Of a stretch of 64,000 nt of DNA, positions 1-64,000 are shown piece by piece. The translations under genes and the position numbers were made by a program. The notes beneath the pieces are model-generated. The model had not been told where the DNA came from. It worked only from the letters and a program-made list of their open reading frames with translations, and searched no databases. Source of the stretch: Gammaproteobacteria bacterium (GTDB lineage Bacteria > Pseudomonadota > Gammaproteobacteria > Pseudomonadales > Halieaceae); NCBI GenBank assembly GCA_030428835.1, contig JAUIEP010000011.1, positions 1-64,000 of the forward strand, written 5' to 3'. The number at the start of each line of letters is the position of its first letter. Positions within the stretch are counted from its first letter, which is position 1.

Positions 1-2
1 TG

Positions 3-425
3 CTCTACCACGAGGTCGATATGTTCGCCGCCGCCGCGTCCCTGTCCGAAGCAAGCGGCGCGACCACCGAGCTGCGCATCCCCGAGCGCGACGTGGCGGT
101 AGGCACCGATGTGCATGTCGTCCTGACGGTCGAGGATGACGGCGATCCCGCCCTGGTGACCTACCGCCGTGCGATCGTCACCGTGGTGGCGGGCGCGGAT
201 GCACCGCGGTATTCCACTGTGAACAGCACGCTCGGGGAACTGGTCGACAACCCGCAGGCGCTGGCCGTTCTCGAGCGCCACATCCCGGTGACCTCGCACA
301 ACCGGGCCATGCTGGACCAGGTCCGGCACCTGACGCTCATAGCCCTGCGTTCCTTCGTGCCAGGGCTTACCGATGCAACGCTTGAGCAGATTGACACCGA
401 ACTAGCGGAGATCGAGTCACCGTGA
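3..425 (+). CDS. DUF1593-type (Sde182-like) nucleoside-hydrolase-like protein, C-terminal fragment
   Basis: The reading frame is open to the left edge of the window, so only the last ~140 residues of a larger protein are present. They align by eye with the end of the next gene: an Ig-like segment (VEDDGDPALVTYRRAIV against VTDGGEPALTRYRRAVV) followed by a ~60-residue tail (GELVDNPQALAVLERHIP ... FVPGLTDATLEQIDTELAEI). The two genes are therefore tandem paralogues of the secreted DUF1593 family, which has an N-terminal nucleoside-hydrolase-like fold and a C-terminal Ig-like domain. The stop overlaps the next start in a GTGA quartet, so the pair is translationally coupled. Substrate is unknown; proximity to rhamnose genes suggests polysaccharide or glycoside breakdown. 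Confidence 0.8.
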   Translation, partial: LYHEVDMFAAAASLSEASGATTELRIPERDVAVGTDVHVVLTVEDDGDPALVTYRRAIVTVVAGADAPRYSTVNSTLGELVDNPQALAVLERHIPVTSHNRAMLDQVRHLTLIALRSFVPGLTDATLEQIDTELAEIESP

Positions 426-2170
426 TTGCACTGAAGAATGGCTTCACCGCGGCGCTGTTACTGCTGTGTGTCCTGCCGCATGCATTGCGAGCTGAAGAGA
501 CAGCGCAGGGCGCTCCCTACAAACCCCGCCTGATCGTCATCACCGACATCGGCACCGAGCCGGACGATGTGCAGTCCATGGTGCGCCTGCTCACCTACGC
601 CAACGAGTTCGACATCGAGGGGCTCATCGCTTCCACCTCGCGGCACATGCAGGACCGCGTGCACCCGGATTTCATACTGCGCCGCATCGAGACGTACGGC
701 GAGGTGCTACCCAACCTGCGCGTGCACGCCGACGGCTATCCCGACGCGGCGGCACTGCAGGCGGTGGTACGCGGCTCGGACCCGAGCTACGGCATGGCGG
801 GCATCGGCGAGGGCAAACACGCCGAGGCCGCGGCTCTCATCATCGATGCGGTGGACCGCGACGACCCGCGTCCGCTGTGGGTGTCGATCTGGGGCGGCGC
901 CGCGCCGCTGGCGCAGGCGCTGTGGCAGGTACAGCAGACACGCCCGACGGAAGACGTGGAAAAATTTGTGCGCAAACTGCGCGTGTACTCGATCTCGGAC
1001 CAGGATGACACCTCACCCTGGGCGCGCATGACCTTCCCACAGTTGTTCTGGATTACCAGCATGCACGCGTTCGGCCAGTACACGCTCGCCGCGTGGACCG
1101 GCATTTCGGCGCCCGCGCCGGGCGCGGACCAGTCCGTGATCGACAACCGCTGGCTGAGCACCAACGTGCGCAACCACGGTGCGCTGGGTGCGCTGTATCC
1201 CATGCCGATGTTTATCGTGGAGGGCGACACGCCGTCCTTCCTTTACCTGGTACCCAACGGCCTCGGTAATCCCGAGCGACCTGACTGGGGTAGCTGGGGC
1301 GGGCGCTGGGGGCAGGTGGCGGACTTCCTGGGTCTGTGGACGGACGTGGAAGATACTGTCACGGGTGTTGACGGCAAATCGCACTCCAGCAACTCGGCCT
1401 CGGTGTGGCGCTGGCGGGAACACTTCCAGAACGACTTCGCGGCGCGCATGGACTGGAGCATCGAGTCGGACTACGCGGACGCCAACCATCCGCCGAGCGT
1501 TGTCCTTAACGGCGCCAGTGGCACAGGCGCCGTCGCGCTCACCGTGTGTCCGGGAGAGACCGTGGCGCTGGACGCAACCGGAACGGCCGACCCCGACGGC
1601 GACGCGATGGACTACGACTGGTCGTGGTACCGCGAGGTGACCGGGTACTACTCGCCGGACCTCGAACTGGTCGCGGGCAAGGACGGGCGGGCAAGCGTGC
1701 GCGTGCCGCCGTGGAGCCAGCCCCACGACATTCCGCTGCCGAGCGCGTACCACATGCACATCCTGCTGTCGGTTACGGACGGCGGCGAACCCGCGTTGAC
1801 CCGCTACCGTCGCGCGGTCGTCTCGGTGCAGACCGCTGGCGGCAAGTCGGACTCGGGCGCGGTGTGCAAGGCGATCGAGATCGGGCAGGCGGCGCCGGCA
1901 ACGGACTTCACCGACCTGGCCCCGGCCGACTCGTCCGCCTGGTTCAGCACCACGCTCACCCCCGTGGGCGAACTGGTGGCGCACCCCGCGGCGCGCGCCG
2001 TACTCGACAAATACATTCCCGACATCGCGGGGCAGGCCGCGTCCGGACCGGGCAGCACCATGACGCTGCGCGGTATCCAGAAGTTCGTGCCGGGGCTGAG
2101 TGGCGAACTGCTGGACCGCATCGACGCCGAGTTGGCGGCGATTCCCCGGCCACAGAAAGGCGATGATTGA
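422..2170 (+). CDS. Secreted DUF1593/Sde182-like nucleoside-hydrolase-like protein
   Basis: A 582-residue protein beginning GTG, coupled to the preceding paralogue. A signal peptide (hydrophobic ALLLLCVLPHALRA, cleavage near residue 24) directs export. The N-terminal domain has the acidic motif TDIGTEPDDV (residues 41-50), equivalent to the Asp-rich metal site of nucleoside hydrolases. An Ig-like domain follows from about residue 350 (PPSVVLNGASGTGAVALTVCPGE onward in the translation), then a short helical tail from residue 516 (GELVAHPAARAVLDKYIP). The same tail type recurs in the gene before and in the esterase at 27804-29045. The family is found with polysaccharide-degradation genes; the reaction is not established. 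Confidence 0.85.
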   Translation: MIALKNGFTAALLLLCVLPHALRAEETAQGAPYKPRLIVITDIGTEPDDVQSMVRLLTYANEFDIEGLIASTSRHMQDRVHPDFILRRIETYGEVLPNLRVHADGYPDAAALQAVVRGSDPSYGMAGIGEGKHAEAAALIIDAVDRDDPRPLWVSIWGGAAPLAQALWQVQQTRPTEDVEKFVRKLRVYSISDQDDTSPWARMTFPQLFWITSMHAFGQYTLAAWTGISAPAPGADQSVIDNRWLSTNVRNHGALGALYPMPMFIVEGDTPSFLYLVPNGLGNPERPDWGSWGGRWGQVADFLGLWTDVEDTVTGVDGKSHSSNSASVWRWREHFQNDFAARMDWSIESDYADANHPPSVVLNGASGTGAVALTVCPGETVALDATGTADPDGDAMDYDWSWYREVTGYYSPDLELVAGKDGRASVRVPPWSQPHDIPLPSAYHMHILLSVTDGGEPALTRYRRAVVSVQTAGGKSDSGAVCKAIEIGQAAPATDFTDLAPADSSAWFSTTLTPVGELVAHPAARAVLDKYIPDIAGQAASGPGSTMTLRGIQKFVPGLSGELLDRIDAELAAIPRPQKGDD

Positions 2171-2260
2171 GGGCGTAAAGCCGTTTACAGTGAGGCCATG
2201 TATGCACGTCGGTTCCCCGGCCCGCTACGCGGCAATCCATCACCCGGAGGTTAACGCAGC

Positions 2261-2938
2261 ATGAAGAAATGGCTCATCGGACTCTCGGTCCTGTTAAATG
2301 CGCTTGTGCTTGTGGCGGTCGCGGCCCTGTGGATTGGGGGGCAGGGTTTCGTCATCGACACGTTCATCAAGCCGGGCCACGAGCGCTATGTCAGTCAGTT
2401 TGAGGTGCTTCCCGTCGAACCCGGTGACATCGTCTTCCTGGGCGACTCGATCACCGAGGGCGGCCTGTGGGACGAGTTGTTTCCCGGCGTGCCGGTGCGT
2501 GATCGCGGCATCGGCGGCGATGTCACCGAAGGTATCCTGGCGCGGCTGGACCAGGTGGTGGCTGGCAAGCCGGCCAAGGTATTCCTGCTGATCGGCACCA
2601 ATGACCTGGCGAACGCGGGTCTCGCGCCGGATGCCATCGCGGCGAACATCGAGACGATCGTCGACACCATACGTTCCCGCTCGCCCGACACAGCCATCTA
2701 CGTGCAGAGCGTGCTACCCCGCGCGGCGTCGTTCCGCGAGGACGTGGAAGCGCTGAACGACAACCTGCAACAGCGCGTTGCAGGCAAGGCGGTGTGGCTG
2801 GACCTGTATCCGCTGTTCCTGGATACGACCGACGGTTCCATCCGCGACGACCTCAGCAACGACGAACTGCACCTGCTGGGCGCGGGCTACCTCAAGTGGC
2901 GCGATGCGATCGAATCGTATGTGAAAGACCCGGTCTGA
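2261..2938 (+). CDS. SGNH/GDSL hydrolase, membrane-anchored or secreted
   Basis: A 225-residue protein with an N-terminal hydrophobic helix (residues 4-26), probably a membrane anchor or uncleaved signal. SGNH blocks are complete: GDSIT with nucleophile Ser63, the oxyanion Gly in GIGGD (83-87), GTND with Asn114, and the catalytic dyad DELH (Asp200, His203). It resembles PAF-acetylhydrolase-like or acetylxylan-esterase-like members, which remove acyl groups. A GGAGG ribosome site precedes the ATG. It follows the DUF1593 pair by 90 bases and converges on the sugar kinase. Deacetylation of a carbohydrate substrate is plausible but not shown. Confidence 0.88.
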   Translation: MKKWLIGLSVLLNALVLVAVAALWIGGQGFVIDTFIKPGHERYVSQFEVLPVEPGDIVFLGDSITEGGLWDELFPGVPVRDRGIGGDVTEGILARLDQVVAGKPAKVFLLIGTNDLANAGLAPDAIAANIETIVDTIRSRSPDTAIYVQSVLPRAASFREDVEALNDNLQQRVAGKAVWLDLYPLFLDTTDGSIRDDLSNDELHLLGAGYLKWRDAIESYVKDPV

Positions 2939-2950
2939 CGACGCGCCGGC

Positions 2951-4327
2951 CTACAACTGCCGCCGCCATGCGTCGCGGTAGCTGGGTAAGCCCTGCACAG
3001 CCGTGGGTGACGCGCGCGTGTAAGCGCCCTGGAGTTCGACGCGCGGGAACGTGGGGCGCGTCAGGCACCAGGCGCCGCTGACGGTACTCGCCGCGTCGCC
3101 CGACAGCAGCACGGCCTGCCGCGGCCGCAACTGTGCGAGCATCCGGCACAACAGGGGGTTCTTTTCCGACGCGCTGCCGAACACGATGTCGCCCTGCGCC
3201 TGCAGCAGGTCGAGTTCGTAGTCGATCATCATGGCGAGGTAGAGCGTGGCCAGCGCCGGGCCCTTGCCCGTAGCCTCGGGCAGCGTGCCGCGGCGCCCCA
3301 TGAACGGTCCGCCACCGGCGGCAAAGGCCGGCAGGGCGAAGGCGTCGGCCGCGACCAGTTCGGCGATGTCATCCTCGCAGCAGTCGCCGTCGACCTCACT
3401 CGCCGTCAACCGGCAGATCTCCTCGAACTCCCTGCCGCCCATGAAGCGCGCACACGCCACGGGCGCCGCGAGCACGCTGACATTCGCCAGGCAATCGCGC
3501 TGTTCGTCCAGCGCCGCGAGATCGCTGCACAGGGCCATGCTGATCACCCAGGTGCCGGTCGACACCACGGCGAAGGGGCTCTTGAGCCCTGCGCACATGT
3601 GCCGGGCGAGGCTGGCGTTGGAGTCGTGCACGCCGGCATACACCCGGCAATCGGGCGACAGGCCGGTACTTTCCGCGACGTCCGCGCTGACGGTTCCGAC
3701 GCTGTCCGTCGCGCGCCGCAGTGGCGGCAGCCTGTCGCGAATGGCCAGCGTGTCGACCAGTGCGGAGTAGTCGCCCGCCTCCGGTCGCCAGAGATCCGTG
3801 TGGCAGCCGAGCGAGGTCACCTCACTTGCTGCCACGCCGCTCAGCCGCCAGGTCCAGTACTGCGGGTACAGCAGGACCCGCGCTGCGCGTTCGAACTCCC
3901 CGGGGAAGTGCTGGCGCAGCCAGAACAACTGCCGGCCCAGGTTCAGCCCGGCCGGCAGGCCGGGGGAATACGTGTCATCGAACGTCGGCCGTACGGCGTC
4001 GTACGCCGCGCCGCAGTCCTCGAACCCCGTAAACTCGTAATCGGGAACGGGGAGGGCGAGTTCGCCGGTCGCATCCACCAGCGCGGCGCATGCGCCGTGC
4101 GTGCTGACGTTCACGGACCTGATGTCGAACTGTTCGCCGGCCTCCGCCAGCGTTGCGAGCAACCAGTGCCACAGTGCGTCCACGTCGAAGTGCGGATAAG
4201 GGTCTGCGTCGACCACCGCGTTGCGCCGCGAGCGCGACCACTGCGCCCGGCCGCTGTCGTCGAGCAGGCACAACTTCACGTTGGTTTTGCCCACGTCGAA
4301 AATGGCGCTCACCGCGACGGTGTTCAT
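2951..4327 (-). CDS. FGGY-family carbohydrate kinase (probable L-rhamnulose kinase)
   Basis: 458 residues with the FGGY/actin-fold kinase features: phosphate-1 loop DVGKTN (residues 11-16), the catalytic-base motif GVHDSN (Asp235) and phosphate-2 STGT (256-259). It is last in a leftward set after the TonB receptor (51-base gap). With the isomerase and aldolase at 9.4-12.9 kb it would phosphorylate L-rhamnulose to L-rhamnulose 1-phosphate in the cytoplasm. Substrate is assigned from context only; FGGY kinases for fuculose, xylulose and others look similar at this level. Confidence 0.85.
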   Translation of the reverse strand: MNTVAVSAIFDVGKTNVKLCLLDDSGRAQWSRSRRNAVVDADPYPHFDVDALWHWLLATLAEAGEQFDIRSVNVSTHGACAALVDATGELALPVPDYEFTGFEDCGAAYDAVRPTFDDTYSPGLPAGLNLGRQLFWLRQHFPGEFERAARVLLYPQYWTWRLSGVAASEVTSLGCHTDLWRPEAGDYSALVDTLAIRDRLPPLRRATDSVGTVSADVAESTGLSPDCRVYAGVHDSNASLARHMCAGLKSPFAVVSTGTWVISMALCSDLAALDEQRDCLANVSVLAAPVACARFMGGREFEEICRLTASEVDGDCCEDDIAELVAADAFALPAFAAGGGPFMGRRGTLPEATGKGPALATLYLAMMIDYELDLLQAQGDIVFGSASEKNPLLCRMLAQLRPRQAVLLSGDAASTVSGAWCLTRPTFPRVELQGAYTRASPTAVQGLPSYRDAWRRQL

Positions 4328-4378
4328 TGCCGCGGTGCACCTGGCGCCGGGGAAGTACCGCCGATGACTGCACTCCCG

Positions 4379-6628
4379 CTACTGGAAGTCATAACGCAGT
4401 GTCAGGCCGTACTCGAGACCACGGTAGTAGCGCCCCTCGAACGCGCTCGGCAGCGCGGGGTCGCCGTTCTCCTTGATACCCGGGTTGATATTCAGGTCCT
4501 CGTCGGTGAGGTTCTTGCCCCAGACGCGAACATCGAGGCCGAGGTCCGCCGAGCGCAGCCCGAACGAGGCGTCGTAGCGATGCCTGTCCGAGTCGAACTG
4601 GTCGGTGTTGTCTGTGTAGTTCGGCTCGGACTGCCAGGTCCACGACAGCACCGAGTAGGCCTCCCAGCCATTGTCCAGCAGCCGGTTGTAGGCGAGCTGG
4701 TTGTTCATGTTCCACTGCGGCAGTTCGTTCAGGTCCGCGTCTTCCAGCGGGCAGACGATGTCACCGGTCGCGAGGAACTGCGCGTCGCTGCAGAAGTGAT
4801 TGCTCCACTCCTTGGCCTCCGCCTCGAAGTAGGCCGTGCGATTGCTGTAGGCCCAGTGCTCGCTGACCAGCCACGTGACGTCGAACTCGATGCCCTGCGT
4901 GGTGACTTCCTCCGCATTGGTGATGACGTTGGCGAACAGCGCCGTCAAGGGTTCCAGCGAGCCGGCGGGCGCGAAGTGCGCGATCTGGTGATCGTCGAAC
5001 TCCTGGTAGAACACGGCGACGCTGTACTGCAGTGTCTGGTCGAGCGCGACGCCTTTCACGCCGACCTCGAACGCGGTGGAGGTCTCCTCGTCGAACACGA
5101 GTTGCTCGTTGGCGATGCGACCCGCGTCGGGGAAAACGCCCTCGAGGTCCACCGCCGCGTTCAGCAGCGTGTTGAAACCGCCCTGCTTGTAGGCGTTGTC
5201 GGCCGCGATGTAGATAGTGGTGTCCTCGGTCAGGAAGTGGCGCAGCTTGGCCGACCAGGACAGGTGATCCGAGGTCAGGGTATCGTCCAGCGCCGTGTCG
5301 AACGCGCCCGCGAGGTTGATCGCGGCGTCGGTGGTGACCTCGTTGTCGTCGTAGCGCAGCCCGCCGGAAAAATCCCACTGCTCGTTGATATGCCAGGTCA
5401 CGTTGGCGTAGGCGGAGTAGGTCTCGCTGCCGGCCTTGCCGCCGCCCACGACGAGCGCATCCTCGATCAGCAGGTCCAGCGTGTTGTCGGATTGCCGGTC
5501 CGAGTAGTACAGGCCGGACACGTAGTCGAACAGCTCGCCCGTGCCTGTGAAGCGCAGCTCCAGCGTGCTGATCTCGTAGTCGAGGCCGATGTTGAAGTTG
5601 TTGACGAATTCCGGGTAGGGCGCGCGGTTCTCGTTCGATTCCGTATCGAACTCCTGGTAGTAGCCGATGACATCGACCTGGGTGAGGTCCGCATCCCAGG
5701 TCCAGTGCAGCGCCGTGTCGCGCAGGTCGCCGGTTACCTCGCTGCGGAAGTCGCCGTAGTAGCGCCGGTCCTCGAACTCGTTGAAGATCGCGGGCGTGGC
5801 GTTGGTGCCGCCCGTGCCCGGCACCAGTCCGTCCGGGTTGAACTCCGCGCGGTAGTCGATGAGGTCCTGGTAATTGACGGTCCACAACAGTTCCATGTCG
5901 TCCGTCATGTTCATCAGCAGGCGCGAGCGCACGGCCTTGTGTTCCTTGCCGCCGGTGGCGTCGTCGGCCGACAGCGGGTTCTCGATGGTGACGTAGCCGT
6001 CGGCGTCGGCGTACACGCCCGCTATACGCAGCGCGAGCCTGTCCTCGATGAGGGGAATGTTGACGGCGCCGCGCAGGTCCGTGGTGGCGAGGTCGCTGTC
6101 GTCAAACTGGCTGTAGGAACCCTCGATATAGCCCGACCAGCCGCCGGCATCCGGCCTGCGCGTGGTGATGTTGTAGACGCCGCCCGGCGCGTTCTCGCCG
6201 TACAGCGTGCCCTGCGGCCCGCGCAGCAGCTCGATGCGCTCCACGTCCACCAGGGTGGAGAACACGGCGCCCACCTGCGACTGCGCCACCTCGTCCACGA
6301 ACACCGCCACGCTCTGCGGCGTGCCGACGGCGAAGAACGCGGGGCCCACGCCGCGCAGCCGGATGGCCGCCGCCTGCAGGCCGGGAAAGAGATCGACGCC
6401 GGGGGTCAGCTTGTCGGTCTCGGAAAAGTCCTGGATGTTGAGGGCGCTGATGTCCTCGGCCGATACGACGGCGATCGAAATCGGCACGTCCTGCAGGCTC
6501 TCGGAGCGCTTCTGCGCCGTGACGTGCACCTCCTCCAGTACTCTCGGACCCTCGGCGGCGCCGGCGGTGGTCGCGGCCGCGAGGGCCAGAGTGAGCGGGA
6601 GGTAGCGCGTTGCAGACTTTCTGTTCAT
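4379..6628 (-). CDS. TonB-dependent outer-membrane receptor (rhamnose cluster)
   Basis: About 749 residues from an ATG with a GAGGA ribosome site; an upstream in-frame start is less likely. A signal peptide (LPLTLALAAATTAGAA) is followed by a plug with TonB-box-like EEVHVTAQKR, RLRGVG and the hallmark ELLRGPQGTLYG, and by a beta-barrel ending in aromatic LRYDFQ. The Phe C-terminus fits BAM-dependent insertion. Being between the permease and the sugar kinase, it probably imports rhamnose-containing oligosaccharides or glycosides across the outer membrane. The family alone cannot tell ligand identity. Confidence 0.9.
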   Translation of the reverse strand: MNRKSATRYLPLTLALAAATTAGAAEGPRVLEEVHVTAQKRSESLQDVPISIAVVSAEDISALNIQDFSETDKLTPGVDLFPGLQAAAIRLRGVGPAFFAVGTPQSVAVFVDEVAQSQVGAVFSTLVDVERIELLRGPQGTLYGENAPGGVYNITTRRPDAGGWSGYIEGSYSQFDDSDLATTDLRGAVNIPLIEDRLALRIAGVYADADGYVTIENPLSADDATGGKEHKAVRSRLLMNMTDDMELLWTVNYQDLIDYRAEFNPDGLVPGTGGTNATPAIFNEFEDRRYYGDFRSEVTGDLRDTALHWTWDADLTQVDVIGYYQEFDTESNENRAPYPEFVNNFNIGLDYEISTLELRFTGTGELFDYVSGLYYSDRQSDNTLDLLIEDALVVGGGKAGSETYSAYANVTWHINEQWDFSGGLRYDDNEVTTDAAINLAGAFDTALDDTLTSDHLSWSAKLRHFLTEDTTIYIAADNAYKQGGFNTLLNAAVDLEGVFPDAGRIANEQLVFDEETSTAFEVGVKGVALDQTLQYSVAVFYQEFDDHQIAHFAPAGSLEPLTALFANVITNAEEVTTQGIEFDVTWLVSEHWAYSNRTAYFEAEAKEWSNHFCSDAQFLATGDIVCPLEDADLNELPQWNMNNQLAYNRLLDNGWEAYSVLSWTWQSEPNYTDNTDQFDSDRHRYDASFGLRSADLGLDVRVWGKNLTDEDLNINPGIKENGDPALPSAFEGRYYRGLEYGLTLRYDFQ

Positions 6629-6701
6629 CGTTATTGTCCTCGCCACATGATGTGGCTGCATGTTGTGCTGCCCGCGGGTGGGCTGCGGCGGAAGATGTTA
6701 C

Positions 6702-8357
6702 CTAGGCACTCTCCTTGGCGCGCGCCCACAGCGTACCGAAAACAAAGTAGATCACGGACGGCAGGATCAGCCAATTGCGCAGCAGCTCGAGGTCCGCGCC
6801 ATTGAGCACGGCGATTCCCAGCGCGGCGCAGGTAGCGAGCGCGAGCAGTGCGACCGCGCGGTAGAGTTGCAGGCCGCTGCCGCCAGCTCCCGCGCCGCCG
6901 TGTTGCGCCGCGTCCGGCCGTCCGAGGTACTCGCGCTCCACGGCCTGGCGTCGCGCGCGCTCCTCGTCTTCGCGCCGCGTTTCCTCGGCGAAGGCCGCGC
7001 GCGCCCCCATGCTGCGCGCGAGTACGATGTAGGCGACCGTCGCCACTATCCAGGTGGGTATCAGCAGGAAGAACAGGTGCAGGCCGAACTGGTTCAGTGC
7101 GAATGCCGCGAGCAGCGCGAGCGCCCACGCGCCCACCGCCGCCTTGTTGGTGTACAGGCCGCTGTAGCTCGCCCAGTAGCGGGTGAGGCCCAGGCGCGGG
7201 AACAGCCAGTGCTCCGTCACGATCACCGCGCCCACCGGCGCGAGTATCAGGCCCATGAGGCCCACGAAGTCCATGAGCTTGCTGAACACGAACGGGAAGC
7301 ACGCGATGACCGTGGTCACGGTGCCGGTGACCACGGTCACGCGCACCCGGTCCCAGTTGTGGTTGAGCGACTGGAACGCGAGCCCGGCGCGGTAGATGGT
7401 CGGGTTGGAGGTCGTCCAGCCGGCGATGATCACCGCGATGATGCCCGCGGCGCCGAGCGCCTGGTAGGCCACCGCGCCCGCGTCGAGCTGGGTGATGGTG
7501 GAGGACAGGGCCAGCGCGGCGCCCGCGCCCATGATGCCCGCGCACACCCAGGCCAGGTAGTGGCCGATGAACATGCCGAGCGCCGAGAAGTAGCCGTAGC
7601 GGCTGCTGCGCGCGAAGCGCAGCACGGTCATGTCGCCGAGGCCGCCGTGCATGGCGAGGTTGCACACCCAGGCAAACGCGGCGACATGCCAGAAGGTCAT
7701 CTCGCTGCCGTCGCCGCGCCAGATGTGCAGGTCCGCCACCTGCTTGAACTCGGCGAAACTGCCGATGCCGTCGACGCCCGGGGTGCTCGCGACGAGTGAC
7801 GGCAGCAGCGCCAGCGCGCCCACGATGAACATGAGGATCATCCACGGCGCGCACACTTCCGCGAACTGCGCCACGCGCCTGAAGCCCAGCGCGGCGATCG
7901 TGACCACCACCGCGCCCACGGCGGCGGCCACCAGCACGAAGCCCGCGCTGGTGGGGTACCAGTTCACCTGCGCGGGTATGTCGAACAGGATGCGCACCGC
8001 GGACGCCGACACGGTGATCATGGCGCCCGCGAGCACGCAGAACAGGACGCCGTTCACCACGCTGTACAGGCGGATGGTGCCTGGACCCGCGATCTTCTCG
8101 AGGTAGGCGTACAGGGTGAGGCGGGTGTCCGTCGCGATGGGTGCGCACACCAGTCCCCAGGTCAGCACCGCCAGCAGGTTGCCCCACAGCAGGCCCTGCA
8201 GGATGTCCATGGTGGGCACACCCCACGCGACGAACATCGCGCCGATGACGAACTCGGTGCCGGCCACGTGCTCGCCCGCATAACTCGCGGCGAAGTAACG
8301 CGCGGGCTGTAGCTGCTCCGGCGTTACCGGTGTTTTCTCGAATTCCTGTGCGGCCAT
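6702..8357 (-). CDS. NCS1-type (purine-cytosine permease-like) transporter
   Basis: A 551-residue integral membrane protein with about 12 hydrophobic segments. AGWTTSNPTIYRAGL in the middle is typical of the NCS1 cytosine/purine permease family, a sodium- or proton-coupled group for nucleobases, allantoin and hydantoins. Between TM10 and TM11 is a long charged, Glu/Arg-rich loop (around residues 425-470), an unusual feature. GAGGTG precedes the start. It lies between the DeoR regulator and the TonB receptor, so it is the only inner-membrane importer candidate in the rhamnose cluster. Whether it carries sugar or a nucleobase cannot be read from sequence. Confidence 0.85.
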   Translation of the reverse strand: MAAQEFEKTPVTPEQLQPARYFAASYAGEHVAGTEFVIGAMFVAWGVPTMDILQGLLWGNLLAVLTWGLVCAPIATDTRLTLYAYLEKIAGPGTIRLYSVVNGVLFCVLAGAMITVSASAVRILFDIPAQVNWYPTSAGFVLVAAAVGAVVVTIAALGFRRVAQFAEVCAPWMILMFIVGALALLPSLVASTPGVDGIGSFAEFKQVADLHIWRGDGSEMTFWHVAAFAWVCNLAMHGGLGDMTVLRFARSSRYGYFSALGMFIGHYLAWVCAGIMGAGAALALSSTITQLDAGAVAYQALGAAGIIAVIIAGWTTSNPTIYRAGLAFQSLNHNWDRVRVTVVTGTVTTVIACFPFVFSKLMDFVGLMGLILAPVGAVIVTEHWLFPRLGLTRYWASYSGLYTNKAAVGAWALALLAAFALNQFGLHLFFLLIPTWIVATVAYIVLARSMGARAAFAEETRREDEERARRQAVEREYLGRPDAAQHGGAGAGGSGLQLYRAVALLALATCAALGIAVLNGADLELLRNWLILPSVIYFVFGTLWARAKESA

Positions 8358-8402
8358 GCGGGCACCTCGTTCTTCTTTTATAGCGTTATGTTGTTCGGCG
8401 CC

Positions 8403-9215
8403 TTACGCCGCGCTCTCGTCGCCCTCCCGGGCGAGCAGGATCGCGACATCCGCGGCCTCGAGCATCTCGCGGCTCGCGGCGTCCAGCCCCGCGTCGGTAA
8501 TCAGCACGTCGATGTCGGACAGCGGGCAGAACACGAGATTGCCGCCCACGCCGCCCTGCGCGCTGATCTTCGAGCTGTCCGCCAGCACCACGAGCTGCTG
8601 TGCCTGGCGGCGCAGTTTCCGCTCGGCCTGGATCAGCAGGGGGTCGGACTCCATGACGCCGAACGGCGTGATTCCCGGCGTGCCCATGAACAGGCGGCTG
8701 CCGACGTAGTTCGCGGTGCCGTCGTTGTCGAACGCGCTGAGGATGATGTTCTGCTTGCGGTGCACCTCGCCGCCGGGAAGGCTGATGCGGTTGTCCGAGT
8801 CCACCAGTTCCATCGCGAGCGGGAAGGAGTTGGTGAGGATGTTGAGCTGCCGGGCGCGCAGGGCGTCGGCCATCATGAACGTGGAGCTGCCGCCGTTGAT
8901 GATGATCGCGTCGCCGTCCGCGCACAGCGCCACCGCGCGGCGGGCGATCCACTGTTTTTCCCGCGGGTGCTGTTCGCGACCGGCGAGGAAGGAGTAGCCC
9001 GCGAGCTGCGGCCGCGCCAGCGCGCGCTCGTCCTCCGCCAGCGCCTGCGCGCCGCCGTGCAGCTTGTGCAGGCGACCGGCCTCCGCCAGCTTGTTGAGGT
9101 CGCGGCGCAGGGTGGCCTCGGACGCGGCGGCCTCGTCCGCCAGCTCGCGCACGCTGGCGTAGCCGCGCTCTTCGAGGGCGTCCAGTATCAGTTGATGGCG
9201 CTGGCGTTCCAGCAT
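8403..9215 (-). CDS. DeoR/GlpR-family transcriptional regulator of rhamnose genes
   Basis: About 270 residues from the ATG at 9215 (MLERQRHQLILDALEE), which matches the usual DeoR N-terminus; longer in-frame starts would run into the promoter. A winged HTH occupies residues 1-55 (SVRELADEAAASEATLRRDL), followed by a DeoR-C sugar-phosphate sensor domain of the ISOCOT fold (ADGDAIIINGGSSTF, VVLADSSKI). DeoR proteins usually repress and respond to a phosphorylated sugar. It is transcribed away from rhaD across a short intergenic space with repeated operator-like sequences, and is probably the local repressor. Confidence 0.9.
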   Translation of the reverse strand: MLERQRHQLILDALEERGYASVRELADEAAASEATLRRDLNKLAEAGRLHKLHGGAQALAEDERALARPQLAGYSFLAGREQHPREKQWIARRAVALCADGDAIIINGGSSTFMMADALRARQLNILTNSFPLAMELVDSDNRISLPGGEVHRKQNIILSAFDNDGTANYVGSRLFMGTPGITPFGVMESDPLLIQAERKLRRQAQQLVVLADSSKISAQGGVGGNLVFCPLSDIDVLITDAGLDAASREMLEAADVAILLAREGDESAA

Positions 9216-9263
9216 GCGTGCTCCCGCGCTTCCCCGGGCCGGATGCGGCCCCGCTGCAGCGAA

Positions 9264-9292
9264 ACTGTAGTCTGCAATGATTGAAATTGCAA
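9264..9292 (-). promoter_or_regulatory. Putative promoter for the deoR-permease-receptor-kinase operon
   Basis: On the minus strand, TTGCAA (9292-9287) and TACAGT (9269-9264) are separated by 17 bases and lie about 50 bases upstream of the DeoR start. The -35 overlaps the first operator-like repeat. Call is by eye. Confidence 0.5.
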
Positions 9293-9310
9293 TATTATGA
9301 TTGATTTTGC
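9277..9310. promoter_or_regulatory. Two direct repeats, candidate DeoR operator
   Basis: ATGATTGAAATTGC (9277-9290) and ATGATTGATTTTGC (9297-9310) match at 12 of 14 positions and start exactly 20 bases apart, about two helical turns. The first also forms an inverted repeat TGCAAT...ATTGCA. They lie between the divergent deoR and rhaD promoters and overlap both -35 boxes, the arrangement expected for DeoR repression of both sides. Confidence 0.6.
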
Positions 9311-9328
9311 GCGTTTTGAGCCTATACT
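9301..9328 (+). promoter_or_regulatory. Putative rhaD-rhaI promoter
   Basis: TTGATT (9301-9306) and TATACT (9323-9328) with a 16-base spacer. The -35 is inside the second operator-like repeat. The rhaD ATG follows 33 bases after the -10. Confidence 0.55.
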
Positions 9329-9360
9329 TTCGCCCCACACCCTGCCACCGGACCGCCCCC

Positions 9361-11553
<2,193 letters not shown>

Positions 11554-11604
11554 GCGCCTGCGGTAGACGCCAGGCGCCTGCGTTAGAAAGGAAGGGAGAG
11601 AACA

Positions 11605-12897
11605 ATGAGCATGCGCATAGACCCGAACCAGATCGAAGAACAGAACACCGCGCTGCAAGCCGCGTTGCGCGAAGACTACGACGCGCTCGGCAGGACGCTC
11701 GCGCGCGCCGGCATCGATATCGAGGCCATTACCATCCAGGCCGCGGCCTTCGAGGTCGCCGTGCCCTCCTGGGGCGTGGGCACCGGCGGCACGCGCTTCG
11801 CGCGCTTCCCCGGGCCGGGCGAGCCGGTCGACGTGTTCGACAAGCTGGACGACTGCGCGGTCATCAACGACCTGTCGCGCCTCACGTCCAGCATCTCGCC
11901 GCACTTTCCCTGGGACGCGGTGGACGACTTCGGCGCGCTGCTGGAGAAGTCCGCCAGCCTCGGCCTCACCTGGGACTCGATCAACTCCAACACCTTCCAG
12001 GACCAGCCCGGCCAAGCGCACTCGTACAAGTACGGCAGCCTGAGCCACACCGACGAGGCCACGCGCGAGCAGGCGATCGCGCACAACCTGCAGTGCATCG
12101 AGTGGGGACAGCAGCTCGGCTCTGACACGCTGACCGTGTGGGTGGGCGACGGCTCTAACCACCCGGGGCAGTCGCACTTCCAGCGGGCCTTCGAGCGCTA
12201 CCTCGACAGCATGCGCGTGATCTACGCGGCGCTGCCCGACGGCTGGGAGGTGCACATCGAGCACAAGATGTTCGAGCCCGCGTTCTACTCCACCGTGATC
12301 CAGGACTGGGGCAGCAACGTGCTGGCCGCGATGGAGCTGGGCGAGCGCGCGAAGTCGCTCGTGGACCTCGGCCACCACGCGCCCAACTGCAACATCGAGA
12401 TGATCGTTTCGCGGCTGATCCAGTTCAAGAAGCTCGGCGGTTTTCACTTCAATGACTCGAAGTACGGCGACGACGACCTCGACAGCGGCGCCATCCACCC
12501 TTACCAGATGTTCCTGGTCTTCAACGAACTGGTGGACGCCGACTACCGCAAGCAGGAGGGCTTCGGCCCGCGCTACCTGCTGGACCAGTCGCACAACGTG
12601 ACCGACCCGATCGAGAGCCTGATGAACTCCGCCATCGAGGTGCAGCGCGCCTTCGTCAAGGCGCTGCTCGTGGACAGGCCCGCGCTGGAAGGCTTCCAGG
12701 ACGACAACGACGCGCTCATGGCGAGCAACACGCTGAAGGCCGCGTTCAACACCGACGTGTCACCTATCCTCGCGATGGCGCGCCAGCGCCAGGGTGGCGC
12801 CATCGACCCGATCGCGACGTACCGCGCCAGCGGGTACCGCGAGCAGGTGGCGAAGGAGCGCCCCGATAGTGGTGGCAGTGGGTCGGGTATCGTCTGA
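11605..12897 (+). CDS. rhaI: L-rhamnose isomerase, catabolic (rhizobial-type RhaI)
   Basis: 430 residues, typical size for the RhaI branch of rhamnose isomerases (xylose-isomerase-like TIM barrel). Recognisable segments include PSWGVGTGGTRFARFPGPGEP near the N-terminus, the metal-binding region HIEHKMFEPAFYST, HHAPNCNIEM and FHFNDSKYGDDDLDSG. It interconverts L-rhamnose and L-rhamnulose in the cytoplasm. An AGGGAGAG ribosome site precedes the ATG. It is co-transcribed with rhaD. No rhamnose mutarotase gene was seen in this window. Confidence 0.95.
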   Translation: MSMRIDPNQIEEQNTALQAALREDYDALGRTLARAGIDIEAITIQAAAFEVAVPSWGVGTGGTRFARFPGPGEPVDVFDKLDDCAVINDLSRLTSSISPHFPWDAVDDFGALLEKSASLGLTWDSINSNTFQDQPGQAHSYKYGSLSHTDEATREQAIAHNLQCIEWGQQLGSDTLTVWVGDGSNHPGQSHFQRAFERYLDSMRVIYAALPDGWEVHIEHKMFEPAFYSTVIQDWGSNVLAAMELGERAKSLVDLGHHAPNCNIEMIVSRLIQFKKLGGFHFNDSKYGDDDLDSGAIHPYQMFLVFNELVDADYRKQEGFGPRYLLDQSHNVTDPIESLMNSAIEVQRAFVKALLVDRPALEGFQDDNDALMASNTLKAAFNTDVSPILAMARQRQGGAIDPIATYRASGYREQVAKERPDSGGSGSGIV

Positions 12898-12919
12898 GGC
12901 GAGCATTGCCGCGCTCGCC
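12898..12919 (+). terminator. Hairpin after rhaI
   Basis: GGCGAGC (12898-12904) and GCTCGCC (12913-12919) form a perfect 7-base stem with an 8-base loop directly after the rhaI stop. No T-run follows, so it is a weak intrinsic terminator at best. Confidence 0.35.
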
Positions 12920-12933
12920 GGACCACGATGCGA

Positions 12934-12963
12934 TTGGCAAATTATGCCAATAATTGCCATACT
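12934..12963 (+). promoter_or_regulatory. parDE promoter with embedded operator
   Basis: TTGGCA (12934-12939) and CATACT (12958-12963) are spaced by 18 bases. The perfect inverted repeat TTGGCA-AATTA-TGCCAA (12934-12950), plus a further TTGCCA at 12954-12959 region, overlays the -35. ParD antitoxins normally autoregulate through such sites. Confidence 0.55.
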
Positions 12964-12994
12964 GCCGCGGTAATCAAGCCGTCGGAAGTTCGCC

Positions 12995-13246
12995 ATGGCC
13001 ACGATGAACATCTCTGTGCCTGACCCTATGAAAGATTGGGTCCAGGCCCAAATTGATGAGGGAAAGTACGCCAGTTCCAGCGATTATGTCCGGGACCTGA
13101 TCCGCAAGGACCAGGAGGAAAAGCAGAAACTTGCCGCACTGCAGGCCGCGATAACGCTTGGGCTGGAGAGTGGTGATGCTGGAGAGCTGGATATGGAAGC
13201 AATAAAGACGAAGGCGAGGAGATTGGCGGGGCTGGAGAAGCGCTGA
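12995..13246 (+). CDS. parD: ParD-family antitoxin
   Basis: 83 residues. The N-terminus (MNISVPDPMKDWVQAQI) is a ribbon-helix-helix DNA-binding domain of the ParD/CC2985 type, followed by SSSDYVRDLIRKDQEE and an acidic-to-basic C-terminal tail that would wrap the toxin. It neutralises the adjacent ParE and represses the operon. The stop TGA overlaps the proposed toxin start. It sits between rhaI and the MFS gene and is unrelated to either in function. Confidence 0.92.
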   Translation: MATMNISVPDPMKDWVQAQIDEGKYASSSDYVRDLIRKDQEEKQKLAALQAAITLGLESGDAGELDMEAIKTKARRLAGLEKR

Positions 13247-13554
13247 AGCCGCGAGTCTTCAAGCAGGCACAGGCCGAGCGAGACCTGCTGGATATCTGGT
13301 TGTACACCTGCCGGGAGTGGGGAGCGCCACAGGCCGACCGCTACCTTGATGAACTGTCTGGTGCAATGGCGCTACTCGCCCGACAGCCATTGAGCTGTCG
13401 AGAGCGAACTGAGTTTATGCCTCCAGTACGCATTCACCTCCACGCCCATCATCTCATTGTCTATCTGGCTGTGGACAGAGGGATAAACGTTCTACGTGTG
13501 CTGCATAAACGTATGGAAATGATCGCTCAGCTCGAAGAATACGACGATGGGTAG
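13243..13554 (+). CDS. parE: ParE-family toxin (non-canonical start likely)
   Basis: The RelE/ParE fold is clear (LDIWLYTCREWG, YLDELSGAMALLARQP, RIHLHAHHLIVYLAVD, VLRVLHKRMEM), and ParE proteins poison DNA gyrase. The first standard-type start in frame is TTG at 13300, which would delete the first family helix (RVFKQAQAERDLLDIW). The homologous N-terminus begins LKPRVFKQ at a CTG (13243-13245) overlapping the antitoxin stop as CTGA, so translation from CTG by coupling is the best model, giving 103 residues. An upstream ATT at 13222 is an alternative. Confidence 0.8.
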   Translation: MKPRVFKQAQAERDLLDIWLYTCREWGAPQADRYLDELSGAMALLARQPLSCRERTEFMPPVRIHLHAHHLIVYLAVDRGINVLRVLHKRMEMIAQLEEYDDG

Positions 13555-13633
13555 AGCAAACTGTATTCCTGTCGATAACGTTGCAAGTTGTGTGGATTCA
13601 GTCCCGCCAGACACAGTCCTGTAGACTGAGCCC

Positions 13634-14845
13634 GTGAACTACTCGGTCTTCATCCCCTTCCTCGTCGCCCGCGTCGCCCTGAGCATGGGCAACACCATGC
13701 TGTCGGTGGCGATCGGCTGGCACATGTACGAACTCAGCGGGGATCCCTTCGACCTCGCGCTGGTCGGCCTGGTGCAGATCATCCCGCTGCTGGCGTTGTT
13801 CGTGGTGTCCGGGTGGGTCGTGGACAACCTGTCGCGCAGGCTCGTGCTCGCGGTGTGCTCGGCGGCGGACATCGTCGTGCTGCTCGGCATCGCCCTGGTC
13901 ATGAACAACGGCTTCGACCCGCAGGAAAAGGGCCTGGTGTTCGCCCTGCTGTTCCTGCACGGCTGCTGCCGCGCGTTTCTCGGCCCCGCGCAGCAGGCGA
14001 TACTGCCCAACATCGTGAGCCGCGAACACCTGTCGCGCGCCGTTGCGATCACCTCGTCCGCCTGGAACGCCGCGATGATGGCCGGTCCGTTCTTCGCCGG
14101 CATACTCCTCGCGCAGGTGGACCTCGATATCTACTGGACGCTCGCCGGGCTGTACCTGCTGGGAGCCCTGGCGTTCCTGCGACTGCCGCGACTGACGCAA
14201 CTGAAACCTTCCGGCAAGGGCGTGGAACAGTTGCTGGGCGGCATTCACTTCATCCGCGGCAACCCCTACGTGCTCGGCAGCATCTCGCTGGACCTGCTCG
14301 TGGTCCTGTTCGGCAGTGTCGTGGCGCTGCTGCCCGTGTACGCCATGGACATCCTGAAGGTGGGGCCCGAAGCGCTGGGGCTGCTGCGCGGCATGCCGGC
14401 GCTGGGCGCGGTCATGGTCGGGGTGGCCATGTCGAGCCTGCCGGAGGTCACCCATGTGGGGCGGACGCTGTTCGCGGCGCTGCTGCTGTTCTCGCTGTCG
14501 ATCCTCGTGTTCGCGTTCTCCACCTCGCTGTGGCTCAGCCTCGCGGCGCTGTGGCTGTACGGCGCGTCCGACATGATCAGCGTGAACATACGCGGCACCC
14601 TGCTGCAACTCGCCACGCCGGACGAGCTGCGCGGCAGGGTTAGCGCGGTAAACTCGCTGTTTATTGCCAGCTCCAACGAGATGGGCGATTTCCGCGCGGG
14701 CAGCATGGCCGCGGTGCTGCCGCCGGTGGTGGCGGTGGCACTGGGCGGTGTCATGGCGCTTGGCATCACCGTGGCGGGCGGGCGCCTGTTCCCGCAGATC
14801 CGGCGGTTGTCACGTTACTCTGCGATCGAGGTAACTGCCAGCTAG
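13634..14845 (+). CDS. MFS transporter, EntS/MFS_3 type
   Basis: 403 residues from GTG, with about 10-12 membrane segments and the MFS loop motif after TM2 (GWVVDNLSRRLVL). FNAVTR-like family segments appear (AVAITSSAWNAAMMAGPFFAG; LRGRVSAVNSLF). This branch includes enterobactin exporter EntS and macrolide efflux proteins, so drug or siderophore export from the cytoplasm is likely. It stands alone, between the toxin pair and a convergent NTF2-like gene. Confidence 0.88.
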   Translation: MNYSVFIPFLVARVALSMGNTMLSVAIGWHMYELSGDPFDLALVGLVQIIPLLALFVVSGWVVDNLSRRLVLAVCSAADIVVLLGIALVMNNGFDPQEKGLVFALLFLHGCCRAFLGPAQQAILPNIVSREHLSRAVAITSSAWNAAMMAGPFFAGILLAQVDLDIYWTLAGLYLLGALAFLRLPRLTQLKPSGKGVEQLLGGIHFIRGNPYVLGSISLDLLVVLFGSVVALLPVYAMDILKVGPEALGLLRGMPALGAVMVGVAMSSLPEVTHVGRTLFAALLLFSLSILVFAFSTSLWLSLAALWLYGASDMISVNIRGTLLQLATPDELRGRVSAVNSLFIASSNEMGDFRAGSMAAVLPPVVAVALGGVMALGITVAGGRLFPQIRRLSRYSAIEVTAS

Positions 14846-14935
14846 CCTGATTGACCTTGTCGTAGCTGAACAACACGCGCACGGCGGGCTCGAGCTGTAA
14901 ACAGGGCGTTGCGCCAATCTCCCAAATTCGCCTGA

Positions 14936-15388
14936 CTAGCCCGCGGATTCTATACCTATGACGCTCGGGTCGCCGGACAGCGTGGCCCACACGACTTGTC
15001 GGCTGTCGATTTTCCAGATTCCGTCCTGCCGGACCCAATGGTCTCTATACTCACCGTTAGTGTCGTAGATGGCGCCCGTTGGGTCGTCACGCTCCTGGTG
15101 CCTGGCCTGGACATAGGCGCTGCTGCGGGCCGAGTCGCCATCTACGTCCACGAGAATGCTGCCGATCAAGTGCTGGGTAGGCCCGCAGCGGTCGAGAAAT
15201 CCTGCCATGGTGCCATGCAGTGCATCAATACCCCTGTGCTGCTCGCCACTACCGTAGTCAAACGACACCTCGTCCATAAAAACATCAGAGAGACGGCCCC
15301 ACTCCTTGTTGTCCAGGATTCGAGCAAAATAGGAGAGGGCGCGGACTATTGCCCGTTCATCCAGCAGCTGCTGCAAGTCCATTGTCAT
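14936..15388 (-). CDS. SnoaL/NTF2-like protein
   Basis: 150 residues with the NTF2-like cone fold seen in SnoaL_4 members: N-terminal helix (LLDERAIVRALSYFARILDNKEW), VFMDEVSFDYG, and C-terminal strands ending YRDHWVRQDGIWKI. Such proteins act as small dehydratases/isomerases or have no known activity. GGGAG precedes the ATG. It is downstream of the GH106 gene on the same strand (112-base gap) and may belong to its unit. Reaction unknown. Confidence 0.8.
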   Translation of the reverse strand: MTMDLQQLLDERAIVRALSYFARILDNKEWGRLSDVFMDEVSFDYGSGEQHRGIDALHGTMAGFLDRCGPTQHLIGSILVDVDGDSARSSAYVQARHQERDDPTGAIYDTNGEYRDHWVRQDGIWKIDSRQVVWATLSGDPSVIGIESAG

Positions 15389-15500
15389 TTCGGTTTACTC
15401 CCTGCATTCCGCTCTTTCAAGATTTTCAAGATCAGCCTTCGATTAGCCGGACCACATGACAGCCAACGCGCCTGAAACGCCGCATAGACCCGACACCCTA

Positions 15501-18500
15501 TCAATGCCGAGTCCACACCCTCTCCCGCAGGCATACCGGGCCCATCAGGCCTGCAGGCCGGAGCGGAGCAGCGTCGGCATAGGCGGGTGCAACCGTCCAC
15601 GCTACCTTTTCCACCCCCTCCTGTGCATCACCGATGAGGCGATTGATCCACCGGTTAGCCACCACAACCTCCAGCTGGTGCCGCCCCGATCCCAGGGTGT
15701 CTGGCAAGGCGACTAACGATGGCGAGTGCCAGACAGAACCGATGACCTGACCATCTATCCTGACATCGGCGACATCCCCTATCTCGCCCAGGTCGACATA
15801 GAGTGTCGCATCTATCGAGCGTTCAGGTAGGTCGATCTGCCGCCGGTAGATTGCACTCCCTGAAAAATATCGAACTCCAGCGATCTCACTCTCCGTCCAG
15901 GATCCTGTCGATAATCTAATCGTCCCCACGGGTGCGCCCCGGTCACTGGCGAACTGCACATCCCATTCCCCTTCCAGACATTCGACTTCCCGTTCAGAGA
16001 AGCTGTCTCCCGAGCTGGTCGCCAGCTTCGTCAGCTCACGAAAAACGATCATGGCTGAACCGTTGCCATCCAGTGTAAGCGGAATGATGGTTACTCCTTC
16101 ATCCATCCGGTATGGCAACCGCGTCCGCCCTCCGGTGGAAGCATCCCAAAGTTCCGGAACAAAACCGGTAACACGAAACCGGGCTTCAGCCTGCAAGGGC
16201 TCACTCGACTGGTTGAGGACGAACCAGAGATGCCCTTCCTTCATTCGACGGTGCTGAAAGCGCAGTGACATCGGTTCCTGGGCCGGGACGTCCAGATCGG
16301 GGACAACACCCCTACTCGCTAGAACTTGCTCAATCGAACGGCCAGACTGGATAAGAACATTGCCGCCATCGTTACTCGACCCCAGCCCCCACATGCGGTT
16401 TGCCAACCGCTCAAACTCTACGTGGTCATCCGCCAGACTGGGTGAGCTCTCAGGACGATTTCCCACGATAACCGCCCCCGCTTGAGCCAGCTCATGCAGT
16501 TTTCGCAGGACCGGCAAAGTCATCCGTCGCGAAGTGCCACCGAGCTGAATAGCAGCGTATTCGCCACCTGCCGGTGTTCGCAGGCGACCATTCTCGACGC
16601 TGAATAGCTCCAACAGCGCGGACGAATTTACAAAATCGTAACCGTAACGTTTGGGCACATCTTCCAGCAGCCCCCGTTCCGCGAGCGTAACCAGGGGAGC
16701 TTCCTCGCCGTAGAAATAGGCCACATCGGCCACAGACTCGCCCTGCGACAACAGCCACGAACTCCGCGCGAGATAGTTCACCCAGGCGCCTGCCTGTTCT
16801 GCCCAAGCAGAGTTGCGATTGAAGTACTGGCCGAAAATCCACAGCGCCAGGCCTGGCGCCCGGTCCGTGAGCGGCTGGTGCACACTGCTGTGAATTATGA
16901 ATCGATTGACACCCAGCGCCAGCATGGTGTCGGCCACGGGCTTCAACGACCCGGGGGTATGTGCCCAGGGCTGCAGCATCGAGGTGAACGACTCGGCTGC
17001 CACGTAACGCTTCCCGTAGAGGTTTGCCGCCGAGGCCGCGCCCTTGAGGTCTGCAATGTGATTTTTGCTGGGTCCGCGCCCCGGCGGGTACGTCCACATG
17101 GCGCCCATCGGGATATCTGCGTACTGTCGCATCTGGATGTCGTCTCCCAGGGTGGGGCGACCGGCGGACTCGAGTGCTTCCCCGTAAACCGACAACCCGC
17201 GTTCCCTGGCAACCTCCCAGATGGGGCCGTAGTGCGCCTCCGCTAAAAGCTCGGCGAGCGTCCTGCGATAATCGTAAAGAAATGCATCACTTTCGGTCGC
17301 GCTTCCCACCACATAGCCTGCCAGCGTGGGCATGTATGCCTGCGGATCATAGCCCCGCCGCGCGGTAAACTGCTCGATCAGGTCCTCTGTCCAGTTGGCC
17401 ATGCCCGCTTCGAAACTGTCTGACAGCAATCCATCGATGCCTGAGTCCAGCGAATTGCTTGTACCCAGTGAGCCCCGGTACTGCGCGAGGTAGGTCTCAA
17501 TGTAATTACGAACGCGAGGCGCACTGAGTTTATCTACTTCAAGCCCCGTTGCCTCCACGGGTGCCGGCCCGTTCAGGTGCCCGGTAAGGGAGTAGCCGAA
17601 GCGGATTACGCGCCAACGCCCTGCAGGAGGATGCCATTTCAAGACGCCGGCGTCGGACACATACTGCGACACGTCGAGCACGGTTTTGGGATTAACTATT
17701 GAGGGATCAGGCACCACTGGCGTTGGAATAGCATAGTAGTCGGGCACGGTTGCAAACCCCGCCTTCTCTTCAAATCGATGCACTCTGGCGCCGCCATACA
17801 GCGCCATCTCGGATACTTGCAGAAACTCCTGCGGTGCAGGCAGTGGTAGGCCTGGCTGCAATAAGGCTCCAGGAGCTATATCCAGCAGCGCCAGCGGATT
17901 GCTCGTCGCGGGATCGGGCTGCAGAACGACGCGGAACTTTCTGCCTCGAACCGGAGCAAAACTGCTGGTGTTCTGCACAAAAGCGCCAACGGTCAGGTCC
18001 GCACCCTGCCGAAAATGTCCATCGGCTCCTACCACTTCGAGTCGGGCGGGTATTTGTGCCGAGGCACCTGCGTGAGAACCTGTCAACACAAGCGCTGCAG
18101 TAATCGAGCGAACCTCTACCTCCCGGGGATACTCAAACTGAATCCAGGCTGGCCGGGAATGTGTCGGCGCAGGCAGGCTGATTGCGGTATCCAGGTTGCC
18201 GTCGGCAAGCTCGCCTCCTATTATCGGGCCGGAAGCAATCTCAATGCGGGGTTTCGGCAGCAAGTCATAATCTTCCGGCAACGGGAAAGCCATAGTACGG
18301 ACATCCCCATAGAGTTCAGGTATCTCTACCTGTTCGCCAGTAAGTGTATGGTCTACGGCGCGGACGGTGCCAAAGGGACCACTGGTGGCGGGCGGAGCCG
18401 CAAGCGCCTGTTCGACAGGCGCGCCGCCTACGATGTCAGTTACGCTCCAAACCAGCTTCTTCATTCCGTCCTCGGCCGCTACGAATGGTGCGCCGGTTTC

Positions 18501-18908
18501 ACTCCATCCCGCTGAAGTGGGAATCACGACCTCCATGCCATAGGATTTCGCCTGCTCAACCGCCAGCCGGAAGGCGGCTTTCCACTCCTCAGATTGGTGC
18601 TTTAGCGGTGTCTCTACGACATTGTCATTGTTCGGCATCGCGCCCTGGAACACCTGTACCCCTGCAATCCCTACCCGATCCATCCACGCCAGATCGCGAA
18701 GTATTCCATCCGTACTGACAGCACCGTTGAGCCAATGCCACCAAACACGCGGCCTCGCCTCATGCGGGGGGTCGAGAAATGCAGAATAGAAGTTGTCGGT
18801 ATTGACGACTTCAGTTCCTGAATCTGCAGACTGGGCACTACCACCTGCCACACTCAGCAAAGCAATGAAGGAAAAGAAATAGAAGCAGAAACGAGGCAGT
18901 CTTTTCAT
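15501..18908 (-). CDS. Secreted GH106-type alpha-L-rhamnosidase
   Basis: About 1135 residues from the ATG at 18908, which has an AGGAG site and starts a signal peptide (FYFFSFIALLSVAGGSA); a longer frame is rejected. The N-terminal catalytic region starts with RPRVWWHWLNGAVS followed by GILRDLAWMDRVGIAGVQ, the GH106 signature. A jelly-roll domain (YRRQIDLPERSIDATLYVDL ... VDVRIDGQVIG-like) lies at the C-terminus. GH106 enzymes remove terminal alpha-L-rhamnose with inversion. It would act in the periplasm or outside, feeding the rhamnose genes 3-6 kb away. It belongs to a leftward run with the hydrolase and PQQ dehydrogenase. Confidence 0.88.
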   Translation of the reverse strand: MKRLPRFCFYFFSFIALLSVAGGSAQSADSGTEVVNTDNFYSAFLDPPHEARPRVWWHWLNGAVSTDGILRDLAWMDRVGIAGVQVFQGAMPNNDNVVETPLKHQSEEWKAAFRLAVEQAKSYGMEVVIPTSAGWSETGAPFVAAEDGMKKLVWSVTDIVGGAPVEQALAAPPATSGPFGTVRAVDHTLTGEQVEIPELYGDVRTMAFPLPEDYDLLPKPRIEIASGPIIGGELADGNLDTAISLPAPTHSRPAWIQFEYPREVEVRSITAALVLTGSHAGASAQIPARLEVVGADGHFRQGADLTVGAFVQNTSSFAPVRGRKFRVVLQPDPATSNPLALLDIAPGALLQPGLPLPAPQEFLQVSEMALYGGARVHRFEEKAGFATVPDYYAIPTPVVPDPSIVNPKTVLDVSQYVSDAGVLKWHPPAGRWRVIRFGYSLTGHLNGPAPVEATGLEVDKLSAPRVRNYIETYLAQYRGSLGTSNSLDSGIDGLLSDSFEAGMANWTEDLIEQFTARRGYDPQAYMPTLAGYVVGSATESDAFLYDYRRTLAELLAEAHYGPIWEVARERGLSVYGEALESAGRPTLGDDIQMRQYADIPMGAMWTYPPGRGPSKNHIADLKGAASAANLYGKRYVAAESFTSMLQPWAHTPGSLKPVADTMLALGVNRFIIHSSVHQPLTDRAPGLALWIFGQYFNRNSAWAEQAGAWVNYLARSSWLLSQGESVADVAYFYGEEAPLVTLAERGLLEDVPKRYGYDFVNSSALLELFSVENGRLRTPAGGEYAAIQLGGTSRRMTLPVLRKLHELAQAGAVIVGNRPESSPSLADDHVEFERLANRMWGLGSSNDGGNVLIQSGRSIEQVLASRGVVPDLDVPAQEPMSLRFQHRRMKEGHLWFVLNQSSEPLQAEARFRVTGFVPELWDASTGGRTRLPYRMDEGVTIIPLTLDGNGSAMIVFRELTKLATSSGDSFSEREVECLEGEWDVQFASDRGAPVGTIRLSTGSWTESEIAGVRYFSGSAIYRRQIDLPERSIDATLYVDLGEIGDVADVRIDGQVIGSVWHSPSLVALPDTLGSGRHQLEVVVANRWINRLIGDAQEGVEKVAWTVAPAYADAAPLRPAGLMGPVCLRERVWTRH

Positions 18909-19078
18909 GTTGCTCCTGTACAGCTCCCGACGTTGATCCATCCACGAGACACTGCAGCCAAACTTTGTAAATCGAGCGGCGTTGTATTTAGCCCATTGCA
19001 GCGCCAACTAGCGGCGCTAACATCATCCTTTCCGACACTCCGGCGAGTTTAGTCAGCGCGCAATCAACGGCCGGTTCA

Positions 19079-20536
19079 CTACCAGGTGAAAGAACGTGCT
19101 GCATTGATTGCAGCCTCAGCGTCTTCGGGGAGTACCGTGCCCGCCGCGACGGATTCAGCCATCGCGTCCACGAAGCGCGCTTGAAAGTTTGCGGGCGAGC
19201 CATACAGCTCGGAAAGTAACGTCCGCTCGAACTTCGTATGCGTCCCGGCGCCTCCCGGGCAGTCGCTGCGCCATTCATACTGTTCGATCGGGACATCCAC
19301 CCAGGGCGAGCGCAGCCCCCCAATGCTGTTGCCATACTGGTCGCGAGGTGTATCCCAACCCTCGTTGGTCGGGATGCGTTTAAGCTGGGGAAACGTCGGC
19401 GGTACGAGACCACTGCGCACCCACTGGTTCAGCGCTATGAGCGCAGACCGCGCGAAATAGCGCACGGGGAAGCGGTTGGCAATATCCAGGGGGCAAAACT
19501 GACCGGCAACACCGAGGTCACGAAAATTCGCTTCACCCACTCGCTGCATATAGAAACCCGTGGTATGCGAACTACCTGCTGGGGTCCAGAATCGTACATT
19601 GGGAGAAGTTTCCAAAGGACCTAGTTCGACAGATGCCGTCGTAGTGTTCATTATCATAACGGGAATGCGGAGGTCCTTACGCAGCCTGTACCCCTCCGGT
19701 GGTTCGCTGCTCCCGGACAGCTGCATACCATCCGGCGTCCAATCCTGCAGGTAGATTCCGTCAAACGCGTTGTCCTGATTTTGCACTGCATTTAGATATA
19801 TGCCGAGCCGCTTTGCAGCGACCGTGTTACCGACGGCCAATACCGCTTCGACCTGCAGCGCCCCCAGGGGCGACACCGTATGCCCCTTCGCGGGCGTCCG
19901 CAGGGCACTGGCCACCTGTGAGAGTATGTCGTAGCCCAAATCACTGCTTGGCACTGACAGATGCGCGTAGCGCTCAGGGTCCCAGCGCTTCAGGGTGATT
20001 CCCGTTGTAACTTTGGTACCCTGAACTTCAAACTCTTGCTGGGGTGAGTCGTCGTCAATGCCCTCGTGGTGCAGGGACACGCCCACCCATACGAAGCCCC
20101 TGCTCAAAAGCGCCTCGGCGACCCAGCGAAAGTTCGTATCCCGCTCGGACCCGAAATATTCCTGCATGAACTCTACAACTACAGTGCCGTTAAACTGCGA
20201 CTCCTGGGGTTTGCGCACCAGCATACGTGTGGTGAAAGGAACATCCTCTCCGGCTTCTACGCGCCACTTACCGCTGCGATCAAGCGTTGTTCCGGCGACC
20301 GGTAGATAGGAATGCGCAGTGCCTGATACAAAATATTCCTCCTCAACGTATCCGTAGGTTGCGAGGTCAACGATAGAAGCCGAGTATGCATAGCCGCGCT
20401 GCCCTCCCTCGACGGGCCCGCTGAACTTGATGCTGCGCTCCGCATCCGGTTGGTTCGCCAGTACGAGCGACGCAAACGCGACCAGTAAAGTCGCGATACA
20501 GTAGCGCAACAGTGTGCAGGGTTTTATTTTTGCCAA
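19079..20536 (-). CDS. Secreted alpha/beta-hydrolase-domain protein (Abhydrolase_10-like)
   Basis: 485 residues with signal peptide (ATLLVAFASLVLA). The order EEEYFVSGTAHSY, TRMLVRKP, FNGTVVVEFMQ, GFVWVGVSLHHEGID and a C-terminal LNQWVRSGLVPP matches the large alpha/beta-hydrolase family PF20091, found widely in proteobacteria with aromatic or steroid catabolic genes but uncharacterised. The usual GxSxG is replaced by a less clear AVGNTVAAK region, so the nucleophile is uncertain. It sits 21 bases downstream of the PQQ dehydrogenase and is probably co-transcribed. Confidence 0.78.
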   Translation of the reverse strand: MAKIKPCTLLRYCIATLLVAFASLVLANQPDAERSIKFSGPVEGGQRGYAYSASIVDLATYGYVEEEYFVSGTAHSYLPVAGTTLDRSGKWRVEAGEDVPFTTRMLVRKPQESQFNGTVVVEFMQEYFGSERDTNFRWVAEALLSRGFVWVGVSLHHEGIDDDSPQQEFEVQGTKVTTGITLKRWDPERYAHLSVPSSDLGYDILSQVASALRTPAKGHTVSPLGALQVEAVLAVGNTVAAKRLGIYLNAVQNQDNAFDGIYLQDWTPDGMQLSGSSEPPEGYRLRKDLRIPVMIMNTTTASVELGPLETSPNVRFWTPAGSSHTTGFYMQRVGEANFRDLGVAGQFCPLDIANRFPVRYFARSALIALNQWVRSGLVPPTFPQLKRIPTNEGWDTPRDQYGNSIGGLRSPWVDVPIEQYEWRSDCPGGAGTHTKFERTLLSELYGSPANFQARFVDAMAESVAAGTVLPEDAEAAINAARSFTW

Positions 20537-20557
20537 AATGATTCCTCCGAAGGGGCG

Positions 20558-22774
20558 CTAGTTCGACACCGCGGGTCGATCCGGTAGCGCGAACACAACA
20601 AGACTGTTCGAGCCATGGGGCATGACGGTATCCGATGTCATCTTTGCAACCCCTGGATCATAGGAGGCAACCGGGACAGCGATATACTGTCGCTCACCAA
20701 CTGCGTAAACGGCAGGCACACCGCCCGGAGTTGAGGGCAGCGGCTTGACCAGAAGCACCTCGCCGCTGTCCATGTCCCAGGCCCTGAGATTGCGGTCCTG
20801 GTTGGCCGCAATAAGCACGCCACCCGCAGTCCCAACAATGGAACCTCGGGGAAATATCGTGCCGCTTCCCGGCATTCCCGGAAGACTGCCGTAGGGTTTC
20901 TGCCACAGCAGTTCGCCCTTGTTCATGTCATACGCGGTCAGGTTCGACCAGGGCGGAGCATTAGCGGGAATACCCTGGTTGGAAAACAGAAAGTTGTATC
21001 CGCTTTCGTAGGTGATAGGCGTGCTCCCTGCAATCTCCTTGTCTGAGGCAGGCGATGAGTCCACGGCCGCCTGGTGGGCGGCAGGTTCGCCGGGTACGTC
21101 GCGAAATCCCAGAAACGTCATCAAGTCGGCCGTTGCCGTTGGCGAAAGTTGGAATCCGGGCATCGGTCCGCGCCCCCGCCGCACCGTATCCAACATCTGC
21201 GCTAGGTCTCGGCGCCCCGCAAGGCCTGCCAATGAGGGAATTGCGGGCGGTTGTCCCTGCATCCGCTCTCCGTGACACATGGCGCACCGCTCCAGGTAAA
21301 TTCTTTGACCAGGCGGCGAGTCCGCTGTGTAAAAACGGGCGACTGTCCGCTCCGAGGGCCTTTCGAGTTTCAGGATCGAGGGAACTTCGTGGGAAACCAG
21401 AAAAAGGCGCCCACTCTCGACATCGACTACGCCGTTGCCCCAATTTGCACCGCCGGATGTTCCCGGCATTGCCACCGTTCCCTCCAGGCTTGGTGGAGTA
21501 AAGAGCCCGCCTATACGGAATCCGGCAAGCTCGCTGGCGAGCGTATCGCGCTCCTGATTGCTCAGATAGGGGCTGAGTTCATCGACAGAAAATCCCTGCC
21601 GGGAGAAAGGTGGTGGTGCTGTGGGAACTGGCTGGGTTGGCGAGAGCTGCTCGCCAGGAACATCGCTGGCGGGAACTTTACGTTCTTCAATAGGAAACAC
21701 CGGCTCACCAGTCTGCCGGTCAAAGGTATATACAAAACCGGTTTTTCCGGCAACAGCAACCGCGCTGACGTCCTGTCCGTTACGCTCCAGCTGCATCAGT
21801 TTGGGCGCCTGCGGAAGGTCGTAGTCCCAAACATCGTGATGAACCGTCTGAAAATGCCAGAGATACTTCCCCGATCTCGCATCCACAGCAACCAGAGAGT
21901 TCGCGTACAGATTATCTCCCGGGCGATTTGCGCCATAAAAGTTGTAGTTCGCGGACGCAAAGGGAATATAGAGAACCCCGGAATTTGTATCCACGGACAT
22001 GCCGGCCCAGTTGTTTGCACCACCGACTACTTTCCATGCGCCTTCCGGCCAACCGCCGAAATTCGGCTCTCCAGGCTGGGGAATAGAGTGAAAGGTCCAG
22101 ACGAGCTTTCCGGTGCGCGCGTGGTAAGCCCGTACATAACCGGGTGGGCCGTTCCAGTCGGCGCCCCCCGTGGATCCAACTATGACCAGGTTTGCGTATA
22201 CCCTACCGGGTGACTGAGATTGAACCCGCGCAAGTGAAGCTGGGGGCCGGTCCAATCCCTCCTTGAGGTCGACAGACCCATCCGCACCAAATTGTCGAAT
22301 CAACCGCCCATCGCTTGCAGAAATGGCGTGTAGACGGTCATTGCGATGGTAGTAGAGGAAGCGCTTGCCCGAATCCGGGTCTCTCCAGGTCGCCAGGCCC
22401 GCCATCCTTACTCCCGCAGCATCGTGACGCCACAGTTCCTCACCTGTCGCGGCATTAAGTGCCAGCACGCCGCCCGTCCAGGGCACGTACATTCGGCCCT
22501 CGATCACCAGCGGATTGGCAAAGGACTGGCCATTATCAGGAAACGTGAAGCGCCAAACCTCCTCAATACCTTCAATGTTTGATCGATCTATCTGCGACAG
22601 TCGGGAATACTGGCTCGACCCCTGATCACCGAGATATACGGGCCAGTCCGATGCGGCGACCTCCGCGGCACAGGTCGTGCTGGTCCAATGCAAAACTACC
22701 AGCAGTGCGAGCGCCAATAGTTTCAAGCTCGATGCGCGCAGTAGACATACTCTGAAAATCGTCTGGAACTGCAC
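20558..22774 (-). CDS. PQQ-dependent dehydrogenase with inserted cytochrome c domain
   Basis: About 738 residues if the GTG at 22774 (GGGAG ahead) is used; a TTG at 22813 is also in frame. A signal peptide (LKLLALALLVVLHWTSTTCAA) precedes an eight-bladed quinoprotein propeller: WPVYLGDQGSSQYS, GGADWNGPPGYVRAYHARTG, NNWAGMSVD, HHDVWDYDLPQAPK. A class I cytochrome c with CAMCH at residues 497-501 and axial Met in GPMPGF is inserted before the last blades, which resume at VLIAANQDRNLRAWDM. It oxidises an alcohol or sugar in the periplasm and passes electrons to the respiratory chain. Substrate unknown. Confidence 0.87.
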   Translation of the reverse strand: MQFQTIFRVCLLRASSLKLLALALLVVLHWTSTTCAAEVAASDWPVYLGDQGSSQYSRLSQIDRSNIEGIEEVWRFTFPDNGQSFANPLVIEGRMYVPWTGGVLALNAATGEELWRHDAAGVRMAGLATWRDPDSGKRFLYYHRNDRLHAISASDGRLIRQFGADGSVDLKEGLDRPPASLARVQSQSPGRVYANLVIVGSTGGADWNGPPGYVRAYHARTGKLVWTFHSIPQPGEPNFGGWPEGAWKVVGGANNWAGMSVDTNSGVLYIPFASANYNFYGANRPGDNLYANSLVAVDARSGKYLWHFQTVHHDVWDYDLPQAPKLMQLERNGQDVSAVAVAGKTGFVYTFDRQTGEPVFPIEERKVPASDVPGEQLSPTQPVPTAPPPFSRQGFSVDELSPYLSNQERDTLASELAGFRIGGLFTPPSLEGTVAMPGTSGGANWGNGVVDVESGRLFLVSHEVPSILKLERPSERTVARFYTADSPPGQRIYLERCAMCHGERMQGQPPAIPSLAGLAGRRDLAQMLDTVRRGRGPMPGFQLSPTATADLMTFLGFRDVPGEPAAHQAAVDSSPASDKEIAGSTPITYESGYNFLFSNQGIPANAPPWSNLTAYDMNKGELLWQKPYGSLPGMPGSGTIFPRGSIVGTAGGVLIAANQDRNLRAWDMDSGEVLLVKPLPSTPGGVPAVYAVGERQYIAVPVASYDPGVAKMTSDTVMPHGSNSLVVFALPDRPAVSN

Positions 22775-22941
22775 AGCAATACCATCTCCCGCAAATCCGT
22801 TCACACAAATCAAACCTCAGGATGGAACCTGCGCCTTCGCTTGCGCCGTAGGTGTGACACCTCCCTGCAGACATAATCGCTTGCGCTGAAGCGTAAATTA
22901 GACTAGCCTCAATTAAATAGCAAGACCTGTACGATTAATTT

Positions 22942-22953
22942 CGAAAACGTTTG
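22942..22953. promoter_or_regulatory. AAACGTTT palindrome in divergent promoter region
   Basis: CGAAAACGTTTG with perfect core AAACGTTT lies in the 288-base space between the PQQ dehydrogenase and the TonB receptor. A CG-centred palindrome of this kind resembles LacI-family operators. No LacI gene is in the window. Confidence 0.3.
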
Positions 22954-23062
22954 TCCAGGTCAGCAGAAGTAAGTGGTCTGCTGACTCTGCCATCAGATGG
23001 GGTTCACACCGGCCCCGGGACCGCGTGAATACGCACTTGCCATCGCTCGAGAGGGTAATCAC

Positions 23063-25531
23063 ATGACGAATAATCCGAAGCCCCAGCTAACAACCAAATT
23101 GAAGCCGGTTTGCCGTTCATTGGAAGAATCTAACGATTCAATTACGCGCTTCACCAGGCCTGCAGGTGCCGTCGCCCTACTACTCGCTGCGTTGGTATCT
23201 AAACAAGCACTGGCTCTCGAAGAGGTAGTCGTCACGGCCACTCGTGGTGAAACTGATCTGCAGGATGTACCCGTGGTTGTGAATGCCATTTCATCGGACA
23301 CCATCGAGGAGCTGGCGCTCACGCGCTTCGAAGACATCGAAAGCGTAACGCCCGGCCTCTCCTTTCAGGACCGTGGTAGCGAGGGAGACGTAACGGCACT
23401 ACGCGGGATCAGCACATCGGTAACAACGCAGGCCCCCGAAGCGGTGGTCATCTACCTGAATGAGGCGCCTATCCATCCGGCGCTTGCCTTTTCAAGCCTT
23501 TACGACATCGGACAGATTGAGGTCATTCGCGGCCCGCAGGGAACCCTGCGCGGACAGCCCGCGCCCGCCGGCTCCATCACCGTCGCGAGCAAGCGACCGT
23601 ACTTCGACGGAATCGGCGGCACCATAGAAACTCTGGTCACGAATGAAGATTCCAGCATTATCCGAGGCGGCATCAATATACCTGTGGCTGATGCGATCGC
23701 ACTGCGTATCGCCGGCGTCTACGACGAGAAAGAGGGCCCGGTAAAAAGTGCCACCACCGGAATCGAGGAAAAGGACGAGACTTCGAGCTTCCGCGCCTCG
23801 GCGCTATGGGAGCCGTCGGAAAATTTCTCGCTTCTAGGGACCTATCAGTACATGAAGCGGGAGCCTGAGGAGGTGAGCGCGGTAGTCGGCGAAGGTCAAC
23901 AGGGGTGGTTGAATCCCAATGGCCCGGTGATCAAGGACGCGGGAGATTTTAGAGGCGTTCAGGAGTCCCTGGGCGGGCAGGAAGTCACCGCCGACTTCTA
24001 TAGTCTATTGGCGAAGTATTCCACGGAATTCGGCACAGTGAGCTACATTGGGAGCTACTCAGAGATCGAACTGAACACACCGCGAAACGCGGGCGATAGC
24101 GATTCCGGAAATGCCATACCCGGATTCGCTGTTACGACACCGTTCGACGTACCCTTTTCCACAATGTCCCACGAACTCCGCTTCGACGGTACAACGGGCG
24201 ACGGCTTTATTGACTTCACTTTTGGTGGATTCCTGCAATCCAGCGAAAGCGAGAAAGACGGCCAGGATATCACCATCAATTCTTACAGCGAGGGTGCCTT
24301 TGGTGATGTTACCCCGGCCGGACCAACAACAAATTCACCGATACCTCTAAGCGGAGCGGAGACGATCATCAATATCACTTCCGAGCCGGGAAAAGGGGCA
24401 AGTTCTGAGTCTATTTTCGCCAGCATGACATTTCATTTCGAGACAGCAACGGATGTTACGATAGGAGCTCGACACCTGTGGGTTGAGGATGATACTTCGA
24501 CGATCCTTACCGTCAGAGCACCCGACCTGGCCCTTCTTCCCCCAGACCTGATACCCATCGTTCTGCCCCCGGAAGTTCTGGCGAACTTCATTCCACCCGA
24601 TATCGTCGCGCGGGTTCCGGATGAGCGTGATGTTGACCTCTCGGAATGGATATACGACATCAAGGTCGTACAAAACCTGAGCGACGACCTGATGATTTAC
24701 GCCGCCTTCGGAACGGGTTTTCGTGGGCCCGGCAACAATGCCTATACGACACTGGACCCTGCTATTAGCGGCGTTGAGGAGGAATACTCCGATAACTATG
24801 AACTGGGAATGAAGGGCAAATTCCTGGATGGTCGATTGCGACTGAACATGGCCGTCTACCAGCAAGATTTCGACGGCTACATTTCTCGTGTGCGGGACAT
24901 ACCCAACATAGGCATTGGTGGCGCAGTCGAAAGCACCGACATCACATTCAATGGTGACGCTCAGGTGCGAGGCTTTGAGCTGGATGCAGCAATGAGTTTC
25001 ACTGATAACGCCTACATCCAGGCCATGTACTCCTACGTGGATGCGGCGTATGACGACGCGAACATACCCTGTCGCGACACCAATTTTGACGGCAAGCCCG
25101 ACGATGGCCCCCTGCCGGAACTCGGCGATTTTCCGGCAGGGTCCCTGGCAGCTTTCTGTATCTCGGATGGGCAGCTTTCAAGCGTTCCCGAACATTCAGC
25201 CTCAGTTATTGGTGAGTACAGCGTTCCGCTTAATCAGGGTGAAGTTTATTTGAGGGGCTTCTATTCATGGGTCGGCGATACGCTCGATACTGCCTCCAAT
25301 GTGGAGTACGAAAGTCACGGTGTACTCAATCTATACCTGGGCGTAAGAGAGTTACTGCCAGGTCTGGATGCCAATATTTTCGTGAAGAATGTGGCTGATG
25401 AAGACGAAGTCACTCTGCAGGGCGCGCCCTACGACCCCATTGGGGGATTTGAGCCTAATTACGCTGAGGTACAGGTAGTACCGCCTCGAGAGATCGGAGT
25501 CAACTTGCGGTATGCGTTCGGCGGCAGCTAA
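23063..25531 (+). CDS. TonB-dependent outer-membrane receptor
   Basis: About 822 residues from the ATG at 23063 (GAGAGGG upstream). An extended N-terminal leader precedes hydrophobic AVALLLAALVSKQALA, then EEVVVTATRG, LRGIST and IEVIRGPQGTLRGQPAPAGS of the plug, and a barrel ending in LRYAFGGS. Near residue 670 an extracellular-type loop holds C-x-DTNFDGKPDDG and a second Cys at 699. The same arrangement occurs in the receptor at 35159. It is divergent from the PQQ dehydrogenase/hydrolase/GH106 run and probably shares its substrate. Confidence 0.9.
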   Translation: MTNNPKPQLTTKLKPVCRSLEESNDSITRFTRPAGAVALLLAALVSKQALALEEVVVTATRGETDLQDVPVVVNAISSDTIEELALTRFEDIESVTPGLSFQDRGSEGDVTALRGISTSVTTQAPEAVVIYLNEAPIHPALAFSSLYDIGQIEVIRGPQGTLRGQPAPAGSITVASKRPYFDGIGGTIETLVTNEDSSIIRGGINIPVADAIALRIAGVYDEKEGPVKSATTGIEEKDETSSFRASALWEPSENFSLLGTYQYMKREPEEVSAVVGEGQQGWLNPNGPVIKDAGDFRGVQESLGGQEVTADFYSLLAKYSTEFGTVSYIGSYSEIELNTPRNAGDSDSGNAIPGFAVTTPFDVPFSTMSHELRFDGTTGDGFIDFTFGGFLQSSESEKDGQDITINSYSEGAFGDVTPAGPTTNSPIPLSGAETIINITSEPGKGASSESIFASMTFHFETATDVTIGARHLWVEDDTSTILTVRAPDLALLPPDLIPIVLPPEVLANFIPPDIVARVPDERDVDLSEWIYDIKVVQNLSDDLMIYAAFGTGFRGPGNNAYTTLDPAISGVEEEYSDNYELGMKGKFLDGRLRLNMAVYQQDFDGYISRVRDIPNIGIGGAVESTDITFNGDAQVRGFELDAAMSFTDNAYIQAMYSYVDAAYDDANIPCRDTNFDGKPDDGPLPELGDFPAGSLAAFCISDGQLSSVPEHSASVIGEYSVPLNQGEVYLRGFYSWVGDTLDTASNVEYESHGVLNLYLGVRELLPGLDANIFVKNVADEDEVTLQGAPYDPIGGFEPNYAEVQVVPPREIGVNLRYAFGGS

Positions 25532-25616
25532 TTTTCGGTGCGAAATGACTACCTCGCCATGTTGTCGAGGGTCGAATTGCCGGCAATAATTACGCGAACG
25601 ACGGGGCAGAAATTGC

Positions 25617-26291
25617 ATGGCAAGCAGAGTCCAGAAACACCGAACCGCAAAGCGGCGGAGCCCTCGAAAAAGGGGGCGTCCGCTACAATCCGAAGAGCAG
25701 GGAATTACCGATCACATCGTAACTGTCGCGCGGGATTTATTCCTTCAGGATGGCTACAAGGGCGTATCCATGAAGCGCATCGGAGAGCAATCCCGCGTTT
25801 CTCCGGGTACGCTGTATGCTCGATTTCCCAATAAAGTAGAGCTTTTCACCGCGGTTGTTGAAAGACAAGTGGCGATATGGGAGACCGAGACACCCGCCCA
25901 CCTGGAGAAGCCGAGAGAGTCGGTTTATGACGTATTGCTCGCCGGTATTCTCGGCGTAATGGAAGCAGGTTCGCGTTCAGACGTCGCAGGGTTCGTAAGG
26001 CTCTTGACCGCCGAGGCTCGTAAGTTCCCGGAGCTGGCAGAAATCTACCATGATCATGCGATGCAGGTGGGGTTTGACGTACTGCACGAGGCCATCCTAC
26101 GCACGCCGGAGGGCATGGATATGGGACCGGCCCAGGCTAAGGAGCTTGCGCTCACCACAATCGAGGCCGTCAATGGCTGGTTGGAAAGAAATCATCTGCT
26201 GAACAACCTCGACGTAACTAGGGCTGAAAAGACTAGGGTCGCTAAGCGGATGGCACGCATTATTACCTACGGGTACAAACAATCGGCGTAG
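25617..26291 (+). CDS. TetR/AcrR-family transcriptional regulator
   Basis: 224 residues. A very basic N-terminal arm (RRSPRKRGRP) leads into a TetR HTH (ITDHIVTVARDLFLQDGYKGVSMKRIGEQSRVSPGTLYARFPNKVELF) and an all-helical ligand domain. It lies 85 bases downstream of the TonB receptor on the same strand and could repress the receptor and the divergent PQQ unit. No copy of the CTTATCGATAAG palindrome is found at its own start, which argues against it governing that set. Confidence 0.88.
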   Translation: MASRVQKHRTAKRRSPRKRGRPLQSEEQGITDHIVTVARDLFLQDGYKGVSMKRIGEQSRVSPGTLYARFPNKVELFTAVVERQVAIWETETPAHLEKPRESVYDVLLAGILGVMEAGSRSDVAGFVRLLTAEARKFPELAEIYHDHAMQVGFDVLHEAILRTPEGMDMGPAQAKELALTTIEAVNGWLERNHLLNNLDVTRAEKTRVAKRMARIITYGYKQSA

Positions 26292-26304
26292 AGCCAAAGC
26301 GCCC

Positions 26305-26322
26305 GCTAGAAGGCTTTCTAGC
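26305..26322 (+). terminator. Hairpin after tetR
   Basis: GCTAGAA (26305-26311) pairs with TTCTAGC (26316-26322) around a GGCT loop, 14 bases after the regulator stop. No T-run follows. Confidence 0.3.
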
Positions 26323-26463
26323 TCTTCGAGCGACCGAGCTTCCTTGGCTTTTCGCAAGGGTGACAATTTCATCGGCGCGCGCTGGAAGGCAATCGACCCC
26401 ACGAGGCGCTAGGCTTACAGGCCGGACGGCGGATAGTTAACCTGGGCATTCTATGGTATATAT

Positions 26464-26475
26464 CTTACCGATAAA
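26464..26475. promoter_or_regulatory. Palindrome site A (CTTACCGATAAA) upstream of oxygenase 1
   Basis: One base off the core TTATCGATAA shared with sites B, C and D. It lies 66 bases upstream of the oxygenase start, followed by AT-rich TTATTATGAT that could contain the -10 (TATGAT, 26481-26486). The -35 is not convincing. Confidence 0.55.
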
Positions 26476-26540
26476 GTTATTATGATGCGGCCGCACCCCG
26501 ACCGGCGACCGCCGTGCAGACCGCCGACAAGGAAAAAACC

Positions 26541-27626
26541 ATGTCCATGACCGAAGCCCGCAGACGGGAGCTTTCCGATTACCTCACGCCCGCAGGGCCG
26601 CCGCGCGAAATCGACCGGGTCTACAGTGAGGACCAGTTGCAGCGGCTGCTCGGCGCCGTGCGCGACCACGGCCCCTGGAAACTGATTATCGCCCAGCACT
26701 TTGCATCCGCCGACGAGTTGCTGGCCACGATGTCCGGCCCTCTGCCAGAGGGCACGGAACTGTCACTGGACTGGTTCCTGACACCAACCTTTCGCGGTTT
26801 CCTCGCCAATTATTCCGCCGCCCTTTATCCGGAACTCCACGACTGCTTTTACAACGAGCGTTTCCTGGAGCTGGTCAGGTCCTACTGGGGGGCAAAGTAC
26901 GCCAAGCCGCAGATGATGCTGTTCAATGTGAACGGCCCCGCGGGCAATACCGACCCGGGCCACCTGGATACCCCGAGCTTCCGCGGCGTGCGCTATGAGA
27001 ATTCGCCGACCTGGCTGTGCAGCGTCATGGGCAAATCCGGCCTGTTCCGCGATTACCTGATCAAGATGGCGCAGGTGATCACCTGGTTCTCCCACGACCC
27101 GGACAGTGGCTTCACCTTCTGGCCCGACGGCCCGCTGCAGCCGCCCCGACGCCTGCAAGCGCCGATCTACAACCGCGGCGTGGTGGTGCAGAACGAAATG
27201 ATGTATCACAGGGGCGAGGCCAACGGGCCCGTGGAAGAGCAGCGCCCCGCCGGGCTGGCGTTCGAGACGCTGTTCAGCGGTGATCCCGACGATGAGGACA
27301 AATGGATACTGAAGACGGGCGAGGAGGTTATCGCCCGCCACCACACCCGCGACTTACGCTTCCTGGTGCACTGGTCCGCCGAGGTCTTCGAGGACGGTGA
27401 TGAACTGAAGAAAAACATGGAAGGTACCGACAACCTCACCATCGAGCGCGCCATCGGGATGTTGATCGACGATGCCCGCGCGCAGGGCTTCGATATACCC
27501 ACGCCGACGGACCCGTTGCACGAACCGGCGTTCATCAGGGCAATCAATGCCGCTTACGACATGGGTGGGCCCGCCAGCTACCCCGAGGAAGCGCCCGTAA
27601 CGCCTTTGTATATCGACGCGGCGTGA
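26541..27626 (+). CDS. Fe(II)/2-oxoglutarate dioxygenase-like protein 1 (PhyH-like)
   Basis: 361 residues from an ATG with AAGGA eight bases ahead. No signal peptide, so cytoplasmic. The facial-triad pattern is visible: His141-x-Asp143 in GHLDTPSFRG and His223 in MMYHRGEANGP, 82 residues apart, as in phytanoyl-CoA-dioxygenase-like enzymes. The protein is paralogous over its whole length with the one at 39518 (HGPWKLI.AQHFAS, TFRGF, FWPDGP, NRGVVVQNEMMYHRGE). Each has a TATCGAT-type palindrome upstream. Substrate unknown; hydroxylation of an organic substrate ahead of beta-oxidation is inferred from the paralogue's operon. Confidence 0.68.
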   Translation: MSMTEARRRELSDYLTPAGPPREIDRVYSEDQLQRLLGAVRDHGPWKLIIAQHFASADELLATMSGPLPEGTELSLDWFLTPTFRGFLANYSAALYPELHDCFYNERFLELVRSYWGAKYAKPQMMLFNVNGPAGNTDPGHLDTPSFRGVRYENSPTWLCSVMGKSGLFRDYLIKMAQVITWFSHDPDSGFTFWPDGPLQPPRRLQAPIYNRGVVVQNEMMYHRGEANGPVEEQRPAGLAFETLFSGDPDDEDKWILKTGEEVIARHHTRDLRFLVHWSAEVFEDGDELKKNMEGTDNLTIERAIGMLIDDARAQGFDIPTPTDPLHEPAFIRAINAAYDMGGPASYPEEAPVTPLYIDAA

Positions 27627-27803
27627 CCTGCGCGTGAGTCATCGCCCACCCTGATCATACTATTCGAGCAGCGCGTCCTGCCGGCGACCGGGCTCTTGCA
27701 TCGGGAGTTCGGACAATCCCATCCACCATTGGGTCTGTGACGTCTTGCTTTTCTTCGAGGGTGGCAAGCTGCGCGTTCGTCCCGGTTCGGCAAACGGACG
27801 AAA

Positions 27804-29045
27804 TTAATCCGATACGTCGCCCATGGGTTCGCGAACCCCGATGAGTTGGCGCTTCCTGAGCCAGCTGGCCAGCAGGTCCGGCCAGGCGCCAAGGACAGGA
27901 TCCGCCAGCGCCAGGCCCTGCCCATGCCAGCCGGTACCAAATATGTGCAACTCGGCTGGCACGCCCGCGGCGACCAGCGCATCGTAGTAAGCGGTGGCAT
28001 GCCCGGGTGATACCAGCGCGTCCGTCGTGGTGTGGTAAATGAACGTCGGGGGGGTCGACGCCGTCACATTGGTAACAGGGTCGACCTCGCGCAGTACCTT
28101 CGCTCCGGGTTTGTCGCCCAGGAAGCAGGTTCGTGTGTTGTCCCTCACTTCGCCAAATCGGGTCGGCGCATACGCGAGAACCGCGAAGTCCGGCCGGCTG
28201 TCCACCTGTTCCACCGGGTCGTCCGCTTCGGGATTACCCGGCTCGAACAGCGTGGACGCCATGGCGGTCAGGTGACCCCCGGCGGAAAAACCCAGCATGC
28301 CGATCCGGTTGCGCTGGATGCCGTATTCCGCGGCATGGGCCCGCACCCAGCGCAGCGCCCGCCGGGCATCGTGCAATTGTGTTGGGTGTCGATAGCCGAC
28401 GGTGCACAGGCGATAGTTGAGTACGAAGGCCGTGATGCCATGGGCGGCCAACCAGTCGCCCACCAGTCGGCCCTCGTGGCCGGTCGCCAGCGCCTGGTAA
28501 CCACCGCCCGGCGCCACGATAACCGCGGTACCGAATGCCGTGGCGCCGTCTGGTGCAATGACCGTCACCGTCGGTGTGTGCGCCGGGCCTGCTTCGAGCG
28601 CGCCCGGTGCACCGTCGGGCCAGAGGGGCACGGTCTCCAGGTTCAGCGCCACCAGCGGGTCAACGGGCAAACCGAGGTTAGCGGTCGCACCCGGCAGAGG
28701 CGCGCTCGACAGGGCTCCCGCCGCCAGCAGCGCCGCATTGACGGCGGCAATCCGCTCGTCGGTAACCAGTGTCGGAGCGAATCGCTGCATGGCGACGAGG
28801 CTGATGGGGCGCGCCTGCTCGATGCGCTCGTTCTGCATCAGCTCCGGCAACTCCCGTTCCAGGACAGCCCTTGCGCGCGGATTGTCGAGCAAGTCACCCA
28901 TACTGTCGGCCGCCGACAGCGGTCGCAGGGTCGACGCCGCGACGGATGCAGTCTCGGTTTGTCCCAGCACCTGTTGCACCGGCCAGGTTGTTAGCCCAAG
29001 CAGCAACGACAGGGAAAGTACTGTCCAGCGCAGTACATGTTTCAT
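27804..29045 (-). CDS. Secreted alpha/beta-hydrolase (BD-FAE/acetylesterase type) with N-terminal helical module
   Basis: 413 residues with a signal peptide (SLSLLLGLTTWPVQQVLG). Residues 50-110 form a helical module (GDLLDNPRARAVLERELP ... VAMQRFAPTL) like that ending the DUF1593 proteins at 1-2 kb. The esterase domain has APGGGYQ for the oxyanion hole, GFSAGG (Ser254), Asp342 (TTDALV) and His374 (GWHGQG). The start overlaps the preceding GH106-like stop as ATGA, so the two are translationally coupled. It probably deacylates a rhamnosylated substrate in the periplasm. Confidence 0.85.
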   Translation of the reverse strand: MKHVLRWTVLSLSLLLGLTTWPVQQVLGQTETASVAASTLRPLSAADSMGDLLDNPRARAVLERELPELMQNERIEQARPISLVAMQRFAPTLVTDERIAAVNAALLAAGALSSAPLPGATANLGLPVDPLVALNLETVPLWPDGAPGALEAGPAHTPTVTVIAPDGATAFGTAVIVAPGGGYQALATGHEGRLVGDWLAAHGITAFVLNYRLCTVGYRHPTQLHDARRALRWVRAHAAEYGIQRNRIGMLGFSAGGHLTAMASTLFEPGNPEADDPVEQVDSRPDFAVLAYAPTRFGEVRDNTRTCFLGDKPGAKVLREVDPVTNVTASTPPTFIYHTTTDALVSPGHATAYYDALVAAGVPAELHIFGTGWHGQGLALADPVLGAWPDLLASWLRKRQLIGVREPMGDVSD

Positions 29046-32000
29046 CGTGGTTCTCCATATCGATAAAGCGTCACTGGCCCGAAGAGTCCAGCCGCGACGG
29101 TTTGCCCTTCGAACTCCAGCATGTTCGCGTACAGCGGGTCGCCGGCCGTGGCGCGACCGAGAAAGAGGTTGCGCAGGGGGGCGCGGACCTCGACCTCGAT
29201 GGTGTTCGTGCCGGGGCGCAGCGCCGCACCGACATCCAGCACAAACGGCGGCAGACTGGCCCGCCCGACATCCTGTCCGTTGACCGCGACGCTTGCGCTG
29301 CCCTGCACCAGCCCCAGGTCTAGCACGTAGCGGCTGCCGACGTCGGGTGTGTCCACGACGATGTTGTGACGGTAAGTTACCGGGCCGTGCACATACCGCA
29401 GTGCGTCGAGTTCACGCCAGTCCGTGAGTCCAGCCATGTGCACGTCGGCGCCGTCATACACCACCTGCCAGTCCGCGAGTGATTCGCCTTTTCCGCCCGC
29501 TGCCTTCATGGCGCCGGGGGGGACCCCGACCGCTATCGTCTCCGGCATCTCTACACCCGACACGAGGAACCGGCTCTCGAATCCTGCCACCGACAAGTGC
29601 AACGCGCCGTCGTCGGCAGTCGCGGGCCAGGCACTGCCGGACAGGGCGTCGAACCACCACAACGGCGCCTGCCCGATGCCGTAAAGCGCGAGCGTGGCGG
29701 CGTCGGGGGACTGGTTGGCGAAGAACAGTATCTCGCCGCCGTTTGCCAGCACCCTGCGCTGGCGATGTATGGTGCCGCCGTCGCGCTGGCGCAGGTTCTG
29801 TGAAGATACGGCGGCGAGTCTTTCGCGCAGATCTCCTGCCGACAGCGGCAGATGTTGCGCGCCGGCGCCCAGCAGTTCCGTCACGCCGTCGCGCACGCGC
29901 GCGTCACCCGTCGCCGCGTTGTGGAAACTACGTTGCCGGGTCGGTAGTTCACCGGCGAAGACGACTGGCACTCCGGCGTCGACGTGGGCCTGCAGCGCCG
30001 GCAGCGTTGCCGGGTCGAGCGCCTCGATGTCTGGCAGCAGGAGCGCCCTGTACGAGCCTCCCGATGCCACAAGGTGGCCAGCGGAAGCCTTGCCGCCCTG
30101 CAGGGCGTGGTCGTTCACCCACGCCCAGGTGACGCCCCGGCGATCGAGTTCATGCAGCAGGGGCTGTATGGCGTTGATCCAGTCCACCCGCGGATCGACG
30201 TGCTCGCTCGTGGCGAGCATTTTCTCCATCTGCCGCTTGCCAGCGGCCAGCGCCCCGGACTCCGCCAGAACCCGCGGCGGGTCGGCATCGGGCAGGCTGC
30301 CGTTGACCAGTGCCTCGCCGCCGGCGTCCGCGCCGCTGAACCCGTGAAAGCCCAGGAACGGGTAGTAGACGAGGACATCCACGTCCGGCGCGCCGCGGCG
30401 CAACAGCGCCTGGCTGCGCGCAATATAGGCGTTCAGTTGCGGCAGGTCGGGCCAGACGGCGGTGTTGGCCGCCGAGAAGTTGCCCGAGAAATGCGCGGGA
30501 TTCTGCGGGCCGGAGAACGGCTGCCAGCCCTCCTCGCCGAAGGCGCCGTCCTTCGCGCCGTGCCAGGTGTAGGGCGTGCCGTGGTAGACGATGTGGTTGA
30601 TGCCGGCGAGGAACAGCTTGTCCGCCGCGGCCTTCACCCGCCGCGCGGTGGGCATGTAGTCACGGTTGATCCACACGAACGACTCGGCGCTCGCCAGCGG
30701 GCGCCCGTACAGAGCGGCAGCAGACGAGGCGAACTTGAGGCCCGCGTTGGCGCCGCCCGCCCAGAGCTGCTCGGTTTCGGGAATGGTGTTGGCGCCGAGC
30801 CCGCGGATGATATCCATGTCCATGCCGTAACTCTGGCCGCGCGACGTCAGTCCGCGGCTCTCGGCCCAATGCGCCGAGGTCTCGATGAAGCGTTCTATCA
30901 CGAGGTCCGACAGTGTCTGCTGGTAGTCGTGGCGGATGCGCTCGTCCATGTCCGTCAACCTGAACTCCGGGTCGGCGTACACGCCCAGGAGTTCGCGGAA
31001 GTACATGTTGTCCACGCCCTCTATGTAGAGCGCCGGCAGCCACGGCTCCAGGTCGTAGCCGCGACGGCGTTTGAATTCTTCCAGGATGTCCTCGGCCGAC
31101 ATCCGGCGCAGGCGGAATTCCAGGCTGTCGTTGAAGATGCCGCGCAGGCCGGCGCCGTACTGGCGCGGCAGGCCGGTCGCCTCGCCGAAGGCGTGGGCGT
31201 ACTGGCCGAGCACCTGTTCCTCGCGCAGGTGATCCACGACGAAGCCCTGAGGTTGTTGCGCCGCACCCATCGGGACCTCGCCCGACGGCAGAAGGTAACT
31301 GGACACGATGTGCCACTCGCCCTCCGGCGCGTCCCAGTGCAGCACGCCATCGGTGACGCGGTCGGTCAGCACGATCACCGAAGCGGGGTCGAGCTCGAGC
31401 GTGTCGACCATGTTGAACGGATTGCGGCTGCGTTCCCCGCCGGTCACGCGCGCGGCGAGCACGCTGGCCAGGCGCGCGTGCTCGCGCGGGAAGTTCATGA
31501 AGTCCACGCCCGCAAATTCCATGATCGCGAACATGTACTCTGCCGGGCCGGGCCGCGGGCGCGGCAGTTCGACGGCAACGGTTCCGCCCCCGCGCACCGT
31601 CTCTTCCGCGTAGGCCATGATGGTGGGGCTGTCCTCCAGGTTGATCTGCGGCCCGCCCGGCGGCCAGCCGCTGAAGTTGGTGAGGTCCACATGCATGCCG
31701 ATGTCCGCGGCGTGGGCGATCAGGTCATTCAATGTTTTGTGATAGGCGGGCGTGTCGAAACTGTACACGCGCTGCATCAGCGTTTCGTTCTCCGCCACGT
31801 TGATCATGCCGCTGATGAACGGCTGGATCTCGACGCCGCCGAAGCCCGCGGCGGCGAGCTCGTCGAGTTGCGCGCGTAATACGGGCAATTCGACATCGCC
31901 GCCGGGCCACCACCAGCGAGTCCAGGGCCTCGACGGGGAGGGAAGGGTCGATATCTGCTGCCACGTCCAGAGCACTTCCGAGGTGCCGAACTGTAAGTTG

Positions 32001-32179
32001 TTGGAGTGTTGGAACGGGGTTCTATCGACGCCAAGTGCTATCGAGGGCTGTCCGGGAGGATTAGCTGGAGGCCGCATGTGATTTTCCAGCCTGTGCACCA
32101 ACCAGGTCGCACCCACTGACAGCACAATTGCCAAGACCAGGGACACGCCGGCCACTATCGCGAGTACACGTTTAGCCAT
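29042..32179 (-). CDS. Membrane-anchored GH106-like glycoside hydrolase
   Basis: 1045 residues. A single N-terminal transmembrane helix (VLAIVAGVSLVLAIVLSVGATWLV) without obvious cleavage anchors it facing the periplasm. The catalytic region begins RPWTRWWWPGGDVE and AQLDELAAAGFGGVEIQPF, equivalent to the RPRVWWHW start of the GH106 gene at 15501, and continues with YGRPLASAESFVW. A C-terminal jelly-roll (YRHNIVVDTPDVGSRYVLDL) closes it. The family points to alpha-L-rhamnosidase activity, but this copy is divergent. It is the first gene of a two-gene operon with the esterase, divergent from the beta-helix gene across palindrome site B. Confidence 0.82.
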   Translation of the reverse strand: MAKRVLAIVAGVSLVLAIVLSVGATWLVHRLENHMRPPANPPGQPSIALGVDRTPFQHSNNLQFGTSEVLWTWQQISTLPSPSRPWTRWWWPGGDVELPVLRAQLDELAAAGFGGVEIQPFISGMINVAENETLMQRVYSFDTPAYHKTLNDLIAHAADIGMHVDLTNFSGWPPGGPQINLEDSPTIMAYAEETVRGGGTVAVELPRPRPGPAEYMFAIMEFAGVDFMNFPREHARLASVLAARVTGGERSRNPFNMVDTLELDPASVIVLTDRVTDGVLHWDAPEGEWHIVSSYLLPSGEVPMGAAQQPQGFVVDHLREEQVLGQYAHAFGEATGLPRQYGAGLRGIFNDSLEFRLRRMSAEDILEEFKRRRGYDLEPWLPALYIEGVDNMYFRELLGVYADPEFRLTDMDERIRHDYQQTLSDLVIERFIETSAHWAESRGLTSRGQSYGMDMDIIRGLGANTIPETEQLWAGGANAGLKFASSAAALYGRPLASAESFVWINRDYMPTARRVKAAADKLFLAGINHIVYHGTPYTWHGAKDGAFGEEGWQPFSGPQNPAHFSGNFSAANTAVWPDLPQLNAYIARSQALLRRGAPDVDVLVYYPFLGFHGFSGADAGGEALVNGSLPDADPPRVLAESGALAAGKRQMEKMLATSEHVDPRVDWINAIQPLLHELDRRGVTWAWVNDHALQGGKASAGHLVASGGSYRALLLPDIEALDPATLPALQAHVDAGVPVVFAGELPTRQRSFHNAATGDARVRDGVTELLGAGAQHLPLSAGDLRERLAAVSSQNLRQRDGGTIHRQRRVLANGGEILFFANQSPDAATLALYGIGQAPLWWFDALSGSAWPATADDGALHLSVAGFESRFLVSGVEMPETIAVGVPPGAMKAAGGKGESLADWQVVYDGADVHMAGLTDWRELDALRYVHGPVTYRHNIVVDTPDVGSRYVLDLGLVQGSASVAVNGQDVGRASLPPFVLDVGAALRPGTNTIEVEVRAPLRNLFLGRATAGDPLYANMLEFEGQTVAAGLFGPVTLYRYGEPR

Positions 32180-32311
32180 GATTCACCAGATCGTCCTGTA
32201 CAAAAAATGAGAATTGATATTCCCGAGTCACGGGAAAAGCCGGGCAGCCGCAAACGGTGTGCCGGCAGGAAAACAGAGTACGCATCCTCGGACGGTCATT
32301 GCGTGTCCTGC

Positions 32312-32340
32312 TTGCCATTCGGCGACCGTGGGTTTATATT
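32312..32340 (+). promoter_or_regulatory. Putative promoter of the beta-helix/NTF2 operon
   Basis: TTGCCA (32312-32317), 17-base spacer, TATATT (32335-32340). The predicted transcription start falls inside palindrome site B. Confidence 0.55.
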
Positions 32341-32344
32341 TTAA

Positions 32345-32356
32345 CTTATCGATAAA
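32345..32356. promoter_or_regulatory. Palindrome site B (CTTATCGATAAA)
   Basis: Perfect core TTATCGATAA in the 200-base divergent space between the GH106-like operon and the beta-helix gene, over the predicted +1 of the rightward promoter. One site could control both directions. Confidence 0.6.
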
Positions 32357-32379
32357 TTAAATCAAGCTGGCGGTGCCGC

Positions 32380-34161
32380 ATGCATATTTGGAACACGCCC
32401 TGTCGCCTGACACATTGCCCACGATGTCAGGCGGCTGCGCACCCTGGGCTCCACCATCGGACGTTCACCTCGCTGCTGACCGCAGTGACAGTTATTTGTC
32501 TGATGCTGGGCGCCTGCACCGACTCAGAAGACAATCTACCCGCCGAGCGACCGGAATTGCGGGTGACCGACAGCCACGCGATCGGTGCTGTGGGTGACGA
32601 CGCGCTATCGCTGGTGGAGGCCTTGCAAATCGCTGGAGGATTGTTGGCTGTGGCGGAGCTTAGCAGCGCCGAACGCTTGCTGATTTCAGGTACGCCGGGG
32701 CCGGAGAGCGCAGATACAATTCGCGTGGCACTGGCGAACGGTGACCGCATCGAAGCGCCTAGCCAGACAATCCCCGACGGCCCGGAATGGTTCCCATTAT
32801 TTCCGAGTAGCAGCCTTCCGGACATTGTCGGAAACGAGGGCGATGTGCTGGAAGGGGCGGGATATACCTTCTCCAACGGTCCGGCAGACGGTCCTCTCGG
32901 AGGGCTCGGACTCGTCATCCGGAGCTCTGATTTCACCATCCAAAACTTGGTGTTTGAACGCTTTGCGGAAATGCTTTCTATCTCGCCGTCCGACGAATCC
33001 GGACTGCAAGGGATCACGATTCGCGGAAATTCGTTCCTCAACGGCGGTGGCCTTGGACTGGGTGCGACGGCAGCGAACGGCTCTCGGTCGCTATTGCGTG
33101 GCGTAAGAATATCCAACAACGAGTTCCTCGGGCCGTCTGAATTCGGCGGCAGGTTCCCTAGAAACATCCATAGCGCCATCGGCGGGGTGGCTACGCCGCT
33201 CTCTGCTCCACCTGACGAGCAGGCCAACAGGCTGGAAAACCTGACGATTTCAGGCAATCGGATTCGGGGCTATTTTGGTGCGGTACAGCTCATGGCGCTG
33301 CAGTCCTTTACGGGCAATAGCAACGGGGTCATGCGTAATATCCGGATCATCGGGAACGACATCACAATCCCGAACTACGCGGGTGATCCGGCGATTTATA
33401 TCTGGGGTGCCGTAACCCTCGGCGGCATGTCGTCGAATGCTCTCATTGAAAGTCTTGAAATTGCAGACAACGAGATCGCGGGTAGCGGTTACGTGGTCCT
33501 GGTAACAGGTGTAGAAAATGTGTCAGGACAAAATCTGCTGAGTGAGAACCACGTGATCCGCGATGTTTCCATCCACGGCAACACCATTCGTCCGGTGAAT
33601 GACTGCGGTATAGGCATACTTGTAATGTCCTCATTTACCGAAATGTCGAGTGGCAGCGCGTTGGACAACAGGGTTGAAGCCCTCGATATCAGCGCTAATG
33701 AAATTCATGATTGCGAATTGGGCATCCTGGTCACACCCATGCTGAACTGGGGAGCGGCGGGGGCAAGCATGGGGAATAGTATGGAGAACGTAACAATCAT
33801 CGAGAACAGCATCACTGGCGCACGCACTGGCATCATCGCCAGCGGCGGTACAATCCTTGCGAACGAACTCGGGCTTGAAGATTCTCCGGAGGCGACAGTA
33901 GCAGGTAACTACCTGAGGGGTCTGGAGATAAGTCGAAACAGCCTCGGTTCTACTCAGGAGGGTTTCGCGTTGTATGGGGGAGCCGCGATAGAGGCGCCTG
34001 GCAGTGTAACCCAAAATGAGCTGGTCGCTGCCCGGGCTCTTTCGAACACCGTCCCCGCCGATATTCCCCTCTGCACTGCGGCGGCGAATGGCATCGTTCG
34101 ATCCGACGCCACGGTGGAGGCGAACACGCTAGACGCCAACGAAATTGATTGCTCGCGCTAA
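32380..34161 (+). CDS. Predicted lipoprotein with right-handed beta-helix fold
   Basis: 593 residues. A signal sequence ending in the lipobox LGAC (VICLMLGACTDSEDN) predicts a lipid-anchored envelope protein; the n-region is unusually long (about 30 residues). From about residue 170 the chain is a series of rungs with the pattern I.I..N.I.G (GITIRGNSFLNG, GVRISNNEFLG, NLTISGNRIRG, NIRIIGNDI, SLEIADNEIAGSG, DVSIHGNTIRP, ALDISANEIHD, NVTIIENSITGA, GLEISRNSLG), a parallel beta-helix. Such folds are typical of polysaccharide lyases, epimerases and some pectinases, but no catalytic signature was recognised. Confidence 0.72.
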   Translation: MHIWNTPCRLTHCPRCQAAAHPGLHHRTFTSLLTAVTVICLMLGACTDSEDNLPAERPELRVTDSHAIGAVGDDALSLVEALQIAGGLLAVAELSSAERLLISGTPGPESADTIRVALANGDRIEAPSQTIPDGPEWFPLFPSSSLPDIVGNEGDVLEGAGYTFSNGPADGPLGGLGLVIRSSDFTIQNLVFERFAEMLSISPSDESGLQGITIRGNSFLNGGGLGLGATAANGSRSLLRGVRISNNEFLGPSEFGGRFPRNIHSAIGGVATPLSAPPDEQANRLENLTISGNRIRGYFGAVQLMALQSFTGNSNGVMRNIRIIGNDITIPNYAGDPAIYIWGAVTLGGMSSNALIESLEIADNEIAGSGYVVLVTGVENVSGQNLLSENHVIRDVSIHGNTIRPVNDCGIGILVMSSFTEMSSGSALDNRVEALDISANEIHDCELGILVTPMLNWGAAGASMGNSMENVTIIENSITGARTGIIASGGTILANELGLEDSPEATVAGNYLRGLEISRNSLGSTQEGFALYGGAAIEAPGSVTQNELVAARALSNTVPADIPLCTAAANGIVRSDATVEANTLDANEIDCSR

Positions 34162-34197
34162 GCGGCGACGAGAACGAAACGGTCACCGGAGAAAAAC

Positions 34198-34263
34198 ATG
34201 TCTTCCAGGCGTAACTACTTCGTCATCATTGTCTATTCGACAATCGTCTTGCTTACCACTTAA
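34198..34263 (+). CDS. 21-residue hydrophobic small ORF, in frame with the next gene
   Basis: ATG at 34198 with a well-placed GGAGA site encodes MSSRRNYFVIIVYSTIVLLT and a final Thr, then TAA at 34261-34263. The next codon is the ATG of the NTF2-like gene in the same frame. The peptide looks like the n- and h-regions of a signal peptide separated from its passenger by one stop codon. It could be a coupled leader peptide, a small membrane protein, or a nonsense-interrupted signal sequence. Confidence 0.5.
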   Translation: MSSRRNYFVIIVYSTIVLLTT

Positions 34264-34818
34264 ATGTCGATACCGACCCGCGCGAGGGAAGACTCTGAAC
34301 TGATTGCGCCAGCCGGCGGGAGTTTCCCTTCTTCGGAGGTACGCGATGCAGTAGGCAGGTATGTGCGAATGCGGGAGCAAATAGATCGCCGTGAGCGGCC
34401 GTGGACTGACATCGCCGAATTTTTCACGGCTGAGGCGGTATTTATCGACCCGGTATGGGGACGAATCGAAGGCAAGCAGGCCATTCGTGAGCTCTATGCA
34501 GAAGCAATGGCTGGCGTCGACTTCACGTTTCCCATCGATTTTACGGCCATCAATGGCAATTTTGTGATCATCAAGTGGCGCCAGGTCCTGCCAGGTGCGC
34601 GCGCGGACGGCACACCGTGGCAGCAATCGGCCGTTTCAACGCTCATCTATGCCGGAGATGGAAAGTTCCGGTACGAAGAAGATTTGATGAACGTTATCCA
34701 TGTCATGGAGGACATTCAAAGCTCGGGCTGGGTGCCCGGACCCAACTTTGTATCTCCGCCACCAAACCCCGATCGCAACTTCGACCCGCAGCCCGCCGTA
34801 CCATCTCAGCGGAAATAG
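34264..34818 (+). CDS. NTF2/SnoaL-like protein
   Basis: 184 residues. The core (VRDAVGRYVRMREQID, WTDIAEFFTAEAVFIDPVWG, IEGKQAIRELYAEAM, and strands ending STLIYAGDGKF) is a SnoaL-type cone fold; a Pro-rich tail follows. It has no ribosome site of its own and starts directly after the stop of the 21-residue ORF, so it is probably translated by coupling. It shares a transcript with the beta-helix gene and ends in a good terminator. Possible role: small isomerase/dehydratase or binding protein. If the upstream stop were read through it would be exported. Confidence 0.78.
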   Translation: MSIPTRAREDSELIAPAGGSFPSSEVRDAVGRYVRMREQIDRRERPWTDIAEFFTAEAVFIDPVWGRIEGKQAIRELYAEAMAGVDFTFPIDFTAINGNFVIIKWRQVLPGARADGTPWQQSAVSTLIYAGDGKFRYEEDLMNVIHVMEDIQSSGWVPGPNFVSPPPNPDRNFDPQPAVPSQRK

Positions 34819-34837
34819 TCGATTCGAACAATTCTAC

Positions 34838-34872
34838 GGCGGGTGCCGGTGAAAGCCGGCTCCGCCTTTTTT
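34838..34872 (+). terminator. Rho-independent terminator of the beta-helix/NTF2 operon
   Basis: Stem GGCGG (34838-34842) with CCGCC (34862-34866) outside GCCGG (34845-34849) with CCGGC (34856-34860), loop TGAAAG, then six T (34867-34872). It ends 54 bases after the NTF2-like stop. It lies in the 340-base gap 34819-35158, which otherwise holds only the next promoter and site C. Confidence 0.88.
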
Positions 34873-35004
34873 ATGGCCTCCAAACTCACACGTGCCGTGC
34901 CGGACGGCGCGCCTTGTGGCGACGCAACAGGTAGATGGTAGCGCGGCTCTAAATCTCCACGGGTGCACGGCGGCTCACGCCATGAACCGCCACATGTCCG
35001 AGGC

Positions 35005-35033
35005 TTGCATTATTCTTATCGATAAGATATATA
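35005..35033 (+). promoter_or_regulatory. Putative TonB-receptor promoter around palindrome site C
   Basis: TTGCAT (35005-35010), 17-base spacer, TATATA (35028-35033). The palindrome fills positions 5-16 of the spacer, so a bound repressor would exclude RNA polymerase. Confidence 0.6.
35015..35026. promoter_or_regulatory. Palindrome site C (CTTATCGATAAG)
   Basis: A perfect 12-base palindrome identical to site D, 133 bases upstream of the receptor start. Confidence 0.65.
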
Positions 35034-35158
35034 TTGTACGGCTGTCAGGGTCGGCCAAATTCAGAATCAGGGCTTGCTCCGTGGGGAACAGAGATAGGCT
35101 CCGCCCCAGGCCGCTGAACAATAATCAACCGCATAGACCCGCCTCGGAGGGTTCTCCC

Positions 35159-37603
35159 ATGTCAGTAAGACCACAACTCGCCGGGCCTGCTGCCCTGTTG
35201 CTAATTCTTTCCCACAACGGCGCCACTGCCCAACCTGCCGCCGCCGTCGAGGCCGCTCGCAGTGTGCTCGAAGAAGTGCTTGTGACCGCCACGCGGCGCG
35301 AGTCGAGCCTGCAGGAGGTGCCGCTGTCGGTCACCGCGCTGGACGGGGCGACCCTGGAGAAGCTGAAGTTCTTCGAGTTCGAGGACTTCGCGGATGCCGT
35401 GCCAGGGCTGTCGATGACGAATTCCGCCGGCGAGCCCGGTGTCATCGCCGTGCGCGGCGTGGGTTTCGCGCCCAACTCGTCGGCGGCGCCTGCCGTCGAT
35501 ATCTACTGGAACGAACTGCCGATTCCCGCCGTGTACGCCTTCAACAGCATCTTCGACCTGCAGCAGATGGAACTGCTGCGCGGGCCGCAGGGCACGCTGC
35601 GCGGTCGTCCCGCACCCGCCGGCGCGATCACACTCACCACGCGGCAGCCCGAGTTGGACAATGTGAACGGCGTTGTCACGGGTTCCTTCTCCGACCAGGA
35701 CGCCGTGAACATCGACGGCGCGGTCAACGTGCCGCTGGTTGAAGACGTGCTGGCGCTGCGCCTGGCCGCCATGTCCAACAACAACGAGGGACCGGGTGGC
35801 AAGACCATTAGCGGCGACAAGCCGGAAGTCGACGACAAGGCGCTGCGCGCAACGCTGCTGTGGGAACCGACCGCTGACCTCGCCGTGACGCTACTGCACC
35901 ACTACATGGAAACCGAGGTCGAGCGCTTCGACCTGGTGACGGGCAGCGGCATCGGCTACAACGGGCCGTCGATCAAGGGTGGCAGCCGCCGCGGCGTGGT
36001 GGAGGAGGTCGGCACGAACGACCAGGAAATCGCGTTCAGCTCGCTGCAGGTGAACTGGGATATGGCGGACCACCGGCTCGTCTTCATAGGCGGCTACCAG
36101 GACCTCGAGGACAAGTTCTCCGGGGACCTCGACGTCGGCAACGCCCTGCTGAACTACGTGTCGCCGCAGCGCGTGAACACGGACTTCGAGGTGACCACTG
36201 CGGAACTGCGGCTGGAGTCCACCGGCGGTGGCCGTGTCGACTACACGCTGGGTCTCTGGTACAGCGACACCGAGACCGAGACAGACGTAACGCAGTTCAA
36301 CGAGGGCGTGGGCGCTTTCGGCATTCCGGCGGACGGCACCAGCGCGCCGATCGACGATTACATTGCGGCCGTGTCGGTGTATGTCCCGACGGATTCGGAA
36401 AACATGGCGATCTTCGGCCACGTTGACTTCCACGTGACCGACCAGCTCACCATCGGCGCGGGCGCGCGCTACCTGGAGGAGACGTCCAAACGCAACAACG
36501 TGCTCGACCTCGGGCCGTTCCTCAACGCCGCGGCCGTCGCCCCCGGCGTGCCGCTCGGGGCACTGTGTCCCGACGGGCTGGCGGGCACGCTGCCGCCGGA
36601 CCCCGGTTTCCCGCTCATGTTCGTGGGTGAGACGTTCCCGGGCTACTGCGACCTGTTCCTCGACCTGCCGCCCAACGAGTTGCCCATCGACGACAAGTGG
36701 ACGGAGTGGGTATATGACATCTCGATCAGTTACGCGGCCACGGAAGACGTGAACGTGTACTTCACCGCGGCGCATTCCTGGCGCCCGCCGGGCGTGACCG
36801 TGGGCATCACGGCGCCGATGCCGGACGACGTAATCTTCGGCGAGCCGGAGGAATCCGACTCGGTGGAACTCGGTATCAAGTCGGAGTGGCTGGAGCGCCG
36901 CCTGCGCTTCAATGCCGCGGTGTACTACCAGGAGTTCGATGGTTTCATCGGCCGCTTCGAGGACATCCCCTACCTCGACGAGCCCGGCGTCAACGTGCAG
37001 GCGGGCGGCTTCACCTACAACGGCGACGCCATCGTCTACGGCCTGGAGACCGACCTGTCCTACCTGGTGACGCCGGACTGGACCGTGCAGCTCATGTACA
37101 GCTACCAGAAGGGTGAGTACGACGACGCCAGCGTGCCGTGCCGCGACACGGACTTCGACGGCCAGGCGGACAATGGCATCAACCCGTCCTTCGGCGACTG
37201 GGCGGCGCCGCGCGCGGTGGCGTTCTGCGAGTCCGACGATTCCATCTCCAACCTGCCGGACTGGAACGCCACACTGCAGTCGGAGTACATCCTGCCGCTG
37301 TCCGGGCACGACGCGGAGGCTTATGTGCGCGGCCTTGTGAACTACCAGCCGGACAACGACAACTTCGCGACCGGCTTCGAGCGCGATTCCTATACACTGC
37401 TCAACCTGTACGGCGGTGTGCGCAGCGCCAGCGGCGCGTGGGACGTCACCCTCTGGGCGAAGAACGTACTGGACGAGGACACCATACTCACGATGGGCGC
37501 TGAGGCGAATCGCGGGCAGGTTGCGTCGGGCTACGCGCCGATCAGCGTGCTGCCCGAGCGGGAAATCGGCCTGACCCTGCGCTACGCTTTCGACAGCAAC
37601 TAA
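35159..37603 (+). CDS. TonB-dependent outer-membrane receptor (palindrome regulon)
   Basis: 814 residues from the ATG at 35159 (CGGAGGG ahead); the frame is open further upstream but across the promoter. Signal sequence (LAGPAALLLILSHNGATAQ), then EEVLVTATRRESSLQEVPLSV, AVRGVGF and MELLRGPQGTLRGRPAPAGA, and a barrel ending LRYAFDSN. Residues 661-690 hold a Cys-bounded loop with DTDFDGQADNG, equivalent to that of the receptor at 23063. The VOC gene follows after 27 bases. Preceded by palindrome site C. It likely imports the substrate of the oxygenase pathway. Confidence 0.92.
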   Translation: MSVRPQLAGPAALLLILSHNGATAQPAAAVEAARSVLEEVLVTATRRESSLQEVPLSVTALDGATLEKLKFFEFEDFADAVPGLSMTNSAGEPGVIAVRGVGFAPNSSAAPAVDIYWNELPIPAVYAFNSIFDLQQMELLRGPQGTLRGRPAPAGAITLTTRQPELDNVNGVVTGSFSDQDAVNIDGAVNVPLVEDVLALRLAAMSNNNEGPGGKTISGDKPEVDDKALRATLLWEPTADLAVTLLHHYMETEVERFDLVTGSGIGYNGPSIKGGSRRGVVEEVGTNDQEIAFSSLQVNWDMADHRLVFIGGYQDLEDKFSGDLDVGNALLNYVSPQRVNTDFEVTTAELRLESTGGGRVDYTLGLWYSDTETETDVTQFNEGVGAFGIPADGTSAPIDDYIAAVSVYVPTDSENMAIFGHVDFHVTDQLTIGAGARYLEETSKRNNVLDLGPFLNAAAVAPGVPLGALCPDGLAGTLPPDPGFPLMFVGETFPGYCDLFLDLPPNELPIDDKWTEWVYDISISYAATEDVNVYFTAAHSWRPPGVTVGITAPMPDDVIFGEPEESDSVELGIKSEWLERRLRFNAAVYYQEFDGFIGRFEDIPYLDEPGVNVQAGGFTYNGDAIVYGLETDLSYLVTPDWTVQLMYSYQKGEYDDASVPCRDTDFDGQADNGINPSFGDWAAPRAVAFCESDDSISNLPDWNATLQSEYILPLSGHDAEAYVRGLVNYQPDNDNFATGFERDSYTLLNLYGGVRSASGAWDVTLWAKNVLDEDTILTMGAEANRGQVASGYAPISVLPEREIGLTLRYAFDSN

Positions 37604-37630
37604 CATAGGCGGGAGCAAAGGAGTCGAGCA

Positions 37631-38047
37631 ATGGCAGACGGGTTTTCACCGGCGAGTAAAGCCGACGCGCACTTTTCTTTCACCAAGCTGGTCGTCGACG
37701 ACCTGGAGAAGTGTCATGCGTTTTACACGCAGGTGTGTGGGATGGTGGAGCAGTTCCGCTACGAGAGCGAAATCGGGGAGCGGGCGATCAGCGAAATCTG
37801 CTACGCGCCCACGGCCGAGGGCGGCGCATCGTTCACCCTGCTCAAGTACCTGAACAGCGACAAACCCGACAACGGTGAGTTGATACTCGGCATCACCACG
37901 AATGACCTCGACGCCTTCATCGCGCGCGCGCAGGAAGCGGGCGGCCGCATCGCCGATCCGGTGCGCGACATGCCCGACCTCGGCCTGCGTGTTGCGTTTT
38001 TGGAAGACTGTGAAGGCCACCTCATTGAAGTGGTGCAGATGAATTGA
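37631..38047 (+). CDS. VOC-family (glyoxalase/dioxygenase superfamily) protein
   Basis: 138 residues with paired beta-alpha-beta-beta-beta modules: FTKLVVDDLEKCHAFYTQVCGM at the start and GLRVAFLEDCEGHLIEVVQ at the end, the latter carrying the Glu metal ligand and the DPxGxxxE-like turn. VOC enzymes use a divalent metal for lyase, isomerase, epimerase or dioxygenase chemistry. AGGAG precedes the ATG and the gene is in the receptor's operon. It converges on tetR 12 bases away. Reaction unknown. Confidence 0.85.
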   Translation: MADGFSPASKADAHFSFTKLVVDDLEKCHAFYTQVCGMVEQFRYESEIGERAISEICYAPTAEGGASFTLLKYLNSDKPDNGELILGITTNDLDAFIARAQEAGGRIADPVRDMPDLGLRVAFLEDCEGHLIEVVQMN

Positions 38048-38059
38048 TACTGCGCGGTC

Positions 38060-38752
38060 CTAGCCCCCGTCGAGCCCCGCCTGCCGCTCGACCCCCGCGA
38101 TGAGTTGCTCGAATACCGAGGCCATGATCTCATCCTCGTCGAGCGCGTCCATGGGCAGAGTCTTGATGACTTGCTGTTGCTCGGCGCTCAACCCCATGTC
38201 TTCCAGCGGCAGGTAGACCTTGGCCTGCATGTATTCACTGCTGCGCGCCACGACATTGATGAGTGTGATCGCGCCCGTCACGAAGATGTAAGCCGCCCGG
38301 GCGAGCGCCTTGCCACGCAGGCCCAGTTCATCGTGCAGGATCAGCGTCACCGGCAGCGTCACCTTGAGCCAGCCCGCCGAAGTGTGGCCATTCACACCCA
38401 CGACGTGGGGCATCACCGGGTAGCGCGCGGCGTGCTCCTTCAGCGCACAGAGCCAGGCGCGCAGCGTGTCCTGCCAGGTTGCTCCCGGTTCTGGCATTTC
38501 GAACAGGCCGCAGATCTCATCGGACACCGCCTCGAGCAGGTCGTCGCGGCTGGCGAAATAGTTGTAGATCGCCATGGACGTCGTGCCGAGTTCGGCGGCG
38601 AGCGTCTTGATCTGGAAATCCTCGACCTGCGTTGTCGCGAGGATGCGCAGGGAGGTCGCGATGACTTCCTCCCGCGAGATGCGCGGCGGGCGGCCGCGGC
38701 CGCGCTTGGCTGGTTGCTCGACTTGCGTTGCTGGTTTTTTCTGGCTGGACAT
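38060..38752 (-). CDS. TetR-family regulator, candidate repressor of the palindrome regulon
   Basis: 230 residues. A basic leader with AT-hook-like RGRGRPPR, then a TetR HTH (REEVIATSLRILATTQVEDFQIKTLAAELGTTSMAIYNYFASRDDLLEAV) and a helical sensor domain. It lies in the middle of the units that carry the TTATCGATAA palindrome, and a degenerate copy (TTATCGCAAA) sits 8 bases upstream of its own start. This location makes it the best candidate to bind the site; the inference is positional. Confidence 0.85.
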   Translation of the reverse strand: MSSQKKPATQVEQPAKRGRGRPPRISREEVIATSLRILATTQVEDFQIKTLAAELGTTSMAIYNYFASRDDLLEAVSDEICGLFEMPEPGATWQDTLRAWLCALKEHAARYPVMPHVVGVNGHTSAGWLKVTLPVTLILHDELGLRGKALARAAYIFVTGAITLINVVARSSEYMQAKVYLPLEDMGLSAEQQQVIKTLPMDALDEDEIMASVFEQLIAGVERQAGLDGG

Positions 38753-38759
38753 GTGTTTG

Positions 38760-38769
38760 TTATCGCAAA
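38760..38769. promoter_or_regulatory. Degenerate palindrome half-site at tetR start
   Basis: TTATCGCAAA matches the core TTATCGATAA at 8 of 10 positions, with the left half intact. Position immediately upstream of the tetR ATG would suit autoregulation. One of several explanations; may be chance. Confidence 0.35.
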
Positions 38770-38831
38770 GCTGTACGACGCCTGGCGTCGAGGTAGACCG
38801 GGAACGAAACCGAGGCGCCCGGGTTCACGCC

Positions 38832-39101
38832 TCAGGAAGGGTCGCCGGTCACGGCGTCCTTCCTGCTGGACCTCTCGGCAGCCCGCTCTTCCAATCGCTC
38901 GGCCAGCCACACTTTGATAATAGACTGGCGAGTGACGCCCAGACGCCCTGCCTCACGATCCAGTGACTCGATCATCCAGGTGGGAAAGTCGACGTTTACC
39001 CTGCGCTGCTCCTGGTTCGGTCGGCGCGCCTTCTCGAGGTCGAGATTGGCAACTACGGCTTTACCCTGGTCGAACTTCTCGTCAAAACTTTTAGCTTTCA
39101 T
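38832..39101 (-). CDS. brnA: BrnA-family antitoxin
   Basis: 89 residues from MKAKSFDEKFD; three residues upstream in frame are unlikely. The family core is clear: RRPNQEQRRVNVDFPTW, then ESLDREAGRLGVTRQSIIKV(W), a ribbon-helix-helix DNA-binding domain. It neutralises BrnT and represses the operon. Its start overlaps the end of brnT by 11 bases, the standard toxin-first order of BrnT/BrnA. Confidence 0.93.
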   Translation of the reverse strand: MKAKSFDEKFDQGKAVVANLDLEKARRPNQEQRRVNVDFPTWMIESLDREAGRLGVTRQSIIKVWLAERLEERAAERSSRKDAVTGDPS

Positions 39102-39354
39102 ACAGCTCAATCTCCTCGTCCCTGGAACGTCGGACAGAAATAATGCGAATCGCGCCGGCCCTGTAGGTGATCACGGCAGACCAGTGCTTTGACCCGATAC
39201 TGCCTATGACAAGATAGCGGGGCTCATCTTCAATCCTGGCCGGAATTTCGAGAAGATCGGGGTCATGCCAGAGCGCCTGCGCATCGACGAAGTCGATCCC
39301 GTGCTTTGCCAGGTTGGATGCGCTCTTTTGCTCGTCATACTCGAAATCGGGCAT
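39091..39354 (-). CDS. brnT: BrnT-family ribonuclease toxin
   Basis: 87 residues from the ATG at 39354 (MPDFEYDEQKSASNLAKHG), the normal BrnT start; an in-frame extension upstream crosses the operator. Further family motifs are DPDLLEIPAR, RYLVIGSIGSKHWSAVIT and IRIISVRRSRDEE. BrnT is a RelE-fold endoribonuclease that halts translation. It is followed by brnA. Confidence 0.94.
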   Translation of the reverse strand: MPDFEYDEQKSASNLAKHGIDFVDAQALWHDPDLLEIPARIEDEPRYLVIGSIGSKHWSAVITYRAGAIRIISVRRSRDEEIELYES

Positions 39355-39382
39355 GGTATAAAAAATATACCTTTTTGGGTAT
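39355..39382. promoter_or_regulatory. brnTA operator with alternating half-sites
   Basis: GGTATA-AAAAA-TATACC (39355-39371) is a perfect inverted repeat directly upstream of brnT, and a third half-site GGTAT (39378-39382) pairs with ATACC (39367-39371). Likely BrnA binding sites. Confidence 0.5.
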
Positions 39383-39454
39383 TGGCGCAATGGTTGGACC
39401 AGGGCTTCCAGCCCCGCAAACTCACCGGGGCACAAGGATGCAGACCGGTCCCGA

Positions 39455-39483
39455 TTCATTTTAACTTATCGATAAGGTATATT
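39455..39483 (+). promoter_or_regulatory. Putative oxygenase-2 operon promoter around palindrome site D
   Basis: TTCATT (39455-39460, weak), 17-base spacer, TATATT (39478-39483). The palindrome fills spacer positions 5-16, exactly as at site C. Confidence 0.55.
39465..39476. promoter_or_regulatory. Palindrome site D (CTTATCGATAAG)
   Basis: Perfect 12-base palindrome identical to site C, 42 bases upstream of the oxygenase 2 start. Confidence 0.65.
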
Positions 39484-39517
39484 GGGCGACATCACACTGC
39501 AACCCGGGAGAAGCACC

Positions 39518-40579
39518 GTGTCCGAGGCAATGTCCAGCCACTTCCGCCCCGTCGGCGAACCGCTCGTCGTGGACGGCGCCTACCGCGACGACCAGCACGC
39601 GCGCCTGCTGCAAGCGGTGCGCGACAACGGCCCCTGGAAGCTCATCCTGGCGCAGCACTTCGCATCGGTCGAGGAGCTGATCGCGACGATGTCCGGCGCC
39701 ATGCCCGAGGGCGTCACGCCCACGCTCGACATGTTCCTCACGCCGGCTTTCCGCGGCTTCTTCGCCGAACAGGGCGTGTGCAAGCATCCCGAACTGGAAG
39801 ACTGTTTCTATAACAGCGACTTCATGGCGCGCACCCGCGCCTACTGGAACGCGCAGTACGTGCGCCCGGAGCAACTGATGTTCAACATCCAGGGCCCGGC
39901 GGACAACCTCGACCCCGGCCACCTCGACGCCGTGACGTTTCGCGGCACGCACAGTCGCAGCACGCCGATCTGGCTGATGAACATCATGGCCAAGTCAGGC
40001 CTGTTCCAGGACTGGCTGTTGAAGAAAGCGCAGGTCATCACCTGGTTCTATAAAGGCGAGGTCGGCGGCGGCTTCACCTACTGGCCGGATGGACCGCACG
40101 GCCAGCCCAGGCGCATCGCCGCGCCCATGTGGAACCGCGGCGTGGTGGTGCAGAACGAGATGATGTACCACCGCGGCGAGCCCAACGGCCCGGTCGAGAT
40201 GCGTCACCCCGAGGGGCTGGACCTGCACTCGCTGATCGAGGCCGACCCCGATGATGCCACCGGCTGGCGCATCCGCACCGACGACCGGGTCATACAGCAC
40301 ATACCCGAACAGGAGATCCGCTTCCTCGTGCACTGGGGCGCCGAGGTGTACGAGGATCTCGACGAGATGAAAAAAGTGATGGACCACACCGACGACCTGG
40401 ATACGCAGCGCATCGTCGACATCTTTATGGCCGATCTCAAGCAGCGCGGCATCCAGTGCGATGAGCCCGCCGACCCACTGCACGACCAGGCCTTCATCAT
40501 GCAGCTCGTGGACGTGTACGATATCGGCGCGCCCAGCATCTACCCGCCCGAGGCGCCGAGTCCGCTGCAGGCGGCCTGA
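39518..40579 (+). CDS. Fe(II)/2-oxoglutarate dioxygenase-like protein 2 (PhyH-like)
   Basis: 353 residues from GTG at 39518 with GGGAG seven bases ahead. Full-length paralogue of the protein at 26541 with the same putative metal triad: His135-x-Asp137 (GHLDAVTFRG) and His218 (MMYHRGEPNGP). It heads a five-gene operon with enoyl-CoA hydratase, two acyl-CoA dehydrogenases and an SDR (53-base gap to the next start), which places it in catabolism of an acyl-CoA-linked or lipid-like compound. Promoter contains palindrome site D. Substrate unknown. Confidence 0.7.
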   Translation: MSEAMSSHFRPVGEPLVVDGAYRDDQHARLLQAVRDNGPWKLILAQHFASVEELIATMSGAMPEGVTPTLDMFLTPAFRGFFAEQGVCKHPELEDCFYNSDFMARTRAYWNAQYVRPEQLMFNIQGPADNLDPGHLDAVTFRGTHSRSTPIWLMNIMAKSGLFQDWLLKKAQVITWFYKGEVGGGFTYWPDGPHGQPRRIAAPMWNRGVVVQNEMMYHRGEPNGPVEMRHPEGLDLHSLIEADPDDATGWRIRTDDRVIQHIPEQEIRFLVHWGAEVYEDLDEMKKVMDHTDDLDTQRIVDIFMADLKQRGIQCDEPADPLHDQAFIMQLVDVYDIGAPSIYPPEAPSPLQAA

Positions 40580-40632
40580 ACACACAACGCACACACTGCG
40601 CCGGGTACGCCCGGCAGCGCGAGGTATTGCCC

Positions 40633-41463
40633 GTGTACGACAAGTTGTCCTTGAGCAACGTGACCCTCGATCATGTGACGCCGGAAATCGTCCTGCTCAC
40701 ACTCCATCGGCCCGAGGCCCGCAACGCGCTGAGCTGGGCCATGATGAAAGACATCAAGGACGCCCTGCACGCGATCGACGCGGACAACCGCTGCCGCGTG
40801 GTCATACTCACCGGCGCCGGCAAATCCTTCTGCGCGGGGCTGGACCTCACCGACCAGGCCAACCCGGACAGCATCGAGGCCGTGGTTGGCCCGATGAAGG
40901 CGGGACCGCGGCTGGGTATGCGCTCGCAGGAGTACATGGCCGAGATGATGTTGCTGTTGCGCAAAATACAGCAGCCGGTCATCGCCGCCGTCAACGGCCA
41001 CGCCTACGGCGGCGGCCTCGGGCTCACGCTCGCCAGCGACATCCGCATCGCGGCGCACTCGGCGAAGTTCTGCACGCAATTTATCCGGCTGGGTATTTCC
41101 GGCTGCGACGCGGCGGTGAGCTATACGCTGCCGCGCTTGATAGGCGCCTCGCGCGCGCACGACATGATCATGACCGCGCGCGTCGTCGACGCGCAGCAGG
41201 CGGAGGCGTGGGGGCTCGTCACACGGCTCGCCGACGAAGACGCGCTGCAGGACGCGGCCGTCGAACTGGCGCAGGAGTTGTGCAACTTCAGTCCCTACGG
41301 CCTCGTCTCGACCAAGCAGGCCATGTGGGCCAACCTCGACGCCACTTCCATGGAGGCGGCGACGCATGTCGAGAACAGGAACCAGATCCTGAATGGGCTG
41401 TCGGGCGATGTGGAGGAGGCCGCCGCGGCGTTCTTCGAGAAGCGCAAGCCCAACTTCGAGTGA
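40633..41463 (+). CDS. Enoyl-CoA hydratase/isomerase family protein
   Basis: 276 residues from GTG at 40633 (GAGG eight bases ahead; a TTG six bases earlier is too close to the site). Crotonase-fold landmarks: LHRPEARNALSWAMM, AGKSFCAGLDL and oxyanion-hole region AAVNGHAYGGGLGLTLASDIRIAA. The family hydrates enoyl-CoA or does related lyase/isomerase reactions in beta-oxidation-like pathways. Second gene of the oxygenase operon. Confidence 0.9.
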   Translation: MYDKLSLSNVTLDHVTPEIVLLTLHRPEARNALSWAMMKDIKDALHAIDADNRCRVVILTGAGKSFCAGLDLTDQANPDSIEAVVGPMKAGPRLGMRSQEYMAEMMLLLRKIQQPVIAAVNGHAYGGGLGLTLASDIRIAAHSAKFCTQFIRLGISGCDAAVSYTLPRLIGASRAHDMIMTARVVDAQQAEAWGLVTRLADEDALQDAAVELAQELCNFSPYGLVSTKQAMWANLDATSMEAATHVENRNQILNGLSGDVEEAAAAFFEKRKPNFE

Positions 41464-41502
41464 GCACGGGGCAAACACACTTTTCTTCAAGCGGTAAACC
41501 TT

Positions 41503-42591
41503 ATGAATTTTGATTTTTCCGACGACCAACGCCTGCTGCAGGCCGAGGTGCAGAAGATGCTGGCCGCGACCAGCACATCCGCCGAGGTGCGCAGGTGCCT
41601 GGAGGGCGAGGCGCTGTACTCGCAGGTCACGTGGCGCGAGCTGCTGGGCATGGGCGCGGCCACCGCGGCGCTGCCGGCAGAGTACGGCGGCGCGGGGCTC
41701 GGCTACCTCGAGCTGTGCCTGGTGGCCGAGGAGGCAGGGCGGCACCTCGCCGCCGTGCCGCTGGCGAGCGGTATCTATCTCGCCGCCGAGGCGCTGTCGC
41801 TGGGCGGCAGCGAAGCGCAGAAACAGGCGTGGCTGCCGCGCATCACCGCGGGCGACTGCATTGCGACCGCCGCGCTCGGCGGCGCCGAGGGCTATCTCGC
41901 CGGTGACGCGCCGCGCTTTGACGGCACTGCACTGTCGGGCAGCGTCTTACTGCCCGACGGTGGCGCGGCCGACGTCGCCGTCATCCAGGCCGGCGATGAC
42001 GTGGTGCTGCTGGAGCTGTCCGCGGCCGGCGTCACGCGCGAGCCGCTCGTGTCGCTGGACCCCACCCGTCCCTACGCGCGCATCCGTTGCGACGCCGCCC
42101 CCGCACAGGCGTTGTCCGGCGCGCTCGCGGGCAAGGCGCTCGCCGCGCGGGTGCGCAACGGCGCGGCGGTCCTGCTCGCCTTCGAACAGCTCGGCGGCGC
42201 GGCGCGCTCGCTGGACACGGCGCGCGAGTACTCACTGGAGCGCAAGGCCTTCGGCCGCCAGGTGGGCAGCTTCCAGGCGCTCAAGCACAAGATGGCAGAC
42301 ATCTACACCGGCAACGAGCTGGCGCGCGCGCACGCGTTCTACGGCGCGTGGGCGCTGTCCACCGACGCACCCGAACTGCCGCTCGCGGCCGCCGCGGCGC
42401 GCGTCTCTGCGACACGCGCTTACACGGTAGCCGCGGAAGAAAGCATCGAGATACACGGCGGCATCGGCTTCACCTGGGAGATGGACTGCCACCTGCACTA
42501 CCGCCGCGCGCGCTACCTGGGGCAACTGATCGGCAGCGAGCACGCGTGGCGCGCGCAGCTGGCGGACGCCGTGATCACGGAGGCCGCGTAA
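41503..42591 (+). CDS. Acyl-CoA dehydrogenase, short subunit
   Basis: 362 residues. Ends are typical of the family (MNFDFSDDQRLLQAEVQKML; ERKAFGRQVGSFQALKHKMAD; IEIHGGIGFTWEMDCHLHYRRAR), but the middle lacks the canonical TEP.AGSD motif that contacts FAD and substrate (GDCIATAALGGAEGYLAGD). Short, partly degenerate subunits of this kind pair with a complete one in the alpha2-beta2 acyl-CoA dehydrogenases of sterol side-chain degradation. The next gene, 15 bases downstream, is the likely partner. Confidence 0.85.
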   Translation: MNFDFSDDQRLLQAEVQKMLAATSTSAEVRRCLEGEALYSQVTWRELLGMGAATAALPAEYGGAGLGYLELCLVAEEAGRHLAAVPLASGIYLAAEALSLGGSEAQKQAWLPRITAGDCIATAALGGAEGYLAGDAPRFDGTALSGSVLLPDGGAADVAVIQAGDDVVLLELSAAGVTREPLVSLDPTRPYARIRCDAAPAQALSGALAGKALAARVRNGAAVLLAFEQLGGAARSLDTAREYSLERKAFGRQVGSFQALKHKMADIYTGNELARAHAFYGAWALSTDAPELPLAAAAARVSATRAYTVAAEESIEIHGGIGFTWEMDCHLHYRRARYLGQLIGSEHAWRAQLADAVITEAA

Positions 42592-42606
42592 GCGGGAACA
42601 GCGGAT

Positions 42607-43833
42607 ATGGATTTCAAGGACACAGCGGAAGAAGCGGCCTTTCGGGCCGAGGTAAGGGCCTGGCTGGAGGCGAACGCCACACCGCGACAAAGTGCCGAGG
42701 AAACGTTCGGGCCCGACCTGACCGAGGACGAACGCGTGGCGGCCGCGAAGGACTGGCAGCGCAAGAAAGCCGAGGCGGGGTACGCCGCGCTCACCTGGCC
42801 AAAGGAAATGGGCGGGCGCGGCGCGCCGCCGATCCAGCAGGTGATCTACGGCCAGGAGGAGGCGCGTTTCCTCGTGCCCGCGCGCGTGTTCGAGAACAGC
42901 CTCGGGCAGTGCCTGCCCACCGTGGGCGCCTGGGCGAGCCCAGAGCTTGCGGCGCAGTACCTGCCGCGCGGCATTCGCGGCGACGATATCTGGTGCCAGC
43001 TCTTCTCGGAGCCCGCCGCCGGTTCCGACACCGGCAACATCCGCACGCGCGCGGAGCGCAATGGCGACGAGTGGGTGATCAACGGCCAGAAGGTGTGGAC
43101 TTCCGGCGCGCACTTCTGCGACTACGGCATCCTGCTCGCGCGCAGCGACTGGGACCAGCCCAAGCAGAAAGGGCTGACGATGTTCATCCTCGACCTTAAA
43201 GCCGACGGCGTCGACGCGCGGCCGATTCACCAGATGTCCGGCGAGCGCGAGTTCTGCGAGGTGTTCCTTAACGACGTGCGCATTCCCGACACGCACCGCC
43301 TCGGCGAGGTGAACCAGGGCTGGACCGTGATGCTCAGCACGCTCATGCACGAGCGCATGTCGATCGGCGGCGTGCTGCCCACCACGTTGCACGAGACACT
43401 GGTGAAGCTTGCGCGCAACGCCACCTGGAACGGCGCGCCCGCGCTCGACAACGACGTGGTGAAGGCGCGCATCGCCGACGCCTACCTGAGCCAGAAGGGC
43501 GTGGACCTCATTATCTCGCGCGGCATTACCGCCCTGTCGAAGGGGCAGGAACCGGGCCCGGAGATGTCGATACTGAAACTCGTCGCCGCCAGGGGCATCC
43601 TCGATATCGCCTCTTTCGCAATGGAACTGGCGGGCCCCGAGGGCATGCTGGGCCACGAGGTGCTGGGCGACGAATACGCCTTCATGCAGATGATGTGGCT
43701 CACGGCGCCCGGCATCCGCATCGCCGGCGGCACCGAGGAGATCATGCGCAACACCGTGGCGGAGTACGTCCTCGGGTTGCCGCGGGAAGCGCGCACCGAC
43801 AAGCACGTGCCCTTCCGCGAACTGGAACGCTGA
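42607..43833 (+). CDS. Acyl-CoA dehydrogenase, complete subunit
   Basis: 408 residues with full motifs: WPKEMGGRGAPPIQQVIYGQE, LFSEPAAGSDTGNIRTRAER, VINGQKVWTSGAHFCDYG and C-terminal GGTEEIMRNTVAEYVLGLP. It binds FAD and oxidises an acyl-CoA to the enoyl-CoA. Directly after the short subunit and before the SDR, both by 15-base gaps, so it is tightly co-translated. The size pair 362/408 resembles FadE28/FadE29-type heteromers. Confidence 0.92.
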   Translation: MDFKDTAEEAAFRAEVRAWLEANATPRQSAEETFGPDLTEDERVAAAKDWQRKKAEAGYAALTWPKEMGGRGAPPIQQVIYGQEEARFLVPARVFENSLGQCLPTVGAWASPELAAQYLPRGIRGDDIWCQLFSEPAAGSDTGNIRTRAERNGDEWVINGQKVWTSGAHFCDYGILLARSDWDQPKQKGLTMFILDLKADGVDARPIHQMSGEREFCEVFLNDVRIPDTHRLGEVNQGWTVMLSTLMHERMSIGGVLPTTLHETLVKLARNATWNGAPALDNDVVKARIADAYLSQKGVDLIISRGITALSKGQEPGPEMSILKLVAARGILDIASFAMELAGPEGMLGHEVLGDEYAFMQMMWLTAPGIRIAGGTEEIMRNTVAEYVLGLPREARTDKHVPFRELER

Positions 43834-43848
43834 CAACGGAGCAGGCGA

Positions 43849-44628
43849 ATGAGCGACTTTCCAACACCGAACTTTTCCATCGACCTGAGCGGCCAGGTGG
43901 CGCTGGTCACCGGCGCCACCGCGGGACTCGGGCAGCGCTTCGCGCGCGTGCTCGCCGCCTGCGGCGCAAAGGTGGCGTTCACCGGCCGGCGCAAGGAGCG
44001 GCTCGACGCGCTGGCGCAGGAGCTGCGCGCGAACGGGGCCGAGTGCGAGCCCGTGGTAATGGACATGACCGACCGAGCGCAGATCCGCGCGGGCCTCGCG
44101 CAGGCCGAGGAGGCGCTGGGCACCGTGACTATCCTGGTCAACAACGCCGGCGTGCCCGATGCGCAGTACGCCACGAAGATTGACGACGACATGTTCGACA
44201 GCATCGTCAACACCAACCTGGAAGGTCCCTGGATACTCTCCTGCGCGGTCGCCGAGCGACTCATGAAGGCGCAGCTTCCCGGCCGGATCATCAACATCGC
44301 CTCCATGGCGGCGTTCGATGTGCAGCCGCAGTTCCCCTCGGCGCTGTACGTCACCACCAAGGGCGCGCTGGTGCGCATGACCGAGGCCATGGCGACGGAG
44401 TGGGCCAAGTACTTCATCAACGTCAACGCGATCGCGCCCGCGACGTTCCGCTCCGAGATGGTGGAGGACCTGCTGGAGCGCACCGGCGACCTCGCGCAGT
44501 ACTTCCCGCGCAAACGCATCTGCGAACCGCCGCAGATGGACTCCACGCTGCTCTTCCTGGCCTCACCTTCCTCCGAGTGTGTGACCGGCACGGTCATCAA
44601 GGTCGATGACGGGCAGTTGGGGCGCTGA
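43849..44628 (+). CDS. Short-chain dehydrogenase/reductase
   Basis: 259 residues of classical SDR: cofactor loop TGATAGLG, NNAG, active-site Ser in INIASMAAFD, and YVTTK with catalytic Tyr/Lys, C-terminal DDGQLGR. NAD(P)-dependent oxidation of a hydroxyacyl-CoA or a ring alcohol is expected from context. Last gene of the oxygenase 2 operon; an 11-base inverted repeat follows 46 bases on. Confidence 0.92.
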   Translation: MSDFPTPNFSIDLSGQVALVTGATAGLGQRFARVLAACGAKVAFTGRRKERLDALAQELRANGAECEPVVMDMTDRAQIRAGLAQAEEALGTVTILVNNAGVPDAQYATKIDDDMFDSIVNTNLEGPWILSCAVAERLMKAQLPGRIINIASMAAFDVQPQFPSALYVTTKGALVRMTEAMATEWAKYFINVNAIAPATFRSEMVEDLLERTGDLAQYFPRKRICEPPQMDSTLLFLASPSSECVTGTVIKVDDGQLGR

Positions 44629-44674
44629 ATCCCCGCCGCCGGCGCCCTGCCGCCCACGGAAAGAAAAGCCGTAG

Positions 44675-44707
44675 AATTACCGTAAATACCGCCTGATTAC
44701 GGTAATT
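44675..44707. repeat. Perfect 11-base inverted repeat
   Basis: AATTACCGTAA (44675-44685) and TTACGGTAATT (44697-44707) around an 11-base spacer, 46 bases after the SDR stop and 166 bases before the PP2C start. There is no T-run. It could be an operator, a weak transcript end or both. Confidence 0.6.
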
Positions 44708-44873
44708 GTCGTATTCGTCACAGACCCGGTGCCGCCTTTCTGTGAAACTTGGTTCAGGCGCCGGGGTCTTACCTTGTACGGTAGTTGCCGGTGAGGCTGG
44801 CGGGGCGCCATCGGGGACACGGGATAATTACCCGCGCCGACGCGGAGTTGGCGGGGTAGGGGGCAAACAGCTT

Positions 44874-45707
44874 ATGCCAAACATGGTCGGTTTTACTCAC
44901 ATCGGGCGGCGCAAGCTGAACGAGGACTGTTTCTTCGCGGATGACGACATGGGCCTCGCGATCGTCGCGGACGGCATGGGTGGTCACGCGCACGGCGAGG
45001 TGGCCAGCGCCATCGTCGTGGAGACGCTCCGGCGCGAAGCCGGGCACGGCCTGTACGAGGCTATCCTGCAATCGCACGAGGACGTGAAACGCGGCGTGGA
45101 AGACGGTCGCGGCGGCAAGGGCATGGGTTCGACCGTGGTCGCCGCGCACTTCGCGGGCAATGATTACGAGATCGGCTGGATCGGCGACTCCAGGGCCTAC
45201 CTGTGGGACGGCGAGCTGGTGCAGATCACTCGCGATCACTCCCATGTCGAGGAGTTGATGGCGGCCGGTGCGCTGACGCTGGAGGAGGCACAGTACAGTT
45301 CCGTGCGCCACCAGATCACGCAGGCGGTCGGTGTGTCGCCGGACGGCGAGCTTGAAATCGGCAGCCTGACCGGTACGCTCGGCGCCGGCCAGGAGCTGCT
45401 GTTGTGCAGCGACGGCCTCAACGATGTCCTCACCGGCGCGGAGATCGCGGCGATCATGGACAGCGGCGGGTCACTGGAGGAGCGTGGCCGGCAACTGGTC
45501 GACGCCGCGGTAGCGGCGGGCGGGCGCGACAATATCACGGTGCTGCTGGTTGCGCCGGATGCGGGCGCGAAAAAGGGCGCCCGCCCCCCGGCGGTGAGTA
45601 TCGCGCGCCTGGACGGCAGCGAAGAATACTTTCCCGAGGATTACGACGCGGCGAACGACCCCGACGGCAACACGGTAACCCAGCCCGGGCGCGCCGCGCC
45701 GCGTTAG
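44874..45707 (+). CDS. PP2C-family Ser/Thr protein phosphatase
   Basis: 277 residues from ATG at 44874; an upstream in-frame codon would place a low-complexity leader ahead of the fold. Landmarks: HIGRRKLNEDC, VADGMGGHAHGEVAS (metal Asp), GSTVVAAHF, WIGDSRAYLWDG, ITRDHSHVEEL, GRDNITVLLV. It removes phosphate from Ser/Thr of protein targets with Mn/Mg. No partner kinase is nearby; a link to the FHA gene at the window end is only speculation. Confidence 0.92.
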   Translation: MPNMVGFTHIGRRKLNEDCFFADDDMGLAIVADGMGGHAHGEVASAIVVETLRREAGHGLYEAILQSHEDVKRGVEDGRGGKGMGSTVVAAHFAGNDYEIGWIGDSRAYLWDGELVQITRDHSHVEELMAAGALTLEEAQYSSVRHQITQAVGVSPDGELEIGSLTGTLGAGQELLLCSDGLNDVLTGAEIAAIMDSGGSLEERGRQLVDAAVAAGGRDNITVLLVAPDAGAKKGARPPAVSIARLDGSEEYFPEDYDAANDPDGNTVTQPGRAAPR

Positions 45708-45749
45708 CGCACAGCGGCCCCGGCCGCGCTCATCGGGCAGTTTCCCGCT

Positions 45750-46586
45750 TCACTCCCGCGTCTCGCGCGTGCGGTAATCGTTGAACGGCTCATCCCTGTC
45801 CTGCAACGCGGAGCGCAGGCCCTCCGAGCGCGCCTGCGCCACGAAGTCGTGCATGCTCTTCTGGTGCGTCCCCAGCGCGCACAGTTCCGAGCCGAGGCGA
45901 ATGCCGGTGTGCAGTCCCATCACTTCCATCTGGCGGTGCACCACGCGCTTATTGAGTTGCACGAGATCAGCCGGCACGTGCTTGATGCGCTCGGCGACCT
46001 CCAGAACTTTCTGCTCCAGTTCCGCGGCCGGGTAGCAGGCGTTGGCCCAGCCGAGTTCGACGCACTGTTCGCCATTGATCGAGTCGCCGGTCAGCATCAT
46101 CTCCATGGCCTTGCGCATGCCCACGAACCACGCGTGGAAGTGGTTGTCGGGCACGCCGAAGCGTACGGCGGGATAGCCCATCTGCGTGTCGTCGCTCACG
46201 TACACGAGGTCGCAGCAGGTCGCGAGTTCGCTGCCGCCGGCGAGGCAATAACCGTGCACCTGGGCGATAACGGGCTTGCCCAGTTCCCAGATGCCCATCC
46301 AGCCCTGGGTGACGTGGCGCGGCCAGTGGCCGTCGCCGCCCGGTGTGTACCAGGGTAGCTCCTGTCCCGCGTTGCCGTCGCCGAGTTCATAGCCGGACGA
46401 AAAACACTTGCCGGCGCCGCGCAGGATCATCACGCGCACGTCGGGGTCCTGGTCTGCCTCGCGCAGGGCCGTCACGATGGCGCCGCGCAGCGCGTGGTTC
46501 AGTGCGTTGCGCTTCTCAGGCCTGTTCAGCGTGATGCGACGCACCTGCGGTGCCGGTTCGTCAATCAAGATAACGTCATTGCTCAT
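45750..46586 (-). CDS. Enoyl-CoA hydratase/isomerase family protein
   Basis: 278 residues with crotonase fold: TLNRPEKRNALNHALR, GAGKCFSSGYELGD, oxyanion hole in QVHGYCLAGGSELATCCDLVY. It is a separate gene, convergent with the phosphatase and divergent from the OPT transporter, and differs from the family member at 40633 in the substrate-binding segment. Its CoA substrate is unknown. Confidence 0.9.
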   Translation of the reverse strand: MSNDVILIDEPAPQVRRITLNRPEKRNALNHALRGAIVTALREADQDPDVRVMILRGAGKCFSSGYELGDGNAGQELPWYTPGGDGHWPRHVTQGWMGIWELGKPVIAQVHGYCLAGGSELATCCDLVYVSDDTQMGYPAVRFGVPDNHFHAWFVGMRKAMEMMLTGDSINGEQCVELGWANACYPAAELEQKVLEVAERIKHVPADLVQLNKRVVHRQMEVMGLHTGIRLGSELCALGTHQKSMHDFVAQARSEGLRSALQDRDEPFNDYRTRETRE

Positions 46587-46667
46587 CAGTATTCCTCGTC
46601 GGGTGTTTGCTTTGCCGTGATTGGCCCGGTTGTACTTCCGCGACCCCAGTTGCGATACTAGCTAGCC

Positions 46668-48386
46668 ATGCAGGAAACCAGAAGTCCCGCCGCGAGCAAC
46701 TCCCGCGAACTCACCCTCCGTTCCCTCCTGACCGGCATGATACTGGGCGCGCTGCTCACCCCGTGCAACGTGTACTCGGGGCTCAAGATCGGCTGGTCGT
46801 TCAATATGTCCATCACCGCGTTGTTGCTCGGCTTCCTGCTCTGGCGGGTCCTGCTGCCGCGGGGCAGGCCGTGGGAGTTGCTCGAGAGCAATATCTCCCA
46901 GACCACGGCCTCCTCGTCGGCCTCTATTATCTCCGGCGGGCTGGTCGCGCCCATACCGGCGCTGGCCCTGGTGTCCGGCGTGGTGCTGGCGCCGCTGCCG
47001 TTGATCGCCTGGGTCTTCGCCGTCAGCTTCTTCGGGGTGTGGGTGGCATGGTACCTGCGCATTCCGCTGTTGTACCGTTCGCACCTGCCCTATCCGGCGG
47101 GAGTCGTGACAGCCGAAACCATGCTGGAGTTGTTCGATCGCGGCGCGGGTGCGCTCAAGCGCGTGCGCGTGCTGCTGGGCGCGGCGTTCCTCTCCGGCGC
47201 GGTCAAGTTTGTCGACACGCTCGTCTGGACCATTCCCCGCTGGGCGCCCGGCACGCTGCCGGCCAAGCTCAGTTTCGCGTTCGACCCGTCCCTGTTGTTG
47301 ACCGGTTTCGGCGCCATCATCGGCCTGCGCGCGGGCCTGTCACTGTTGTTTGGCGCGTTGCTGGCCTGGGGCGTGATCGCGCCGTGGCTGCTGGATGCGG
47401 GGCAGGTCGAGGTCGTGGCCAGCGAGGCCAGTTACTTCGTGCCGCTGGTCGGCTGGCTCCTCTGGCCGGGCGTCGCGCTGATGGTCACCGCGACCCTCAG
47501 CAGCCTGGTGCTGGCGCTGCTGCAGCGCCGGCGCCGGCGGCGGGCACTCGAGCCGGAAGCGGCGGACGACAGCCACAAGATCACGCGGCTGGTGGCGTTG
47601 CTCGGCGCGTCCGCACTGGTGGTCGTGCTCGAGGTCGTGTTCATGGACATCGGCCTGGTCCCGGCGCTGCTCGCGCTGCCGATGGCCTTCTTTCTCGCCG
47701 CCGTGGTCGGCCGGGTGGTGGGTGAGACCGGCATCCCGCCCATCGGCGCGACCGGCAAGCTGTCACAGCTCAGCTTCTCCGTCATCGCCCCCGGCGATGC
47801 CGGCACCAACCTGCTGACCGCCAACGTCGCCGGTGGCGCGGCGGGGCAGTGCGCGGACATGCTCAACGACTTCAAGGCCGGCGCGCTGGTCGGGGCAACG
47901 CCGCAGCGCCAGGTCGTGGCCCAGTGCCTCGGCATCGCCACCGGCAGCGTCGTCGGTTCGCTGGTGTACCTCGCGTTGATCCCGGACCCGGCGGGCATGC
48001 TGCTCACGCCCGAGTGGCCGGCACCGGCGGTCGCGACCTGGGCGGCCGTCGCCGAGATGCTCACCCAGGGACTCGGCGCCGTGCCGGCGGCGGCGCTGCA
48101 GGCGATGCTCGTCGCGGCCTGCCTGGGGCTGGTGCTGGGCGCCGCGGACGTCCTGCTGAGCGAGGACAAGCGGCGGTGGCTGCCCAGCGCGAGCTGTCTC
48201 GGCCTGGCCTTCGTGATTCCCGCCTCCACGTCCATGGGCCTGTTTTACGGGGCTTTCCTCGCCGCGGTGCTCGGGCGTTTCTTCAGGCGCTGGTCCGCGG
48301 CCTACGTTATGGCGGGGGCGGCGGGACTGGTAGCGGGTGAGAGCCTGGTGGGCGTTGTCCTCGCCCTCGTCAGCATGGCCGGCTAG
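46668..48386 (+). CDS. OPT-family oligopeptide transporter
   Basis: 572 residues with about 14 hydrophobic segments. The N-terminus (TPCNVYSGLKIGWSFNMSI) and NISQTTASSSASI match the prokaryotic OPT family, which imports oligopeptides or metal-chelator complexes with protons. Divergent from the enoyl-CoA hydratase and convergent with the NAGGN peptidases. Confidence 0.9.
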   Translation: MQETRSPAASNSRELTLRSLLTGMILGALLTPCNVYSGLKIGWSFNMSITALLLGFLLWRVLLPRGRPWELLESNISQTTASSSASIISGGLVAPIPALALVSGVVLAPLPLIAWVFAVSFFGVWVAWYLRIPLLYRSHLPYPAGVVTAETMLELFDRGAGALKRVRVLLGAAFLSGAVKFVDTLVWTIPRWAPGTLPAKLSFAFDPSLLLTGFGAIIGLRAGLSLLFGALLAWGVIAPWLLDAGQVEVVASEASYFVPLVGWLLWPGVALMVTATLSSLVLALLQRRRRRRALEPEAADDSHKITRLVALLGASALVVVLEVVFMDIGLVPALLALPMAFFLAAVVGRVVGETGIPPIGATGKLSQLSFSVIAPGDAGTNLLTANVAGGAAGQCADMLNDFKAGALVGATPQRQVVAQCLGIATGSVVGSLVYLALIPDPAGMLLTPEWPAPAVATWAAVAEMLTQGLGAVPAAALQAMLVAACLGLVLGAADVLLSEDKRRWLPSASCLGLAFVIPASTSMGLFYGAFLAAVLGRFFRRWSAAYVMAGAAGLVAGESLVGVVLALVSMAG

Positions 48387-48394
48387 GAGCCGGC
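48378..48394. terminator. GCCGGC hairpin between convergent genes
   Basis: GCCGGC-TAGGA-GCCGGC overlaps the OPT stop and lies just before the convergent M42 stop. Without a T-run it is a weak candidate for a bidirectional stop. Confidence 0.3.
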
Positions 48395-48398
48395 GGAC

Positions 48399-49463
48399 TC
48401 AGTCGGCCAGCAGCGGCGTCTGGGCGTACAGCGCGAGCAGTCGCGCGATGCTGTCCAGGCTGTCGCGATGGGTGCGCTCGTAGCCGTGGGTCGCGTCGGT
48501 GCCGAAGGTGAGCAGCGCGTGATGCACGTCGTGCCCCGCGACGATTGCCGAGTTGGCGTCCGAGTAGTAGTAGCGGAACACGTCCGTCTGGTGGGAGATG
48601 CCGTGGTCCCGGCACAGGTTGCGCAACTTGCGCGTGAGGCGCCGGTCGAAGGGGCCGCTGGTGTCCTGCGCGCACAGCGTAACGCCGGTCTCGCGCGCAT
48701 TCTGGCCTGGCGCCACGGGACCGATGTCGATCCCCACGAACTCCGCGACCCGCTCCTCCAGCGAGGAGCCGGCGCCCGTGCCGACTTCTTCCGTGATCGT
48801 AAACAGCACCATCAGGTCGACCTCGGGCGTCACGTCGTTCTCGACCAGTGCTTTCAATGCCGTCAACGCCGCCGCCGCGCCGGCCTTGTTGTCGAGGTGG
48901 CGCGCGCTGATGTAGCCCGACGCGTCCCACTCGGGGTCCGAGTCGAAGGCCACGATATTGCCGGGGCGGATGCCCAGGGCCAGCGTGTCGGACGCGTTGC
49001 CCACACTCTGGTTGATGCGCACCTCCACCTGGTCCCAGCCGACCGGGAGCTGGTCGATTTTTTCATTGAACGCGTGGCCGGAGGCGAGCAGGGGCAACAC
49101 CTGTCCGCGGTAGGCCTTGCCACCGGTGAAAATGGTGACGCGCCCGCCCTCGGCGAAGCGGCTCGACCAGGTGCCGATGGGTTTGATGCCCAGCCGGCCG
49201 TTGTCGAATACCTTCGCGACGGCCGCCCCGATGGTGTCGATGTGGTTGGCGATGGCCCGCCCGGTCGCCCGAGTCTTGCCCGGCAGCAACGCCGTGATCG
49301 TGCCCCGGCGGCTGAGGGAGAAATCGACGCCGATGGTATTGAGCTGGCGGCTGACGTAGCGCACGAGCTCGTCGGTGAACCCGGTGGGGCTGGGGATTGC
49401 CAGCATCTCCGCGAGTGTCCGGTGGAGGTACCCCGTGTCTATCGGCAGGTCGCGCAGGCTCAT
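48399..49463 (-). CDS. M42-family peptidase, second copy in the NAGGN operon
   Basis: 354 residues from ATG at 49463, overlapping the preceding stop as ATGA. A longer open frame exists upstream but is only a shadow of the neighbour. Metal/catalytic motifs: NHIDTIG, DNKAGAAA, TEEVGTGAG and ATHG. M42 enzymes are dinuclear-metal aminopeptidases of TET-complex type. In NAGGN loci one such gene is usual and its role (hydrolysis or turnover of the dipeptide) is unproven. Here it is the last gene of four. Confidence 0.88.
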   Translation of the reverse strand: MSLRDLPIDTGYLHRTLAEMLAIPSPTGFTDELVRYVSRQLNTIGVDFSLSRRGTITALLPGKTRATGRAIANHIDTIGAAVAKVFDNGRLGIKPIGTWSSRFAEGGRVTIFTGGKAYRGQVLPLLASGHAFNEKIDQLPVGWDQVEVRINQSVGNASDTLALGIRPGNIVAFDSDPEWDASGYISARHLDNKAGAAAALTALKALVENDVTPEVDLMVLFTITEEVGTGAGSSLEERVAEFVGIDIGPVAPGQNARETGVTLCAQDTSGPFDRRLTRKLRNLCRDHGISHQTDVFRYYYSDANSAIVAGHDVHHALLTFGTDATHGYERTHRDSLDSIARLLALYAQTPLLAD

Positions 49464-50629
49464 CGGCTGCGTTTGATGACCTCGGCCGGGTCGGGAATGT
49501 CGGCACCGTGCTGCGGCAGCGCTTCCGCATCGATCTGGTGACTGAAGTCCGACACGGTGGTTGTCGATGTGTCGTGCGCGAACGTCGGCGCGCTCAACAT
49601 GTAGGCCTCGAGCATCCTGCAGACATTTTCGAGGCTGCGGAAATGTGTGCGCTCGAGGCTGTGCGAGGCGTCCGCCGCGTAGGCGATGACCGCGGTGCGC
49701 ACGTCGTGACCCGCGGCGAGGGCCGCGGCGGCGTCGTTGTGCGAGGCGGGCAGCAGGCGCCGCTCGAACGGAATGCCGGCCTGCTCCGCGAGTTCCTCGA
49801 GGTGCGCCGTCAGGTGGTAGTCGTAGGGTCCGGCGGCGTCGCCCGAGGCAATCGTCATGTGCTCGAACGGGGCCGTTTCCGCCCAGGGCTCGGAGGCGAA
49901 ATCGACCGTCACCAGTTCGCTCACCTCGGGCAGTATCGCGCTGCCGGCGCCCGAACCCACGGTCTCGGTGACGGTAAACAGGAAATAGGTATCGCGCACC
50001 GGCTTGATCTTCTCGCGGCAGAAGCCCTCGATGGTGGCGAGGACGGCCGCCGCGCCGGCCTTGTTGTCGAGGCCGCGGCCCACGACGAAACCGTTGGGCA
50101 GGATCTCCGCCTGGCTGTCGAGCGCGATGAAGTCGCCCACGTCGATGCCGAGCCGGCGCACGGCATCGGGTTCGGTGACCTGTTCGTCCAGCCGCAACTC
50201 GATGTGCTCCCATCCGATGGGCGCCTCGTCCACGCCGGCATCGCGGGACACGCCCCAGGCCACGGTGGGCAGCAGCGTGCCGCGGAATGTGGCCTGCTCG
50301 GTAAACAGGGTGATCCGGGCGCCTTCGGCGAAACGGCTGCTCCAGTAGCCGATCGGAGCGACCGCCAGGCGGCCGTTGGGCTTGATGCCGCGCACCATGG
50401 CCCCGATGCAGTCCACGTGATTCACCACCGCCTGGGCGGGCTCGTCCGGTGCGCTGCTGTCGCCCGGCAGCAGGGCGCGCAGGGTGCCGCGGCGGGTGAT
50501 GTCGAACTGCACGCCCAGCGCGTCCAGCCGGCGCGCGATATAGCGGATGATCTCGTCGGTGAATCCGCTGGGACTGGGAATCGCCAGGAAATCCAGCAGC
50601 GTCGACTGTAGCGCCTTGGTGTCGATCAT
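49460..50629 (-). CDS. M42-family peptidase, first copy in the NAGGN operon
   Basis: 389 residues. Shares the fold and most motifs with the next gene (NHVDCIG, DNKAGAAAV, ASHSLERTH) but reads TETVGSGAG where its neighbour has TEEVGTGAG, so the second Glu, a metal ligand in typical M42 proteins, is Thr here. The start directly abuts the stop of the synthetase gene with no spacing and its own stop overlaps the next start. Function within osmoprotectant metabolism is not established. Confidence 0.88.
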   Translation of the reverse strand: MIDTKALQSTLLDFLAIPSPSGFTDEIIRYIARRLDALGVQFDITRRGTLRALLPGDSSAPDEPAQAVVNHVDCIGAMVRGIKPNGRLAVAPIGYWSSRFAEGARITLFTEQATFRGTLLPTVAWGVSRDAGVDEAPIGWEHIELRLDEQVTEPDAVRRLGIDVGDFIALDSQAEILPNGFVVGRGLDNKAGAAAVLATIEGFCREKIKPVRDTYFLFTVTETVGSGAGSAILPEVSELVTVDFASEPWAETAPFEHMTIASGDAAGPYDYHLTAHLEELAEQAGIPFERRLLPASHNDAAAALAAGHDVRTAVIAYAADASHSLERTHFRSLENVCRMLEAYMLSAPTFAHDTSTTTVSDFSHQIDAEALPQHGADIPDPAEVIKRSR

Positions 50630-52375
50630 TTATCGGTCGCCGTAGTGTTTGGAATCCGCGATGCTGACAGACAGCGGAAACAGCAGGTTGACGAAACGCT
50701 CGGTCGTGGGCTGCGGTTCATGGTTGGCCAGGCCCACGCGCTCGTTCGCCTCGATGATAACGTACTCTTCCCGGTCGGGCGCGGTCACGATGAAGTCGAG
50801 GCCCACCACGGGAATATCCAGGCGTTGCGCCGCGCGCTCGGCCACCTTGACCAGTTCGGGGTGCAGGTCCGCGGTGACATCTGAGATGGTGCCACCGGTG
50901 TGGAAGTTGGCGGTCTTGCGCACCCGCACCACGCTGCCGGCTTCGATCACGCTGTCGAGGTCCAGCCCCTGTTCCGCCAGGCAGGCCAGCGTGTCGTTGT
51001 CCACCGGGATACTGCTCTCGCCCTGGGACGAGGCGCTGCGCCGCCGGCTGAGCTTTTCGATCAGCTCGCCCAGCGCCAGCTTGCCGTCACCGATGACCTC
51101 CGGCGGCTTGCGCACGGCGGCGGCCACCACCTCGAAGTCGATCACGACGATGCGCAGGTCTTCACCGGGGTGGAAAGACTCGAGCAGGACGCGGTCGTGG
51201 TAGCGGCGGGCCTCGTCGATGGCGTCTTTCAGCGCCTCGGGTGTCCGCACTCCCACCGTGATACCGGCGCCCTGCTCGCCGATGGCCGGTTTGACGACCA
51301 CGGCCTCGTGCTTCTCCAGGAAAGCGACGTTGGCGTCGGTGGCGCCCGCGACCATGAAGGACGGCGTGCGCAGCCCCGCGCGGCTGAGCCAGCGGTGCGT
51401 GACGAACTTGTCCTGGCAGCGGCTCATGGCGACCGCCGAGGTCAGTTCGGAGAGCGATTCCCGGCAGTCGATCTTCCTGCCGCCGCGGCTCAGCCGGAAA
51501 TAGCCTTCCTCCGCGTCGAGAATCTCGACCGAGATGCCGCGCGAGCGCGCCTCGTCGACGATGATGCGCGCGTAGGGGTTCAGGTCTTCCTCGAGTTCCG
51601 GTCCGAGGAACAGGTTTTCGTTGTACGCGTTCTTGTTCTTGATGGCGAACGTGTGCACCTGCCGGAAGCCGAGCTTCTTGTACAGCAGTTTCGCGCCCTC
51701 GTTGTTGTGCAGGACGCTGAGGTCCATGTAGCTGCAGCCGCGCTCCAGGAAATAGTCCGCGAGGGCGCGCACCAGTATCTCGCCTATTCCGGGCCGGGTG
51801 GCCTGCGGGTCGACGGACAGGCACCACAGGCTGGAGCCGCCCGACGGGTCGTCGAACAGGGCGACGTGATCGATGCCCATGACCGTGCCCACCACGTTGC
51901 CGGTGCGCTCCTCGATGGCAACGAGGTAGACGAGCTCCTCGTCGCCGCGGGTCTTCCAGATGTGTTCGGGGTCGGTGGGCACCATCTCGCGCTTGAGGTA
52001 TAGGTCGTTCACCGCCTCGGCCTGCTCCCGCGTGTGCACGGGTTCCACCGTCACGCCCTCGGTCTCCACCTGCTCGAGCAGGGGTTTCTCGAGATCCAGC
52101 CGGTAGGTGTCGGAGGGGTCGAGGAACAGGGTTTGCGGCGCGGCCGCCAGTACCAGGTGCGGGTCGGAAACGTACATGGCGATGTCGCGCTTGCCCGGCT
52201 TCTCGCGCAGCATCTGCTGCGCTATCTGCTCCGGGCGCTCGAATGTATGCCCCATGATGACGCGGCCCCAGCCGCACAGCACCGAAGCGTTCTCGCGCAT
52301 CGGTCGCGCCGCCTCGTCCTTCGCAGCCAGTCCCTGCAGGTACTGGTACGAGGGCGGCTGGTCGCTGAATCGCAT
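50630..52375 (-). CDS. ngg: N-acetylglutaminylglutamine synthetase (GNAT/ATP-grasp fusion)
   Basis: 581 residues from ATG at 52375 (GGGAG ahead). N-terminal GNAT acetyltransferase (residues ~100-270; SVDPQATRPGIGEILVRALADYF, LHNNEGAKLLYKKLGF) and C-terminal ATP-grasp ligase (VVKPAIGEQGAGITVGV, VVGLDFIVTAPDREEYVIIEAN). The fusion makes N-acetylglutaminylglutamine, the precursor of the osmoprotectant NAGGN. Length and partners match the known family. Between asnO and the M42 genes; gap to asnO is 41 bases. Confidence 0.93.
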   Translation of the reverse strand: MRFSDQPPSYQYLQGLAAKDEAARPMRENASVLCGWGRVIMGHTFERPEQIAQQMLREKPGKRDIAMYVSDPHLVLAAAPQTLFLDPSDTYRLDLEKPLLEQVETEGVTVEPVHTREQAEAVNDLYLKREMVPTDPEHIWKTRGDEELVYLVAIEERTGNVVGTVMGIDHVALFDDPSGGSSLWCLSVDPQATRPGIGEILVRALADYFLERGCSYMDLSVLHNNEGAKLLYKKLGFRQVHTFAIKNKNAYNENLFLGPELEEDLNPYARIIVDEARSRGISVEILDAEEGYFRLSRGGRKIDCRESLSELTSAVAMSRCQDKFVTHRWLSRAGLRTPSFMVAGATDANVAFLEKHEAVVVKPAIGEQGAGITVGVRTPEALKDAIDEARRYHDRVLLESFHPGEDLRIVVIDFEVVAAAVRKPPEVIGDGKLALGELIEKLSRRRSASSQGESSIPVDNDTLACLAEQGLDLDSVIEAGSVVRVRKTANFHTGGTISDVTADLHPELVKVAERAAQRLDIPVVGLDFIVTAPDREEYVIIEANERVGLANHEPQPTTERFVNLLFPLSVSIADSKHYGDR

Positions 52376-52416
52376 GCGTGTCTCCCGGCTTCCGCCTTGC
52401 GCCTGAACGCCTGTGC

Positions 52417-54189
52417 CTAAACGCCCTGCGCCTGGAGCCACAGCTCCAGCAGGCCCAGCTGCCACAGCTTGGAACCGCGCAGCGCGGTGATGTGTTCTTC
52501 CGGTGCCGCCAACAACTCTTCCACGTACTGTGAGTTGTAGAGGTTGCGGTTGCGCGCGGTGTCGCTGTGCAGCGCGTCCCGCACGTAGTCGAGTACGGAG
52601 CCCTGCAGGTACTTCAATGCCGGCACGGGGAAGTAGCCCTTCGGCCGGTCGATGACCGCGGCGGGTATGACGGCACGCGCCGCCTCCTTGAGCACGCGCT
52701 TGCCGTCGCCCCCGAGCTTGTGGCGCGACGGAATACGCGCGGCGTACTCCACCAGGTGGTGGTCCAGGAAGGGCACGCGCGCTTCCAGCCCCCAGGCCAT
52801 GGTCATGTTGTCCACGCGCTTGACCGGGTCATCCACCAGCATGACGCTGGTATCGAGGCGCAGCGCCTTGTCCACGGGGTCGTCGGCACCCGGCTGCGCG
52901 AAGTGTTCGCGCACAAACTCGCCTGCCGCGTCGCCCGCGGCGAAGCTGTCGGTGACCGTGCGGCAGTACTCGGCGTAGTCGCGGTCGAAGAACGCCTTGC
53001 GGTACGTTGCGAAGGGGTCGTCGCAATCCTGCAGCGGCGGATACCAGTGATACCCGCCGAACACCTCGTCCGCGCCCTGGCCGCTCTGCACGGCCCTGCA
53101 GTTTTTGGCGACTTCGCGCGAGAGCAAGTAAAAGCCTATGCAGTCGTGGCTGACCATCGGCTCGGACATGGCCGCGATGGCGGCGGGCAACTCGCTCAGC
53201 AATTCCGCCGAGGACACCTGGATCTTGTGGTGGTGGGTACCGAATTCGTTCGCGATGATGTCGGAGTACTGGAACTCGTCGCCCTGCTCGTCATTGACGC
53301 TTTCGAAGCCGACGGAAAACGTGTGCAGGTTGTCTGTGCCGTGTTCCGCCATCAGGCCTACCAGGAGGCTGGAGTCCACGCCGCCGGACAGCAGGACGCC
53401 GACATCGACCGCCGCCAACTGCCGCTTGCGCACGGCCTTGCGCAGTTCCTCGAGCAGGCCGTCGCGCCAGTCATCGAATCCGCGCTCCTCGTCCGCCTGG
53501 CTGCGTGCGTAACTGAGCTGCCAGTAACGCTGCTGCTTGAGCGAACCGTCCGCCGCCACGGTCAGCGTACAGCCGGGAGCGAGCTTCTTGATCGCCGCTA
53601 TCACCGTACCGTCCGGTGGGACGACCGCGTGAAAGCTCATGTAGAAGTTGATGGCCTGTGGGTCCAGCGCCTTGTCGATGTCACCACCGGCAAGCAGCGC
53701 CGGCAGACTGGACGCGAAGCGCAGCCGCTTCGCATCGACGCTGTAGTAGAGCGGCTTGATTCCCAACCTGTCGCGCGCGAGAAACGTCTTGCCGCTGTCG
53801 CGTTCCCAGATGGCGAAAGCGAACATGCCCTCCAGGCGCTCAACGCACTGCGCACCCCAGGCGTGATAGGCCTTGAGGATGACCTCGGTGTCGCCGCTGG
53901 AAAAAAAGTGGTAGCCCTGCTGCTCGAGTTCGCCGCGCAGCGCGGGATAATTGTAGATGGCGCCGTTGAATACGATGCCCAGCCCCAGCGCGGCATCCAC
54001 CATGGGCTGCTGCGACGCATCGGCCAGATCCATGATGCGCAGGCGGCGATGGCCGAAAGCGCGGTTACCCTGCATGAAAATGCCGTGGTCGTCAGGGCCT
54101 CGCGCAGCCATGTGCGCGGTGATCCGGTTCAGTCGGGACGAGTCGACAAGTTCATTGTCGAAGCGGATTTCTCCGCAAATACCGCACAT
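52417..54189 (-). CDS. asnO: N-acetylglutaminylglutamine amidotransferase (asparagine-synthase type)
   Basis: 590 residues. N-terminal class II glutaminase with Cys2 exposed after Met removal (MCGICGEIRF), RGPDDHG and GIVFNGAIYNY; C-terminal synthase domain with the PP-loop GVLLSGGVDSSLLVGL. It amidates N-acetylglutaminylglutamine using glutamine to give NAGGN. First gene of a four-gene leftward operon, with a promoter about 92 bases upstream. NAGGN is a compatible solute made at high osmolarity. Confidence 0.95.
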   Translation of the reverse strand: MCGICGEIRFDNELVDSSRLNRITAHMAARGPDDHGIFMQGNRAFGHRRLRIMDLADASQQPMVDAALGLGIVFNGAIYNYPALRGELEQQGYHFFSSGDTEVILKAYHAWGAQCVERLEGMFAFAIWERDSGKTFLARDRLGIKPLYYSVDAKRLRFASSLPALLAGGDIDKALDPQAINFYMSFHAVVPPDGTVIAAIKKLAPGCTLTVAADGSLKQQRYWQLSYARSQADEERGFDDWRDGLLEELRKAVRKRQLAAVDVGVLLSGGVDSSLLVGLMAEHGTDNLHTFSVGFESVNDEQGDEFQYSDIIANEFGTHHHKIQVSSAELLSELPAAIAAMSEPMVSHDCIGFYLLSREVAKNCRAVQSGQGADEVFGGYHWYPPLQDCDDPFATYRKAFFDRDYAEYCRTVTDSFAAGDAAGEFVREHFAQPGADDPVDKALRLDTSVMLVDDPVKRVDNMTMAWGLEARVPFLDHHLVEYAARIPSRHKLGGDGKRVLKEAARAVIPAAVIDRPKGYFPVPALKYLQGSVLDYVRDALHSDTARNRNLYNSQYVEELLAAPEEHITALRGSKLWQLGLLELWLQAQGV

Positions 54190-54501
54190 TACGTATGTGT
54201 TGGTCTGGGTTTGGTTATCGCTTTACGAATTGGACACGAAGCACCTCGCAAGGTGATTTCGTGATGTGACAAGCCTGCAAAGGATAACGTGTCTACGTTT
54301 GCGTTTCAAGTTGAGCGCGGACAGCCAGTGTCACCCTGGCGTCTACCGCGAGCATCAATGCGTGGAAGTCATCGCGCCGGGACCGGTGATGAATTTTGCT
54401 GCGCGCCGCAGTGGCCGCGCACAAAAAATGTTACGCCTTCGCGGCCGAACGGTTGGCGCGGGCACTGGTGAGTGTCACGCGCCGCGCGCGGCGATAGCGG
54501 T
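54190..54501. other. 312-base gap between the PEP-CTERM-like gene and asnO
   Basis: No supportable gene. It holds the asnO promoter (54281-54309); the rest is GC-rich with no clear coding bias or terminator. A short alternating G/C tract (54480-54495) precedes the stop of the PEP-CTERM-like gene. Confidence 0.6.
54281..54309 (-). promoter_or_regulatory. asnO: Putative NAGGN operon promoter
   Basis: On the minus strand TTGAAA (54309-54304), 17-base spacer, TATCCT (54286-54281), about 92 bases upstream of asnO. Osmotic control cannot be read from this. Confidence 0.5.
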
Positions 54502-55086
54502 TTAGCGGGCGGATGCGCGCCGCCGCGTGTTGCCGATCCAGGCAAATCCCAACAGGACCAGCGCCGCCGTGCCGGGCGTGGATACCAGGAACCGGGGCGC
54601 CGAGTACTGGATATTGTGAAAGAACAGCGGCCCGTATTCGACGATGGTGTCACCCGACGGGTAACGGTATTGCAGTCCGCCCGGGATGATCAGGTCGCGC
54701 GAGAACATGATCCGTGGCGACTCGGGCGGCTCGGCGCCGATGCAACCGGTGATGCTGAAGCAGACCCCGGCAGCGAAGCCACCGGGGTTGTCGTTGAGGA
54801 CGTTGTAGGCGGCGTCGACAATGAAATCCAGGTGCAGTCCCGCCTGTGTGTTGCCAGGCGTGAAATCGAACCCCGGCACGCTGATAAGCCAGTCGATGAG
54901 ATCGGGCATGATATTGCCCGGCGCGGTGCCGGACTGGTTGAAGACAAGGAAGCCCGAGATATTGACGTCCCCCGGCCCATCCGTGATACCGACGTCATAG
55001 CGCACGAGACTGGCGCTCGCACTACCGGACCAATACGCCGCCAACAAGACAAGCAGGAAAGTGACACGTGCCGATTTTGCTTTCAT
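54502..55086 (-). CDS. Secreted protein with PEP-CTERM-like C-terminus
   Basis: 194 residues from ATG at 55086. Signal peptide (FLLVLLAAYWSGSASA), an undefined middle with beta-strand and Gly-rich stretches, and a C-terminal segment TPGTAALVLLGFAWIGN followed by TRRRASAR: a hydrophobic helix and basic tail like the PEP-CTERM sorting signal but with STPGT in place of the usual VPEP. Such proteins are processed by exosortase, usually in exopolysaccharide-producing bacteria. No exosortase gene is in the window. Cargo function unknown. Confidence 0.65.
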   Translation of the reverse strand: MKAKSARVTFLLVLLAAYWSGSASASLVRYDVGITDGPGDVNISGFLVFNQSGTAPGNIMPDLIDWLISVPGFDFTPGNTQAGLHLDFIVDAAYNVLNDNPGGFAAGVCFSITGCIGAEPPESPRIMFSRDLIIPGGLQYRYPSGDTIVEYGPLFFHNIQYSAPRFLVSTPGTAALVLLGFAWIGNTRRRASAR

Positions 55087-55184
55087 GGGACCCCCCCGCG
55101 GTAACGAGTGTCTGTCCAGTATAGTCCGGGACCGGGTAATCGCCATGTGCCAACGGGTCCCGGGAGTGGCCGGTGTAACGGCGC

Positions 55185-56855
55185 TCAGCCCGCTGCCAGC
55201 CCCAGCTCCTGCGCATACGCGTCGCGCATCACGAACTTCTGGATCTTGCCCGTTACGGTCATCGGGTATTCGTCCACGAACTTGATGTAGCGCGGCACCT
55301 TGTAGTGGGAGATCTTGTCGGCGCAGAACTCGCGGACGGCTTCCTCAGTGAGTGACGCGCCCTCGCGGGGCAACAGCCACACGGCGAGCTGCTCGCCGTA
55401 CTTCTCGTCCGGCACGCCGAACACCTGCGCGTCGTCGATGTCGGGGTGCCTGCACAGGAACTCCTCGATCTCGCGCGGGTAGATGTTCTCGCCACCGCGG
55501 ATCACCATGTCCTTGATGCGACCGGTGATGCGCACATACCCGTGTTCGTCCATCACGCCGAGGTCGCCCGAGTGCAGGAAGCCCTCGCTGTCGATGGTCT
55601 CCGCCGTGCGCTCCGGGTCGCCCCAGTAGCAGTCCATCACGCCGTAGCCCTTCGCGCAGACCTCGCCGATCTCCCCCACGTTCGCGATGGAGCCGTCCTC
55701 GCGGATGATCTTCACTTCCCAGTTGTCGTGGGGCCTGCCGACGGTGGTCGTGCGTTGCTCGAACGTGTCGTCGATGTCGGTGGCGTGGTTTACCGGGCTG
55801 CACTCCGTCTGCCCGTAGGCGATCACGATCTCGGTCAGGTCCATCTCGCCGATCATGCGTTTCATCAGTTCCTCGGGGCAGGTGGCGCCGGCAATCATGC
55901 CGGTGCGCAGTGGCGCGAGGTCGTAGTCGGCGCAGTCCGGCAGGTTGAGCTCGGCGAAGAACATCGTCGGCACGCCGTGCAGCGCGGTGCACTGTTCGTC
56001 CTGTACCGCCTGCAGTGTCGCCGCTGGTTCGAACACCTCCGCGGGCAACACCATGGTCGCGCCGTGCACCACGCAGGTGAGCGTCCCCATCACCATGCCG
56101 AAGCAGTGGTACAGCGGCACGGGTATGCACAGCCGGTCGTCGCGGGTGAAGCGCATCTTCGCACCGTTGAACAGCGCGTTGTTGAGGATGCCCGTGTGCG
56201 TGAGCGCGGCGCCCTTGGGATTGCCGGTGGTGCCGCTGGTGAACTGGATGTTGATGATATCGCCGGGGTCGAGTTGCGCGCCGATGGCGGCGAGACGATC
56301 CGCGCCATCTGTGCCCATCGCGCACACGTCGTCGAAGTTGAACATCCCGGGCGTGGTGTCGGTGCCCATGCGCACGACCGACCGCAGGTGCGGGAGTTTC
56401 TCCGCCTGTAGCGCGCCCGGCGCCGCCGTCGCGAGTTCCGGCGCCAGTTCGCACAGCATGTCGAGGTAGTGGCTGGTCTTGAACCGCTCCGCGGTAACGA
56501 GCACGCTGCACTCGACCTTGTTGAGCGCGTACTCCAGTTCGTACAGGCGGTAGGCGGGGTTAATGCAGACCAGGATCGCGCCCATGCGCGCCGTGGCGAA
56601 CTGGGTCAGCAACCACTCGTAGCAATTGGGCGCCCAGATGCCCACGCGGTCACCCGGCGCGGCGCCGAGCGCCAGCAGCCCCGCCGCGAGGCGATCGACC
56701 TCCTCGAGAAACTCGCCGTACGTCCTGCGGATACCCTGGTGGCAGACGACCACGGCGGGGTGGTCGGGCTGCCTCGCGGCCACGTCCGCCAGGCACTGCC
56801 CGATGGTCGCGGTCAGAAGTGGCTTCGATTCGCCGCGGTAGTGTGCTTGCTGCAT
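55185..56855 (-). CDS. AMP-binding acyl-CoA synthetase
   Basis: 556 residues of the ANL superfamily: P-loop FTSGTTGNPKGAAL, YGQTE, GRPHDNWEVKI, core GRIKDMVIRGGENIYPREIEE, and the catalytic Lys in TVTGKIQKF. It activates a carboxylic acid to acyl-AMP and then acyl-CoA. It follows the TetR gene by 101 bases on the same strand, after the two esterases, so the acid released by those esterases may be its substrate. Fatty acid versus aromatic acid cannot be told. Confidence 0.92.
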   Translation of the reverse strand: MQQAHYRGESKPLLTATIGQCLADVAARQPDHPAVVVCHQGIRRTYGEFLEEVDRLAAGLLALGAAPGDRVGIWAPNCYEWLLTQFATARMGAILVCINPAYRLYELEYALNKVECSVLVTAERFKTSHYLDMLCELAPELATAAPGALQAEKLPHLRSVVRMGTDTTPGMFNFDDVCAMGTDGADRLAAIGAQLDPGDIINIQFTSGTTGNPKGAALTHTGILNNALFNGAKMRFTRDDRLCIPVPLYHCFGMVMGTLTCVVHGATMVLPAEVFEPAATLQAVQDEQCTALHGVPTMFFAELNLPDCADYDLAPLRTGMIAGATCPEELMKRMIGEMDLTEIVIAYGQTECSPVNHATDIDDTFEQRTTTVGRPHDNWEVKIIREDGSIANVGEIGEVCAKGYGVMDCYWGDPERTAETIDSEGFLHSGDLGVMDEHGYVRITGRIKDMVIRGGENIYPREIEEFLCRHPDIDDAQVFGVPDEKYGEQLAVWLLPREGASLTEEAVREFCADKISHYKVPRYIKFVDEYPMTVTGKIQKFVMRDAYAQELGLAAG

Positions 56856-56956
56856 AACGTCACCGTGAAGGTGCGGGTTCGGCCCAATGCGCTATTCGAC
56901 AGGGTTTTTGGCGCGACCTCAAGCGCGTCCACCGGTGGCGCGCGACGCGCGACAGC

Positions 56957-57604
56957 TTACGGGCCATGGTCGGCGAGGTAGGGCTTGAAGAACAGGTTGT
57001 AGATGCCTTCGGCGTACGCCTCGACGAACGCATCCTGGTGTACGTCCTTGCCGTAGACATGCTGGACTTCCGCCGCGAGCGTAAACGGCGCCTGGGTGGC
57101 CGCGTTCAGCATGTAGATCAGCGTGGGCATGTCGATGGCGGGAAAACGCGCGAGGTCCAGCGTGATCGGCAGGCTCTCCAGCAGTCTCCTGTGGCCCTCG
57201 CGGACGTGCTTGTCGGCGGCCCACCGGAGCCTGTCCGAATCGCGAATGGACTCCTGCACCATGATGCGGGCGTGCTCCGGGTGCCTGGAGCAGTAACGCA
57301 CATAGCGGTGTATCCAGAGCCGCACGCGCTCCGCGCGCGGCTTGTCGCGGTCTTCCGCGGGCTCGACCATCTCCTCGAGCAGGCGCGCGAACAGGAAATC
57401 GACCGCCGCTTTCCAGAGGTTGTCCTTGTTCTTGAAGTGGTACTTGATGAGGCCGTGATTCACGCCGGCCGCGGCGGAGATGTCGCGCACGCTCGCGCTG
57501 TCGAAGCCCTTCTCGGAAAACTCGCGCAGCGCCGAGTTGAGGATCCTGTCGCGCGTCTCGCGGGTCTGGGTCGCGCGGACACCCATGGACTCGTCGCTGC
57601 TCAC
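56957..57604 (-). CDS. TetR/AcrR-family transcriptional regulator
   Basis: 215 residues. HTH (ILNSALREFSEKGFDSASVRDISAAAGVNHGLIKYHFKNKDNLWKAAV) and a helical sensor domain. It sits between the esterase and CoA-ligase genes in the same direction. It probably controls this unit and perhaps the divergent TonB receptor. No palindrome of the CTTATCGATAAG kind is seen upstream. Confidence 0.9.
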   Translation of the reverse strand: MSSDESMGVRATQTRETRDRILNSALREFSEKGFDSASVRDISAAAGVNHGLIKYHFKNKDNLWKAAVDFLFARLLEEMVEPAEDRDKPRAERVRLWIHRYVRYCSRHPEHARIMVQESIRDSDRLRWAADKHVREGHRRLLESLPITLDLARFPAIDMPTLIYMLNAATQAPFTLAAEVQHVYGKDVHQDAFVEAYAEGIYNLFFKPYLADHGP

Positions 57605-57658
57605 GATCGGGGGTACTCGCGCGCGTTCGCTGTGGTGTGCACGGGGGGGCGCTCGCCG

Positions 57659-58588
57659 TCAGGGTGTCGCGGTGGCGAGCAGCCAGTCATAGAAGGCCTC
57701 TATCCAGCCGTCGCTCGAGGCGCCCTTATCCGGCATGCCGAAGCCGTGCCCGCCGTCGGGGTAGATCGTGAGCGTACTGCTGTGGCCGGCGTCCTGCCAG
57801 CGCTGGTGCAGGTCCTCGCTCATGCCGGCCGGGAACAGGGGGTCGTCCGCGGTGGCGACGATATACAGCGGCGGCGCGTCGTCGGGAATGGTCGCGGGAT
57901 TGCCGGGGCCGTAGATCAGTGCGGCAAAATCCGGGCGCGAGTCGCCCCGTCCTTCGAGCACGGCGCCCAGCGAGGCGAAGGAGCCGGCGGAAAAGCCGAT
58001 GAGGCCGACGGCGTCCCTGCGCACCCGCCACTCATCGGCCCGCGAGCGCACCAGCGCGACAGCCGCCATCGCATCCGCCGTGGCCAGCGGTTGCGCGGGC
58101 GACGGCGTGATCTCCGGGTAGTCGTCGTCGCCCGACAGCCACGCCTTGAACATCATCCAGTAGATCTGCAGTTTGAACAGCGTCGGGTTGGCGGCCGTCT
58201 CATCGAGCCGGTACTTCAACAGGAACGCATTGACGCCGCGCTCGCGCAGCCACTGCGCGACCTGCGTGCCCTCAGTCTCCATCGAGAGGAACTGGAATCC
58301 GCCACCCGGCGCGACGATGACGGCCACGCCGGTATTGCCGTCCGCGTCCGCCAGGTACGGTTGCAGCGTCGGCTGCACCACGTTGCGCACGACGCGTTGC
58401 GGCAGGAAGTCCGTGGTTTCGACTTCGACCTGGTCCCAGTCCTCGCTCCCCGGCGCGCCGTCCGGCCAGAGCACGATGGGTGTGTCTGCCGCGTACAGCG
58501 GCCCCGCAACCGGGAGGGTGAACAGCAGCGCGAGCAGGGCGGCGAGCCTGGGTGCGCGGGGGCGTCGGGCGTGCAGTCGCGTGTTCAA
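57659..58588 (-). CDS. Secreted alpha/beta-hydrolase (BD-FAE/acetylesterase type)
   Basis: About 310 residues if TTG at 58588 is used (GACAGGCAGACA ahead), which places the signal peptide (LAALLALLFTLPVAGPLYA) near the N-terminus; GTG at 58654 gives a 331-residue form with an implausibly long leader. Motifs: LWPDGAPGSEDW, APGGGFQFLS, GFSAGS (nucleophile), TADDPLFPAG (Asp) and PDGGHGFGMP (His). Members cleave acyl or feruloyl esters of polysaccharides. Same direction as the Calx-beta hydrolase upstream. Confidence 0.82.
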   Translation of the reverse strand: MNTRLHARRPRAPRLAALLALLFTLPVAGPLYAADTPIVLWPDGAPGSEDWDQVEVETTDFLPQRVVRNVVQPTLQPYLADADGNTGVAVIVAPGGGFQFLSMETEGTQVAQWLRERGVNAFLLKYRLDETAANPTLFKLQIYWMMFKAWLSGDDDYPEITPSPAQPLATADAMAAVALVRSRADEWRVRRDAVGLIGFSAGSFASLGAVLEGRGDSRPDFAALIYGPGNPATIPDDAPPLYIVATADDPLFPAGMSEDLHQRWQDAGHSSTLTIYPDGGHGFGMPDKGASSDGWIEAFYDWLLATATP

Positions 58589-58660
58589 TGTCTGCCTGTC
58601 GTTACTGGTGGGTGGCGCAACGCCCGCGCGGTATGCGCGGCGCGCCGCTGTCACGACAGT

Positions 58661-59926
58661 CTAGTCGCAACCGGGAAAATCGTCGTTGCGTATCGCGATG
58701 CGGGCAACCGCGTCGTCGGGGTCGGGACCCAGTCGTGCGTTCACCGGCGCCGACAGTTCGATCTGCGCCACTTCCGGTCCTGGATTCGGCGTGCCCACCT
58801 CGAAGTCCTCGTCGCCGTAGACAGTGAACGGGATCGTGGCGCTGGTCTGCCCCGGTGCGAATACCAGCACGCCGGCGCCCGCCTCGTAATCCACGCCGGG
58901 CTCGGGCTGGCCGAGATCGTCCACCGTGGCCCAGTTGACCGTGACCTCGCGCTCGCATGCGTAGGCGAGTTGCACAGTGACAGCGATCTCCGTTATGCCG
59001 GAATGGCCCTCCTGCACGGCCCTGTCGAGGGGTGTCAGCAGCGGCAACTCGCCGCCGGGCAGGCATTTCATGTCCTGGGCGGTGAAGTCCGGGTTGGTTG
59101 CGAACTCGGGGTCGGGTCCTGAGAAGGCCAGCGCCGCGGTGGCGTCGCCGCGGAGTATGTAGTCCAGCCAGGCGATGATGTAGGCGCGCGACACGCCGCC
59201 GCCGTTCTCCGACCAGTCGAGGTGCGGAAACCCGGCCTGTGGCGCTGCGATCATCGCCATGGCCGCCGCGTCGGTGTGCAGGTCGAAGTAGGCCTGTACC
59301 GTGCCGGTATTGGAGATGATGTCGCCGACCGCGCCGACGATGAACATTGGCACGTCCACGGCGCTGACGTCGAACTCCTTCTCCATCTCGAACACGAACT
59401 GGGGTGCCGGCAGCGCCAGCGGGACCAGCGTGTGGATATCGTCGGTATCGATAACCGCTTTGGTGGAGCCGCCGGCGCCCTGGGAGTGACCCACCGCGCC
59501 TACCGCGCTGAAGTCGATCTGGCCGTGCAGTATGTAGCCCGGGTCGGCCTCCAGCGATTTCAGGTGCGCCAGGGACTCCAGCAACTGCTCGCCGGTGCCC
59601 ACCTCCTGGTGATTGGTGGCGGTCACCACGAAACCGTAGGAGGCGATGCGGCGCAGCAGGACGGGGTAGTTGGTCTCGGGCTCGGCGCCGCTGCCGTTGC
59701 CCCAGACCACGACGGGGAACACTTCGGTCCCGGACGTGGCGACCGGGCGGTAGACGACGCCGGTCTGGCCGCTGGCGTAGGTCTGCGCGTCGACGGCGAC
59801 AGCCCAGGGCCCTTCGCCGGAGTAGTAGTCAAAAACCGGTGTGCTCGCCCGCACCGGCAGTGCCAGTGTGAGCAGGGCCAGCAGTAGAATTGCGCTGTGC
59901 GCAATGGGTTTGTGGCGGGATTGCAT
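58661..59926 (-). CDS. Secreted alpha/beta-hydrolase (cutinase/PETase-like) with C-terminal Calx-beta domain
   Basis: 421 residues from ATG at 59926 with signal peptide (AILLLALLTLALPVRA). The hydrolase domain has VVVWGNGSGAEPETNYPVL, GFVVTATNHQ and nucleophile elbow GHSQGAGG with HLDW as likely His region, resembling the dienelactone-hydrolase/polyester-hydrolase branch (PF12740-like). The C-terminal ~100 residues (VNWATVDDLGQPEPGVDYEAG, GQTSATIPFTVYGDED, RIAIRNDD) are a Calx-beta fold, commonly an extracellular Ca-binding or adhesive domain. It heads a leftward unit with an esterase, TetR and CoA ligase, divergent from a TonB receptor. Substrate unknown. Confidence 0.82.
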   Translation of the reverse strand: MQSRHKPIAHSAILLLALLTLALPVRASTPVFDYYSGEGPWAVAVDAQTYASGQTGVVYRPVATSGTEVFPVVVWGNGSGAEPETNYPVLLRRIASYGFVVTATNHQEVGTGEQLLESLAHLKSLEADPGYILHGQIDFSAVGAVGHSQGAGGSTKAVIDTDDIHTLVPLALPAPQFVFEMEKEFDVSAVDVPMFIVGAVGDIISNTGTVQAYFDLHTDAAAMAMIAAPQAGFPHLDWSENGGGVSRAYIIAWLDYILRGDATAALAFSGPDPEFATNPDFTAQDMKCLPGGELPLLTPLDRAVQEGHSGITEIAVTVQLAYACEREVTVNWATVDDLGQPEPGVDYEAGAGVLVFAPGQTSATIPFTVYGDEDFEVGTPNPGPEVAQIELSAPVNARLGPDPDDAVARIAIRNDDFPGCD

Positions 59927-60193
59927 GGCGTGCTCCGACTCGTTGTTATTGGGTGTGGCGCGGCGACCTGCGCGCGGCCTGGAGGGTGTATTGCGCACTC
60001 ATTGCGCGCACCATCCGGACTGAGTATGATGCAAAACCAAGAATTTATCCAATTGGATAAATAAAAACTGCGCGGACTTTCCACGCCGGCGCGCCGCCGG
60101 TGGCCGGGAGGGTGAGAAAGGCGGTGAAAAGGGCGGTGAAAGCCATGCCGCCCGCCGGCTGACAAGACAGATAATCGATAACGAGATAAGGCC

Positions 60194-62854
60194 ATGACTA
60201 TGCCGAGGCACACTGCCACCCCCTCAATCCTGGCGCTGCCGCTACTGGCGCTCGTGCTGAGCCGCGCCGCCGCCGTGCTGGCACAGCCCGAAGGGCAGGA
60301 AGAGCGGTCCGCGGGCCCGCTCGAGGAGGTGGTCGTCACCGCGACCACGGGTACGCTGATTCGCGGTATCGCGCCCACGGGTACCAACATCGTGGAACTC
60401 GACCGCGAGGCCATCGTGATCACGGGCGTGTCGTCGACCAACGACCTGCTGGCGCGGGTACCCCAGGTCACGAATTTCTTCGGCACCGTGCCGGTGCCCA
60501 CCACGGACCTGGGCTCGCCTATCAACCGCCCGAATATCCGCGACCTGGGCGCCTCCGGCGCGTCGACCACCCTCGTGCTGATCGACGGCATGCGCTTGCC
60601 GGGCGCCGGCTTCCAGCAGGTATCCCCGGACCCGTCCGTGATACCACCGGCGGTGCTCGAGCGGCTGGATGTGCTGCCCGACGGCGCCTCGGCGCTGTAC
60701 GGGTCGGACGCGGTCGGGGGCGTTATCAACTTCGTCACGCGGCGCGAGTTCGAGGGCGTGGAGATCGCGGCCAAGTACGGCACGTCGGACGGCTACGACA
60801 CGAAGGAGGCGAGCCTGACAGGCGGCACCACCTGGCGGGGCGGCGGCGGCCTGGTGTCCGCCTACTGGACGGAGAACGACGCATTGCTGGGTGACGAGCG
60901 CGGCTGGATCACCGGCGATCACACGGCCCGCGGCGGCAGCGACTTCCGCGTGACATCCTGTTCCCCCGGGACGATCACGAGCGGCGGCAGGACCTTTGAC
61001 ATGGCCACCGGCGCGCCCGGCGAAAACCTGTGCGACACCACCGACCTCGCCTCCACGCTGCCCGCGCAGGAGCGGCGCACGCTGTTCGCCGCCATGCGCC
61101 AGGATCTCAGCGAGACCCTCGCGTTCGACGTCGCCGCGTATTACTCGGAGCGGGACGTCGAGTTCGCGGGCGGCACAGTGGGTTCGACCACCGGCGTCAG
61201 CGGCGGCGGCAGGATCACGAGCGCCAACCCCTTCTTCCGCCCGGTGGCCGGCGAGCAGGCGCACCAGGTGGACTTCAGTTACCACCCGGCGCTCGGCGGG
61301 GCGGCGAAGAACACGGGCGACTACGAGTCGTACAACATTATTCCCGAGTTCACGGTGGCGCTGTGGTCGGACTGGCAGGGGCGCCTGACCTTCAACTACG
61401 GCGCGTCGGAAAACGCGGCCCTGACGCGCGGTATCGACCGGGCCTACGAGGCCCAGGCCCTGGTCGCCACCACGATGGACACGGCTATCAATCCCTACGA
61501 CGTGACTGCCATCGACCCCGCGGTACTGGCCAGGCTCACCGACTACGCCAGTGCGACCGGCAAGGGCGACCAGCGGATCTTCCAGACCCGCGGCATTCTC
61601 GACGGCAGCCTGCTGGAGGTCCCCGCGGGCGACGTGCGTCTCGCCCTCGGCGTCGAGTACACCGACCAGGAACACAAGGTGACGCAGGGCAATGCCACCC
61701 CGATCAGCAATCCGGTCACGGTGACGACCAACAACAGTCGCGACATCCAGTCCGTGTTCGCGGAGGTGTTCATTCCCGTGTTGCCGCAGTCGTCGCCGGT
61801 GGGCAGCTTCGACCTGTCGCTCAGCGGCCGGTACGACGATTACAGCGATATCGGGCACACCTCCAATCCCAAAGTGGGTTTCAACTGGCTGCCGGTGGAG
61901 GAGCTGGTCATCCGGGGCAACTGGGGCACGTCGTTCCAGGCGCCCAGCCTCGCCGACACCGCGGGTTCGGTCGACACCCGCGCGCAGTTCCTGCCGGTCA
62001 GCCCGTTCCAGGACGACGACGCGGGACCGCTGGATTTCCTGCGTCCCACCATCCTGATCGCCGGCGGCAGCGACGGCCTGGAGCCGGAGGAGGCGGACAC
62101 CTTGTCGCTGGGCTTCGACTGGCGCCCGGAGTACGTCGAGGGTCTCAATGTCAGTGCGACCTGGTACAACGTGGACTACGAAAACGCGATCGTGGTGACG
62201 CCGTTCTTCGAGCCGTATTTCTTCGACCTGCCGTCGCTCGAGCCGCTGTATGTCACCAACCCCACGCTGGAGGAGGCGCAGGCCCTGCTGGCCGGTATCA
62301 GGAACGACGGTTTCACCTCGCTGGAGGATCTCTACGCGAGCGGCAATGCGCCCTATCTCATTACCAGCGCGCGCCGCATCAACCTCGGCCGTATCGAGAC
62401 CAGCGGCATCGACTACAACATCACCCTTAACAGGCCCGTGGGTTCGGTAGTGCTCAGCGCGGGACTGGCCGGCAACTACGTCCTGGAGCGCGAGTCCCAG
62501 CCGGTGCCGGGCGGCGAGGTCGTCGACGAGCTGGACGCGGGGCTGACCAACCGCACCAATGTCACCCTCAACCTCGGCGCATACTGGGGCGATGTCGCGG
62601 CCATGCTGACCACCAACTACAAGGACGGCTTCGACAACGCCAACACCAGCATCGACTCGTTCGTGACAACCAACCTGTTCTTCAGCTACAGCCTGCCGGT
62701 GGGCGACCGCGTGGAGAGTGCTCAGGTCACACTCAACATCGACAACGTGATGGATGAGAACCCCCCCTGGGTCGACGACAGCGACGGCATCAACACGGGG
62801 CACAGTTTCTCGGTCGGCCGGTTGTTCGCGGTGGGCCTGCGCGTGCAACTGTAG
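60194..62854 (+). CDS. TonB-dependent outer-membrane receptor (esterase cluster)
   Basis: 886 residues from ATG at 60194 (AAGG ahead). Signal (LALPLLALVLSRAAAVLA), EEVVVTATTG, NIRDLGASGASTTLVLIDGMRLPG and DVLPDGASALYGSDAVGGVINFVTRREF of a plug like those of sugar or large-ligand receptors, and a barrel ending in VGLRVQL. Lacks the RGPQGTLYG form seen in the three other receptors, so it belongs to a different branch. Divergent from the esterase/CoA-ligase unit across 267 bases and probably shares its substrate. Confidence 0.92.
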   Translation: MTMPRHTATPSILALPLLALVLSRAAAVLAQPEGQEERSAGPLEEVVVTATTGTLIRGIAPTGTNIVELDREAIVITGVSSTNDLLARVPQVTNFFGTVPVPTTDLGSPINRPNIRDLGASGASTTLVLIDGMRLPGAGFQQVSPDPSVIPPAVLERLDVLPDGASALYGSDAVGGVINFVTRREFEGVEIAAKYGTSDGYDTKEASLTGGTTWRGGGGLVSAYWTENDALLGDERGWITGDHTARGGSDFRVTSCSPGTITSGGRTFDMATGAPGENLCDTTDLASTLPAQERRTLFAAMRQDLSETLAFDVAAYYSERDVEFAGGTVGSTTGVSGGGRITSANPFFRPVAGEQAHQVDFSYHPALGGAAKNTGDYESYNIIPEFTVALWSDWQGRLTFNYGASENAALTRGIDRAYEAQALVATTMDTAINPYDVTAIDPAVLARLTDYASATGKGDQRIFQTRGILDGSLLEVPAGDVRLALGVEYTDQEHKVTQGNATPISNPVTVTTNNSRDIQSVFAEVFIPVLPQSSPVGSFDLSLSGRYDDYSDIGHTSNPKVGFNWLPVEELVIRGNWGTSFQAPSLADTAGSVDTRAQFLPVSPFQDDDAGPLDFLRPTILIAGGSDGLEPEEADTLSLGFDWRPEYVEGLNVSATWYNVDYENAIVVTPFFEPYFFDLPSLEPLYVTNPTLEEAQALLAGIRNDGFTSLEDLYASGNAPYLITSARRINLGRIETSGIDYNITLNRPVGSVVLSAGLAGNYVLERESQPVPGGEVVDELDAGLTNRTNVTLNLGAYWGDVAAMLTTNYKDGFDNANTSIDSFVTTNLFFSYSLPVGDRVESAQVTLNIDNVMDENPPWVDDSDGINTGHSFSVGRLFAVGLRVQL

Positions 62855-62998
62855 TCGCCCGCCGGCCCGCTCTGCCAAGTCCGTCACAACGCGGGCCGCC
62901 GCGGCAGCGAAAAAAGCGCATTATTCCCCCCCGTTATAGACCCTTCGTTGAGCCATGGGTTATGATCTTTTTGCTCTTACCTGGGCCAAGAGAAGCCT

Positions 62999-63994
62999 AT
63001 GAAGCTGACAATTACGGTGAAACAGGCTCCCCTTGGGAGCCACCAGATGATCGGTAAGCAGTTCAGCTTCGACGAGAGCGGCGGGAGCTTCGGGCGCTCG
63101 CCCGACAACGATATCGTCCTGCCCGACCCCAACAAGTACGTGTCGTCGCGCCATGGCATGGTGAGCTTCGACAACGGCTCCTTCACCGTCCACGACCAGA
63201 GTTCCAACGGCCTGTATGCCGACGACGCCGAGGCGCCCATCGGCAAGGGCCGCTCGCTCGTGCTGAAGAACGGCACCAGCCTCAAGGCCGGCGAGTACCA
63301 GCTCGAGATCAGCATCAGTGCCGGCGCCGTTGCACCCGGGGCGGAGGCGGACCACGACGAGGACGCGCCGGGCGCGCCCGCCGCGATGGCCGCGACAGGC
63401 GACGCGCCGATGGAGCAGCTCGCCCTGGAACTCGCCGTCCGCCTGGGCCTGCACGGCATGACCGAGGAAAAACTCAAGCAGATGCCCGAGGCGGTGACCG
63501 ATGTCGTGCGCGGCTGCGTCGCGGGGATCATGAACGTGCTGTCCTCGCGCCGCCAGGTCAAGAACCAGCTCAACGTGGACATGACCGCCATCCAGGGCGA
63601 ACGCAACAACGCACTCAAGTTCTCCGCCTCGGTCGACGAGGCCATCGAGCGCATGTTCGTCAAGAACGGCGAGGAGTATCTCGCCCCCGAGACGGCGCTC
63701 GTGGAGGCCTTCAACGACATCGCCGACCACCAGATCGCGATGATGGCGGCGACGATCCAGGTACACCAGAAGGTAGTGGAACGCTTTGATCCCCAGGTGC
63801 TGGAACCGCGCCTGGCGGCGGACGCCAAGAAAGGCGGCCTGTTCAAGGGCGAGCCGCGCCTGTGGGAAGAATACAAGAAACACTATGTGGACATCGCGAA
63901 CGCGGGCTACCACGACATACACGATGAATTCGTCAACGAATTCTCGGAGGCTTACACGGAGCACCTGCGCAAGCTGAAGCAGGAACGGGGCTAG
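62999..63994 (+). CDS. tagH: Type VI secretion FHA-domain protein (TagH-like)
   Basis: 331 residues. The N-terminal FHA domain (residues ~29-80: GRSPDNDIVLPDP, SSRHGMV, DQSSNGLY) binds phospho-Thr peptides. The C-terminal half (IMNVLSSRRQVKNQL, MTAIQGERNNALKFSASVDEAIERMF, HQKVVERFDPQ, WEEYKKHYVDI) is the region shared by TagH proteins of type VI secretion, shorter here than most. It is the last gene of the window and probably opens a T6SS cluster outside it. FHA-dependent post-translational control of T6SS is known for related loci; a kinase/phosphatase pair is not seen nearby. Confidence 0.82.
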   Translation: MKLTITVKQAPLGSHQMIGKQFSFDESGGSFGRSPDNDIVLPDPNKYVSSRHGMVSFDNGSFTVHDQSSNGLYADDAEAPIGKGRSLVLKNGTSLKAGEYQLEISISAGAVAPGAEADHDEDAPGAPAAMAATGDAPMEQLALELAVRLGLHGMTEEKLKQMPEAVTDVVRGCVAGIMNVLSSRRQVKNQLNVDMTAIQGERNNALKFSASVDEAIERMFVKNGEEYLAPETALVEAFNDIADHQIAMMAATIQVHQKVVERFDPQVLEPRLAADAKKGGLFKGEPRLWEEYKKHYVDIANAGYHDIHDEFVNEFSEAYTEHLRKLKQERG

Positions 63995-64000
63995 ACCACA

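Follow-up and report, generated by a model that had tools for sequence, protein, structure and literature searches.

We describe here a set of four closely similar palindromes in a 64,000-nucleotide stretch (hereinafter, the window) of the genome of a gammaproteobacterium of the family Halieaceae, which are likely to be operators through which a single TetR-type repressor, the product of the gene at 38060-38752, controls a local catabolic regulon induced by a substrate-derived molecule. What computation shows directly is that the sites exist, are rare and are conserved, and that the TetR gene co-occurs with the oxygenase gene. In the proposed scheme, a repressor dimer would bind a 24-bp A/T-rich element (core CTTAYNNRTAAG) that overlaps each target promoter, and would block transcription until it is released by a small molecule formed from the imported substrate. 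Release would turn on a TonB-dependent receptor for uptake, two Fe(II)/2-oxoglutarate-type oxygenases, an enoyl-CoA hydratase/acyl-CoA dehydrogenase/short-chain dehydrogenase operon and, probably, either a lipoprotein-like unit or a GH106-like/esterase pair. We infer DNA binding, repression and induction, as well as the class of the substrate.

Four putative operators within 13 kb

A preliminary description of this DNA had proposed that sites at 26464, 32345, 35015 and 39465 share a common core, and this is borne out by a scan of the window, in which TTATCGATAA occurs exactly at 32346, 35016 and 39466 and with one mismatch at 26465. Altogether, seven matches with at most one mismatch were found, where 100 shuffles gave 0.26 on average; the remaining three (29057, 59445 and 60172) have only 5-7 A/T bases among the 12 flanking positions, compared to 11-12 at the four cited sites. 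The element consists of CTTAYNNRTAAG inside a 24-bp A/T-rich block.

Putative operator 1 (26464-26475; CTTACCGATAAA, with two mismatches to the perfect 12-mer and 11/12 A/T in the flanks) is located 66 bp upstream of the start of oxygenase 1 (26541-27626, plus strand). Operator 2 (32345-32356; CTTATCGATAAA, flanks 12/12 A/T) separates a minus-strand pair, 166 bp away, from a plus-strand gene for a repetitive lipoprotein-like protein (32380-34161), with 24 bp to the first ATG of the latter. The minus-strand pair encodes a GH106-like protein (29042-32179; partial match to PF17132, 164.3 bits with a cut-off of 29), orthologues of which are present in the clusters of relatives, and an esterase of the BD-FAE/Abhydrolase_3 type (27804-29045; 90.9 bits, cut-off 26.8). 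The lipoprotein-like protein, described earlier as a beta-helix, gave nothing above the Pfam cut-off and is followed by a SnoaL-like protein of the NTF2 fold (34264-34818, plus strand; 38.4 bits, cut-off 27). Operators 3 (35015-35026) and 4 (39465-39476) are both perfect copies of CTTATCGATAAG, as had been claimed, and in each the core is held in the spacer of a promoter-like sequence, TTGCAT-N17-TATATA and TTCATT-N17-TATATT, respectively. Downstream of operator 3, on the plus strand, are the TonB-dependent receptor (35159-37603; PF00593 and PF07715) and a VOC/glyoxalase-fold protein (37631-38047; PF00903), followed on the minus strand by the gene for the proposed regulator of the four operators (38060-38752; PF00440, 27.9 bits, cut-off 24). 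The promoter-like sequence at operator 4 is that of oxygenase 2 (39530-40579, plus strand), the paralogue of oxygenase 1, and gene spacing suggests an operon that continues on the same strand through an enoyl-CoA hydratase/isomerase (40627-41463) and two acyl-CoA dehydrogenases (41503-42591 and 42607-43833) and ends with a short-chain dehydrogenase (43849-44628). The open reading frame at 40461-41513 was rejected as a gene, being an arginine-rich shadow frame without a Pfam match; this segment is in fact taken up by the last part of oxygenase 2 and by the enoyl-CoA hydratase. On the opposite strand, operator 4 faces brnT, followed by a brnA-like gene and then the TetR gene. All the units listed in the preliminary description, that is, the two oxygenases, the lipoprotein/NTF2 unit, the GH106-like/esterase pair and the receptor/VOC unit, were thus recovered in their places.

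In a promoter consensus scan of 31 orientations, run without a shuffle control, the core was found in the spacer of the best promoter-like match in 11, overlapping that match in 14 and elsewhere in 6.

Distribution across the genome

The exact sequence TTATCGATAA is present in five copies in the 5.23-Mb genome, three in promoters of the window and two within apparent coding sequence, which by eye looks like a Rieske-type gene at C199 and a TonB-receptor gene at C264. Given this distribution, the regulon appears to be a single 13-kb cluster, which spans all four operators, rather than the scattered regulon envisaged originally; that version we reject. In the genome-wide scan for the core suggested at that stage, the exact core outside the cluster was confined to apparent genes. 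The related sequence CTTAYNNRTAAR was found in nine places, four of them in the cluster, and only at these four are at least 11 of the 12 flanking bases A or T. Of the copies elsewhere, one (C311:1404) covers the start of a putative TonB-receptor gene, another (C43) overlaps the end of an open reading frame and a third (C168) is contained within one; the copy at C229:35314 may be intergenic and counts against the proposed scheme. The looser HTTAYNNRTAAR showed no genome-wide enrichment. A count over the window and 19 loci gave 12 sites in 31,079 intergenic bases and 7 sites in 373,392 coding bases, figures distorted by 5'-extended open reading frames; it was set aside, the site at 35015 itself having been called coding, and a test on upstream regions was used instead.

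Conservation among Halieaceae

The element recurs in seven relatives from the same family, upstream of genes for oxygenases, TonB receptors, VOC proteins, flavin monooxygenases, ligases and GH106-like proteins, in agreement with the original expectation of conservation ahead of orthologues. In the upstream-region test, 25 of the 116 homologues had CTTAT-N2-ATAAG, with at most one mismatch, in the 250 bp ahead of the gene, whereas the next best of 160 comparable half-sites of equal A/T content reached 5. By family, the matches numbered 3/8 for oxygenase 1, 2/12 for oxygenase 2, 3/11 for VOC, 4/7 for receptor 2, 6/11 for the monooxygenase and 2/6 for the GH106-like protein; a position inside an operon explains some, not all, of the homologues that lack a site. 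The exact CTTAT-N2-ATAAG was observed 10 times against 0.05 expected from 20 local dinucleotide shuffles and, with expectations floored at 0.5, ranked third among 2314 motifs. The first rank was taken by CGCCG-N4 and the second, with the same floor, by CAGGTNNNNACCTG, which was rejected as an operator: 10 of its 12 copies are inside oxygenase genes and represent a conserved codon stretch.

An alignment of 26 sites from seven genomes revealed, outside the search rule, a sharply bounded A/T block that extends 6 bp on either side of the core and has no clear sequence of its own. All exact copies of CTTATNNATAAG belong to these clusters in four relatives (G002, 3/3; G016, 1/1; G033, 1/1; G031, 2/2), and there are none in G013 or G043. 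The exact CG-centred core did not prove to be the conserved unit: its two central bases vary among the relatives, and most copies of TTATCGATAA there are off-cluster (1 of 12 inside in G002; in the fetched regions, 0/6 in G016, 0/3 in G033 and 0/6 in G043). One genome, G175, examined once the motif was fixed, contains four sites, before a flavin monooxygenase, a GH106-like gene and an oxygenase pair. In G067, homologues of the TetR protein and the oxygenase are present and no site was found; a search for exact palindromes in three stretches of this genome and one Sphingobium upstream stretch yielded nothing convincing. Among the flavin-monooxygenase relatives encoded in the genome under study (at most 43% identity), the three best had no nearby site at up to one mismatch.

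The candidate regulator and its rivals

The best candidate for the regulator is the TetR protein 38060-38752, as suggested from the outset. A close homologue of this protein and the oxygenase are found together in exactly the same 8 of the 140 family genomes, which lends computational support to the idea of a single regulator. The recognition helix is conserved across nine sequences, with only about 33-40% identity between the window protein and the other homologues. A site (at most one mismatch, 250 bp) precedes one of nine TetR homologues, that of G002, where a perfect operator is located upstream of a TetR-oxygenase operon; in G016, a site is seen at two mismatches. The only Pfam match is to TetR_N, and a sequence match to SimR covers the DNA-binding part. 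The structural model, of moderate confidence (pLDDT 74.6), has the all-helical TetR fold, and Foldseek retrieved PamR2 as the best match (4.4e-6), followed by SimR (4.6e-6, including the DNA-bound structure 3zql), ActR and TetR(D). SimR, ActR and TetR(D) control antibiotic export or resistance. They would share the overall fold with the window protein, unlike the sequence, with about 20% identity.

It is unlikely that the regulator is encoded elsewhere in the genome, with the TetR protein 38060-38752 being a mere neighbour. Such a reading would account for the lack of a site near the window TetR gene, the link of which to operator 4 is only through a possible brnT-brnA-tetR transcript, and for the TetR homologue of G067 that comes without the motif; however, the exact co-occurrence with the oxygenase argues against it. 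Moreover, when the open reading frames found in the regions of G013 and G031 were compared, the TetR frame had a counterpart in the window and in each of the seven other genomes tested, whereas an AraC-like frame of G013, labelled by eye, matched only itself. Less probable still is a role for the other TetR-family protein (25617-26291), which adjoins operator 1 directly on its upstream side but has no homologue at threshold in the clusters fetched from the seven operator-bearing relatives and a single weak match in G067. Two Sphingobium plasmids carry a homologue of this protein (38% identity) along with a GH106/Abhydrolase_10/PQQ-dehydrogenase/TonB-receptor block. The same association is seen in the window, and the protein therefore more likely serves that block.

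We give very little credence to the palindrome at 39465 being an autoregulatory operator of the brnTA toxin-antitoxin pair: it is indeed 108 bp upstream of brnT, but the same element precedes three more units of the window and catabolic genes of seven relatives, with no brnTA noticed next to the sites in the latter. It is just as improbable that the sites reflect a chance likeness of promoter DNA without a common regulator. The promoters that hold them are indeed A/T-rich, the genomes are rich in G/C and the flanks have no clear sequence, but neither the far poorer showing of half-sites of equal A/T content nor the excess of exact copies over shuffled sequence fits this explanation.

The oxygenases

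Neither oxygenase matched Pfam at E 0.01, oxygenase 1 had no NCBIfam match, and a PDB sequence search at E 1 gave no match. The model of oxygenase 2 (pLDDT 88.1) shows a double-stranded beta-helix fold; the fold search returned PHD2 as the best match (9.5e-6), then MysH and AlkB among others, with a query TM of only about 0.3. Three residues, H131, D133 and H214, are invariant across 17 oxygenase sequences and could be the iron ligands of an HxD...H triad. The predicted fold and the triad point to Fe(II)/2-oxoglutarate oxygenases outside the named sequence families, with oxygenase 1 assigned through the fold of its paralogue.

Possible substrate

The common substrate would probably be of the steroid type, perhaps glycosylated; this class is suggested because steroid-type genes adjoin mycobacterial homologues of the oxygenase and because homologues exist in Sphingobium from tomatine-treated soil. 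Beside the oxygenase homologue of Mycolicibacterium locus L053 are genes for KstD (1093.6 bits, cut-off 793) and KshA_C (305.4 bits); a Pfam scan of 31 proteins of the window returned neither KstD nor KshA. The Sphingobium strains TomTYG65, TomTYG72, TomTYG74 and TomMM15, which are named in a paper on steroidal saponin catabolism (PMC10653915), carry plasmid homologues of the TetR protein 38060-38752 and/or of oxygenase 1 or GH106, and in TomMM15, homologues of the VOC protein and the flavin monooxygenase come after that of the TetR protein (35%). No CTTAT-type site at up to one mismatch was found in the TomMM15 stretches with these genes (L167 and L168), and two other Sphingobium stretches (L169 and L170) have one such site each. 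According to the same paper, SpGH106-1 of a tomato-associated Sphingobium strips rhamnose from steroidal glycosides; the plasmid GH106 homologue is only a candidate for identity with this enzyme. The main text of that paper makes no mention of TetR, dioxygenase or Baeyer. A Halieaceae isolate is described as having been grown on cholesterol (PMC5790920).

Relation to known systems

By its N-terminal domain, its fold and, in the consensus scan only, a palindrome that overlaps promoters, the system would be of a known kind, the TetR-family repressor regulon. It resembles EdcR of Caenibius tardaugens, described as a TetR repressor of estradiol operons (PMC8700777), in the combination of a TetR-type repressor beside a catabolic cluster with a palindromic operator over the promoter boxes of several operons, and perhaps in the only partial conservation of the operator at the regulator's own promoter. 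However, the operator proposed for EdcR is TnnCnnTACnAnTnGTAnnGnnA, in contrast to CTTAYNNRTAAG here, and inspection of the 26 aligned sites by eye showed no agreement with this consensus; EdcR also has the C-terminal domain TetR_C_11, beyond the TetR_N match of the window protein. KstR and KstR2, which PMC8700777 also names and which act on actinobacterial cholesterol genes, are likewise TetR repressors with steroid catabolic targets and palindromic operators. A search of the 38060-38752 protein with the NCBIfam model of KstR gave no match at E 0.01. A literature search with the 12-mer gave matches unrelated by title, and one with the 10-mer showed no such regulator by title among the matches listed; no described regulator of such a steroid pathway in Halieaceae was found in the literature searched.

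Tentatively, and with the odds rather against it, one may picture an exchangeable catabolic module for sugar-bearing compounds of the steroid or triterpenoid type, common to Halieaceae and Sphingobium from tomatine-treated soil, with rewired operators. A TetR operator/regulator pair not described before would command this module, Fe(II)/2-oxoglutarate oxygenases of a clade that has no name would stand at its head, and the inducer of the repressor would identify the substrate. In the interpretation that we favor, genes with no other connection, including oxygenases of a clade that Pfam does not recognize, would be tied together by one testable switch and thereby linked to a single substrate. 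Such a repressor, with its few targets and its defined operator, lends itself to a direct assay, and the ligand that releases it would point to the compound.

The proposed operator sites in the genome and among relatives

The four palindromes (operators 1-4, at 26464, 32345, 35015 and 39465) that the preliminary description had placed in front of otherwise unrelated genes were confirmed when the window sequence was rechecked. A pattern search of the window yielded seven matches, of which three are exact and four carry one mismatch, compared with a mean of 0.26 matches (both classes pooled) in 100 shuffled versions. On the scale of the 5.23-Mb genome, of the five exact copies (one for the control pattern), three are in the window and two fall within apparent genes. 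One-mismatch cores number 54, a portion of which was looked at individually, versus 26 for the control. The pattern CTTAYNNRTAAR, written post hoc, when the cluster sites had already been seen, occurs in nine distinct places in the genome, four of them within the 13-kb cluster (binomial probability approximately 5e-9, likewise post hoc); 11 or 12 of the 12 flanking bases are A/T at the cluster sites versus at most seven of 12 at the remaining five places. No genome-wide enrichment was found for the looser HTTAYNNRTAAR. Elsewhere in the genome, at C229:35314 (L120:1501-1530), CTTACTCATAAA immediately precedes ATTATCGGTAATTTTTTA in DNA that lacks a coding-like ORF, possibly a further site of the proposed or another regulator.

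We compared the surroundings of oxygenase or TetR homologues in seven family relatives and in G067, a genome from another family. The expected conservation ahead of orthologues was borne out for a TonB receptor, the VOC gene (37631-38047) and the oxygenases (26541-27626 and 39530-40579). Sites also precede a flavin monooxygenase in six relatives (G013, G016, G031, G033, G043 and G175), an acyl-CoA ligase and, in G175, a gene similar to the GH106-like gene at 29042-32179 (minus strand). Conservation does not extend to the exact core with its CG centre: only one of its 12 copies in G002 lies in the cluster, and the fetched regions hold none of six in G016, none of three in G033 and none of six in G043. 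In the relatives, the half-sites are retained and the central two bases vary. When 26 sites drawn from seven genomes (every site listed by the search of the relatives' regions plus the four window sites) are aligned, six A/T-rich positions with a sharp edge appear on either side of the core; these flanks were outside the search rule. The conserved core is CTTAYNNRTAAG. Exact CTTATNNATAAG is confined to the fetched cluster regions in G002 (3/3), G016 (1/1), G033 (1/1) and G031 (2/2), has two of its four copies in the cluster region in the window's own genome, and was absent from G013, G043 and G067 in a genome search; five congeners without the oxygenase or a close TetR hold four copies in all.

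Among 116 homologous genes, which are not independent and come from a query list partly drawn from clusters already seen, CTTAT-N2-ATAAG with at most one mismatch occurs within 250 bp upstream of 25, versus five for the runner-up among 160 half-sites in which four of the five bases are A/T. By subtraction of the 15 window genes, 21 of 101 remain; the 36 included homologues of five other cluster genes have none, nor, under the same rule, do the 12 genes of G067. Four sites were also present in G175, a genome examined with the motif already settled; as a congener of G031 it offers only a partly independent test. The module under the operator in the relatives (L112-L114, L061, L063, L054-L058 and L164) comprises a hydrolase, a quinone oxidoreductase, the flavin monooxygenase, SDRs, a Dabb protein and the ligase.

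The proposed regulator and the promoters at its sites

Homologues of the TetR-type protein (38060-38752, minus strand) were detected in 19 of 140 family genomes (E 1e-20), with a gap between a close group (1.8e-38 or better) and the others (5.8e-29 or worse). With the cut-off placed at this observed gap, the close group occupies eight genomes, exactly the oxygenase-bearing set (oxygenase E 1e-40). A 96-genome sample also spanning the order added G067 to both lists; in nine further genomes, oxygenase matches were limited to weaker ones (1.4e-47 to 1.1e-17). The window protein has GTTSMAIYNYFASR in its recognition-helix region and the other homologues have DTVSMALYNYFPSR, with YTYF in G067; all nine TetR sequences compared share T57, S59, M60, A61, Y63, Y65, F66, S68 and R69. 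A perfect operator lies ahead of the TetR-oxygenase operon of G002, and a two-mismatch site ahead of the TetR gene of G016. Upstream of a Sphingobium homologue (L167:11890-11925), single CTTAT and ATAAG half-sites recognized by eye are approximately 12 bp apart, in contrast to the 2-bp spacing in the window and its relatives.

The TetR gene is separated from operator 4 by the toxin gene brnT (PF04365) and a brnA-like ORF assigned by eye, which together occupy 38832-39357 on the strand of the TetR gene, an order from which we infer that a transcript starting near operator 4 could take in the TetR gene. The pair looks as if inserted in the regulator's own transcription unit.

A repressor bound to the core would block the promoter sterically. 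In raw counts from consensus matching over 31 orientations, the core falls within the spacer of the best sigma-70-like match in 11 and overlaps that match in 14, whereas in six the match lies elsewhere; the clearest promoters, with TTGACA and a 16- or 17-bp spacer containing the core, precede the monooxygenase of G013, G031 and G175. This consensus evidence is consistent with steric repression.

The second TetR protein (25617-26291) appears, by synteny with two Sphingobium plasmids, to belong to a separate block (15501-26291) of a genuine GH106 rhamnosidase (894 bits), Abhydrolase_10, a PQQ-dependent dehydrogenase with cytochrome c and a TonB receptor, which is kept on the TomMM15 and TomTYG65 plasmids at 38-57% identity.

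The oxygenases and the possible substrate

A Pfam scan gave no family match for either oxygenase. The predicted structure of oxygenase 2 is a double-stranded beta-helix resembling PHD2, MysH and AlkB, with a low query TM, and H131, D133 and H214 are invariant in the oxygenase alignment. Plasmid homologues number 22 records (15 Sphingobium, five Novosphingobium); the best of the 15 matches listed is from Novosphingobium sp. ES2-1, which the EdcR paper (PMC8700777) lists with an EdcR homologue. In Caulobacter (L044), a gene of the oxygenase family lies near a ketosteroid-dehydrogenase-type flavoprotein with a KstD score below the model cut-off.

Our leading guess is that the substrate is a steroid-type compound, perhaps a glycoside. 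A Mycolicibacterium oxygenase (L053) lies near a 3-ketosteroid dehydrogenase scoring above the model cut-off and a KshA_C protein, and cholesterol supported growth of a Halieaceae isolate, according to PMC5790920. The plasmid oxygenase matches listed include TomTYG65, TomTYG72 and TomMM15, sequenced isolates of the saponin paper (PMC10653915). Homologues of the VOC protein and the flavin monooxygenase come after a TetR homologue in TomMM15, and the rhamnosidase at 15501-19007 has its best plasmid matches (54%) in TomTYG65 and TomMM15, where its neighbouring genes recur as well. Against a steroid-type substrate, however, neither KstD nor KshA was found among the 31 window proteins scanned, the relatives' monooxygenase module is missing from the window cluster (best flavin-monooxygenase match in the genome, 43%), and the Sphingobium plasmids concerned bear many other catabolic genes.

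In the literature searched, we found no earlier description of the operator. We conclude that the cluster is real, compact and conserved, and probably a TetR-type regulon. Systems of this type are familiar; our searches turned up no characterization of the regulator, its operator, the oxygenase clade or the inducer.
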